From positions 22,975,835 through 23,039,834 of the forward strand of contig NC_049982.1 in NCBI RefSeq assembly GCF_000003815.2: a DNA stretch of 64,000 nucleotides, in the 5' to 3' direction. A program made the position numbers and the translations under genes. The notes under the pieces are model-generated. The model did not search any database. It was not told where the DNA came from and was given only the letters and a program-made list of their open reading frames with translations. Source of the DNA: Branchiostoma floridae (taxonomy: Eukaryota > Chordata > Leptocardii > Amphioxiformes > Branchiostomatidae). Within the stretch, counting starts at the first letter, position 1. The number at the start of each line of letters is the position of its first letter. Of this stretch, positions 1-64,000 are shown one piece after another.

Positions 1-458
1 AGCTCCTGCAGCGTGCATCGTTCTGAGGGACAGGAACCTCCGACCCCACCTCCTCATCCATCCAGGTTAAACATGCCTCAAGAAATACCTCTAAATATTA
101 CCTTTACCAATGCTAGAAGGTTAATATGTGTTTTTGGTGTGTCTGTCTGTCTCTCTGTGTGTGTTAACGGCATGACTCATGAAGCCATGGATGGATCCTG
201 ATGATATTTCTAACGTTGGCCAGGGTCGGGAAAACAAACTTTTAAGGATAAGTCTGCTAATGGGACCCCTAGCAACTGCACTACAGCAGAACTAAGTCTT
301 CCGTTTTTTATATCTTGAAAGTCTCTGTAATGCTTTGGTCGTGAGTGGTAGATAGCTCTTGTTATGGGCGCTGTAGCTTCCCACTAACAACTTTATAATG
401 AATGTTTTCATACCAGCCAACACTAACTAACAAAAGGTACTCCTCTACCCTACTGCAG

Positions 459-3400
459 ATTGTCGACCTGAGTTTGAGGGAGTGGACTGCTCCAGCCCCA
501 ACTGTGTCCTGATCGGAGATGCAACTGATGAATTTTCCTATAAAAATCTCAACGAAGCCTTTAGAGTTCTGGTGGGGTTGCAGGATCCTATTTTAATATC
601 TATGGGAAAAGGGTGAGTGATCTATCATTTTAGCAACAAAAGCTGTTGCATTTGCACTGTTTGAATTTGTATGTAATCTAAGATTTGAGGTGTTACCTTT
701 CGACACAGGCATATCTAAGGATTGAAATCTTTGACCTCGGCATTTAGTTACATATCATGTATATGGTACAATGTTTATATTGATGCTAGGAAGGCCACAT
801 TTTCCTGAAAATGCAGGATGTCTCCCTCCCAGTAGTTTGCCTTTTGTCAAGCTACTTGCATGCAATGCTACACCATTAGGCCTCGCTGCAACTTGATTCA
901 GTCATCGAATTGCTGAGACTAAAAATGTTTTGTGAATCTTTTTGGTGTACAATTGAATATGTGCAATTTTTGGTGACAAAATCAGTTTCTTCTTGTTCAT
1001 TTTTTGATACAGAATAATAATATAAGGAAAGGTAGAGTCACATCACAAGTATATGACCTGCATAAGCACACAATACAATACCATTTGGCTTACTCCTGAG
1101 GGGTCGCCAAAAATTAACATAATCTATACATTCAACTGAATTCATACACGTGTTATGTTATAATTTATTATGTGTATTTATTAGTAGATGATTGCTTTTA
1201 CTGTTGTAAGCTGAAAGTACTTGCTGTACTGTAATACCATTTAAATCCTTGTATGAACCTCGCAATTCAGCCTTTTAGGCTGCAATGATTTTCGTTTTCA
1301 ATAAAAGTTGGAAACTTGGAGTGTAAATCAAATTAGATTTTCATGATCAATGAACTGCAGTTAAGCAAGGTATACTAGAAACTCTAAGTAGCTTATGGTG
1401 GCATGAGATCTAGGAACCCTTGTATTATTTCTAAACATTAAGTATTAAATGCCCACGGATGATACCAAGTTCAGCTCAAGATCTGTTCTTACAGCCGATA
1501 TTATAAAGAAACAGATGGCTTGACTTTGGACGTTGGTGTTTACATGAAAGCTTTGGAGGTGAGTACCAAATTGCTAATATCCATTGCTTTTATTGTATGG
1601 TCACACGCCAGTAACATATTGCTGTAATTTTGAAAAAAGACTTTTATCACAATGTCATAAGAATGAAGAAAATACTCATTAATTGTCATGAATCTGTCCA
1701 AAAAGAAGCATATTATAGAATCTGATATAATTGCAAAATACTATATCATACTTGCTTCGTCCTAATAATAGCATAATAGTCTTCAAACAAAATAATAAGT
1801 GGACTGAATAAATGAATGGTTTATACTGATCATTGTGATCAGCTATGAAAAGTGCGTTGCAGTGACAGGGCTGAATTGGATGTTTTTTTTATAAATTAGA
1901 CTTGAACGTCTTAGGCACTTTTACCATCTTAAAAATAAAATCTTTGCACAAAAAATATCACAAATGAAATCAAACCAGTTAAAACAGATATGCTTGGGTT
2001 TACAGCAGTATGCATGCAGTCAGCATTAACCCTATAAAACACTTTAAGGTTTGAACAAAGAAACAAAGATCTCCATGGTGGGAAACTGGGTATTGTTTAC
2101 AAGGTGCAGCAAAGATAATGTGATCTCCTACATGTATACATCTGTGGCAAATTTGCTGAGCAAAATACAAGATGTTTCCAGTTTCTGTGGATTTCTAAGA
2201 AAGATCAATCAGAGTCCACATGTGGTCAACATGCGCTCTGTTCTGTTTGTGCTCCAGTATGCCTGTGATGTGGAGGCAGAGGTGGTGGGGAAGCCGGCCA
2301 AGGCCTTCTTCTTAGCAGCCCTTCAGGACATGGGGGTCCAACCTCAACATGTAGGTACCACTTTCCCTGTAGGGACTGCTATTTGCCACCACAAGCCAAA
2401 TTCAAGTAAGGACAGTATCATCAAAGTTTGTCATACATTATGTTATTATTGGAGTTATACTTAAATTGGGAATGTTACACCCAACTCCGATAAGTCTTTC
2501 AATAGAGCAAGAGAACAGTGAGTTTTGTACCTCCAACATTATAGAAGGTAACGTTAAAGTGTATGAAATGATAGAAATATTTTTTCATAAGGCCACAGCA
2601 AATAAATTTTATGGATGACATCCTCTGCAGACTGTAAAAATAGTGTGATGGGGCGAAAAGGAAACAAGATGGGTTAAAAAAACAAAATGGCTACATTTTC
2701 AAAAATGGGCACCATAAAGTTGTGATGACTGTTGTAAAAATAATTAAAGGGACAAAACATGGTATCAGAGCCAACAAGGCATTCATTCCTGTATTACTAC
2801 TGGTGTTGTAAAAGTGACACTAGTGTGGTAGACTGGCATCACTGACAAAGTTGGCAACCACACTCATAGCTTCCATATTGGTGTCACTTTTACAACTATC
2901 CAGTAAGTTTCATTTCTACAACTACAGTCCTGGGTACCTCGCAAGTGTCACTTCTACTAGTACAATTATTAGGCTACATTACAATATATTTGCTCATTTT
3001 GGTACTTTATCGTCATGTTGACCATCCCTGCAGAAGAAAAAAATTCTTGTTTTTTCTGAAATCAGGCGAAAATTAATGCGTGCGCTGATGTCATCCATAA
3101 AATTTACTTGCTGTGGTCTAATGTAGAAAGTATATTGCCTGCCTTAAGTCCTATTGAGATGTACTTCATCATATTATTCCGTCCCAATACTGCAGCCAGT
3201 CCACGGCCTTTGTTTGCCTCTAGCAGGTCCCAATTGGAGGTGTTGGGGCCCAATACGCAGTCCCATGTAACATGTCTGATAGTTTGGGGAAGGTGGCTGC
3301 AATGACACTCAGCTGGGTTCACCCATCCCCCTTGAGTTGCACTGAAAAATTTGTATTACGCAATTGCATCTTGACAAACCAACTATTATAATAGCTAAAC

Positions 3401-6034
3401 CCATACAATACTACATGATTGTTCCTCATTGCCCAAAAGCAAGAAATAGCCCAACCTATATGCTAGAATATGAGTATGTTCATAAACATGTCTTTGTTTT
3501 GCCCTGTACTTAGTTCAGGTTGACAAAATATACAATAAAGGAATTTATTCAAAACACTACATGGAACTGCATATGAATTTTTATATCAGGAGTTCTATTT
3601 CACTCCAGTACTGTTTATTCTTCAGGCCCTGATGGTAGGAGACGATGTGATGAATGATATTGGTGGTGCCCAGAGTGTGGGGATGAGGGGCCTACAAGTT
3701 AGGACAGGGAAATACAGGTACGAGGGGCGTTCCAGAAGTAATCCACCTGACCCACTTCCAGTTGTCTGATCTAGATGAAATTTTGCATTTGTAATGATTC
3801 ATATCTCTATGGGTTATGTTGCAAAAAACAGCTCTGAACTAATTTTGGTTTTTGATTTAAAGGTGTTTGAACTGAGTCAGGTGTGAAATGGACCAGGTGT
3901 GAAATGGAGCCAGTTGAGTGTTGCGCAGTGATCCGGTTTTTGTATTTGAAAGGACGCATACCAAATGAGACTTTTGATGAAATAAAAGAAACTTATGGTG
4001 ATGATTCCCCATCATATGACCTTGTAAAACGCTGGCATTGTGAATTCAAACATGGCCGGAAGTCTGTGGAAACAGCTCCCAGACCTGGTCGTCCCTCTTC
4101 TGCCATTGATGAGGCATCTGTTGCAGGACCAACCTGGGGCGTCCTACAAAAACGGTGTACAGAGCTGCATCAAACGATGGTAGAAATGCATAACTCTGGG
4201 TGATTCCTATGAAGAGAAAGACTAATAACTGCACCAAGTTTCATTAATCTCCTCCTTTGGGAAATGGGTCAGGTGGATTACTTCTTGAACGCCCCTCGTA
4301 GGACAGCAATTACAGGTGTGTACAGTCACAAATTGGTCATAAAACACATGGTGTTAGTATTGGTACCAAGGACAGGACTGTTTGTGCTCCAATAGTGTTA
4401 GTGATTAGTACCAAGGACAGGGATGTTGGTTACCCCTTACCGTCAGCAATAAGTACATGTAGTTACACCTTGTAATTAGTGTATATCGGGGCGAAAAAAA
4501 AGAAGAAAAAATTTGCAAAAAGTCTTGGGTGAACATATATAACACAAAAACAAGGTTAGTAGTCAAGTTTTCAGCTTTTCATGGCATGATTTATCCAGTG
4601 AATCTCTTTCTTTGATTTGATACCACCGTTCTGATCATGTGACTGCAAAGAAGCTCTCTGATTGATTTATCAGCAGTATGTGCCCCTGGAATGTTTTTTA
4701 TAGCAAAGCCTATATTATTTTTCTTGGGACTAAATTTTTTCGGGAAAATCCGGAAAGCAACAAATTAAATTGGTGTGGCCTAAGTACATGTAGTTAGCCC
4801 TTAGTGTAAGTGACCAGTGCCAAGGACAGGGATGTTTATTTACCACATTGTTAATTATCAGTACCATTGACAGGGATGTTGGATACCCCTTACTGTTAGC
4901 AATAAGTGCATGTAGTTACACCTTAGTGTTAGTGATCAGTACCAAGGACAGGGATGTTGGTTATCCATTAGTGTTAGTGATCAGTACCAAGGACAGGAAT
5001 GTTGGTTATCCATTAGTGCTATAATCAGTACCAAGGACAGGAATGTTGGTTATCCATTAGTGTTAGTGATCAGTACCAAGGACAGGAATGTTGGTTATCC
5101 ATTAGTGTTAGTGATCAGTACCAAGGACAGGAATGTTGGTTATCCATTAGTGTTAGTGATCAGTACCAAGGACAGGAATGTTGGCTATCCATTAGTGTTA
5201 GTGATCAGTACCAAGAACAGGAATGTTGGTTATCCATTAGTGTTAGTGATCAGTACCAAGGACAGGAATGTTGGTTATCCATTAGTGTTAGTGATCAGTA
5301 CCAAGGACAGGAATGTTGGCTATCCATTAGTGTTAGTGATCAGTACCAAGAACAGGAATGTTGGTTATCCATTAGTGTTAGTGATCAGTACCAAGAACAG
5401 GAATGTTGGTTATCCATTAGTGTTAGTGATCAGTACCAAGGACAGGAATGTTGGTTATCCATTAGTGTTAGTGATCAGTACCAAGGACAGATGTTGGTCA
5501 TCCCTTAGTGCCAGTGATCAGTACCAAGGACAGATGTTGGTCATCCCTTAGTGCCAGTGATCAGTACCAAGGACAGATGTTGGTCATCCCTTAGTGCCAG
5601 TGTCAGTGATCAGTACCAAGGACAGATGTTGGTCATCCCTTAGTGCCAGTGATCAGTACCAAGGACAGATGTTGGTTATCTTTCATTGTGATCAGCACCA
5701 AGGACAGGGATGTTCAACTGGTTATCCCTTTGAGTCAGTGATTAGTACCAAGCACAGATGTTGGTTACAAATTAGTGTTAGTGATCAGTGCCTTGGACAG
5801 GAATGTTGGTTATCCATTACTGTAACTGACCAGTATGAAGGACAGGATAGTCAGAACGGCAGACCAAACGTGCATCCCTTTAAAGGAACAGAATAATGAT
5901 GCATTCCGTGATATTGTTAAAAACTTTTATTTTGCAGACCTGAAGATGAGCACCACCCCAGTGTTCATCCCGATGGTTTTGTGGATAACCTGAAGCAGGC
6001 TGTGGATCTCCTGCTGCAGCACAGGGGACAGTAG
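459..6034 (+). CDS. LHPP: LHPP-like HAD phosphatase, 3' five exons (5' part outside window)
   Basis: Exons 459-612, 1495-1558, 2258-2350, 3626-3717 and 5938-6034 (TAG at 6032-6034) join in one frame with GT/AG introns and give about 166 residues, matching the C-terminal 60% of phospholysine phosphohistidine inorganic pyrophosphate phosphatase (about 270 residues in vertebrates). Seen: PEFEGVD, the GRYYKETDG segment across the first junction, the HAD lysine motif in EVVGKP, the acidic metal-binding motif VGDDVMNDIGGAQ, then GLQVRTGKYRPEDEHHP and a C-terminal VDLLLQHRGQ. Family knowledge: a cytosolic HAD phosphatase acting on P-N bonds, including phosphohistidine. The nucleophile DxD exon is upstream of the window. 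HDHD2 is the nearest alternative, but the RYYKE and VRTGK segments fit LHPP better. Oddities: a mariner element sits in the donor of the fourth visible exon, and the stop codon lies inside a minisatellite. Confidence 0.86.
2591..3118. mobile_element. MITE-like element with about 30-bp terminal inverted repeats
   Basis: The left end (2592-2622, beginning GCCACAGCAAATAAATTTTA) is repeated in inverse orientation at 3088-3117 (ending TTGCTGTGGTC) with about two mismatches. It lies in the LHPP intron between the exons at 2258-2350 and 3626-3717. No transposase is visible, so this is a non-autonomous element. A second, nested inverted repeat sits inside it at 2798-2905. Confidence 0.7.
2798..2905. 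repeat. Nested hairpin inside the 2591-3118 element
   Basis: The arm at 2798-2820 (core GTTGTAAAAGTGACAC) pairs with its inverse at 2881-2905, around a loop of about 60 bases. This suggests a small foldback element inserted into the older MITE. Confidence 0.55.
3721..4298 (+). mobile_element. Internally deleted mariner-family element (non-autonomous)
   Basis: The 578-bp element has terminal inverted repeats of about 38 bp (CGAGGGGCGTTC at 3721, its inverse ending GAACGCCCCTCG at 4298) and is flanked by TA at 3719-3720 and 4299-4300, the mariner target-site duplication. Inside, a reading frame at about 3904-4120 encodes the N-terminal helix-turn-helix region of a mariner transposase: CAVIRFLYLKGR, YGDDSPSY, VKRWHCEFKHGR and the linker PRPGRP. 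The catalytic DD(D/E) region is absent, so the element is dead or mobilised in trans. A few codons near 4200 resemble the C-terminal end of the family in another frame. It was inserted in the 5' splice site of the LHPP exon at 3626-3717. Confidence 0.9.
4359..5800 (+). repeat. Minisatellite of 45-bp (later 43-bp) units with RE1-like cores
   Basis: From about 4920 to 5472 the DNA repeats every 45 bp, each unit containing GATCAGTACCAAGGACAGGA followed by ATGTTGGTTATCC. From 5473 to about 5680 the period is 43 bp. Older scattered copies occur from 4359 and up to about 5800; about 20 units in all. Because 45 is divisible by three, the array is open in one frame (5060-5551), but this is not a gene: it lies in an LHPP intron. 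The constant part of each unit resembles the RE1 element bound by REST/NRSF. Between 4440 and 4900 the array is interrupted by AT-rich non-repeat DNA. Confidence 0.9.
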
Positions 6035-6443
6035 CCTGGCTGTGGATCTCCTGCTGCAGCACAGGGGACAGTAGCCTGGCTGTGGATCTCCTGCTGCAGC
6101 ACAGGGGACAGTAGCCTGGCTGTGGATCTCCTGCTGCAGCACAGAGGACAGTAGCCTGGCTGTGGATCTCCTGCTGCAGCACAGGGGACAGTAGCCTGGC
6201 TGTGGATCTCCTGCTGCAGCACAGGGGACAGTAGCCTGGCTGTGGATCTCCTGCTGCAGCACAGGGGACAGTAGCCTGGCTGTGGATCTCCTGCTGCAGC
6301 ACAGGGGACAGTAGCCTGGCTGTGGATCTCCTGCTGCAGCACAGGGGACAGTAGCCTGGCTGTGGATCTCCTGCTGCAGCACAGGGGACAGTAGCCTGGC
6401 TGTGGATCTCCTGCTGCAGCACAGGGGACAGTAGCCTGGCTGT
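5998..6443 (+). repeat. 40-bp minisatellite spanning the LHPP stop codon, about 11 copies
   Basis: Units beginning TGTGGATCTCCTGCTGCAGC and ending with the stop codon plus CCTGGC repeat exactly every 40 bp from 6001 to 6440. All copies are identical except one G-to-A change in the fourth (near 6145). The first copy is the real 3' end of the LHPP coding sequence; the others lie in the 3' UTR. Minus-strand open frames through the array are artefacts of the repeat. Near-identity implies recent expansion or ongoing homogenisation. Confidence 0.93.
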
Positions 6444-6591
6444 ACAGCTGACAGCAGTTAGCCAGCCTACAGCTACAGGCCTGGGGTCTTGGCTGGGCAT
6501 TGCTAACGAAGTGTTGTCCACATCTGGGGCAGGCTTGCTGGTGGCTGACAAGGCCGATATAGAAAGGTTCGCCCTGGGTTAATGATGTCAA

Positions 6592-7182
6592 TAACTTTTT
6601 ACTCTTTATGCCCTATCTGTCATGGATTACTGTGTTATATTTATTGAAGTCCAGTTATTGAAAACAATGGAATTATAGAATTTCTGATTAATTTTGCAAA
6701 TGAAGTCCTTATTTGCATATCTTGTATCTACTTGTGTACATCTTTGCCTAAGCTACCTGCATCCCCCCAATGATGGAAATCTGCTGTTTCTTTATTCAGT
6801 TGTTCAGTTCTTCAGAATGTTTTGACAAATACACGCTTGCAGTTGCAAAATCAGTCTTTCATGAATTAACCTCTTCGAAACATTTTTCCAAAATGCTGCC
6901 GCAATTTCAGAACTAGCAGCTAGGGGGAGCAATCTTATGTAATTTCTTTCTATCTAATGCCCCAAAATGGCCATAGCATGTCCAGAGGACAAGGTATAAA
7001 GCCCGGATTTTTTTCTGCAGTGCCTATGGAAGTTGCTGGGGACCCAAAATCTTATTATTTCCAGTTTATGTCACACTTTTATTTGCACTCCAAATATGAA
7101 GCCAATCCATTCAGCCATCTTGAGTTATCTTGTTCACCACCGCATACACAAGCACAGAAACACACACAAACGCTGCATAAAA
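6592..7182 (+). repeat. LHPP 3' flank with a fragment of an abundant dispersed repeat
   Basis: About 6650-7060 is related to the dispersed repeat at 9040-9850 and 41640-42080: shared pieces include TTATTTGCATA, GTGTACATCTTTGCCTAAGC, CATAGCATGTCCAGAGG and GGAAGTTGCTGGGG. No coding potential or clear polyadenylation signal was seen. Confidence 0.55.
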
Positions 7183-7502
7183 NNNNNNNNNNNNNNNNNN
7201 NNNNNNNNNNNNNNNNNNNNNNNNNNNNNNNNNNNNNNNNNNNNNNNNNNNNNNNNNNNNNNNNNNNNNNNNNNNNNNNNNNNNNNNNNNNNNNNNNNNN
7301 NNNNNNNNNNNNNNNNNNNNNNNNNNNNNNNNNNNNNNNNNNNNNNNNNNNNNNNNNNNNNNNNNNNNNNNNNNNNNNNNNNNNNNNNNNNNNNNNNNNN
7401 NNNNNNNNNNNNNNNNNNNNNNNNNNNNNNNNNNNNNNNNNNNNNNNNNNNNNNNNNNNNNNNNNNNNNNNNNNNNNNNNNNNNNNNNNNNNNNNNNNNN
7501 NN
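7183..7502. other. Assembly gap (320 N)
   Basis: A run of N. Any reading frame crossing it is meaningless. Confidence 0.99.
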
Positions 7503-8430
7503 CACAACAGTCGCACTGAGCTAACAGCGCAGCGAAAATACCATCGCTAGCGTTTCAACTTCGGATAACAAGTTATAAGTACTGTTGAACTCAGTAACGT
7601 TAAAGTTTGTTTTTAGTTGCCTTTGACGGTTTGACCTGAAATAGTGTTACGCTAAACTCCTGAAGAGAAGTTAAGTGACTGCTGCGATTATCATAGATAT
7701 GCCCCTAAGAACTGGTACAATATAAAGCCTTCTGAATAGTCTAAAATGCGAGAGCCTTAGGCGGGCTTCGCTCCCCCTGGCGGGAACACTGCTATATACG
7801 GGATCATGAGGCCCCGCCTATGAATATTAATTAGCCTTTGGCCTCCCCTTCGCTGATTGGCTAGGTCTTTGATTCAATTAACTCTCCGACTGACGCGCAC
7901 AGGTGTGGCTCTGTGCGGGGTCACGGAAGGTCACGTCAGGATGCCAAAAGAAAACAAATTTCCCCTCAGAAAAGCGCCAAAATTAATCATTTTAAAGTTG
8001 TTTATGTCAAAAATTTTACTTGAATCTTGTTACCAAGTATCTAATGCCTATCTATACCAAATTTCAGGTCATTTAATTGTAATACCAGGGTACAGGAGCC
8101 AAAAGTGTCCTTTTTTGGTCAAAAATTGGCCAAAAATCGCAAAAATAAGCATTTTGTTGCACTGTACACCAAAAGTGTTATCGAATTTATATGAAGGGAT
8201 TATCAAGGCACATCTGTGTCAAATTTCAGCTCATTCGGTTGCAATACCAAGGAACAGGAGCCAAAAGTGTCCTTTTTTGGTCAAAAATTGGTCAAAAAAT
8301 CGCAAAAATAAGCATTTTGTTGTACTGTACACCAAAAGTGTTATTGAATTTATATGGGGGCATTATCAAGGCACGTCTCTGTCAAATTTCAGCTCATTTG
8401 GTTGTAATACCAGGGTACAGGGGCCAAAAG

Positions 8431-8530
8431 NNNNNNNNNNNNNNNNNNNNNNNNNNNNNNNNNNNNNNNNNNNNNNNNNNNNNNNNNNNNNNNNNNNNNN
8501 NNNNNNNNNNNNNNNNNNNNNNNNNNNNNN
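8431..8530. other. Assembly gap (100 N) inside the 163-bp tandem array
   Basis: A round 100-N placeholder. By comparison with the adjacent unit the true missing sequence should be about 22 bp, or 22 plus a multiple of 163 bp if units were collapsed. Confidence 0.95.
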
Positions 8531-8845
8531 GGTCAAAAAATCGCAAAAATAAGCATTTTGTTGTACTGTACACCAAAAGTGGTATCGAATTTATATGGGA
8601 GCATTATCAAGGCACATCTGTGTCAAATTTCAGCTCATTTGGTTGTAATACCAGGGTACAGGGGCCAAAATATACAGTTTTGGTCTAAAATTGACCAAAA
8701 AATCTCAATAAAATCATTTTAGAGGCAGATATGAAAAAACTGAGAAAAAAGCATCAAGGTATTGGCCTATTCTACCCCTGTGCCAAATTTCAGGTCATTC
8801 GGTCCAGGAACGGCGGAGATGAATCACTTTGAAGATTTGACAGGA

Positions 8846-8872
8846 GAAAGAAAGAAAGAAAGAAAGAAAGAA
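8846..8872 (+). repeat. (GAAA)n simple repeat near the element 3' end
   Basis: Tetranucleotide GAAA repeated about six times. The same tract is at the same place in the related element (39397-39420). Confidence 0.9.
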
Positions 8873-9039
8873 ACATTACGAATACAATATATTTCACCAT
8901 ACTATGTATGGCTGAAATATAATGATTTTCACACTTACATAACCAATGCTTGGTTATGTACACATTTAGATAAATTACACATTGGTCACAATGTTGATTG
9001 TGCAATCATTTACCATTTAAAAGAATTATGGAATATTTA

Positions 9040-9850
9040 CATTAATTATGTAAATTAGGGACGTATTTGCATAATTGATATCTGTTAATGTTCCACCAGC
9101 CACAAACTACATATATGACAGGTATTTGAGTCCTACAATGCCAAACACTACAAATATAGACTTCCCTCATTAATTATGCAAATAAAGTGCCAGTTTGCAT
9201 GAGTTTCACTTGATTATGTACATCTCTGTCTAAGCTATATAGAATACAACACGGTGTATTCCGTATCACGGAAGGATCGCCCGAAGGCTGGAGGGTGATC
9301 CGACCCGCGGGAGGGCTGGGACCGAGGGTGATGCGGAATACACCGTGTTGTATTTTATTTATGTCATACCCACCTGAGAAAACCCATGTTTTGATGCGAA
9401 ATTCGCCAGACGTTGAACAAATTTGGTGCCCTCGAACAAAAAGAGTTACAACTACAGTAATGCTCTAACGTCCGAATCAGGTATTCGAATTTTCGACGGT
9501 GCCACACTCGTCCCGTTCGATTTATTCGAATGGAGCCCGTGTGATACAACAAGCCCGTGCCGTGCGGAAAGTTATCACCCGGTCCAGAACACCCGTATCG
9601 AACGTTTTCGCGTCACAGGTATGACATAAACCTACATATCAAATATCATCTAAATTTGTCGTTCCCTTGTCCAGTTATCCTCCTTAGAAGATTTTGAGAA
9701 AAACGCCTCTGCAGTTCCAGAGCAACCTGCTGGGGGATCCAAACATACACCACCTATTCCTTACGTCACAAGCTATCTGCCACCAAAAAAACAAGACCAT
9801 AGCACATCCAGGTCAAAAGATACAGCCTCCCTGATCAGAAGATGCAACGG
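9040..9850 (+). repeat. Abundant dispersed repeat, split by a nested insertion
   Basis: Segments 9040-9237 and 9634-9850 align, in inverse orientation, with the continuous copy at 41640-42080. Shared pieces include CCACAAACTAC, TACATCTCTGTCTAAGCTA, AGTTATCCTCCTTAGAAGAT, ACAAGCTAT and CCACCAAAAAA. In the uninterrupted copy AAGCTA is followed directly by ACCTAAATTTGTCAT; here about 400 bp separate them. No coding capacity was seen. Confidence 0.75.
9238..9633. mobile_element. Palindromic foldback/MITE element nested in the dispersed repeat
   Basis: Two adjacent inverted repeats are present. The first (9242-9356) has arms starting GAATACAACACGGTGTATTC and ending with its inverse, about 28 bp long around a GC-rich loop. 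The second has 13-bp ends TTTATGTCATACC (9358-9370) and GGTATGACATAAA (9618-9630). The insertion point lies between AAGCTA and the following repeat sequence. No transposase was seen. Confidence 0.7.
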
Positions 9851-10117
9851 GCCCGGTGCCCATCTCCACTTCAAATCCCTGGGCCACACATAGGTGCAAG
9901 CACTACAGCAGGGAACTAGTCCACTGGTAGTGTAGTGTGTTTAGCTTCCATAGTCTTCCTCTTAACAGAGAAAAAATATGTACCATTTTTAGAGTTTTTG
10001 GTATGACCTGGCTAAAGCATCCAATCTTCCTTGGTGGTCTCCCATCCAAGCACTGACCCGATTGCACGTTGCTTAACTTCCGAGTTCAATGGATCGGGTG
10101 TATCAACGCGCCACTCC
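9841..10117 (-). mobile_element. SINE with a 5S rRNA-derived head
   Basis: Read on the minus strand, 10117 to about 10009 resembles 5S rRNA: the box C region CTTGGATGGGAGACC is perfect (10036-10050) and the box A region reads AAGTTAAGCAACG. The 5' third is diverged. The following body (about 10008 to 9857) matches the body of the SINE at 49069-49347: GTCATACCAAA, TAAAAATGGTACAT, CCCTGCTGTAGTG and ATGTGTGGCCCA. The 3' tail seems truncated. The pol III internal promoter is plausible, but it is not a functional 5S gene. Vertebrate and invertebrate SINE families with 5S heads are known. Confidence 0.8.
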
Positions 10118-11190
10118 AAATTTTGCAGAACCGTTTTCTTACATATTTTTTGACTTTATTAAGATTCTCATCATTTCGGTGCCTTGTACTGTGTATGTCT
10201 GTATAATCAGAATAGAGTGTGTTGGTGAAATATCAGTGCCTTGATGTATTTGTTTAATATTGGTTAACAGTATTTGTTGGATCACTTTGGTCCGGTTGAA
10301 AGGAAGAAAAAGTGAATCCTGGCATTTACAAAGTGTTAACTCTTTTCAGTAAAAGAAAATTATGGATGAGGCATTTCTTATATAGAACAAATCATGCCAA
10401 GAAGTTGACTTCATTGATAGTTGTTTGTAGCTAATTTCTATTTCATGATATGTAACACAATAAATATCACAAACAAAACGAGATATTGCTTTTGGTCTGT
10501 GTGTTTTATTTGTCCTGATGTGTCCGCAGTTACGTATTTCAATATTGAAGAGTGACAGGGCGTGAGGCAGAAAATCGTGTAACTGGGTTGACGTTCGGGT
10601 TGTTAATTTAACAAAGGGATTAGCATGTCCAGAACACAGTATATCAAAACCGGAAGCTCTGCTGCAATTCCAAGGAAAGTTGCTAGACGGTCCATAGTGG
10701 GACTTTTCCCATACTTGCTTTGCTGACACCTACCAACATACCGCATATATAACTATGCACATGTTTAAACAAAATCAATACTGTAGGGCATTTGTGCTAA
10801 TTTTAGAATATCGTATATTCAGAGCAATCGTGATACGTGCAATGTAAGCAAAAATACCTCCGCCCCTAAAGCGTCGCCAATAAAAGTGATGCTCAGTACA
10901 TCTAAGAAAATTCTTGGATAATTCTAGAAGGGTGGCTCACCCCGGAAGCATGAATGACGCTTTATTATGGGGAATGCGCCATATGAATGCTAGTTCTTAA
11001 TAACATTTTTCTCGAACTGAACGCCCACACTGATGATTGACATATCATATTATGACAAACGGGATCTTGTCATTTCATCCAGCACTTGCTGGTGAAAGGA
11101 GGCTGCTTCATCCCTTCTGTTTCTTTCCACCCCAGAATAATCCGTTAACTTTAGAACACTCACCGTTGATTATCAGTAGACCAAAATGAC
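10118..11190 (+). other. Intergenic stretch upstream of the GPCR
   Basis: No gene was seen. About 10610-10720 carries another fragment of the abundant dispersed repeat (TTAGCATGTCCAGA, AAGCTCTGCTGCAATTCCAA, GTTGCTAGACGG). A two-codon upstream frame (ATG ACA TGA, 11186-11194) overlaps the receptor start. Confidence 0.5.
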
Positions 11191-12446
11191 ATGAAGATGG
11201 CAGATGAAGACCAGTTTTCAGATTGGAAACTTTCCCTATCCGAGGGTTCGACGTCTCTGGGTCTTCAGACTTTATATCTCATCCTCAGCCTGGTGGTGGC
11301 TGTGGGGTGTGGCCTGCTGCTTATCTACTTGGTCTGCAAGAAGGACTATCTCCCAAAGCCATGTAACTATCTTCGATGCAGCCTGTCAATGTACGACATC
11401 ATTTTCGTGTGCTGTATGATTCCTACGGAGATCTACATACTTCTCCAGGCAGACGACAGCAACAGCCAGACAGCATGTTGGGTGCAGAAACAACTGTTTC
11501 GATGGATAGGACTAGCTTTGGGTAGCACGTACCTACTGATGGCATACGAACTGTATCAATTCATCTGCCACCCCCTGCACTACCACCAGAGAGTCACCAC
11601 CAAGCGTGTGGGCATCAGCATGCTCGTCGTCCTGGCCTTTTCCTCGCTGTTGCGAGTCGTGTTCATCATCCTCGAAGTACCTTCGAATCCCGACACTCCA
11701 TCGCACTGTGGTTTTCAGGCTGTTGACACCACTGGCCCAGCAGTTGTCATCAAAAACATCATGACAGTGGTGCTTGCCATGGAATTCCTCGCCATCTTCG
11801 TTTTCTACTTCCTCATCTTCAGGGAGGCTAGAAAACAACAGGAGAGGGATGAAAACCGAAACCTGTGGCTCTACCAGACCAGGGCCTTCAAAACCATGGC
11901 ACCTCATGCCATAAGCCTAGCTGTGTGGGTTGGACCACGGTGTTCCTGACAGTAATGAGTCGTCAGAGTGCACTCACAAAACAAGAGGCATCCTTTTCAC
12001 TGGACCTCACCACACGGATAGCTGTATTGCTTCAGATAACACTGCCGCCTCTGGTCAACGCCATAGTCTACAGTTTCCAGAGGCCAGAGTTCCGAAGAGC
12101 CCTGAAGGAGACGTTTGGCTGGTCAAGTAATGCTCCTGTGGCTCTGGCACCACCACGGCATGATCCACCGGGGCAGGACTTGGAGATGGCTGTCTTAAGT
12201 GGGCCTGACCATGGACAAGGGGGATCTACAATACAAGTGGCAGAGGCACCACCGTCTTCAAGGCTGATACAGATGGACGAAGACTCCTCCAGGACAACCC
12301 GTCACACTACAAAAACTGGAAGCAACACAGGTGGAGCTAACCGTGCTTCTAAGACGACGCAGACAGACGGCACCTCTCCTACACCATCTCTCCAGCTATC
12401 AGACGTACAGCCAGGGCATGGACCTCTTCTAAAGAGCAAGGATTGA
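11191..12446 (+). CDS. Intronless odorant-receptor-like class A GPCR, frameshifted in TM6
   Basis: The first frame (11191-11949) gives TM1 to TM6 and the second (in phase from 11925 to 12446) gives the rest of TM6, TM7 and the tail. Odorant-receptor hallmarks: LLMAYELYQFICHPLHY after TM3 (canonical MAYDRYVAIC.PL.Y), RAFKTMAPHA before TM6 and PPLVNAIVYSF in TM7. Cysteines at residue 96 and in SHCGFQ (173) could form the TM3-loop disulfide. Predicted TMs: about 27-48, 64-85, 102-124, 141-162, 187-210, 238-255 and one after LTTRIAV. DRY is replaced by ELY. After FRRALKETFGW there is an unusual polar tail of about 110 residues. The frame changes at GCTGTGTGGG (11920-11929): a duplicated GT, or one missing base, breaks the frame. 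ATG at 11197 has the better start context. Either a recent pseudogene allele or a sequence error; odorant-type GPCRs are known in amphioxus. Confidence 0.83.
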
Positions 12447-13511
12447 AGAAAGGAAGCGCATCCGCTAAACATCCCACAACCTTCACTGTATGAGCAGACA
12501 TACACAGAAAACCAATACCGCCTCTCAACGATCATGAACAGGAAACGGCAATAACCCTTCAACACCACAGCTTCACTCTACCGGCAATATCTACATAACA
12601 CAACACGGAGGAAAACGGACACCAATCCTCAAGCAGCACACAATGAGGAGTCTGACCTGGACACCATCTGTCTTCAAGAGAACGGCACCCCTGTCCAACA
12701 TAAAGCAATGGACAAACCACCTCCAAAGATGGCCTGGCACAATCCTGGACACAACAGTCGACCCTGAAGTGTGCAAGGACAACCAGATCCAAAGTAGTAA
12801 GTACAACTACTACGACATACTTACAGAATGCGGTAACTGAGAAAGAAACAGTGGACTGACAGTGTCATAAGATGACAGACATGCATATGCCCATGAAAGT
12901 GAGAGAGACACAGTCATCTGAATGTAAGTACATCGCACCACGCCACATCTGCATGGACTTTGATGGACTGACGGATGTCGATGGTGATGTTGGTAGCTAT
13001 AAGCATATCATATCTTCTTTATTCTACAGTTCATGCAATGATTGATAGTTATACAGGTATCCAACTAAGAGCAATGACTGGCTATAGTTTTGGTCCTGAC
13101 TAAATACATACCACAGATGTAGGGGTACAATATATCTTTTTTTTTCGTATAGGTCAAGAATATTGTTTTATTGAGTGTTTGGCAATTTTCCGGTCTAAAA
13201 TTTATATTTTGGGTCCATGTGTCCTGGTATTAAACTAAATGGCCTTAAATTTGGCATGGTAATAACCTGGACATATCATATGCCCCCAGAGCTTCATTTA
13301 TGTCTTTGGCGCACACCACTCTAAAATGATCTAATTTTGTGATGTTCTCACCAAATATACATGTATGTATTACGGGCCCATGTACATGCCATTGTGCCAT
13401 GGTATCAAAAACTTAAATGACCTGAAATCTTGTACGGGAGTGCCAAAATATGCCAATATGCCCAAAGAACTCCATCCACATTTTTCACATGCACACTTCT
13501 GGCCCTACTTT
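12447..13511 (+). other. 3' flank of the GPCR, no gene seen
   Basis: 12447-13000 has moderate GC content without domain-like frames and may be 3' UTR. About 13170-13511 has low-complexity text (GGCCTTAAATTTGGCATGG, TATCATATGCCC) in the style of the 163-bp element family, perhaps a degraded relative. Confidence 0.4.
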
Positions 13512-14022
13512 NNNNNNNNNNNNNNNNNNNNNNNNNNNNNNNNNNNNNNNNNNNNNNNNNNNNNNNNNNNNNNNNNNNNNNNNNNNNNNNNNNNNNNNNN
13601 NNNNNNNNNNNNNNNNNNNNNNNNNNNNNNNNNNNNNNNNNNNNNNNNNNNNNNNNNNNNNNNNNNNNNNNNNNNNNNNNNNNNNNNNNNNNNNNNNNNN
13701 NNNNNNNNNNNNNNNNNNNNNNNNNNNNNNNNNNNNNNNNNNNNNNNNNNNNNNNNNNNNNNNNNNNNNNNNNNNNNNNNNNNNNNNNNNNNNNNNNNNN
13801 NNNNNNNNNNNNNNNNNNNNNNNNNNNNNNNNNNNNNNNNNNNNNNNNNNNNNNNNNNNNNNNNNNNNNNNNNNNNNNNNNNNNNNNNNNNNNNNNNNNN
13901 NNNNNNNNNNNNNNNNNNNNNNNNNNNNNNNNNNNNNNNNNNNNNNNNNNNNNNNNNNNNNNNNNNNNNNNNNNNNNNNNNNNNNNNNNNNNNNNNNNNN
14001 NNNNNNNNNNNNNNNNNNNNNN
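13512..14022. other. Assembly gap (511 N)
   Basis: A run of N. Confidence 0.99.
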
Positions 14023-15217
14023 ACTTGAAACTAGGTCACCAAAAGAAAGGTAAAATGGCAAGTCCGAAACTGCTTGCATGGCCAACTTCGGGCACGGTGA
14101 ATGGTAAACGGGATAAGCTTAAGGAGAGTAGCCAAGTGACTCCAGTCGTGTCACACAGATAGGAAGGTACACAAAAACGCGTGAAGGCTATCCCGTATTG
14201 GGATACACAGATTTGAGCACTTTTACAGAAGCTTTTTGCTATGTAAAAATGCTACTTGTATATATGTAACAATTTACTACAGAATAACGCACGAATGATG
14301 GCATTTCTGATAACGTTTATGCGCACACATTGTACAAAATAAAATGTAACATTGACAAATTGACAGCAATTGTTTCATTTAGTCAGAGTGACTTAACCTT
14401 TTATGAGTGTTAAAATGTTAGCTAAAAGCTATATGCCGCTTTAATGTCACGAAACGCTTAGTATTTGTACCTGTATAGCCGGTATAATAGCCCTTTGACG
14501 TAACACACCGGCTTCCCTGGGCACGCGACGTGGCAGCGACTGGTTAGCATGTACTCACACTTAACGACCTGTCACAACTAAACGGCGCACAGTTCGGTCT
14601 TAAAGTCATGTTGAAAGCTTTTTAATGAGGACGCAGTCATGGCATCTAGTGAGGATGTCACTCACAGCAATGAGTAACTTCAAGACTTAAATAGAGGCTC
14701 CCACGCCGTTTGACGCATGAGGCAGTTAGGATAGTCCAGCTTGCTCTGTCCAAAGCCAGAAATCATGTCAATGTTACATTTCATTTTCAACGTATGAATT
14801 GCCTTGTGCAAAACTCGACGAAAAAAGAATTTTCAAACACATTTTTTTATCCTGGGTTTGTACCTCTTTGGTACTTGCACATTACTATGTGTTGTTCTCG
14901 TCTGAGCTAGTATTTGATTTGTATTTCGTACGATCGTCGCTTTATCAGTCTTTCTGTACAATTCAGCAAGCATAATCTGGACATGTTCCTCTGCCTTTTG
15001 TGTGATCAGCTGTAGATCTGTGGACTGGTGACACTAGAGCACCCCTGTTGTAGTTACTTTAAGAGAATCTGACAGCTTTGTTCTGTACCCTTTCCAGTTT
15101 GTCTTATCTTTCTTTGTATATGGATTGGTACATAGGTTTTGGTCTGACTAGTGACGTATATGCAAGTGATTGTACCCTTGATGGAAATGCCTAAAAAGCA
15201 TATTTGTCACCCCCAAT
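14023..15217. other. Intergenic, no feature recognised
   Basis: Both strands were inspected; no protein family, RNA gene or clear repeat was recognised. Confidence 0.4.
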
Positions 15218-15603
15218 TAGGGATGGGGACCGGTACATTGGACCGGTTCAAAACCATTTTTTTTCTTTTTGTACCGGTCAAAAAAACTGACCTGAAAAAA
15301 CATGAACACATCATATCGGCAGGCATCCGCACGCTTTGGGGCTTACCTGTCAAAGAACGAAGTAGCGTTTATGGTCACTTTTTCAAATATACAATTAGCA
15401 AAGACAAAGTTTTAAAACGACAGTGGGAGTCGGATACTCCAAAATACAGATTTCTTTGTAGCGAACTTCGATGGACCGTTGTTTTGAATATCGCTCATTC
15501 ACAAGTTTTTAGTCAGGTCCGGGTTCAGCTCTAGACCTTGACCTGATCCTCTGGACCTGAACCGGACATGTACCTGAATTTTCTGTACCGGTACCCAACC
15601 CTA
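15218..15603. mobile_element. hAT-like MITE with TAGGGxTGGG termini
   Basis: The ends are TAGGGATGGGGACCGGTAC (15218) and the inverse, GTACCGGTACCCAACCCTA (ending 15603). The flanking 8-mers CCCCCAAT and ATTCCAAT share five of eight bases, as an eroded 8-bp target-site duplication would. Internal CCGGTTC/GACCTGAACCGG text is typical of the family. No intact transposase. A related end fragment is at 61318-61384. Confidence 0.75.
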
Positions 15604-18600
15604 ATTCCAATGTCTGTTTAGCCTTGGTGGTTGATTTGTTAACAAAGACACCTCATTTTAGTATTGTTGTTAATGTAGCGACCAGGTACGGATGCGCCTG
15701 GGGTTTGTTGAATATGGACTATTGGACTTTAAATGAGTTAACCAGCTTTTTCTTTACTACTGAATCTGGCTGTAAAAAGATTAATGGACAATGTTTTGAG
15801 ACGAAATATATGTATATATGTAGAACACAAGGAAAATTGAAATTGTGTGCTAAGTATTCTTTAAAATGTGGAAGGAATTAACGTTGACAACAAAATGCAG
15901 TTCTGATCTTCGTAGAAAGGAAATTGGTTCACATCGAAGTCTTGTGCTATCAGTGGTTAATGTACGCTTTGCTCAAATTTAAAGTTGGTCATTAAACTTA
16001 CGTGCTGTAAATGAAATTGCTAGTATTCATTCAATGTTTTCTCTGTTGTTGTTTTCAAGTGTCAGGTTGATAAAGGTACAAAATGTTCAATTGTCTTTGG
16101 GGCTATAGGCTAGCGCTCAGTGGGTACTGTGTCCCGCGTACGGTATTGGAGACGGAGCCCATCCCTCTCCTTCTACCACCTTCACCTCCCTAACCGATGT
16201 ACCGTCACTATCCACTTACACCCATTTGGCAAGTAGAGTGAGGAAAGTGCCTTCAATCTGGCCAGTGATAAACGTTGTTTTCCTGCGAAAGCTGGATCCC
16301 CAAACGACTAAAACACTAAAGAACGGGAACGTGGTAAATATTGACCACGAGGCAGTTATAATCATAATACTGGGGAGCCTGCGCGAAAACACATCTAGGC
16401 ATCTAGGATCTAGGCACATCCGTGGAAATTGATGCGCCCATTATAAAATCTAAGTGGTCGGGAACGTTGAACAAATGGCTGAACACACAGAGCATGGTAT
16501 GCTAAACAATGAATTCATTGTTTTCTTATCTTCCCTATTTGATTTAGGAAGACTTCACTTGTTCTCCGATCCGTTTTCCGATTTTACTTTTTTTTTAATA
16601 CAGTTTACGGCATATATCTCCTCATTTGTACGATTTACGGAAATTGATGCACACTGACGTCATCCATATAATCAGGTCTTCCTGTTTTGGTGGTTAAGTG
16701 ATACATAAGGATTGATTTCTAAGGTGACGCACAACAAAATTCCTCTCCAAGGAACTGCATACGTAGCAGATTACAACCTGAAAAGAACATTCTTTAATTG
16801 AGAACTGCAGGCAGCACGGAAATTGTTTAACCACGCGCAGTGCATTCTAGCCACACGTCATTACATTTTTGCTACAAAAAGAGCTGCTGTCATTAACCTC
16901 AGGCCGTTGAACTTATTTTCAACATGGTTCAAAAATGCGAAAGGGGTTCTCGAGTTGTAAAATCTGACCGATCAAAACATGAAAAGTCATTTTCCTACAT
17001 CATAAAAGGCGAATGAATGCTACTTTGTTGTGGAATAAAAATTGAAATAAGCGCTACCAATGTGGTCCATGGCGCTACGGGCCCACGGCTTGCTCTCGCG
17101 TTGTTACCAATTATCAAATGATGGAAATGAAGGAAATTACCCTAATATGTTGCAAATAAACTGAAAATGTCAATCTACAATGATATTTTCTAATCAAAAA
17201 TATTTTGCAGAAAAAATACAGGCACCAAAATTCCACAATACGCCCTTAAGCATACCTTTAAAAAAATCATTTTGTACAATGAAGTGTTTGTCAATTAATA
17301 TCCTAACGGATGTGACTGGATCTACATCGTCGGTATCATCATTTGAAGTATGTTTCTGTCGATGTCATTGTCATCTTATCCCTGCGATGTGTATTTTGCT
17401 TTTCTTTAAAAAAAAATTATTTTGGTTCATTCAAAACTTATCTACTTACCTCCCAGAGCGTGTGCTGGCTAGGAAAGGCAGCGTGTTTGAACAGTTTGAT
17501 TGTTCTAGTTCTTCCCCATCTAAATCAACAAATAACCAACATAAACTAGAAAAGGCTAATTAAATGTTGGTCCGACTTGAAATGGCCCAAACTTTCAAAT
17601 CTTTCCACGATACTTTCAATACACTTCTCTCTTGGAAAGACTGACTCTTTAAAGTATGGCATTCAAAGATTGTAGTCTTTTTTCTTTTTTTTTGTCAGCC
17701 GTTTGGACAGTTCTATTCTGCTACAGTGTTGTAGACGGACAGGAAACAAAAGTACAACATTCAATATGTAGCCTGTTTATTGTGTCCTCGTTCCATATGA
17801 ACCAACCGTGCAAGAATGTGCTTAACCACATCACAACATTAAACTAAAGCTTCACATAAAAACCCATCTGGGATCAACTTCGTACCAACAACCGTCTAAA
17901 ACTTTGATATAATCATTCACTAACCTAAAATGGGGGTACATGTACAGCATAAGGCTGCCTTCTTAGCGTAAAAAACGATGCAATGCTTTACATCAAGCTT
18001 CTGAGGCTTCTTGTAGAGAACTTATCAGCTTCTATATGTTCTCATTCTCAATGAAATTATAAGCGCCCAGATAGACTCAATCTTATTCTTATGGTCCATT
18101 CTTTTTAAGTGTCCTTATTGCGACTACTTATACTGCCCAATAGGCATGCATTGAGTGACTGGTGATAACATTGGAATGGATGCAAACTTCCAAATAAAGA
18201 ATCCTGAGGCTGTAGATGGCATCATTTTCTATTTCTTCAACATAGCCAAACGTCACTACATGTATACTGCAGTCAATAATCCTAGATGAGAAGTATAAGC
18301 AATAATAACAGCAATGCATTACTACAGGCACATTATGATTTCTGATCAGAGACTGTACAAAACCATCCCGGCTATATCAAACATGATTTTTTAAACATGG
18401 CATTTGTGATGGCTTGAAATCTTTCCTTTCAAAATGTTTTGTCTATGTGGTATATTTGTAGCTCTTTTACCATGTACCGCCTGTACAAAAATTGTTCATA
18501 CCATTCTTTACACTCCGTTTTTCTTGTGATATTTGAACAAAAATTACTGGGATACTAGGCGACAATTTGGGCACATTTTGTTTGTCAGATATCAAATTTT

Positions 18601-21111
18601 ACTGGTGTCCACTGGTAACAAATTTGCATTGGTCATTTGGAAAGTTGAGTAGTTAATTTCAGTGTCCCACAGTTTGTTTGAGATATTCCCTACTGAACAA
18701 GTATCTTGCCTATTCATCTTGATATCAAATCAGCAACAATTCTAACAATTTCTATCCACATGTACAGCTTATAATTGAGAGCATGTGTCCAAGCTATGCC
18801 TCTGATCAGCCATCTTAATGCACTAGCCATTCAGCTAACTTCCCAGCAACAATTAGATTGTTGTCCAATCCTTAACAAATTGAATATAGGATGGCATATT
18901 TATCAAAAGTGCAACACACAGAAAAAGGGACACAGACTTCTAGTGTCTTTACAACATACACACTGGGGTAACATTGCATTTGTAGCAATAATTTTTCCTT
19001 GAATAACACTAAATATGTGATTTCAAGCTAAAGTAAAAACATACCAGCAAATAAAAACAAGCATCTCAAATCATGAAAACAAACATTTCGAATTCAGCAC
19101 TACATCTGTTTCTGATGTATGATTCTTGGACAGCTACTAGTTTTCCACACTTTTCATGGATTTTAATAGCTCATTTCAAATGTTGCAAGCTGCAACCATA
19201 AAACAAAGACCACCCAACTGCAAGTAGCACTCAAGACTATTCTATTTTGAAAGATTGAGTGGGACAGGGAAATAAATGGGAGATAACAATGAAAAATTGG
19301 CATTGTCAAACAATGATCAACTTCTGGCCTGCCCTCCTGTGACTTGAAAATGGAAAAGTCCAAGTATACAAAACGTATAGCGATGAATATACAAATGTAT
19401 AGAGTAATCAACAACCTTTCTCCAACCGCATGTAGTACACACTGTAGCGCTAATACATGCACAATATTTTCAAGGACAACAAAGGAGATTTTAAACAGTT
19501 CTTATCACTGTTAACTTCATCAGCTTATCTTTACACGGTACTTTGAACACCAGCTCATATTATATAAGTGGAGAACTAAGAGGGGCAGTTGTAGATATAT
19601 ATATCATGCCTTCCTAATTCAATCATGGTAACCATGCGTGCAAGTCAAAACATGAACACATTCAAGCAAATTCCTAAATAAACAGCATAGCTAACAAGCT
19701 GTACACCATTTTGGTATTGACCTGAACATAGCTTCTCAAATTGTTGCAGCACTCCTAATTGCTTGCCTGCTAACATCATCATAGTGATCATTATCACAAA
19801 TACACTGAAACTTTAACTGGATACACATCTTAAGACTTCACTTAAAAACTAAGCAGTTGCAAAACTTTGCAACTTACACTTTGTCCTGTTTCTACTGGGT
19901 ACTCTGTAACAATTGTTTTCCTTTCTAGGCTAATGTGAACAGTCTTACCTTTTTCAAGAACAGAGACCAATTCAAAATGTAGGTTCTTTGCCAGTTCATA
20001 GTACTTTGGCAGCAATTTTGCATGTAACGTGGATTGCACAAATATCAGGGAACTGCTAATATTCGTAACCATGCAGCTTACGTGTGCTACTTACTACACT
20101 TGTGTATTCATTCTGAAGTGTTTACAACGTCAATAAGGCTTGAGAGTATCATACTTCAAAGGGTGACTTTTTTCCTTGCTGTTGTTCTTAAACTCATTGG
20201 TAGTTCTGCTTGGTGTTCTACTGACAAAAGCTGTTGTGTATCTCTTGCATGTCTACACCTAGGTTTACATGCTACGGGTAAACTTTGTCCGTGTGCAGGA
20301 TTTTTACAATTGTCGGTGCAGTTGGGCCCATCCACAGTGTCCCAACTTAACGTACAAGGTAACAAAATTTTAGCGCGGCTGGACAATATGTCATCTTGCT
20401 GTAAAACTGAATGCAAAAATGAGGGATGCTCACAACTGACATCAAAAGAATTTTTTTGTTAAGAGCTCAATGTGACTTAAGTCAGCTGATTTTCTTCAAA
20501 AAGTACAACTTACAGAATAGAAAATTAATAGAAACTGACATACAAAATGCTTCCCTTAAATGTAGCAAATTATTATACATCTAGCTTTCCCTTAAAACAC
20601 AGCTGTAATCTGACTTAAAATCAAGAAAGCAATTTTCCACTTTCTTCAATACTTGCTGAACAAAACATCAAGAAACCAAAGGTCAAAACCCAGCAATTCT
20701 CTGCTGCTTCTCAAAATCTTGTCAAATGCACATGTGGGCTTGAAAATGCTGCACACTTAGAGTTTGTTTGGTACCCTACTGAGAGCCTGCCACTTGACAT
20801 CTTTGTACCTTGAAGTTAACTAACAGCATTACCTCTTAACGTCTAAGCTGGAGATAATGCAGGACAAGTCTTCAAAGTGCCCCCCTTTAAATGCATCTGA
20901 GTCTTTCAATGCTGTAAGTCTTGCAACTTTTGTGGACTTTTATTTTGCAGTATTTGCAGTGACCTCTTCCCTACAATTTCACACTGAATTGTAATCTGCA
21001 AAAAAAATTATTTCCTTCATACTGCAAAATAAATCGCCGCAAAAGTTACTGGATTTACAGTACTGTGCACGAGGCACTTTAAAGACAGCTGAAGAGCACA
21101 GATTTCGAACT
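15604..21111. other. Long intergenic region including the presumed NDRG 3' UTR
   Basis: No gene was recognised. The 3' UTR of the minus-strand NDRG gene should begin just below 21112; an AATAAA on the minus strand lies in the TTTTATTTT at 20938-20946 and is a candidate polyadenylation signal. 16080-16260 has text of dispersed-repeat style (GCTAGCGCTCAGTGGGTACT). Open frames such as 17180-17563 and 20034-20462 show no recognisable family. Confidence 0.4.
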
Positions 21112-24100
21112 TTATGCATCCGTGCCTGACAGAGATGTTCCTCGTGACATCTTCTTGGAGCGGACAGACGAAACTGGTCACAGGGGAAGGGGGTTGAAAG
21201 AGAGCAGAACAACTTGATGAGAATCAAATCAATGGCAGCTTCTCAATAATGCATCACAATAACATGATGATACATGATAATGTAAGTAGGAAGACATCAA
21301 CTGTTACATCATGACACAACCTTAGTCTTCTTAACAACAAGGCCTTTTTCAACAGTGGACCATGAAATAAGAAAACATGCAACTACAGTAGTATAATAAC
21401 TACATTTTGTGCATTGTTATAAATTTCAAAGACGTTTTGGTGACTTTTTGTTCTATGGAATTCCACATTGGCATGTCTTTCTTTTCACTATATATATTCA
21501 CATGCCATTCAAATTTTATTTAAAAAAAAAACTACAAACACTAAACCAGTGAATTGAAACAAAACACAATGTATACTAAACCTTAACATGTTATGTTAGG
21601 GAGAGAACACACCAGTGGAATGTAGGTAGTATGTAAAATAGAATTGCAAATCATTGCAGTGACAAAGCACCCAGTATGTTAAAAAAAAGCGGTTGCTACT
21701 TGAATGTTTAACCCCACTGTTGGTACGTTAACATACATGTACTTAAATCTGTTGGTTACAGCAGCTGTTGGGAGGGTGAGGGTTAAAGAACGAGATAGCA
21801 TCCGTCCTCTCTGTTCCATATACCATGCGTACGGCATGCACACATGCCATGCAGCGGTTAGTCAGCAGCCGGCTTGAGTAACTCCCTCATAAAGTACGAG
21901 CGTTTACAGGGAGTCGCGGGAGAAGGAGCTACCGCGGGACATTTTCCGCGACACCACAGATGCGACTGCCAAGGGGAACAACACCAACAGAACATGCGTC
22001 ATGCAACGGAAGACAAAAATTAGGAATAACGTTCTCTTGTGCAGAGCCTTTTTGATACAACATACCTTGGGGAAACTCAATCTACTAAACCAAGCTGAAG
22101 TTTACACTTTTTTTTGGTTGCGTAATCACCTAAATGTTCCTTCATGTTAAGATGATTTTTTATTGTCTGAGAGCTAGTTTGATTGGCTGAGAGCTAGTTT
22201 GATTGTCTGAGAGCTAGTTTGATTGGCTGAGAGCTAGTTTGATTGGCTGACAGCTAGTTTGATTGGCTGACAGCTAGTCTGATTGGCTGACAGCTAGCAA
22301 CAGGCCATGCCTTGCATTTATTATCATTATAACCAAAACCATTCATACCAACTGCAATAGATATTTGGATTAGCTGACAGTTAGTTAGAGGCACACACAA
22401 GAGTGGAAACCTCAGCCCAGTTTAGCAGAGCTTCCCTAAGATATTGTATTGCATAGGATGCTAATGAGGCTCTGCATAGGAGAATGAGCAATAAGAGCAA
22501 CTCAAGTGCCATCTCATTCTACAGCAAGCAAATCAGAGTTGATTTAAGAGCAATGGGGGATACTTAGTGCACAGCAAAACTATGAATAAAAGCTTGAATA
22601 TGACAGCATTAATCAAAGCTCATCATACCAACAATACATTTTTAAATCATCTTAAGACATAGATTAAGTACAAATTAGGTAATAGCATATCAACCAATGG
22701 TAATGACGGGACTGATGATGATGATGATATCAACTAATATGAGGTTGTACATTGTATCATTGTTGCACAATAAAGTTACACACAAAACATTGTTCAGTGC
22801 CTACAGGTTTACACAAGAACAGGTTTTCCCCATTTTTGTTGTTGTTTGCAGAAAACTTACCCAGTCCCAGGCCTTGCAGGAAGAATAGCATACTTTCAGC
22901 TAGCTTCTCTGGCTGGAAAAAAGTAGAGAAAAGGCCATTGCCAAAACCTGTCTCAATGAACCTGTGCTGTTTGAATTAAACCTATACAAAAATGTATATG
23001 TGATCACCTCTACATAAGAACCAGCTGCCCAAGGTGACCATTTTCTGTTTTGCCATTGCCACAAACATTAAGAATCCTCAGTGTCTAAAGTGACTAACTG
23101 TCTCCATAGACCAGATTTTATTGGTCTCCTGAGCAATCTTCTAGAGTAGTATTGACTGTTATAACACTTCAGGAAGTTACTGTCCTTAGTGCTGAAACTG
23201 CTGCTGCTGTGTCTTAGCACTTCCTTTTCCCACATGAATGAAAAGTCATGCAGTATCATGCTGGTCTGCACTGTTGAACCTATTGCTACAGTGTCTCTTC
23301 TTACTGTATCATGCCAACTTTGCTACTAATTCTCGACTGTGGTAAGAAGCTGTCAGAGATGTGACTGTACAGTGAGCATGGGTGCCATCTGGCTTGGGGA
23401 AAGTTTTACGAAACTAACTACAACAGCATAACTTGAAACACCTTCCAAACGTGGCAATACAACTGAGAATTACGTCTGCTGTTTTTGTAGCGGTGTTCAT
23501 TCCGCGTATGCAATTTGCAGGGAACACTTACGTTATCGTCCATGACATCCCCTCCATCCAGCTTTAGGATCTCGCTGTTTTGACGGTCCATTGCAGTGTA
23601 TGTCTTCTCCTGTAATGATAAAGCAGCAACATGCAGCAATCCAGATACTATGTGTATGGTTAAGCACCTTCATACACCCAAATGTTTTGACTATGAATAC
23701 TCAAGTGTACCAATTTCTATTAAGTGGGGTTGCATATGTTAAGAAACTACTGTACACTTGTATAGACACTGAGCATATTCTTGACAATTATGTATCAAAA
23801 GGAAACTTAATAACCTTTGTTTTATTCATTGTTTAAGATTTTAAGATTAGCTAATATAGATTTTAGATCCATGCAGTAAGCGAAGCAATAAGGTTGGTTT
23901 TGTGTCAGACATTTTACTTGATGATCAGTAAGTCTTGACAAGACCTTAAAATGATTAGATCTTGGCTCGCCCCTAGCAGCTTGTTTTGTTACTTTCTCTT
24001 TTTAAAAAGTGCCATGTTCTATTGTGTCCAACACCTTGACATGTGTGACAACAGTACTTAGTAACTTACCACGTCCTTCACATGGGCCGACCTGCTACCA

Positions 24101-27100
24101 GTCACCATCAGCACACGGCACCTACAACAACAGTAAGTTGATTACAGAAACATGTTGCAAGGCTTACTACATGTAACAGAGATATGAGGAAGATACATAG
24201 TAGTTCCTATTGTTTCCTATTGTTGGTAAAAGTAATAAAGCACAACCAAGGAATCAAACTTATTCTAACTCCATCAAATGTTTAAATTCACTCCCGTTTA
24301 CTGCAACACTAAGTGTTAAATTCTGCATTCTGTGACAGTCCTATTCACTTACTTCATTGTCTTCAGCTTGTCCATGAAGTTGGTACGGCTGGAAACAAAG
24401 CATGTAATGTGAGTGAGAAATTTCAATTTGTAACGCTTTGGCTTAATTGAATTTAATCCAATTTAAAAGGTTAGTTCCAAAAGGCCAACATGAACGATAT
24501 AGTCATTTCAACTACATGTTACTATCAAGAAAGCAAGAAGCGAGAAATGTTATGATATTAATAAGATGTTTCTTCATTTGGAGTACATAACTAACCAAGA
24601 CCACATGTTAGTGAGGCTAGATCATTATATTAAGCTCTTCAATATTAAAGATGATAAAACAACAAGCCAAAAGAAATAGACACCAACACAGCACAGCTGA
24701 AAGTAAAACCCACAGCAAGTGAAAAATAGTTCACCGTCTCAAGACAAATCAGATTCTTAGACTACATTTTTCTTCCATCATTCATTCAAAAATTTGGTCT
24801 TCTCTTAAAACATCTTCTTTTATCTTTTCACAACTGTGTTCTGTGTGCTCTTTTGTCACAGAATGGACCCTTTAGCTAGCATTGCAAGTAGTCCTTTCTT
24901 TCCCATTACGAACGGTCAATATGTTCCTAGTTTGTCCCACAAAATAGCATACAGTACACCATTGACTTCAATAGTACAAAAAACGTCATGATTTTAGGAA
25001 AGGCCAACTCTTTGATTGAATGACAGAGTAAACTTCATGGCACTAAAATCAGCATGATCTGTTTGCAACCCTGCAGTATGAAACACAACCACCAGAGGGC
25101 TCTACATGACTACAGCTTCTATGCACAGCTACTCACGCCATGTAAGTCTCTACAAAGCAGGCCAGGTTATGGGGGTTCATGGTCTTGTACAGGTTGTCGT
25201 GGAAGGCATGCACCTCTTTGAGCTTCTGATGTTTAGCCTGTCCGGGAACAACAGCTGTGGTAAAACCTACACTGCTACATGCAAGGGGTTAGTAACTGTT
25301 GTTCTGTCTCTCTCAAAAGGGAGAAACAAAGGACACAACAAATCACCAAAACTGCAAATTTTTGTTAAAAGTACTAGACTAAGTAATATTAGTTTAATTA
25401 GCTCAAAACGAATGAAATCAGGATCTTGGGATGAATTTCTCAACTTAAATGTGCCACAAAAACAGATTGAAACATTTTCACTGGTACTATGCAAAGCCTT
25501 TACATCTGTTCAAAAGCATGGTTTAGAAGTCTTTGTGGTCAGACTTACTTTAAATTCACTTTGTTTCTTTTTTAATCTTACCTTTTCAAACTTAAGTTTT
25601 ATATGCACATTTGTACATCGAATAATAAGTACTGGTATTTAATACAGAATCTTATGACTCTTCCAAATCCTATGGTTCAGCAAAATCATAGCAATTAGAT
25701 TAGCAAAACATTACTAAATAGACAAATTGTAGAAAACAATGGAATTGTTTCGTATATTCATCTCGACCGTATTTTGGAGCAGATTCTGGGTCCTTTGTTC
25801 CTCCCTATGAAAAAGAGTCAACACGGGTGCACAGCTTTGATACACAGACTTGCAGTAGTCTGTACAGTCCGGTCATACCTACCTCATGTAGCGATTGACA
25901 AAACGAGCAAGGTTTTGGTGGTTGAACTTGGAGTAAAGGTGATCACTATACCCTCGCACCTCACTCAGCTTGTCCTTCTTTGCCTACCCAAAGAAAAACC
26001 CACGTATACAGAGAAAGGAAAAGAAAGTAACATACATGTATCAAGAAAGCAAACAAACACAGGAAAAAGGGAAAGAAACACTACATGACTTGTACATTTC
26101 CTAAATTGTAGAAACAAATTGGCTTTATAACTGTTGAAAGTCAAACAATAAAAGATTCTCAATGGTTAAGAAAATAAATCTAATGTTCAACTTATAAACA
26201 ATTACTTATATATGAAAACATCCACAGCTTCAGAATGTCTTAAGGTGCATAAGACGTCTCTTTAGTCATTGTCATTTTAAAAGATTTCCCTGCATCAGAC
26301 AATGACTCCAGCAGGCAATTGGAACAAGTTAAACATATTTCTGACTTTTCTTAAACATCATGGGAAACAACAGATGGTTCACTATCATTGTCTAATGTCC
26401 AAAAACTTGTTACGAATAATAGCAGTATTAATACTGAGAACTGTTTTAAAACACCGATTTAATTTACGACAGCGAATAAAAATTGAAATAAACTAAATCA
26501 GAAGACTGATAATACTACAATCAGGTTGTCCCTAACTATGGGGAGCAACTGAACGGAACTGCACTTTGTTTGAACATGCTCTGAGATAAAACTTTGTTTT
26601 GATATTAGTTCAATGTGTCTCCAATATATATACACTATCTTTCAAGTTCAGCAGTCCACATGCACAACTGTACAGTACTAGTAAGAAACCAGATTCATAA
26701 TGTATAACTATAAGTGAACCCAAAATTGCAGCTGTATGGCAAATGTAAACAGTTATCATAAGCTGCCTATTGGTAGGAGATTTTTGCTAAAAGGTGCAAA
26801 TTTTAGTTTGAATTTATAACCAGAATTTTGTACTGTGGCAGTACCCTCAGTCAAACCTAATTTAAGGCTAGTAGCATCCCTTCTTTACACCAAAATGTGA
26901 TCATACAGTTCACGATGAGGTTAATTCTTGCAACAGCAAGACAAATTTTCAGTCATCATGATGTATTTCTCAAAAGTCAACATTCTCTAAAAACTGTACT
27001 AAATTCCTCTTCTCAGAGCAATGTCTTCAAACATAGTGCAGAATGACTTTTACAGTTATCACTTTTGCTCCAACACTAACACCCCCTGTCAACCACTATA

Positions 27101-30100
27101 GCTAGATGCTATGACTGCTGAGCAACCACAGATTTTGCAAATCTTTAGCAAATATATTTAATGTTTAGTTGTCTTTAACTTTAAATATACTTTTATGTCT
27201 TGTATCTGGTTCAGAAATAGCAATAACTGGTCTTGTCCTTGGTGCTGAAATTGCTATGACATACATACACATTTGCATGTTAATGAAACATGTCATTTGC
27301 ATCTTTGGGAGACTTGAATGACACTCATACATGATATCAAGACTCACACAAATCTAAATTTGGTTGCTCAGCAATCACCACATAGATGAAAGGCCAGGCC
27401 TAAGTGGTGCTACATGCATGCAGGAACTCCCCATCCACATGCTACATGTACATGTAGACCTGTAGGGTTACCTTGGCCAAGTCCTCCAGTTTTGTTAGCG
27501 TGATATAACAAAAGGAAAACTCACAATGGAGACACAAGTACAACACCACAACATGACAGCACAAAGTAGATACCAGGCCGACTTTCTTAAGTAAAGGGGA
27601 AAAGTACTTAAGGCTTGCACACTCTTTTTCAAGAAGATGAAATTCAATTAGATTTTGACTTAAGTTTGTGATGATAACAGCTTATTTTTGGCTGGATTTA
27701 TTCCATATAGCATGCCAATAGCTGCAGTACATGTCAATTATATATAATACAAGTACATGATTGTGTATTTTTGCAATATAAAACCTCAGTCCAGTTTAGC
27801 AGTGCCCCAAAAGTACGTTGTACAAACTTTAAGGTAGCAAATGACTCTTTGCATACTACCTGAGATTGACTGTCAAATTTGGTACATTCTGAAGATATTC
27901 TTGTCAGTGTAGGATACATACTTGTCTTCATAACATTTTTTAAAAGCAGATTGTGATCCATGGAATAGAATTTTTTTTTGCTGTAGCGTACAATGTATTA
28001 AATCAAAATAAACTTCAAATATTCCAATGAGTGCAAATTGTCCATTTTGTCAAACAACCCTTTACTTAGAAAAATCAAGACCCTGTGCAAATTATTTTGA
28101 TAGTGAAACTCACAAGTGATGAAATGAGGATGGAGAGTGAAAGTAGAGCATTAAATATATTCACAGCATCATTAGACAGCAGACAGTTAGTTAGATCTTA
28201 GTGTAGTCTTTCAGATAGTACATGTATATGTCATGATGTAAAAGATTTCTTCTACCTATACTTAAGGTGGGTGCTTGTGAAACACTTCTTTAAGATTGCC
28301 ATTTGGATTGTTAAAAGCAAAGTAACATCATCAGTTAGCTGAACATACATGTATGATACCTGTTACATGACATGAAGTAGGGAATTGCAACATCATTACA
28401 TCTATATATAGTACAAAATGGAAACATTATTAACAAAATCTACATGTATTTCTTTTGAATCAAATGATCAACATTTTGTGCCAAGTGTATGTAATAGAAG
28501 CTTCTTTGACTTGTTGTCAGAGTTGACCACCATGACCAACATAAATGGTTCATTCTATATGACCCAAGTTCATGTAATACATACAACTTACATTTCCATA
28601 GTGGTGCCAGATCAGGTAGCTCTCACTGGTGGGGTTCATCCCCTTCATGTTCAGCTGTAGAGATGCAATCTGCACACAGACAGCAGGATGCAAGTCAAAC
28701 AATTACATGTATGATCCATTTGTAGCATATCAAAGGAAATACATCTTAAAACAGCCATCACAGGGTATCTGTTGAAAGTACAAAGGGATTAATGTAATGT
28801 ACCACATGAAAGTATAATCAATACTGGAGATACAATGCTATGTAATGGAACATCCTAAATGAAAAGTGGCCAGTAAGAATCCTTTCTTTGATATGAACAT
28901 TTGGGGTTTTGCACAAAACTAAGTTTTCTTACCCTTCTTGGCTTGATTTCAGAATCTGGTGTAGTAACTAAAGGAAGGTAGTGTTAACCTTCCTAACTTA
29001 AAACCTCTGTGCATTACCCAAAGTGCTGCAGATTTTGTACACAATGTCAGGTAGTACTACATGTGAATTATTTTTTTGTGAAAACATATTCATAGCAATC
29101 CATAATATGTACAATGTGTATCTGTTGGTATTCCTTTTCTCTCTATTTCAGATTACATTGTATGTCAAATCCAATGGGCACTGACACAACAACTTAATCT
29201 GTGACCACAATAGCTGGTAAGATACTTCAACCAGCTCTTGACAATGTAGGTGAAAATGCAGGAAGTGGTATACTTACTTTTTGACAAATTAAAAGGGTAA
29301 GCATGCAGCAAGACCCATGAAAAATGTTAGTGTTGCTGTATGGAGTCATCATATTTTTCTTTCTCTTTTTGTGACAGAAATTCTCATTTTCATCATTTTC
29401 GTTTGAGCCATTTGACACCGATGTGAGAATACTGAGGCCAGACAAAGTGGACATTGAATGAGATGATTCAGGACTACTTTCAGTTTCTGTCGCTTGGTAA
29501 ATAAAATGGAATTACAACAGCCGTTCTTCCTTTAGATGGCCACCTCCCACCTCCTTCTGGGTAATGTTGACTGGTTTTACCTTTCTCTGTAGCTACAATG
29601 TACAAAATTAATGTAGGTGAGACCAAATTCTTAGCAATGCAGCAGTGACACCTAGCTGCAGTGCAAAGCATTACCATGAGGAAGATGATGATCATCACTG
29701 TTATAAAATGTTTCCTTTTGAAACTCTGGTTGAAAAGAGAATACTTGTTATTCCGAGACAATTTGATGTATAAAAATTTCTAAAAGTGTCAAATCAAAAA
29801 TATCTTTACAAGCGACAAGTTTTATGTACCCCCCAAAAAATACACTTTTGGACAATCTTTTTCAAGACGGGAATTTCAGCTTATGAGGACCACAGAGCTG
29901 ACTTTGTCTGACCATACGGCACAAGAACACCAACGATGACACCATACCACATCACCACCAAGAGCAAGCTGGGTAGGGTTGGGAGAAGGGGGAGCGTCAC
30001 AGACTTGCAACGTGACTGACAAATGGTCACAAAATGAGTTAGAACACCTAACACACAAGTCACAGTACGCTGTACATTTGTCCTCTTGGTCATATCTTTA

Positions 30101-33100
30101 CCGGGTACTTTTATCTCTCACAGCAATGATGAAAATCACACATCTTACCTTCTCCTGTCCCCATTCCAGAAAGCCTGCCGACTCAGCGCTGCACTCCAGC
30201 AGACACAGCCCCAGCACATCGTACGCTGAGACCATCTACGGACGGGAACAGGATCGTTCTGTGTCAGAATTTTTAGTATTGAGATTTACTACATTTGTCG
30301 AAGGATTGACGTAGCAGGTGACAATCACTTTTTTTAAGATGCCCATCCGAAGACCTGACTGTACTGTGTTAACTTTGACCTACTTACACTAGGATGGGAT
30401 AAATGTTTCAATAAGGCCTAAAAAATGTTGTGTTTCCTGTTTCCCTACCTACCCTAGAAAAACTTGTTGACCCTAGACTTTTTTGGGGGGGGGGGGCAGT
30501 GGAGTCACAGCTTCAGCCTGCTTCTTCTTGAAGTAGAAACACTGTTTGTCCTATCTAAATAAATATGTCTATTAACTATTTACTAAAATCAAAGTTTGAC
30601 ATTGAAAGACAAGTGTCCTCATGCATTTCAGTTTTGTTTGTTCAACTGTATTGTAATATGTAATATGTTGGCCAACCTAAAAAATTTACAAGAAAAAAAA
30701 GATAACCCCTACCTACCAACCCTAATTTTTGCAGGACTGAAACAGGAAACGCTAGGCCTAAGTGTCACAGGTGGGTTCTTCACAAGCTTGGGGTGTGGCT
30801 CTCCTCAAACACCTCCAGCAGACTTTGTTTTTGATAACCCAAGTACATGCAGATGCATACTCATTGCCTGGATGAGTGGGTGGTTGTCATCAAGTGGTCA
30901 TCAATTCTGGTAAATTGTGAGACAGTCTGATTCTAAAGGCCTGAACTAACACTTGCATGTCACATTGAACTACTCTGTAGTGTCATTCCTACGCAGTTTG
31001 ACATGATAGAGTGTACGTTAGGAGTCATACTTGAGATGGAGGGATCCGGTATGTAAGCCTGATTCTGCTTAAAGAGCTGAAAGGGATTCAACTAAAAAGC
31101 TTTTTCTGTTTCAGTGGGAATGCTGCAAGGCAGGTTTGGTGCTTCAGGTTCTGAGACTTTGATCTACAGCTAGCCACATGAGCACACTGTAATGCCATGA
31201 AAGGTGGTTGCTATTCAAATGGCGGTCAAACTTAAGGAAAATTTCACGCATCATGTAACAAACTAAATTGATGACATTTTCAAAGTCATCTTGAGATTTT
31301 TTCAATGTATCTTGAGATCTTTTGAAAGCCTCTTTAGATCTTTTGAAAGCATCTTGAGATTTTTTTAAGCATCTCGAGATCTTTTGAAGCATCTTGAGAT
31401 CTTTAGAAGCATCTTGAGTCTTTTCAAATGAATATATCTCTTCAAATCTTTTCAAAGCATCCTTCCTTCCTTCCTTCCTTCAGAACATTGAAAGATTTGG
31501 TTAAATAATCTAAAAATTGGATGAAATTAAGTCTCAAGAAGTGAACCCTGAATCTCAAGATTTTTTTGATTTTGTAAAGACACTGTCTGTGGGTTAAGTC
31601 TAAAACTGCTGCTTTTTCTATTCATATAAAAAAAAAACTCAAATCAGCCTGCTGGCCACTTTTCATTCAGGTCATGACGGATAAAGATTACATGATTTAA
31701 GTGTTGCATTCAAATCAATGAAAATAAAGTCCTTATCTGAAGCAATATCACACAGCTGATGGTTCTATTCTGACTAAACATAACCAGTTAGGAGGATGTA
31801 AGAGTGGATCAATACCCAAGGCATCTCCTACTGCAGGAAGCTGAGGTGTTGAATGGACTCAGCTCTGTCAGGAGTAATTAGATTGCCCTTCAGCACCAAG
31901 GACAGCGCAATCTTCCATTCAACTCCAGCTGTTGATTCGGTTTGGTGAGCTATTGGCGCTGCTGCATTATCATTCTAAAGGTTTCCCACATGGAGAGACC
32001 CCATCCTGATTTCAATGCACCGGGTTTAACAGTCTTTTACAGCTATTTATAGCAGTTTGTGTAGTTACAGTTTTCATTCTGTTCTGGAAATTGCTTGTAC
32101 AAGCTGTTCAAGCCGATGAATACATGTAAAAAATCAGTCTGAGCAGCACTGTAACATAAACTTAAACCCATTTTCTAGGGCCCAAATTAATTCAAAACCA
32201 ATTAGTTTGTTATCTACAGCTCTGTCAACATCACTATAAGCTACAACATGCTAACAAATAGCAGTTTCATAAGTTTATCCAAACTTTAAGGAACAGAGTA
32301 ACATGTAGGTAGTACATGGCTGCATAAACCATGATCAGTAACAATGTCTTCAGTCACCACAAATCTGAAACCATTCTACCAATGTTGTCCTCTCATTACA
32401 GCTTGAAGAGTACTACATACATCAATATTCTGGTCACATCTTCATCTGAAATTTGTATTCCGAATTCACCTCAGACCCTGCCAGACTAATGTGGATCAAA
32501 GGGTCGCCTGTACATCACAGCCATCTCTATTCAAATAGCCCTTAGTAGATGTCAGTGGGTCGACTGCATGCTGTGCCCCTCATTTCATCAAACTGTTAAA
32601 AGCTTTAGCATTTTGGACTCCCTTAGGGTCCTGTATCTACGACTAAGAGACTACACTAAAAGCTTCAATGTCTGACATCAAACCATGTGTTAAACGTTTG
32701 ATACCGAGTTGCATTTATCATCTGAGTTCTGGATGAGGCTGAACATGGACTAAGCACTGTGCTCAAAATCCATTAATTGTGAGCACTTGCGACTTACAAG
32801 AATAAATAAGTTCCAATGTTTCTTCTTGTATAGTCGGTGCATAAAATGAACCTGTAGACTTACCAGATGCAATCCTACTTGAATGACTGAATAATGAATG
32901 TTGTGAATATTAAATGGATGGATGGATGGATGGATAGATTGATGTATGAATGAATGAATGACATTTATTTCCTGCAAGTACCCTGTCCACGACTACTCTT
33001 CCCACAGGTCCAGCTCTACAGACTGTAATCAATAGCCACACCTACACTAGCTGTAAGCCTGTAAAGCCTCTTACCGCATATCTACAGAGGATGTTGGCAC

Positions 33101-36100
33101 CAGCCCCCACACCTAATCCAACCACATCCTTGGACTTACATCTGAAAATTAAAGAAGGGGAAAACATCTGTCAGTTCTTCAGATCTCTCCTTATTCCTTC
33201 CTGCTCAAAGAAAGATTATAGAAAAATTTTGACACACAATTTACATATTTCTTTTGTCTCTGGACTCATATGGTGAGGTAAACTAATAAGAAGTTTAAAG
33301 TACTGTATTTATATACAATTATTCACTTTGATGCTTAAGGTCTGTATGACCTTCCTTAAAACTTACACTGAGAACTGCCAGTTGTTAGAGATCAGTGGAT
33401 TTTAAAAGAGCTCTTACCCAAGAGCTGCCAGGACCTGAGGAATCACTTCTGTGCCCATCTCCTGCATGGTTGGGAACTTGTAGCTGTAAAAAATTATATA
33501 ACAAAATATTAAGAAAACCTTAAACCACAGAATATGCTCTCCAGTCCAACATGTGGTAAACGTTCCTTACACAGTGCAGTTGAACACCTAATTCCCCACC
33601 CAGACATTCAGAACTTTCCAGGATACCATGACATAATACAAGAACAGCACATCCACAAATAGCTCAATGTTAATGCTTGGAAACAGAGGTAGCAAAGATG
33701 ACTTTATGAAAAGAAGATAGCATGAAAAGTAATAGCAACAAGACGTTGCAGATTGCGCAATCCTTTGGAAGCAAGCGGCCTTCCAACCTTTGTTCATCAG
33801 ATTTTTCAGGGGCCGGGGCCGGAGCTGGGGCCGGCGCTGGTTGGTCAGATGTTACGGAAGGCGGCCTGCTCTTCTTAAAAGAAACGGCTCTTCGCAGAGA
33901 TGGAGAAGCTTTAAAGGCTCTCTGCAGAGCAGGAGAGCCAAAACCACTTGCAGTGCTATGTGGAAGTGACAGTGAAACAAGGAGAAGAGGAAAAAGGAAG
34001 GAGGGAACAGAGGAGAGGGAATTCAAGCGAAACGTAAAGTACATTTAAAAGGTTAAAAGGTTTTGGTTAAACTTAAGGTGAAAGAAATCTTGATCCAGTG
34101 TTAGCTCACAGAACAGCTAAATATTCCACTGGTTTTAACAGAAAAGACAGATGATAGTTAGTTTATGGCTTCCTTTTCTGTACTACTATGACTTGCTGCA
34201 GGACAAAGCTGCAGAATGAACATCCTTCAGTCTACAGGAAAGGCTGATCCTGGCAAGGGAAGGACGAGCCTTGAGATAATTCTCTATGTTCATGTCTATC
34301 TTGTCCCCCCAATGACCTGTAAGTCAAGAGACTAGGTAGGTAGGTAGGTATCTATAAAAGACTTGTTTTGTATTAAGTAAATGGCCAGCCGGAAGAAAGT
34401 CCTTGAGTTTTAAGGTGACAACTCATATTTCAATGGGTGGGGGCATCTGAGGATTACTGCCTGGCCCATACAACCCAAATTTGACACAATCTGCTTATCA
34501 TGTTATTACTTAATACTATTTTTACTTTTAAGGGTAGTTTAGTCAAATTTGGTGGATCCTCGTCATATTCAGCTTTTCCACTGTCCCAGTAACCAGAACT
34601 GGGGCTTATATATCACTCAAGGTGACTGGGTTAGAGCAAAGGACAGATGAACTTAACAGGAAGGGACAACAACTGCTAGCAACAGATAACAGCAAGAGGT
34701 TCCATCACAGCTATATCATTGGTAACCTGTTTACTAAGTATGACAGATATGACAACAAATGACATTCTAGATAAAAAATAGTCAAACTAATTTCTAAGAT
34801 GAATAAAACATCATACCTGAGACATAATATATTGTAAAAGAATTGCTGGGGAGCTTGTGTGATAATTATAGAATAATGATAAAAGTTTAATGTCAAATTA
34901 AAGAAAATTGCACAATTATAAAGTACCCAAAAGTGGATAACAAAATCCATAGTATGACACTTGAAAGAAATTAAGTTGCAACATCTTCATACAATTCATA
35001 ATCTCTTGGTGCCTTCTGTATGTATGTCTGCATCTCCATAGATGTACTAATAGTGACAGGATGCTGTCCAGAGCTGGAAATAACACCTCGAGTAAAATTT
35101 GAGTTGTGCACTGAGTGCAAGCATCTAACCTGCTCTCTGGCTCATATACTGAAAGGTAACAACTTATAGTGGTTTTAAGTTCTCTATTGACTGTTACCTG
35201 CTTATACATAAAGATTATTATAGTAAATCGATTCTGAAGTTGAAAAGTTTTTTTACTGTGATCTATACTCCCTAGATTCTGAGAGGTCGTGAGGTAATAC
35301 TATGCAAAAAGAAACAATTTGGGCCCTGTAATGTCATACAACACAGAAGTAGGTGTCTGTCTGACACTTTTCTAGCTAAGCTATGAATGACCAGGTGTGC
35401 TTACTCATTAGGCAGGGTCTCAGCTCCCTCCTCCTGCCCAGGAACAGTGATCTGGACGATACAGAACTTGCTGAGGATGGCCTTCATGTCCTCGTGGAGC
35501 AGGAACTGGTGGAACGACTTGTCTGGGTACAAACAATACAAAAATGTCAGGGGAAGGTAGTCAGTGGTTTTATATAGAGAATGGAACCAATCAGTTACTT
35601 TGTATAAGATTGGGCTAGAAAAGTGTCACAATACTAACAGGACCAGTTGGTATTTAGACCAGATTTTAGTCATCTTAGCCTTTAGTTATGTGGGCGAAGC
35701 CACACATATAGTTTTCTTACAAGTATTTCACCGGAAATCAGAAACAAATGGAAGCCTCCATGTACTCCATGTTTCAAGCTTATTGATTGGCCTAAAGTCG
35801 CACTTTCTCGGTTGTACGTCAGAGGTGAACCTATCAACGCGCAGGACACAATCGGCATCCATTTTGATAATAGCCAATCAAAACTCAGAAAAATGGAAGC
35901 TGTTAGCAAATACTCCACGTTCCCAGCTTTTTGATTGGCCTAAATTCAGACTGTCTCGGGTATACGTCAGAGCTGGACCTATCAACGCAGAGAACACAAA
36001 ATGTCATTCGGCATCCAGTTTTATAATAGCAGCTGAGACGCGGCAGTAAATCGGCCATGCATTCGACCAAACAGGCGCTCAAGGAAGAAGTTGCCCGCCA

Positions 36101-37495
36101 CGGAATGAACAAGATTGATAAATTTGCACAAAAAACATTATCTTCAGAAAATGGGACCTTGGAATCTTGCAAATTAAACAGTGAACGGACGTGTTCAAGC
36201 TACGCATTGCATTTGTATACATGTACCTGTTAAAATGCGGGCAATAACGTTACGGCAAGCTTGGCCGAATGGCTAAAGCACCAGCTACATTTGCGCTTTT
36301 TTCGCTAGGTCAACCCTGGTTCGATTCCGGGCGGGAACAACTTTTTAAAAACGGGAACAACTTTCTTTTACTTGTCCTTTTTTTTTCTTTTTTGATATTT
36401 ACAACAATTTTATCTTGCAAACAGAGCATCGTTCAGTTTACACGCCTTTTTATTTATTTTTTAATTGCCCTCAAAAGACGGCGTTTAAACGGTCGGACGG
36501 TCCATGTGGGGAGGGGGGCTCGTCAACGCCTCGGACCATACCGGCAGCCAAATACTGTATCGTCGATGTCTGTCGCCTGCGGCGTTAAGTCAAATTTGGA
36601 ATGGAGGCTACGGTACGGTACCGGACCTGAACCTGATCATGAATTTCAGCTTTATAATTGCTACACAGCACAACCCGTGACGTCAGGTAAAGGCCGAGAA
36701 TAGGGGTGAACCGAGAATACGGGGCACCTAATGGCAATTACTATTGTGTGTAAGATAGTTTGACTTAAACTTCAAAAAAGGCCACGGGAAAGACTTGCTG
36801 CATTTTCGCGAAAATGTTGTCATTCTAGTTGTTTCTTTTCTTGCGATTTTTCCTTTCTTTTCCCTTCGCCCACATCCTGCATTTTTTCAAAAATGTTGCC
36901 TTTCTAGTTTTTCTTATCTTTCTTGTTTTGCTGAAATAGATCAGCAATAATATTGGAGCAACTAGATACAATTGTCATTTTTACAATATCCAGTTAAATT
37001 CACATAACACATTATATCTTTAACTAGTTGTGGAAAGGATAATTTAATAGTTTACTTCTTCTAGTCCGTATATCAACTTATGAATAAATCTGTATTAATA
37101 ATATTAAACTGGTTATCCCTAGTGTTCTTGTCTATATGACTGTACTTGTTTAACAGCTTACTTTATCATAATAGTTTTTGGGGCCGATGTTCAAGGGCAC
37201 GTACAATCAATTCTATCATTAAAGTAGTACTCACAAGTATGGCGACATTTAATATAACCTCCTTGATTTAATCAAGAAATAAGTTTTCAACAAGTCCTGA
37301 TTGAACAGCCATGTACATTATTACTTCCCTGTCACCTAATCCCAATTCATCTCTGTCAGGGTGCACGTAATAGTGAATATCTTTATCAGTTGGCCATGTA
37401 CCAAATTGTGTGGAGGATGACATCAATCTGTACAGGGTGGAGGGACTACTGTTACTGTAAATTGTGAAATTGCTGCAGTGCCTTAAATTTTATAT

Positions 37496-37532
<37 letters not shown>

Positions 37533-40500
37533 CCGTGTGTGTGGTCGTGTGTGTATGTGGTTGTGACTGCCACAAAAACTTTATATCTTGGCTGCCTACC
37601 CTATTGTCTAAGCTGTACATTGTAGAGACTATTATTATAATAACTAGAAAGGCCGACATTTGCTTGGGTGCAAATACAGCATATTTCAGCCATACCCATT
37701 CCCACGCAACATTGGACTGTTCCAAGTCACCCCTGCGCAAAAATGCAATATTTAATGTAAGTTATCCCCAAAAGAGAACTAATATTGTGAATTGATTCCA
37801 TGTCAAAACAGAGCTTGCCCAATATGCCCCGGGCCCATATGGAAGAATATAATCTTCCACAGGAGCGCCTATGCATAACTGATTGGTTTTTAGAATCGCG
37901 GCAGCTCCTATTTTTCCGAGAGTGAAAAAAAAACGCATCTTCCATTCAGAAGATTTTCGTCATGAAATTACATGACGCCATTCAACAATTTCCACTTCGA
38001 TAACTAGGTCTAAGTACCGTCATAATCTCCTTGTGATGTGGGTGCATTTATTATTGCAGTGAACTTTTTTTAAGCAAGTAGGGCATACGTTTTAATAATT
38101 GTCAGGTGCAGGTACTGTGTAGTAGGAGTGTTGTTGTTTTTTTCAAGCTAAAAACTTCAATCTTCTTCTTGTTTTGTATGAGCCATTACATAAACGGAGA
38201 CGTCTCGAAATTTTACAAGAATTTTACCACCCTGTCGCTTCATTTCTTTTCTGAAAAATCCCAGGACGAACAAGTTAACTTGATTTGGCTTTATCTATAT
38301 ATTTCATTTTCCTTCGAATTCTTTGTTAAGTATATGCCCCTGCATACCACTGTTAAATTGTTTTACTTTGTATGCAATCAGCCATCGGACGTAATCTTGT
38401 CTGAGTGTTATAATTTCCTGCTCGTAGCGTGCGAGACCTGGAGGATAGGTGTTTCTACTTTGTTCGGGGGGTTCTTTTCGGAGGTCAGTGGTGATACTCT
38501 GGTATTGAGAGTGTTTTATTGGGCTCAAACTCTGGCAGTTTAAAGTTACTTACAATTTGAATGTACAAAGTTTACGTCAAAAAAGAACAACAACAACACT
38601 AGAAGTACCTACATTTGTTCGGGGAAAAATACATGCATTCTCGCCACTGTCAAACTTACGTATCAAAACTAAACGCAAGCCGTCCAATTTTCCCTGTCCA
38701 AATCTGCCGAAAATGATTGATAGTGCCATGCGGAATGTTGGTATATTCATCGACACTAACGTTCAATGCACGCGTACCGTCCGCTACCGCTCAAATGACC
38801 CTGTCTGAACTCCAAATCCTCGCAAACTACAATTTCAAACCCGGCAAAGGGGACCATATGGCCACAGTAAGGCTGTAATATGCATCTGTTTGTGTATATA
38901 CGGGATTGCAAGGCCCCGCTTATGAATATTAACTAGCATTCGCCTTTCTCGTCGCTGATTGGCTGGCGTCCATAAAGTAATTATCTCTCGCTCTCCCCAG
39001 ACCGCTGGCACCTGGCACGTGTGGGCTCTGGGGTCACTGGAGTTCACGGCAGGAAGCCGAAAGAAAACCAATTTCCCCTCAGAAAAGCGCTGAAATTAAG
39101 CATTTTAAAGTAGTTTATGCCCAAAATTTTACTCGGATCATTTTACCAACTATCTAATGCCTATCTACACCAAATTTAAGGTCATTCCATTGTAATTCAA
39201 GGGAACAGGGGGCCACAATATACCGTTTTGGTCAAAACATGACCTTTAAACTTCAATAAAATCATTTTAGAGGCAGATATGAAAAAAATGAGAAAACAGC
39301 ACCTCGGTATTGACCCACTCTACCCTTGTGCCAAATTTCAGGTCATTCGGTCACGGAACGACGGAGATGAATCGCTTTGAAGATTTGACAGGAGAAAGAA
39401 AGAAAGAAAGAAAGAAAGAAACATTACGAATACAATATATTTCACCATACCATATATGGTATGGCTGAAATATAATGATGTATTGGAGGCACCTGTAGGT
39501 ATAGGCCATGCACTTAACTTCCAACCAGCACCAGCAACTATGTTTCAATTATGTGACTGCAGCACTAGCCATTGTTTCAACTGTAACCTTAAAACCTCCA
39601 TTTACTCCCTACCATGAAATGAAATCCCTGCACCTCAACTTAAAGCTATTTCCGGTACCTATAAATTGTATCCAGCAGGGTCTAAGGATACACAGGATCC
39701 AAGTGATTGGTCATGCCATTTCCCATTGCCCAAGAGAGTGAGACTGCAGATGAAATGAGGAACCTGTGATGTTCAAACCACTAAATCATCCGTCATTCCA
39801 AACCTCCAAAATTAAATTGGAATGCACTAGTCCTGGCGGATACATCATTATTGGGCTGTCACATTCCTTATCCTCAACTACAGTATTTCCTAAATATATC
39901 ATATTATTAGCTTAATATGATAATTGTTTATGATAGTTTGCAGCAGACTAGTTTGAGTTTTACCAGAAGATGACATGTCTAGTGAACATGACTGTGTGAC
40001 CTTCAAAGGTAATAAGTAATTCATATGATATGTTCAAGTACAACCATCTCTCTGGTACAGTCATAACATACATGGGGAAGGTTGTTCTATCAAAATGGCA
40101 TGTCAAATTCCCCAACTGATATCTCAGGGAAGCAGACTGCCAACTCAAGGTAATACACACAGCATTTACATGTAACATTCCTTTAATATTCAATTTTTCA
40201 GCTGGCCACATTAGTTTTAGCACTGTAAATGTTACAGTACGTGTTGTACTGGCCAAGAATATCTACAAGACAGGTTTAAATCCGGTTTACAAAATTCAAA
40301 ATTACCTACAATAAGATTAAGAGCACTTAAAATGAACATTGTACCTCTTGTCCTACAATGCCATGACTGATGGAATGTTTGTTAGAATGAGGGCAAGGCT
40401 GTCCTCTGGAGTACACTGTCATGGCTTTATAATTCATGCACACGCTGGCCGAATTTGTAGATCGGTCAGAGGAGCATCCGCTGTATTTTCGCTGAAAAGC

Positions 40501-43500
40501 CCCTTCACAAGTTGGACGGATTCGAGCCTCTTCTACCCAACACTAATGAATGCGAATATATTCCCCATGAGATGGTAGCTTCTCTTCGACATGGACGAAA
40601 TGACAATCTATTAGCCTGCTAATATTTGGATCAACTTTAATATTTGAGTTTTGGGAAATATGCTTAATGCATGAGTGGGGTGGCACCCTAAAATCAATGA
40701 TAACATTAACAGGAATTTTGCAATTATAGACCAATCTCAAAAAAGCTAAACAAAATGGCCTCACTGAATTTAAGCGCAGCTGGAAGTAACCCGGAAATGC
40801 TGGTCGAGCTGCTAAAAATCATCCGAAGCCCGTGTAATCGCGAAAATGCCGGTCATAATCCGAAAATGCCCAATTGGAGCTTGCCAATAAGTTGGCCCAG
40901 CTAAATTCTTGTTTTCTAAAGAGAGCTTTAGAACAATGACTGTCACAGTAGATATAAAAGATGCAACATTTTTGGTGATAAACATTGTATCCCTCATTTA
41001 AAACAGTCACAACTGGTGACAATTCAATATCATTGATATCATCAAAACTATGGAATGATTGAATAGAACTGTTGACACCAAATATGATATCAAACTGTAA
41101 CAGTTTTACAGAACATCATTACCAATACCAGGAAAACCCTTTAAGTTGGTGTTTTGTATCATCATGATCAAGAATTTCAGCACAACTTATTAAGGCTTCA
41201 AACCACATCAATCCATAAAACATATTTGGACAGCTATTCCTCCTATATTAGCAGACAGTATTGAAACGGCTGACAGGAATTTCAAGGGTAACGGCACCTC
41301 TATACCTAGAGGCACTATAAATCATTGGTTATATCTACCTATTAGGATGAACTGAATGATATTGGTTGAATAGCAGCCAAGCCTGAAATTGACTTTCACC
41401 TTTTTTCTGACCAAGCCTCAATGTTTTATATTGATTAGATGGTCATGATGGAATAGCTGGCTGCAAGAATAGCTAACAAGAGTCTTCCCTCTTATTAAGG
41501 CTTAAGAGTATGGTGTGAGCCTGCACAATTTCATCTTGTTTCAATTTGGGAAAGTGCAATGCATGAATACCAGAAAAGCATTACACTTATTGTTTCCACA
41601 AAAAGACGAAAGGTCAAGGTCCATTTTTGCCACCCTGGTACTGCAGCAGAAATTTGTTTTTTTTTTGTATCTTTTAAACTGGAAGTGCTATAATGGTCTT
41701 AATTTTTTGGTGGCCAATAGCTTGTGGCATAAGGATGGGCCCCAAGCAGGCCGTGCTAGAGGAATTGCAGGCCCTGGGGCGTTTTTGTAAAAATCTTCTA
41801 AGGAGGATAACTGAACAATCTAATGACAAATTTAGGTTAGCTTAGACAGAGATGTACATCATAAAGTGCAAATTATACAAACTTAATTTGCATAATAAGA
41901 AAATCTATATTTCTAGTGTTTTCCATCATAGGAATCAAATACCTGTATCATACATGTACTATTAGTAGTTTGTGGCAGGTGGAACAATAACAGATACCAA
42001 TTAAGCAAATAAGTCCCTCCTTTGCATGATTAATGTAAAAGTGCCATAATGATTATGATAATTCTTATCATAAGTGGTAAATGAATGGACAATCAACATA
42101 GTGACTGGTGTTAGTTATTTAAAGGTGAACATAACCCGAAGCATAGATAATATGCAAAATTAATGTGGAATTCATTTACATATTAATCAGACTATTTCAT
42201 TGAGACATGAGGTCTCCAAACTCTTGTTTGAGAAGTGCAATTAATCTGGCAGAAATACTATTGGGCACTAGCCAGGGTTCGAAATACACATACTTAACTT
42301 GCAATTGGCACATACTTTTTGAGATTTGCATGTAAAATTATTCTGAACTTGCAATCTTGCATGTTGAAAATACCTGGCCTATTGGAAAAATACTGAGGAA
42401 TTAGAGTTTAGACCCCCTACTCTTAGACAAAAAGACAAATGGACGTGTGTCTTTATCCTTCCTTGTTTTTGCCAGTAACTTTCTCCGGTAGCTTTACTAG
42501 ATGTAATCAAAATTCACCGATTCAAGCGAGCGATACTCGTTGCCATCGCCGCCTAGTTGCATTTTGCATGTAAATTTTTCAAATTGCATGTAAAATTTTT
42601 GGCAACTTGCAATTTTGCATGTAGCAAAAAAAAAGTATTTCGATCCCTGCTAGCCATAACAATTATTGACAATTGACAATATGACAATTATTACATGTAC
42701 ACAGGAGATCCTGGTCATTGTTTTCCCCACTACAAACATGATGTGTAGTCACTGTGTTGTCATGAGTGATAGAGTGAGTGCATTGGGGGATGTGTTGACT
42801 GAAAACCACTCTGCTAGGGAACATTCAGCTTGTATTGTACTCTGTCTAGTAATATAACTACCTGACTGTGGTGCAATTTCAACTGAAGCTTTTTGAACAA
42901 ACCTTACAGACAGTTACAGTTGCACAAACTTTGTGGATGCTGGCAACAAACCGAACACATTAGTCCAGCCCTTTATTGCAGGGAACTGGTCAATGGTCAG
43001 GCCCTCACGGTCATTAATCAAGCATTTATTGATATTCTTACTAATTATAGGAACATTGTTAAGGTTCTCCTTTTATACATGTAGGTGTGGAGACATTTCA
43101 ATGTCTTACAAGATCCTGAAGTTGTTTTATAGGTTGGAAAGATTGCAGTTTTCTACTCAGGTAAGCAAAGCTAAGGTTGGAAGTAATCGATACCCTTCTA
43201 GCCATGTCACATTATACAGGAGTCACTGCACTTGGACTGAGTCAGCTGATGGTGTGCCTACGTGCCAGCATGCACAGCCAGCTCATTTACATCAGATATA
43301 GATCCCATTTCTCATCATGCCCAAACGTGACTGTCACAGCAAAGTTATCAGCAACATTTGGGGTACACTTACAGTAGAGGATTGATGGTAATTACTTGTG
43401 ATACCACTTCAGGAAATTATAAGCTACCATGAATGAAATTCCAGTTCATGGCTTCAACTGCAAGTTCCAGAGGGAGAGCTGCTAACCACTTGACTATGCA

Positions 43501-46500
43501 GCCTGTCTGTAGGAACATCATGCTCGCTGATAAAACTGGCTTTTATGTTTTATTTCATACAGTATTTCAGTTCAGCCTGACAGCATTTCTGAAAGCTTTG
43601 CTTTTATCATGTTTGAATCAATCTTTGCATGTGAGTTTTATATGGAGCAATATTTCTGAGAACAATACTACATTGTGGTGATGATTCTCAAATATGATAT
43701 AATGTTAGCTACATATAATAGCTGGGTAATAAAAGACACAGTTGCTATGCTCCCTGGCTGCTTGCATGCATTGATCAGGTTGGCTAATCATAATTATCTG
43801 TAATTACACACTTAGAGCCGACAAATTAGAAAGACTGGACAGGACAGATTGCAAATAACGTGAAACAATTCCAGGAGCATTATAACCCACAGTTGGTACA
43901 CTGAAATTTAAAGCTAACTTAAAGGTATTGATCCAGAGAGAGGTAACTTTGATATGCACTCACCTAACGACCATGACCTAGTAATTGATTCATCAATGAA
44001 TGGTAAAGGAAATCTGTTGAATTTAATCAACTATTCAAAGGAAACAATTGAACCACAAAATCTCAATAGTGATGATCCGGGTAGGTACAATCTTGGGGTA
44101 CGGATGGTGACTTACTGAATGTGGTTAATTTTATCAATTAACTGAAAGGTAATTAGGACTTTGACAAACAGACTTAGCCCTCATTCTGACTTGCATAGTA
44201 ATAGTATCTCACCCCTGTATTCAATCTTATCTTGACAACCTTCATACTGTTAACACCATACTATTTTTTCTGAAAAAAAGTTTTGATACTTACGGTTCTG
44301 TCCAATGTCATGCACAGTGAGGAACACCCTCAGCTTGCGGTCTCCCTGAAAAATAAAAACACTTTGAGTCACTACTTCTGTTCTTGATGGTTTTATTCAG
44401 GGCTGGCCAGGAAGAGTCCTGACATCCTGAGTTGTAAGCAATTATTCAGACTTTCTCATTCGAAACTCGTCTTAATTCTCAGTACAAAATGTCTATTTCC
44501 ATGTTAACTTTACACCATCAAATGTTACAAAATGTACATGTTTCATGCTCTACATTATCTATCAAAATAGTGCAACATGATGTCTGGTACAAACTTATCT
44601 GTGTCTCTGCTCTGTGACCACAATAGGTTTATTTTGAAAGGTGCATTAAAATTATATATAAGTAATATAACAAATTGAATTCATCCTCCAGGACCTGTTT
44701 TAATGGGGCACATTTATTTACGTACCATACTTGTCATATTTGTAATCAATGATGAATCAAGAAATATAAAATAAGCAGACAACACAATCATTTTCTTTAC
44801 TTAATAACGAAACAATGAAACACAATCCACTAACTTAACTTTACAATGCAGAGAGGGTATTCTAAGATTTATTGTACAAGAGGGGATTATGTTATACTAT
44901 GGTTACACCCCAGTGGATACATGATGCGATCCTGAGGCATATACCCAGACAAGCAGAACATATACGATGTAGACTCTGCACATCCCTACAGGATTTTAAA
45001 AACAAACAGATTGATACAGATGAGATTAGGTTTTTCATCAGACTCTGATCATGATAACCTTGAAACCTAATTTGGCAAGTAGCCCTAGTGGCAACAAGGT
45101 CTGAATACCAATCATGACATTACATGCAGGTTCAGATACATCATGTAATTGCTGCAGGGGAAGTGCCTTTAAATGTCATGATGGTTTTCATCCTATCTAC
45201 ATGTACATGTACATGTAGGGGTTATGTATCTCACAATGTCATCTGATGTGCACATCTTCAAAACCAATGAATATCCACTGTTTTACGACGGACATTTAAG
45301 GTCATAAAAAGTTTGAGAGTTTGTATTAGAACAATTCTTCTTTGCACTGATGTATCCTTTTTCTAAATACTGCGTACATTGTTTGATTTAGAAAGGCAAC
45401 ATATTTCCAAAAATGCATAATGTTTTCCCTGTAGCCCTTTGCCAAGCTACTTGCACACAATACTAATTGCCATTAAGATTGCCCTATAATATGTGCATTG
45501 CAAGTAAAAAAAAGAAAGAAAGAAAGAAAAACTACATCTACTTGGTTTTTGGACCAAGTCATTCACATAATTATACTATACCATTAGTCTTAGCCAAATG
45601 TTATATGTTTACGTATGATACAAGAAAAAAGACAATATTTGCAAAAATGTCTAACCTAAGCTCAGATTGGCTATAGCCCCTAATTTATCTAGACCAATGC
45701 AAGTTGAAAAAACATCAGTAAGAACAGAAACAGCAGTGTCTTTGCTAAATGCCCTTCTAGCTGCTATACAATGTAGGTTGTTACTGACTCTGCTATAGTC
45801 GTCATCATTGTGTCATTTATTTCATCCTAAACAATAGCCTGTCTCAACTCTACAAGATAATTCCCTGGTTTGTGCAAATTTTGAAATGTGACAGTACTGT
45901 ATTGTGAAATTTAGTTATCACATTTCCTAAGATTTATTTTTCCCCACGGGGTCCTCTTTGAAAAATCCAATTTAATGCACAGAGGGGTTCAAGGACAGGT
46001 AACAGTGTAACCTAAATCTGGGACCCTGTGTCTGCTCTGTGTAGGCTACCTGCACTAATTCTCAGGACTCAGCATGGTAAACACATTAAACAAACATGGC
46101 ATGGCCTCTGGCAGGATTAATGGCCATCCAACCCAAGGTCACACAATGACAGACAAGGCAAAGGGCTTGTCAGGAAAATTACAGATGTTATACATTTATC
46201 AAAGAAGACATGCAATGCTATGTCATGATATGAATGTTATTGTAAAGGGATAATTTTGTTGTCCTTGATAATGATTTCAAAAGTTCATCTGTCAGTGTTC
46301 CTGTGCATTGCCTATGATGAATAAATGATAATGTAACATGAACGGTATAAATTTTGCTGTTTTAATGCAATGAAAAGAGGCACTTAAATTCATTTCACAA
46401 GCCTGCATAGGACACTATCGGATGACCTCTTGTCTGCTCTTAGCAATAATTGATATCAACATCATGATGATAATAACATGGTCAAATATTGATTTATAAT

Positions 46501-49500
46501 CTTCTAGAAATGATCATAACCATATGTGTAATGTTATAACATACAGATTAATTTATAAGTATTATGACATGACAACACATGATGGTTGCTTCAGTAAAAG
46601 TGACAGCAAAGCTGAGATGGCTTTGATATGACAACTATCATTCAAATGTGAGAACAACAATTGGCAATAAAAATATAGCACCACTGAAGTTTTTAAGGAC
46701 AACCCATAGCTAGCTTTTGGCTGGGCAACCTGGCTGTAAAAACTATTTTGAACCCTGATCATTGGAGCCAATCTGAGACATAATGTAAAGAATAAAATAC
46801 TTCACAGAAGAAGAAATAAAGCTGATGTAATAGTCAAAAAGTTATTGTCAATATGGCATTACACTAATTTACTCCAGTCTCAGCTGGGTATTACCAAATG
46901 GATGGCTAATCAAATTTAGATTTTTTTTATCTGCCATGTGATGTTTTCATGTGTAATGTCTTGATGGAATTGTAAATTGGCTTATGTATACCAGTTAGTG
47001 CTCTAAAACAGGCTTAATCTCATCCAACCAATGGATGGGTTATTGCCACAGCACGTCATAAAATACCTGGGAAGACTTTGAGCTTACACCTGAGACTGCT
47101 AATCTTTTTTCCTGCTGCACACAGTGAATACTAACCATACTTGTACCCACAAGGGGCAATCCTCTCTTCCTCAGTTTACCTTCTTATTTTCTTGGACTTG
47201 TAAGCCCAAATACATGTGAAGGCCTGCTTTTAAAATCTGTTCATTTTCTAATCTAATGCGGCTGTCTGATTTTTTTTAGGTCCGTTTTTTCTGGAACGGT
47301 CCAACAAGAAAAAACTGTTTTGTATCGGTACACTGTATACCGGAACCAACCTCTACTACAACATCAATGCATTTTCTTTACTCCAATGGATTCTTTCTAG
47401 AAAAGAAATGAAAAGCTTGCAATTGTTTACAGCCCAAGGGTTGAATTGTACAGTATATGGATTGCAAATGCCAAATACCCATTGCATGTACTTAGTATTG
47501 GTTTGGTTCTTCCAAACTTGCACATCAGTACAGAATTCTTGTGAAGTCTACCACATCTGTTCAGATGACCCCTTGAACATCCCCTGGAACTTTGGTGACC
47601 ATGGGCACACATCACATCATCACTAGGACAAGACAGATGCTGCACAACACACTTCAGTACCAAGGACAAAGATAGATATGGAATGGTTTGAGCTATATGT
47701 GGAATATACTTTCAGTGCCGGGGACAATTGCAGATATGGAATAACAATTAACATAAGTATCATGTGAAATACTTTTAGTACCAAGGACAGACTCTGAGGT
47801 CGATATGGAATGGTTTGAGCTATACTTGGGAATATACTTTCAGTGCCAGGGACAAATGTAGATATCATATGAAATAGTACAATGGACAAAGGATGAAATG
47901 GAATGGTTTGAGTTATAACATAGTACCAGGGACAAGGCAGGTGTTGAATGGTTTGAGATACATGTGGAATATACTTTTAGTGCCAGGGACAAATGTACAT
48001 ACCTTTCATACCATATGAAACAGTACAAAGGTAGGCATTGAATAGTTTGAGTTATAACACTGTTACCTGGGACAACAGCAGATGTGGAATGGCATACATG
48101 TACAAAAACATGTAAATATCATATGAAATACTTTCAGTACCAGGGACAAAGGAAGGTCTGGAATGGTTTGAGTTGTAACATAGTGCCAGGGACAAAGGAA
48201 AACATGGAATGGTATGAGTAATATGCGGAATACTTCCAGTACCAGGGACAGATGTAGATTTGGAATGTGATTTATGGCATAAGCATCATATAGAATACGG
48301 TCAGTACCAGATATAAAGAAAGATCAAGGATAGCAGGAGTAATATTTTCAGTACCAAAGATAAAGGTAGATATGGAGTGTCATGAGTAACATCTACATGA
48401 TACTTTCAGTAACAAGGACAAAGATATGGAATTGTATATGGGATCAATATCAAATGGAACGTTTGTAGTACCAAGGAGGAAGGAGTCACATGGAATGTTA
48501 GATTGAATAGCACAACTAAAATGCGGAATGTTTTCAGCACCCAGGACAAAGCAATGTAACAGCAAATCCTTCTGGGGTGAAGATGAACATAGATAGTGTA
48601 GCTCTACTCAGTCTTCACATTTATTCATTTCATGTATTAATCTTGGTAACACATTGGTAGTCCCTTTAGCCATGTACTATGATGTAGGGCTGTTTTCCTT
48701 GGAGCCCTTAACAAGTAACCGGAATACGAACTTAGATCATAAATGATACAAAATGGGATTATTTGAAATTATTTCAAAAGCCTTTGCGTAACCAGTAGTT
48801 CCCTTTAACCATTATCATTACCTGGGAGACAAGATTCACTCCTGAGTCACGGCTGATACACATCTATTGCACCCTGAAGTGGACCCAGGGCATTTATACC
48901 AGCACTTTGATGTGCATATCAACAGCCTGGATGAAGTGTGCATGTATAATATAGATTTCATCATGCACATCTAGATTCATTTTTTTTTATCCCCAGACAG
49001 GTCTAACAATGTGTAACTCATGTCTGCTCATGTATATTATGTGATTAACTGTCTCCCATATGGAATGTGGGATGGTGCAATAGATGAGTGTTCGCCTTGC
49101 ATTCGGTAGATCATGAGTTCAATCCCCGGCCGAGTCATACCAAAGACTTTAAAAATGGTACATGCTGCTTTCTCTGCTTAGCACTCAGCACTAATGAGGA
49201 AGAGTATGGAAGTTAAACACACATCACTACCAGCAGACCAGCCCCCTGCTGTAGTGGCTTGCACATGTGTGGCCCAAGGGCTACAGAAATGGAGATGGGT
49301 GCCACCCCTACGCATCTGTTACTGATGTACGGGCAACTTTAACTTTAATATGGAATGTATATGAAAACATAAGCCTACTAGGGCCACACATCAGTAGAGC
49401 ATAAATCTCGAATTATGACTAGTGTCACCTTTCTGCCCCCCCGGGTAAGAAGGCTAATATAGACAGTCTGAGTAAAACCTGCCACAATGGATTTCTACCA

Positions 49501-52500
49501 GATCCTATTCATCCAGGAACAATTCACATGTGTACGTGATAGGAATATTCTTCCTTATAATTACTGATGATTAGATTGATTGATTGATTGACAACATACT
49601 GCTGAACTATCATGAGTGCATTTTGGAACATGATTTTGAGAAGATGATTCTATCCCATTACATAATAATCTACAGTGTTAGAGAATGATCACGTAGCTGT
49701 AATCAAATGCCAAAATGGCTTTCACACTTAATCACAGTAGTTCAACAGATGGCTTGGTCCCACCAAGTCTGATCCAAATATACCTTCTACGTCGTATCCA
49801 ACATACATCTACGGTAAAAACTTACAATTTATCATATAATCATAATGTAATTAACTCTGTAACATTCTGTCACCATGCATATAAATTGTTAATATACGGA
49901 ATATTTCACAAAATATTTAACGGAATATTTCTGCTCTTTAGTATATATGATTATGATGTTTTAATACTCTTTATATATACATGTATTGCACATATCATAA
50001 ACGATGACTGAACTACATATACATGTAGTACCGATTTCTACATTTATTAAATCTTGCATTCTAATTTTGGCTTATAACTGAAGGCCTAAACACTTGTAAG
50101 ATAGGTCTTAACACTTGCATTTGAGGACTGCACTGTAAATAACAAATCCTTCACCCAGATTGGTATCAGCACTAGATATGTATGAAGAATTCAGTGATAA
50201 AGCCTGTGTATGTGTACATACATGAAGTGTTAGGCTGGGTCTCGAAATCTATTTCTGGGAATATATATCACTGGTGTACCTAAGCTAAAAATTTTCACAG
50301 AATTTTGACGCTGGTAACAAATATAAATTAGGCCATTCCATCCTGTAATGGACAAAAATTGGCATGTAAAGATATTAATTGAACCGAGTTGGGTCTACCA
50401 GCAAAATTTGCCACTCAAAATAGAAGAAATTTTAGAGGGAGATTTAAAAATTTTCCCAGGACAGCATGGCCCATGATCGTCGCACCTTCCACAGGATTTC
50501 CAGTCAAAATCCTGTGGATGGAAAAAAAACTTGGGGCTGGCTAGCGCACTGGTACACAGATCTGAACAAGTGCACAAGAGATGCACATACACCAATAATA
50601 ATTGAAATGGCCCATCTAAACCTTGAGGCAAACCCCATGGTATGCAAATGATGTCGCCAGTGATAGCTAGCTGCACTACGTGGTCTACGTGACCAAAAAT
50701 CCATCCATCCATCCACGGGGACATTTCAAACAAGCAAGGCAATTTCCTGCTTAATGGCTTTTCCAAAGGTCTTTCATTAATCATAAGATGAGCAGACTGC
50801 TCTTAATTCTCGTTATTTTATTTCAAGCAGCGTCCTGACCCACTTATAACCCTCAGCACACTGAAGTTGCCATTAGCCACCCAAACTGTCTTGGTTATGG
50901 GGTTAGGTAGCAGGGAAAGGGTTAATGTATAAACACTAAGACATGTTTGCCTGGATTACGAACAACACAAGCTCCAATATGCAAAACAGTACTAAAGGGG
51001 ACAATGAAAAATTCCACCACATCAGATTGCATTACACTGAGGGAGACTTGAATGGAATGGCAAAATGTCAACAATCCAGGGCTCCACATACTGACACTTT
51101 GATTTATAAGTGGTGACCTTGGTGCTTAGACTGTAATATTGATTTTTTCCCCTGTACATACATACTGCCATGGCAAAACAAGTCAGCTAGAAAAAACTGA
51201 TGAATGAATGAAAAACCAAGGTCACAGCTGAGGCTTCTATTCTGTTACGGACATTCTTATATAATTGCGGGAGGAAGATTCCTGTAACCTTGACTTGACA
51301 AGTTTTGCCAAGAATGAAAGGTATTGATGGTATAACAGTGCCATCAACATAATTTATATTTGTTTGTCAATGCTGCATTATGCACACTCACTATCAAGTT
51401 TATCCTGTGTTGTTCCCCATCTCGAAAATGATATACAATTGCTTGCATGTACATGTTGATGCCATGTACTGTATTAGTGTACAATATAAACAAACCGACT
51501 ACTAGCATGCCATTTTGATTCCCTAGATGCTGTCTGACATAGCTAAGGGAAATATGCTAATTTGTTGCATTGCGCAAATCAACATACAGCATATATGGCA
51601 CATGCACTTGCCAATGTCTACTTATTTAAACATGTGTGTTCTTGAATTGCTATTTCATAGCTATTCTGCACAAGTACAGTGAACTACAAGTCAGTTGATG
51701 TAATGTGAATGTCCAGGGTGAGCAGTACAGCCAGGAAACGAACTCACAGCTTTTTGGTCCATATGCATGCATTTTTTAGCATAAGTAATCATGCTGAGGG
51801 AGGCAACCCTGATAATTGTAATGTTCAAAATTCTTCTTAAGGTCATGGACAACTATCAATCATTAACCACTGTAATGAATTTTTCATATGACAGGACCCC
51901 AATTACCTCATTGCTGTCCAGGATCGTTATTAGCAAGCTTGTCATCTAATGGTGCAGGCAACTGGAACAACCTTTCTAAGTCCAATGTTTACAAACAATT
52001 GAAGCAATTTCCCATTGAATTCAGTTAACCTGCAAAGTTGTGCCAGTTGCACGTTGACTAACCACAAATTTGGGAGACTTCCTCATTTTCTACAGCTCAC
52101 TGGGAATGAACGTCCTTGAAAATGATAGACAAGAAAAATGTAAATGGCCATGTACAAGGATGTACATCATGTACAGCGGTCATGCAACCATGTGTAGCCA
52201 TGTACACGTATTGGTTTAGAAGATTGTATTGGTTTTTGAGCATCTTTGAATGATGTTGCAGTTTTCCACCCTGAATATTGTTTTGCAATTAATCTAACTT
52301 ACAATTTGAAGAAATGACAGGAAAATCTACTGTCTCCTTCAATGCCCTGATACCACATAATGGGCCTTTAAATCAATTATCCTTGCTGCAGGGTGATTGG
52401 CCAGTCTCCAGAGACACCCTTACGATTGTTTGTTTACATTGAAGACCAGTGGGGTGGATCTGTCTCATTAACTAGGTCAGCAGCCAATGGGTCTGACCCT

Positions 52501-53589
52501 TTTCACAGATGGACAAAAGACACTTGTAGGGGATCAGATGTCTCATAAGATAAGGTTTGTTGACAACAGTCAACAGATATTGACAAGCGTTAAAGACAGT
52601 TAAGGTAAAGCACTGGTAGCAAGCTCACACACAGCACCACAGACTTATTGCTGACTTTAGGTAAACAAGATCCGTAAATTAAAAACCACAAAGGAATAGA
52701 GTCATATTTAGTTGTTGACATTTTTGTGATGCCAGTTTGAAGTGGCCCCAACTGGTTAGGACTTGTTTATGTCTGTAGAATTATCAAGATAAGATAAAAA
52801 CATTATGGCATGTTTGCTATTGTTTTTTCATCAACGCTTTCCCAACACATATGTTGTTGACTATGTTTACAAAAAGAGAAATAAATGGCATATGGTAAGC
52901 GATTATTACAATGGCATATCTTCTAGGGATAGAACTATGAAAAATGCACAACCATTCTTATCATCAAAGTGCGTTTATAGGCGATATTCGCTGGTGGTAT
53001 ATGGAAAGATCCTGTTACAAAATGTCACCACTCCATGTAACATTTTATCTTCGAGCTTCAAGGGCGTCCAGGTTCATGCACCAAAAACTTTAAGTTCTCT
53101 CTGACCTAGCGCCAAAGCGCAACTATTTCTTGATCCAAACCATTGGCAAGTTTGTATGAGTACACTTCTTAATATGAAGTTCTTCTAGAAATGTCGAGTT
53201 TGGCGACAAATGTGCAGCGACAACAAGATGGGGCCCTCCCCAACACGCCCAACCTCAAGGTGAAACCCTCAGACACAGACACGCGACTGAGTTCCCTTAC
53301 CGAGACATACACCGTCACATCTCCAAACTTGTCCGTCTTCACAACCTCCTTCTGCAAAATAGTAAAGAACAACAAGACAATGTGAGAGAAGAATTCGTAT
53401 CTCATGGTACCATTTTTTATTTTTTTCACGGATGAGCGAGCGCCTGGGTACGGCCCCCATGGCATTGGTAGGAACAACTAGGGCCAGGGATAGGGACGTA
53501 CTTGAACATGAGACGACCGTGACCGAAAAGGGGAGAAAAGCAATGAATTCCACCGACAAAATACTGTCATCTCTTACCGTCTCTTCCAT
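21112..53589 (-). CDS. NDRG: NDRG-family protein (alpha/beta-hydrolase fold), complete gene
   Basis: Fourteen coding exons on the minus strand join in frame: 53578-53589 (ATG, MEET), 53301-53351, 44294-44345, 35405-35522, 33418-33483, 33075-33141, 30149-30235, 28592-28669, 25883-25983 or 25137-25237, 24353-24388, 24070-24121, 23532-23609, 22861-22912 and 21112-21173 (TAA). The sum is 912 nt, 303 residues, with every phase agreeing. Family marks: VHDIGQNHKSF (vertebrate YHDIGLNHKSCF), HEDMKAI, ITVPGQEEGAETLP, VVGLGVGAGANIL in place of a nucleophile elbow, MNPHNL, CRVLMVTGSRSAHV, PEKLAESMLFFLQGLGL and a Ser/Arg-rich C-terminus KKMSRGTSLSG. Family knowledge: NDRG proteins lack the hydrolase triad and are mostly cytoplasmic, linked to stress, trafficking and differentiation. 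It is more diverged than vertebrate NDRG1-4, with a shorter N-terminus, so orthology to one member cannot be assigned. Confidence 0.87.
22162..22298. repeat. 20-bp tandem repeat, about 7 units, each with an inverted CCAAT box
   Basis: The unit GAGCTAGTTTGATTGGCTGA repeats at 20-bp steps (some copies have GATTGTCTGA or CAGCTAG). It lies in the last NDRG intron. GATTGGCT is a reverse CCAAT box, so the array presents several NF-Y-type motifs at two-helical-turn spacing. Confidence 0.85.
23180..23196 (-). promoter_or_regulatory. RE1/NRSE-like motif (weaker)
   Basis: The minus strand reads TTCAGCACTAAGGACAG, differing from the RE1 core at one conserved base plus the variable centre. It lies in the NDRG intron between exons 12 and 13. 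Its flanks (ACTTCAGGAAGTTAC before, GAAACTGCTGC after) recur near 62320-62357 without the motif, so it may sit in a dispersed repeat. Confidence 0.35.
25137..25237 (-). CDS. NDRG: NDRG exon 9b (alternative to 9a)
   Basis: 101 nt, entering in phase 0 after acceptor CCCGGACAG and leaving in phase 2 at donor ATGGC|GTGAGT. It encodes 33 whole codons including KLKEVHAFHDNLY and MNPHNLACFVETYM. Vertebrate NDRG proteins have MNPGNLHLF here, so this copy is the more conserved. It is homologous to exon 9a at 25883-25983 (17 of 33 residues identical). Confidence 0.85.
25883..25983 (-). CDS. NDRG: NDRG exon 9a (alternative to 9b)
   Basis: 101 nt with the same phases as exon 9b, acceptor TTTGGGTAG and donor ATGAG|GTAGGT. 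It encodes KLSEVRGYSDHLY and NHQNLARFVNRYM. It precedes exon 9b in transcription by 645 nt of intron. Since 101 is not a multiple of three, including both or neither would break the frame, so the two should be mutually exclusive. Confidence 0.85.
27233..27249 (-). promoter_or_regulatory. RE1/NRSE-like motif
   Basis: The minus strand reads TTTCAGCACCAAGGACAAG: the left half TTCAGCACC is perfect and the right half GGACA continues AG in place of GCG. It lies in the NDRG intron between exons 8 and 9a. Confidence 0.4.
31289..31440 (-). repeat. About 21-bp degenerate tandem repeat, about 7 units
   Basis: Variants of ATCTTGAGATCTTTTGAAGC follow one another in the NDRG intron between exons 6 and 7. 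The near multiple-of-three period leaves an open minus-strand frame of KKSQDAFKRS-like repeats, but no splice sites or family support coding. Confidence 0.7.
31461..31481 (+). repeat. (CTTC)n simple repeat
   Basis: Tetranucleotide tract of about five copies just after the 21-bp repeat. Confidence 0.9.
31889..31909 (+). promoter_or_regulatory. Near-canonical RE1/NRSE (REST/NRSF) motif
   Basis: The sequence reads TTCAGCACCA, then A, then GGACAGCGC, then A. It matches 19 of 21 positions of the usual vertebrate RE1 consensus; the mismatches are at the variable centre (position 11) and the last base. It lies in the NDRG intron between exons 6 and 7. REST represses neuronal genes in vertebrates; whether this organism has a REST protein cannot be seen here. 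Confidence 0.55.
32914..32961 (+). repeat. (GGAT)n / (TGAA)n simple repeats
   Basis: GGAT tetranucleotides (32914-32936) followed by TGAA tetranucleotides (32946-32961) in an NDRG intron. Confidence 0.85.
33788..33955 (-). CDS. Candidate NDRG cassette exon, Ala-Pro rich (unconfirmed)
   Basis: In the intron between exons 4 and 5, the minus strand has a pyrimidine-rich tract ending TTCCACATAG, then 168 nt open in the phase that continues exon 4, then AG|GTTGGA as a weak donor in the phase exon 5 needs. The 56 residues include LRRAVSFKKSRPPS, which has basophilic kinase-type serines, and five Ala-Pro repeats. GC content is much higher than the surrounding intron. Alternatively it is a terminal exon, since the frame stays open to a TAA at about 33670. 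The non-consensus donor is the main weakness. Confidence 0.4.
34333..34350 (+). repeat. (TAGG)n simple repeat
   Basis: Four to five TAGG units in an NDRG intron. Confidence 0.85.
35748..36038. repeat. Diverged 145-bp tandem duplication with CCAAT and CRE-half motifs
   Basis: Unit 1 (35748-35892) and unit 2 (35893-36038) share ATGGAAGC, TTGATTGGCCTAAA, CTCGG, TACGTCAGAG, ACCTATCAACGC, CGGCATCCA and TTATAATAG-like ends. Each unit has an inverted CCAAT (35786-35790, 35934-35938) and a TACGTCA (35815-35821, 35963-35969). It lies just upstream of NDRG exon 4 in transcription order. It could be an internal promoter or a piece of a mobile element. Confidence 0.6.
36255..36345 (+). ncRNA. tRNA-like pol III element (degenerate tRNA or SINE head)
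   Basis: Box A-like TTGGCCGAATGGCTAAAGC (36261) and a good box B GGTTCGATTCC (36318-36328) in a CCCTGG/CCGGG T-arm. Spacing suits a class II (Leu/Ser) tRNA, but the acceptor and anticodon stems do not pair, so it is not a functional tRNA gene. It lies in NDRG intron 3. Confidence 0.5.
37499..37561 (+). repeat. (GT)n microsatellite
   Basis: About 16 perfect GT dinucleotides followed by interrupted GTGTGG text. Confidence 0.95.
38890..39478 (+). repeat. Second copy of the 7790-8925 dispersed element (single-unit form)
   Basis: It begins TATATACGGGATTGCAAGGC and has the same CTTATGAATATTAACTAGC and CTGATTGGCTGG head. It ends with (GAAA)n, ACATTACGAATACAATATAT and a terminal hairpin (ATTTCACCATAC against GTATGGCTGAAAT). 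It lacks the tandem 163-bp units, so it shows the unexpanded state. Confidence 0.75.
40441..40540 (+). ncRNA. tRNA-like pol III element, low confidence
   Basis: It starts GCTGGCCGAAT like the element at 36255, has CTGTATTTTCGCT in the middle and a box B-like GGATTCGAGCC (40518-40528). No stable cloverleaf was found. It is probably a decayed tRNA-derived SINE. Confidence 0.3.
41640..42080 (-). repeat. Abundant dispersed repeat, uninterrupted copy
   Basis: In inverse orientation this aligns with 9040-9850 and gives the intact junction AAGCTAACCTAAATTTGTCA, which proves the 9238-9633 block is an insertion. It lies in NDRG intron 3. Confidence 0.75.
42273..42649. mobile_element. hAT-like MITE with CAGGG(T/A)TCGAAATAC termini
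   Basis: The left end is CAGGGTTCGAAATAC and the right end is GTATTTCGATCCCTG, flanked by the direct repeat CTAGC (42268-42272, 42650-42654). The interior repeats TTGCATGTAAAATT-like text. hAT elements usually make 8-bp duplications, so the 5-bp repeat leaves the class uncertain. Confidence 0.65.
44346..47652. other. NDRG intron 2, proximal part: no feature recognised
   Basis: AT-rich intron between exons 2 and 3. A CATGTACATGTACATGTA run (about 45199-45216) and hAT-like text at 47268-47350 (GGTCCG, GGAACGGTCC) are the only repeats noticed. No coding signal. Confidence 0.4.
47653..48560 (+). repeat. Degenerate minisatellite, about 16 units with RE1-like cores
   Basis: Units of about 55-65 bp recur with a core TTTCAGTACCAGGGACAAA (variants: TTCAGTACCAAGGACAAAG at 47653, TTCAGTGCCGGGGACAAT at 47711, TTTCAGCACCCAGGACAAAG near 48532) and spacer GATATGGAATGGTTTGAG. 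The units are much more diverged than the LHPP-intron array, yet the core is the best conserved part. It lies in NDRG intron 2. No coding. Confidence 0.8.
49069..49347 (+). mobile_element. Full-length SINE with a tRNA-derived head
   Basis: An 11-bp perfect target-site duplication, ATATGGAATGT, flanks it (49058-49068 and 49348-49358). The head has a tRNA-like box A (GATGGTGCAATAGATGAGTG) and box B (GAGTTCAATCCCC). The body (GTCATACCAAAG, TAAAAATGGTACAT, CCCTGCTGTAGTGG, ATGTGTGGCCCA) is shared with the 5S-headed SINE at 9841-10117. The tail is AACTTTAACTTTA. Perfect duplication indicates a young insertion. It lies in NDRG intron 2. Confidence 0.9.
49359..53300. other. NDRG intron 2, distal part: no feature recognised
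   Basis: AT-rich intron; only short simple repeats (GATT near 49573, CCAT near 50699). No exon with family support was seen. Confidence 0.4.
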
Positions 53590-54338
53590 AGTGATGGAAT
53601 GAAGCTTTCGACGATGAAAACTTAAGTTGCCAGTGGTTGTTTTTCTGCGTAAACGCCCTCTTTAGCAACACTCAAATCCCGTTGTTGTTGTTGAAGGTAG
53701 AGGAAACTGAGGAACTGTGCTCTCGTACTCTCACGAGATTTGAAATGACGAGAAAACACGAGACTTTGTATTGGCCAATCCAAGCCCGTCGATAGTTTTG
53801 ACCAATCAGCAATCGTCTGTTAAATGTAGTGCGGGCATGCGCAGTATGCCGTTGTCACAATAAACAAATTTGATTCATTTCTCAAAGATTTGCGACTTTC
53901 GTGGACAATCAAGACTTTTTACAGCACATCTGGTAGGTTTTCGAAAATGTTTACGCAGACTGTGAAATCATACGATTTTAATGATTGACTTGCAGTGTTG
54001 TCTTTTGCAATATATGCTGTAAATTTTCGATTATAGTCCCCGAAAAGCGTTGCTATGCTCAGATAGAGTTTTCTTAGGACTCTGGTTCCGCCCCCCTCCC
54101 ACAAACAACTGGGTGCAAAAACATCACACCTGATTATATCAAAAGCTCCTTGATTATATCTGTAGTGCAGCATCTGTAGTAATGCTTCTGCAATTTGCAA
54201 GGTAAGTATTTCATGCAGTGTTCTAACAGTGGCAAGAACACAATTTTATCGTATGCGTGAGGTCACTTTCTACTTTGTTAAAGAACCTCAGACTAGATTC
54301 ACAAGACTGTGAACCAAACTTATGTCTTGTGCTTTCAG
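53590..54338. promoter_or_regulatory. Divergent promoter region shared by NDRG (-) and CFAP99 (+)
   Basis: The two start codons are 766 bp apart, head to head. Seen: paired ATTGGCCAAT (53770-53779), CCAAT at 53802-53806, an NRF1-like GGGCATGCGCAG (53832-53843), a forkhead-type TAAACAAA (53861-53868) and CACGAGA/ACGAGAA repeats (about 53730-53765). No TATA box. This is typical of CpG-type housekeeping or ciliary divergent promoters. A probable CFAP99 5' UTR intron ends at the acceptor GCTTTCAG (54338); its donor may be AAG|GTAAGT near 54202. Confidence 0.6.
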
Positions 54339-54355
54339 GATATTTTCCCGTCACC

Positions 54356-57300
54356 ATGAGTCACAAGAAGCTGCTAGCCTGCTGTGTGGAGTTACTGGAC
54401 ACATTTAACCCAGAGGAGAACTGTGTGGAGGACCATCTGAAACACTTTCTGAAGAAAAACAAGGTGGATGTCTATGCTTTAACTTAGCACTTCTTGTGCA
54501 ATAGAAAATTTGACAGAAACCACTTTGTTTCGCAGACATAAACTCAACACAAAGTTCGGAAACTTAATTGAAGCTGATCGATTTAAACACCAAAATTTGA
54601 GCTCTCATGTGTTTACGTAGCTCTCAACTTTGAATTAAACGTAACATTAGTTAATCCAATACAGTTGATGAAGTGATATAAACAGAGTCTGAGAAAAGGG
54701 TTGATGAAACTGTTTCTCACTTCAAGAGAGATGGACAGATGGAGCTTATTATTAAATTAAGTAAAGAATGTTATTCAAGCAAATAACAAGACCCCCCCCC
54801 CCCCACCCCCTTTCCCAGACTTTAGATGAAAATGACCAGACCTTCATAGTGGAGGTGTTCTCTGGCTGCATCCGGTACGCTCCCATCATGAAGGTGGTGG
54901 TGGACGGCTTCTACAACGTGAAGGAGGGCAAGCGGTCGCTCAGATCAGAGAGGAACATTTATATCAGTAAGTATCAGGCACCCTGCCACTGGCTCTGAGT
55001 TCTAACCTAAAGGAAGATGACTTCATGTTTCATGCTGTCTGCTGTCTAAGGAGAGCATGATCTTAAGATACATCGGAAACAATGTCAAAAGTATGAGGTC
55101 ACTGCATCTGATGTCAACTAGAAAATTGTTACATGTTTCTGGCTGTAGAATGATGTGAAACACCTGATTGAATTTTTGTTGTTGTTTTGTTTCAGCCTTG
55201 TGCTACATGACAGTGTTCAGACTGGATGAGTTGGGGATCGTCCATTTTGGCAATTTTGTCAAGTCCCAGGATATCAATAGGATGCACAATGTGAGTACTG
55301 TATCATAGATGACTAAATCTTCCTTTAGCAACCTACTACAGCCATGAACTTTCCCCCATCTCCTTTTAAACCTACACTAGAGTGCCATCACAAAATCAGT
55401 ATGTGTGTTAGAATGTGCGTATAGGGACATTTGATATTCAAAGTGTTACCAAATTTATTGCCATTTCATTGTATTGCCTATAAAAGATATTTCATTTCTT
55501 TATAAAGAAATAAATTTCTATCTAATATCTTTCCAGATAAAAATGTACCAAGGTAGTCAAGCACACTAGTCATTGATGCCTTTTTTTCCCCAAATGCTAT
55601 CATTTTCATCATCAATCATCTGTAGGGGCAGTACAACATGCTTTAAGCTCAAGAAAGGGTTTGTTTTTCTTTTCCAGTTTTTCTCCTTCTTCCTGGCTGA
55701 TGAGAATCTGAAGAAGTGGATCAAGGATGAGTGGTGCAAACACTACGACCCCAGGTTTACCCAGGACAACCTTCTCAAGCCTTTACAGAGGTATGGACAT
55801 GTCAGGACACAGTCTTTAACGCGTCTGTTGTTGGTACTATATCTCAATGGAGTGAAGTATTGTTTTTGCTATTCTTTTTGATTGTGTTTTTGTGATTCCC
55901 AAGTACTGTATACACACTGCAGTGTTGCCATACACCCTAATGATCAGTGCTGTCTCTTTGAAACTAGAAGGATAAAATGTTCAGGTAATGGGATGAAGTC
56001 TGCCATCTCTAATTATCTTGTTTTGTTGTTTTTGTCATAGAGTCAGTGTGAGCACCAGTCAACCATGGGCATGTATTCCCTACAAGTGTAATGCAGAATA
56101 TGTAATGTTGATACTGATTATCTTTCTAGGTGGATGCCAGAGTTGGAAAAAATGATCAGCCAACTTGCAGACAAGGTGGCAAACAAGAACAACTTACCGA
56201 AGAAGGTTGTGAAGCCTGCAACACAACCACAGGAGTTCAACATCACGCAGCCCAAACCCAGAGCCATCCCTGTACCTGAGAGAATACCCAAACTACACAA
56301 GCACAGACCTGTAAGTAATGGTGCTATGTTTAACTTAGTGATTTGATCATTTCTGGGAACTGCAAACCTGATGTGAGTGTGCAAAATTAATAAAGACAAA
56401 GTTTGGCTCCCCAAAAATTGCTCTCATGATGAAATCAAGTGGTCAGGAAGGTTACAAAAATGATTGAACAGTCACACAGAATATACCAAACAATAAAGTT
56501 CATTTTTCGACTCTTTCTTTGACTTTGGATTTGACATGGGCATTGTACAACATTGAATACAACTTTAATTGTTTTCACTTTATGGTATTCGTTTACCATT
56601 TTTGCAGCTGCTTTGCATAATTTACAGTAAGTTTGAAAATGTTTTTTTGGGGGGAGGTACATGTATTTTTTTGGCTTGTCTGTCTGTCTAATGTGTTTTT
56701 TCAGTGCTGTTAAAAATGTTCTGCCAGGGAATCCTTATTGGGTGAGGGGGTGAAGTCTGCTATCTCTGGATTTTTTTTCGACTTGCCTCGAATGATGATG
56801 TTTTTCTGGTGACACAGGTTCCTGAGTCAACGTATCGACCTCCCAAAGAACAGACTCTATTGGCAGAGGCAGAAGAGATGAACAGAAGAAGAGCAGAGGT
56901 AACATCAACTATCATAATTCCACCAGATGCTTTTATACCGCCACCTAAAAAACATTAGTAAAGAGGTCTTCAAATGAATGTCTTGAACACCGAATGTTGA
57001 ATATCCTAAATGTAATACAATTCAGATATTTAGGTGTTGAAGACAATAAAAGACAATCCTCATAAGGCCTCTATAACCACTAGTTTTGAGGTGGCGGTAT
57101 AATGCCACCTGGTGGAATTATGAGAATGTATGTTAGGCTTGCTATTTTTTTTCAAGTAGAGAATAAAAATACTGTGTATATTGCAATACAGTACTATGCT
57201 TAGATGTGTGCGTGCACATGTACATGCTGTCAAGGTTATTTATGAAAGGCTTCACGTCTTTCAAGTTCACTTTCATGGAACCCTTCCAAGACTGCGTGCA

Positions 57301-60300
57301 CCAGTAATTGCCCCAAATGACTCCAAGGCTAGCACTCACAGGCACATGACACTTCTATCATTTGCCATCAGCTCGAGAGAATTTAACATGATTTAGAAAT
57401 AGCGATCTCTGGCAGAAGGCCGTAAGTGCTGTAAGCTCTTTGCCGTTAGTATTTCTTTTACGTTGTTCGTAGATTTCTATAGTTGCCAAATGGCCCACCA
57501 AGATATTTCCCAGGAGCGTTGGACTTAATCCGCAAAACAAATGAAGCAGAATGGTCATCATGAAGGGGAATCCTCAGTTCCAATATGGGAGGGAACAGTG
57601 TAAATCTTTAAGTCTTCTTTTTATTGGAAAACTTCTGAAGCTATGTCCCCAAGGGGAAAATTTCTATACAAGTTTCTTCATGACAAACTATTGAATCAGC
57701 CAAAAAAAAATTACCATCACGGTGGTGTACTTTCTTCATCAGCCTTCAGAACTCCAGACATAATAGAAAGTAAGTTTATTTGCAAGTTCATGCCCGTTGG
57801 TTACTTGCAAGTACATGGTAGAAACAAGATAGGGAATAGGCATGTAACAATGAACTGTGACAAAGAGACTACTCGAATACTAGTGTTGACTATATGTAGA
57901 TAGGTTGCGTTTGTCTTCTTTTTTGGAAGTAGAGGAAGACCAAGAGTCCCACTTTTTCTACAGTTTGTGGGTTTTGTGATTTTAAGAAGAAAGTGGCTTT
58001 CTGTTTGTCCGTAAATGTGAGAAAGCTGGGGAATATAATGTGTGATAACACTGTGATTTCTTTAAACAAATGAATGTGTTTCTTTTGGAGTGGTTTATAA
58101 TACCTGGCCAATGATTTCCTCATTGAAAATGCCACTCAGAGTGTTCAAAATTGATACCTATTTGACTGGTATTTTCCTTCATTTTCAATAGGTAAGAAAA
58201 TAATCATAATAAGTGTTGTATAGTCGTGTGTTATCTTTAGACTGGGTGTGCTTTGACTGCCAAAAGAAGTCATTGACATTCTGTTCAATAGGCATGTCAC
58301 ACCATGTATTAGATGAAACCATCATGGTCTGTGATCAGGAGGGGTGGCTACTACGTGCAATCATTCACACGAGGGATATGTCATTACTGTGGGTGACAGT
58401 CAGTTAAGTGCTACAAGCTGAAAAGTAGGGCCTGGCTGAAAAGTGCTGGTAGCCGTTTACAAATTCATTGCACCGTGTACAAAATTATGTTACGTTGCTG
58501 TAAAAGTGGCATACCAAATGCTGCCATGTACATGTATAGTAGCTTAAACTTCAAACCTACATTACTATAAACTTCTATAATCTGTCTAGTCGTCTATTGG
58601 TACAGAGTTTGTGTTGTTTACAGGCTTAGACAGCTGGTGTAAGGTACCTGTACCAAAAATTGTGGCAGTAACTTAAGGCTTACATCACAATTCCCCAAAA
58701 AGGCCAGGCCAGGCAGTTTTTGAGAAAAACTGTGATAATTTTTTTTGATATAACAGAATAATAACAAAAAAACAGACCAAAAATAACTCAACAGCATCCC
58801 TTGGCACAAAATTTAATCCTTTGTTTCCACAAACAGCCCAGCTGGTCCCTGGGTAGGAAATGTGACGTAGGCCTAACTGCAGCTCCCTCCTCAAGTTCAG
58901 TAGGTCATTGCCATCGATTGCGGTGCAATTTCCAGACCTGACCGCTGAGGCAGAAAAGACGGGTGATTATACGAGCGGTGAGCTCAGCCAGAAAACAGTT
59001 TGTGTGGAAATTATCCGGAAAATTGGTCTACAGGAGCTGAGCAGAAGAGCAAAATGAGGATTACGATGTTAGTTTGGAAAGGCATTGCAATCTTACTCTA
59101 TGTTCTGAAGAGGATTGATGGAGATAGTCAGACAGACCATAAAATTTTATGCCCTAGAAGCGATAGCCATTCAGATAGATTATTAGATGGGCCTCAGGAT
59201 AAGTGAAGATGGGTCATTGAACCGTCATTTCCACCAATCAGCTCAGTCGTTCAACAGTTCGCAGTAGTTCAGGATAAATCTATCGGGACGTTTTGCTTGT
59301 CTGCCAGACCTTGGATTTTGATGGGACAATTTCTGTTACTTTGGGTTGTAAATTGTTCGTTTATTCATGAAAGCTCAAATCGGCCTGCAAGCCACTTTTG
59401 ATACAGCTCAATACAGGGACTGTGGAATGATGGTTGACGTCTACACTTTTCCAAGATTACTTGGACTCAATTATGATAATGAAACTGCTACCTTAATACT
59501 AGTTCACCTTTATTTGGGGAGACCTATATCCCCTGTTTTTTAAATACAGGATATTTTGTGATGTCAAGTCGACGGACGTGGTTTTAAACTGCAGTATTTT
59601 GATAACATAGCGGTTTAAAGCCATCATCCGTCAACTTGATATACCCGGCGTGTTCTTTTTGTTCTTAAGGTTACCCCGCAAATAAAGGTGAACCATCGTT
59701 ATCTCTAAGATACATTTTTCCCTGTGCGATTTTGTGTTCAGACATGTGTGTCTGTCTGCAATGAATATCATGAAGCATAGTGATAAGAATGTGAAGATAG
59801 GAAGCTGTCTTTGACACATGATGGAAACAGAAAGATTCCAATGACTGATAAGCATGACGTGGGAGCAAATTGCAAAGGGCATCAGTGCAAGCATCATGCA
59901 TTGCATTGTTCCCCAAAGAGCAAATACCCTGCTTCAGTAGTGCATGTAATGTCATATCAGCCTGTTTGATTTGTTTTTATTTGTTTGTCTTGCAAAACTG
60001 ATAAACAGCCTTTGGGAACAAACAGACCAGACAGTATCTCAGTATCTCAGAGGTGAATCAAGTGAGAAATATTGCAGTCATATTTCATGACTTCTTCTTT
60101 TTCCCCCACAGGAGATTCTAATGGATGCCAACAGGTTTCAGTTCCGGGCTGCCATTTCAGAGAAGTCAGCAAAGACTAAGGTCAGTGCTTTTTGTACCGC
60201 TTTGTTGAAAGCTTTTTAGGAGAAAAAAAAAGTTCTAGGGATTTCTCATAGAGAATAAGAGCCATTAACTTCTGTCAGTAATGTTCTATGACTGCACAGT

Positions 60301-63300
60301 GACATTTCCTTTTCAAAAGGACCGTTTCTAACTTTGAATTTTATATCCATCACATGCATTGTTGGGGATGGGGCGGACTTTATCTATTGCATGCCATGGC
60401 AGGCACTGACTATGATCAATGGTTGGAGTGTTGTAAAACAAATGGCAAAATTTGGTTCAATTAGAATTTTAAAGCCATCATGGGAGTTTTTTAACAGATG
60501 GGGTGAATTTTTTCCATCCCAACAAGAAATATTCTATATCTGGATGGAGGGACAGTTCAGGCCTTGTCCACATGAATCCAACAATGCCAAGCAATTTTGT
60601 GACACGCATTTCTAATTTGAGTTGTTTTTCCCCTGTAGAAAATCATGGCTGAGATCATGGATGAAGAGGACTCCAAACTAGACTTTGAGAAGAACCGAGC
60701 CAGACCTCTGCCGAGACATGTGGTGAGAACTGTCAATCAACCAGTAAATCAATTGATCAATCCATTGATCAATTTACCGTCTTGTTGCAAGTCCTCACTG
60801 TACAGTAATAATAAAAATATTTGTAAGACCTCTCTATGATAAGAGACATTGCATTGTGTCATAGTGTTGTTACAAATCCACTAAGAAGACAGATGGTAAA
60901 GGAATCTTGAGTAATAGCATTGGACCGAAGCAGAGGCAGCTAGCATTATTTTTTTGCTCTGCAAAAATGTGTTTTACAATCCATGAATTTTCTACCGACA
61001 CCAGGAAAATAAAGATGTGGTCAGAGACGAAGTCAGGTTTGGCGGAACATAACAATTTATTCCTCAAACGGGAAATCAATCGAATATGTATATCAGCTTC
61101 AGTTACCCAAGAAGCAGTAACAGACATTGCATTGTGTCATAGTGTTGTTACAAATCCATTAAGAAGACAGATGGTAAAGGAATCTTGAGTAATAGCATTG
61201 GACCGAAGCAGAGGCAGCTAGCATTATTTATGTGAAGATAGGATACTCCACCTAATAGATTCCTTTGTAGCAAAATTAACCATTGTTTTGAGTATCCCCC
61301 ATTCACAAACAATTAAGTCCGGTCCAGACCTGAACCTGGACAATACCTGTACCTGAATTTTCTGTACTGGTAGCCACCCCTAGTATTGAGGTTAATGATC
61401 ACACTGTGTTAACCTGTGTTCCCTGTCTCCAGACTGAGAACATCCCCATCAAGCTGAACACAGCAGCCATCCTGAGGGAGGGGGCACTGGTGCAGAAGAA
61501 GGAGGAGGATGAGCTCAAGAAGTAAGTCTTTTGAAACAGGTTATACAAATGGACTTATAACAATTTGTCAAACTTGAATGCAGCTGCAACATCTAGCTGC
61601 AGCTACATCATTATGGAACATGCTTTGGATTGCTTCCCTGTGGGGTGAGTTCTAAAAGTTTTCAAATCAAAATTAAGCAAACATCTGTCGTCACAGTATA
61701 GTATAGTAACCCAAAATATATGAGTGGCTCCTTAAGCCTTAGTTTTGTGGAAAATTCTTAGTATATATAAGAAAAAAAGCTCCAAGTAGAACCATTCATT
61801 ATTGTCCTGTGGAAGATGAAAGATGGTCACCAATGCAAAACATTGGTTGTACCTCCTTGTTTGTGTGTAACAATCTTTCTTATCTGAGTCATTTGCCAAC
61901 CTGATGAAATCATTCATGGAAATATCTTCTCCTTCTCCCCAGACTGCTGGACCTTGAGGCGGGTGCGAAAGATGCGAGCGAGTTCCTTGAGTGGCAGCAG
62001 AAGATGAGACAGAAGGACTACGACGAGCAGCTGGCAGAGATCGAGAGACGGCGTCTGGAAGGGAAGCTGAGCCACGAGGAGGCCATCTTGGCTCGCCAGA
62101 CTCTGGTGAAGGAGAACAGGCAGAAAGTACAGGACATGAAAGAGGAGGTAAGACGTAAATATGGAAGGGAATCCTTACAGTGTTAGTAGAACAGAATTCC
62201 TTTAAAAGTGTGCATAGCTATAAAAGTGACTCGTAGCAATGTCATGCTGCAATATCAGCTACCAGGAAATTATTATGCTTCCTCCCAAGCATTCTGCTTT
62301 GAGTTTGACTAAAGAAGTACTTCAGGAAGTTACTTTCCATATAAGTGAAACTGCTGCNNNNNNNNNNNNNNNNNNNNNNNNNNNNNNNNNNNNNNNNNNN
62401 NNNNNNNNNNNNNNNNNNNNNNNNNNNNNNNNNNNNNNNNNNNNNNNNNNNNNNNNNCGAACAGCTGATGCAGGAGTACGTCCATCAGCGCATGCAGGAT
62501 GAGAAGGAGATGAAGCGTCTGGTGGAGATCGTCATGTCCGGCCACAAGAACGCCATCCTGGCCCGCGAGCAGCTCCGCGAGTACAAGCGGAAGATCGTGG
62601 AGGAGGTCAACATCGAGAGCCAAGAGCTGCTGAGACAAGCCCTGGAAGATGTAAGTACTGTACATCTCTAAATGTTTGCTGGTTTATTTTCGCATTTTTT
62701 GTGGTGACTTCTTACCATGAAGACATAACAACGTAACACATGTTTTGTAACCTACTATCCTGTAAAACTGTTTCAAACACAAATGAAATTCAAATGGCAC
62801 AAAACCCCCTACTGTGAAATAAAACCACCACTAAAGTAAATGAATTTACAGAAGTCTCGAGAGGCGTCTTTGGGCACTGTTTTCCCCACTTGTCACTCTC
62901 ACTGTCTGTCATGTTTGTTATGAAGAAATCTGATCTCAAAAGTTTCTTTTAGTGGCTGTGCATGGTCTGAATTGTTTCCCAAGTAAACTATTTATAGATA
63001 GGGAAGGAAAATCTTGTGAAACAATATCACACCTTGCTGTTTGATACATATTATCTTTTCAACAAGTCTTTTCTATGTACCAGGACTTCATCAAATACAT
63101 TTTTTTTTGTTTCAATGTTTTTTAATAGGCATGAAGACATGCATTTAACTATCATTCCTAAGTTAGATACTACTGATAGTGTAGTTGTCTTGCATGCTGT
63201 ATTGAAGCAGATTTTCTTTGTGTGGATATGTGAAAACAACCTGGCTATATTTTCAGGAAGAAGAGGAGATGAAGCGTAAGTTTGAGATCATCCAGCAGAT

Positions 63301-63931
63301 CCGAGCCATGGAGGCCGTGCCCGTGGTCAGACAGAAGTTTGTGGACCTGGCTTCCACCGCTGGACACCAGCTGCTGAGCGAACTCTCCATCCTAGAGGTG
63401 TGTGGATCCTTCTCTCTTTTAGCATGGCATTTACAAACATGACCTTTACAAACTACTGTAATTCAGGGACATTTAGCACATCATACGGTACATACTTCAA
63501 GAAAATTGCTGAGACAAAGAATTTATTGTATGTAACAACCAAAACAACTGTTGGTCCTACAAATGGGTGAAGGCACTGTTTAAGTAATAAGGGACATAAA
63601 AGCTGATCTGCTACACTTTGGGATAATATAATCCCGAATAGAGAAGAAAGAAGTAAGACTTTTTACAGTAGATGTCTACTATCATTGTTGGAAATGATTT
63701 AATTTTGAGACAAGGCAAAGACATTCCTAAAGCAGGAAGAAAAGACATTTCTAACTTAGAAGGTCAAGAGAAAAGTGTGCTTAATATGTTTAATACAGCT
63801 TTAACATATGGAGCTTGTCATGTAAACTTGAACTTTTCCCCCTACAGTTGAAGGAGAGGCTTGGCCTCATGAAAGAGGCAGAGAGAAAATCAGAAGAGGA
63901 AAAACGTGATGAGATCCTTACTGCTAAACAG
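54356..63931 (+). CDS. CFAP99: CFAP99-like cilia and flagella associated protein, 3' end beyond window
   Basis: Thirteen exons in frame: 54356-54463 (ATG), 54819-54966, 55196-55290, 55678-55790, 56130-56310, 56818-56898, 60112-60180, 60639-60722, 61433-61521, 61943-62147, a gap-truncated exon ending 62650, 63257-63397 and 63848-63931. The last ends at a donor (CAG|GTGAGG), so the gene continues. The first ten exons give 391 codons. The globular N-terminal part has CCVELLDTFNPEENC, VEVFSGCIRYAP, FRLDELGIVHF, WIKDEW.KHYDPRF and QLADKVANK, which I recognise as CFAP99. From about residue 260 it is Lys/Glu/Arg-rich coiled coil (RRRLEGKLSHEEAILARQ). Family knowledge: an axonemal protein of motile cilia, first found in Chlamydomonas flagella. 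The start is supported by TCACCATGAG context after a 5' UTR acceptor. The neighbour NDRG shares its promoter. Confidence 0.82.
56912..57123. mobile_element. MITE with about 40-bp inverted ends in CFAP99 intron 6
   Basis: The left end TCATAATTCCACCAGATGC, then ATACCGCCACCT, is mirrored at the right end (AGGTGGCGGTAT, then CACCTGGTGGAATTATGA). Length about 212 bp. No coding capacity. Confidence 0.8.
57124..60111. other. CFAP99 intron 6 remainder: no feature recognised
   Basis: AT-rich intron without recognisable exons or repeats. Confidence 0.4.
60844..60951 (+). repeat. 108-bp direct repeat, copy 1
   Basis: Begins AGACATTGCATTGTGTCATA and is repeated with one visible mismatch at 61122-61229. 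The 170 bp between the copies are unique. Confidence 0.9.
61122..61229 (+). repeat. 108-bp direct repeat, copy 2
   Basis: See the copy at 60844. The flanks outside the two copies differ, so this is not a simple tandem duplication. It lies in CFAP99 intron 8. Confidence 0.9.
61318..61384 (+). mobile_element. hAT-like MITE end fragment
   Basis: CCGGTCCAGACCTGAACCTG, then GTACCTGAATTTTCTGTAC and CACCCCTAGTA, matches the right end of the element at 15218-15603 (ACCTGAATTTTCTGTACCGG). Only one end is present. Confidence 0.65.
62358..62457. other. Assembly gap (100 N) hiding the start of a CFAP99 exon
   Basis: The preceding exon ends in phase 0 at 62147, and coding resumes with C|GAA CAG CTG at 62458. 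The acceptor and an unknown number of codons (length 2 modulo 3) are in the gap. Confidence 0.95.
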
Positions 63932-64000
63932 GTGAGGGCTTGTTGTTTTGCTTGTTTCCTGTTTATATTAACTTTTCCCTTTAGTAAGAATGAACTATTT

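Follow-up and report, generated by a model that had tools for sequence, protein, structure and literature searches.

Within the 64,000-nt stretch of Branchiostoma floridae DNA analysed here (the window), two neighbouring exons of the same length and phase lie in a gene that resembles the NDRG family. The question raised by this locus is whether the two are used in place of one another, and what such a choice would do to the protein. We propose that these exons, termed 9A and 9B, stem from an old tandem duplication and have been kept as a mutually exclusive pair, a reading to which we give a probability of about 0.85. A duplicated exon pair of an NDRG gene, used in mutual exclusion, is the best explanation of the data, the exclusive use itself being what we infer from the sequence.

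The NDRG gene

When the exons read on the minus strand of the window were joined and compared with the Pfam Ndr family, a nearly complete NDRG gene was recovered. The joined products of 299 residues covered profile positions 4-282 of 283 (cut-off 23.3) and scored 272.1 bits with 9A and the first of two tails, and 270.5 bits with 9B and the second. The Ndr domain is complete with either copy of exon 9, and the assignment to the NDRG family made in the sequence-only reading therefore holds. Solved relatives of the joined products, as judged by structure matches, are NDRG3, NDRG1 and NDRG2. The exon carrying the start codon was not found in the window; those that were found are, in order of transcription:

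53301..53351, minus strand, exon 2, the most 5' exon found
44294..44345, minus strand, exon 3
35405..35522, minus strand, exon 4
33418..33483, minus strand, exon 5
33075..33141, minus strand, exon 6, with the elbow sequence GLGVGAG (no Ser)
30149..30235, minus strand, exon 7
28592..28669, minus strand, exon 8, shared, upstream of the pair, IASLQLNMKGMNPTSESYLIWHHYGN
25883..25983, minus strand, exon 9A, first of the pair in transcription order, AKKDKLSEVRGYSDHLYSKFNHQNLARFVNRYM, donor GTAGGT
25137..25237, minus strand, exon 9B, AKHQKLKEVHAFHDNLYKTMNPHNLACFVETYM, donor GTGAGT
24353..24388, minus strand, exon 10, shared, downstream of the pair
24070..24121, minus strand, exon 11
23532..23609, minus strand, exon 12
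22861..22912, minus strand, exon 13
21904..21965, minus strand, first copy of the last exon, coding portion through TAA, (V)ASVVSRKMSRGSSFSRDSL; AATAAA at 21520
21112..21173, minus strand, second copy of the last exon, coding portion through TAA, (V)SSVRSKKMSRGTSLSGTDA; AATAAA at 20944

In a GxSxG elbow the Ser is the catalytic nucleophile, and a Gly in its place leaves none. The elbow in exon 6, GLGVGAG, aligned with GIGVGAG of NDRG3 and has no nucleophile Ser; with Gly instead of Ser at this position, the gene product is predicted to be an NDRG pseudo-hydrolase. Human NDRG1-3 (PDB 6zmm, 2xmq, 6l4h) likewise combine an Ndr alpha/beta-hydrolase-like domain and cap with an elbow that, as aligned, lacks the serine. 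In contrast to the human proteins, this gene has two versions of the exon for alpha9-alpha10 and two of its last exon, and the tail that follows the domain is short, at about 20 residues.

Between exons 4 and 5 there is a possible in-frame cassette exon of 168 nt (33788-33955, minus strand), encoding a basic, Ser/Pro/Ala-rich stretch (TASGFGSPALQRAFKASPSLRRAVSFKKSRPPSVTS...). Its pyrimidine tract is long and its donor, GTTGGA, is weak; it had no Pfam match up to an E value of 1.

Reading frame, age and retention of the 9A/9B pair

The pair described in the sequence-only reading was found as claimed. Each of the two measures 101 nt; they agree in phase, are separated by 645 nt, both carry an AG acceptor and a GT donor, and they share 59 of 101 nucleotides and 17 of 33 residues. 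When 33-residue segments were compared in six frames over the whole window, 9A and 9B were each other's best partners, with 17 identities, and the highest count among the remaining partners shown was 9, in segments with stops inside. No third copy was detected in the window by a six-frame scan or by tblastn, and a tblastn search of the window with both isoforms (E up to 1) showed a duplicate for exon 9 and one for the last exon, but for no other exon.

The junctions to 28592 and 24388 that had been put forward were also correct: with 9A alone or 9B alone the frame is open to the TAA at 21904, and with both exons or with neither it runs into early stops, as had been predicted. These premature stops lie upstream of the last junction by 258 nt (both exons) or 155 nt (neither). 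Under the general rule of nonsense-mediated decay, stops that far before the last junction mark an mRNA for decay. Each productive transcript would carry one exon 9, because inclusion of both or neither would shift the frame and expose the mRNA to this pathway. Another possibility is that the pair serves above all to divert splicing into unproductive products, thereby lowering NDRG output by decay, the choice of isoform being secondary. Stops so far upstream of the last junction would suit such a role; however, a single poison exon would be enough for it, and the coding selection on both copies, set out below, points to two protein versions, so that we hold this to be highly improbable.

Differences between 9A and 9B number 9, 9 and 22 at codon positions 1, 2 and 3 over the 33 codons (chi-square p 0.015), with a pS of 0.77, which is saturated, and a pN of 0.32; purifying selection was judged here solely from the comparison of 9A with 9B. 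Neutral drift was simulated 20,000 times from each copy by changing the sequence at random to the observed nucleotide divergence; the frame stayed open with 17 or more identities in a fraction of 0.0001 of the runs, a result that addresses lasting neutrality and not recent loss. Since neutral drift almost never leaves such protein similarity, both copies appear to have been retained under purifying selection. The flanks of the two exons showed no convincing similarity and hence no trace of a recent duplication; with this and with the saturation of synonymous sites, the duplication is read as old. An assembly artefact, in which two haplotypes or a misjoined repeat were set in tandem, could draw on the gaps (runs of N) in the assembly, but 42 of the 101 nucleotides differ between the copies, the flanks show no convincing similarity, and the search revealed no duplicate of any remaining internal exon; we consider this explanation extremely unlikely.

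Both copies were then compared with the family. With the five following residues, the exon peptides scored 15.2 bits (9A) and 14.0 bits (9B) against Ndr. In the context of the protein's 3' half, 9A scored higher than 9B against NDRG3 (52.2 vs 47.7) and against NDRG2 (2xmq; 35.6 vs 30.5), and 9B higher than 9A against NDRG1 (45.8 vs 41.6). It had been suggested that the copy at 25137 keeps the family motif MNPxNL and that the copy at 25883 has diverged from the family. The first part stands; the second does not, given the near-equal Ndr scores and the state of the motif in the relatives, its proline being present in NDRG1 and 9B and absent from human NDRG3 and 9A. Because NDRG3 also lacks this proline, its loss from 9A is no sign of decay. 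We conclude that, on these comparisons, 9A and 9B fit the NDRG family about equally, with neither standing out as the closer.

That one copy of exon 9 is dead or dying, and is never spliced in, would be in keeping with the acceptor of 9B, where the pyrimidine tract is weak and, by eye, weaker than in most other exons. The AG and GT sites of 9A and 9B are nevertheless intact, both peptides match Ndr to a similar degree, and the drift simulation hardly ever preserved such similarity by chance; a dead copy is very unlikely, and its death would have to be very recent. The mutually exclusive reading of 9A and 9B is preferred because it follows from the logic of the frame, from the equal length and phase of the exons, from selection on both, and from an Ndr domain that is complete with either.

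The arrangement is well known as a kind. Going by the accessible text of two catalogues (PMC5740500, PMC9741552), human tandem-duplicated mutually exclusive exons are adjacent and homologous, of similar length and in the same frame, and, as here, lie within a folded domain and have lengths not divisible by three, the last being the case for 60% of human mutually exclusive exon clusters (PMC5740500). Unlike the catalogued human examples, the present pair is in an NDRG gene and its exclusive use is deduced from reading frames and splice sites; the term NDRG has no occurrence in the main text of either catalogue. In the literature searched, which covered few subscription papers, no NDRG gene was found described as having duplicated or mutually exclusive exons, and the NDRG entries looked at dealt with cassette exons, structure changes, prognosis or expression, none being given as mutually exclusive. 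Within that literature, what is new is the occurrence of the arrangement in the NDRG family; the picture of how exon duplication works is unchanged by it.

The cap segment and the duplicated last exon

By alignment and the numbering of the available text of PMC7022630, exon 9 maps to about residues 197-231 of NDRG3, which correspond to alpha9-alpha10; the cap-like domain of NDRG3 is given there as Ala167-Arg233. The sequence-only reading, which had the isoforms differing in one helical segment of the cap, was thus right about the cap and not about a single helix, as the alignment with NDRG3 takes in both alpha9 and alpha10. The same source reports, in the part consulted, that MHIAQ closes helix alpha9 of NDRG3, that His212 bonds to Asp216, that the tilt of alpha9 differs between NDRG2 and NDRG3 and is tied to these two residues, and that the substrate path is blocked by helices alpha7 and alpha10 (PMC7022630). 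At the positions of His212 and Asp216, according to our own mapping, 9A has His and Lys and 9B has Asn and Thr.

A swap of exon 9 would therefore be expected, from this mapping, to exchange these two helices of the cap-like domain. The fold would be kept while the face turned toward partners would change, and the swap may in this way alter partner binding. Conserved positions did not cluster significantly on one face of a helix (p 0.27 and 0.075). AlphaFold gave a helix-turn-helix for the bare 9B peptide (helices 2-19 and 22-32, mean pLDDT 81.5, pTM 0.38) and a single helix, 5-32, with no turn for the bare 9A peptide (mean pLDDT 83.0, pTM 0.33); as these are single sequences with low pTM, little weight is placed on the models and nothing beyond a helical character is drawn from them. 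If both exons are used, the gene would offer a natural and clean swap of alpha9-alpha10 with all else constant, plus a second swap of the tail, and a comparison of the isoforms would reveal which surface binds which partner.

This second swap is an addition to what had been noticed at the locus. The last exon is also duplicated (21904-21965 and 21112-21173, minus strand), the second copy having come from the isoform search, with an E value of 0.35 when taken alone. Counted through the TAA, each copy measures exactly 62 nt; the two are entered in the same phase, each behind an AG acceptor, and agree at 11 of 20 residues. On both strands of the window no other site equalled this figure, the next best having 9 identities, an internal stop and no preceding AG. 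When drift was simulated 20,000 times from each copy, the frame stayed open with 11 identities in a fraction of 0.00005 of the runs. Because an AATAAA follows each of them (21520 and 20944), the copies look like alternative last exons, and we regard this as probable. Each tail is basic and rich in serine, and the beginning of the NDRG3 tail aligns with the first of them. The disordered C-terminal region of NDRG1 binds lipid vesicles, an interaction that phosphorylation disrupts, according to the accessible portion of PMC12928042. The C-terminal tail would be a second choice, made independently of exon 9 or in coordination with it. With the last exon duplicated besides exon 9, there are therefore potentially four isoforms, and the gene probably makes several versions of its protein.

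The intron before the last exons also holds a 20-bp tandem repeat in 7 copies (22158-22297). It lies between the arms of a predicted pairing of about 22401-22460 with 22041-22110, which at -50.7 kcal/mol was the strongest long-range RNA pairing of the 89 segments folded.

Splice donors and a predicted RNA stem

All 11 of the other internal exons found have a GTAAG donor, as against neither of the two alternative exons (GTAGGT in 9A, GTGAGT in 9B), and such deviant donors fit with regulated exons. Two candidate mechanisms of exclusion were ruled out: steric exclusion by a very short intron by the 645 nt between 9A and 9B, and U2/U12 incompatibility, by inspection, from the GT...AG sites as read. 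The motif TGCATG, which we take to be that of RBFOX, was dropped as a control signal, being too common to carry meaning here (74 sites in the window vs 58.5 expected, a number reached by 4 of 100 shuffles).

Folding of the region suggested two nested stems, with the following arms:

25821..25870, minus strand, suggestive outer-stem arm, predicted just downstream of the 9A donor
25097..25143, minus strand, suggestive outer-stem arm, predicted to cover the 9B 5' splice site
25790..25816, minus strand, suggestive inner-stem arm, predicted
25307..25334, minus strand, suggestive inner-stem arm, predicted upstream of the 9B 3' splice site

With gaps of up to 5 nt allowed within a helix, the predicted outer stem (25821-25870 with 25097-25143) has 39 pairs and the predicted inner stem (25790-25816 with 25307-25334) has 26. 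At -45.0 kcal/mol the outer pairing was the strongest among 78 pairs of donor-proximal segments, and it was matched by none of 3,000 random pairs, by 1 of 12,000 in another set and in none of 20 shuffled searches; the fold of the 9A/9B region as a whole had a z of -2.92, with 0 of 20 shuffles as good. Segments for the inner stem were picked post hoc, after the fold had been seen, and gave -49.3 kcal/mol for one 60x60 pair (strongest of 12,000 random pairs, -45.6) and -45.7 kcal/mol for a larger pair, a value that 16 of 4,000 equally large random pairs attained. Across 89 segments of 997 nt, an equally strong long-range pair occurred in four, none of them at 9A/9B; two long-range helices of at least 20 pairs occurred in four and a helix of at least 39 pairs in three, the 9A/9B place being among them in both cases. 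Two further intron pairings were tested and did not stand out from shuffled sequence (18 of 20 and 20 of 20 shuffles as strong).

In mutually exclusive clusters, internal introns tend to form pairs with the left and the right intron, as described in the accessible part of PMC6071210, and the strong pairing here likewise joins the internal intron with the right intron. Unlike the competing structures of that report, as far as its available text goes, there is one pairing only: with one strong pairing found and two other intron pairs tested, no docking site common to two selectors was identified. We infer that the RNA stem may bury the 9B donor and extrude 9B between the stems, so that 9A would be used by default, and that 9B would be used when the stem is opened. 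The stem accounts for the skipping of 9B only and not for that of 9A. It is a suggestive and testable lead and not a finding, and an RNA switch, taken on its own, strikes us as possible but doubtful. It is unlikely that the fuller scheme applies, in which one animal NDRG gene, with its cap choice set by the RNA stem, would supply four spliced proteins in place of the separate NDRG genes of vertebrates.

Elsewhere in the window, a long uninterrupted frame on the plus strand (11170-11946) resembles a seven-transmembrane receptor; a 111-residue piece of it matched 7tm_1 with an E value of 1.1e-4 and 22.3 bits, which falls short of the curated cut-off (30.5). Two neighbouring minisatellites lie at 4923-5847 (45-bp unit in 20.7 copies, 89% matches) and 5998-6443 (40-bp unit in 11.1 copies, 99% matches).
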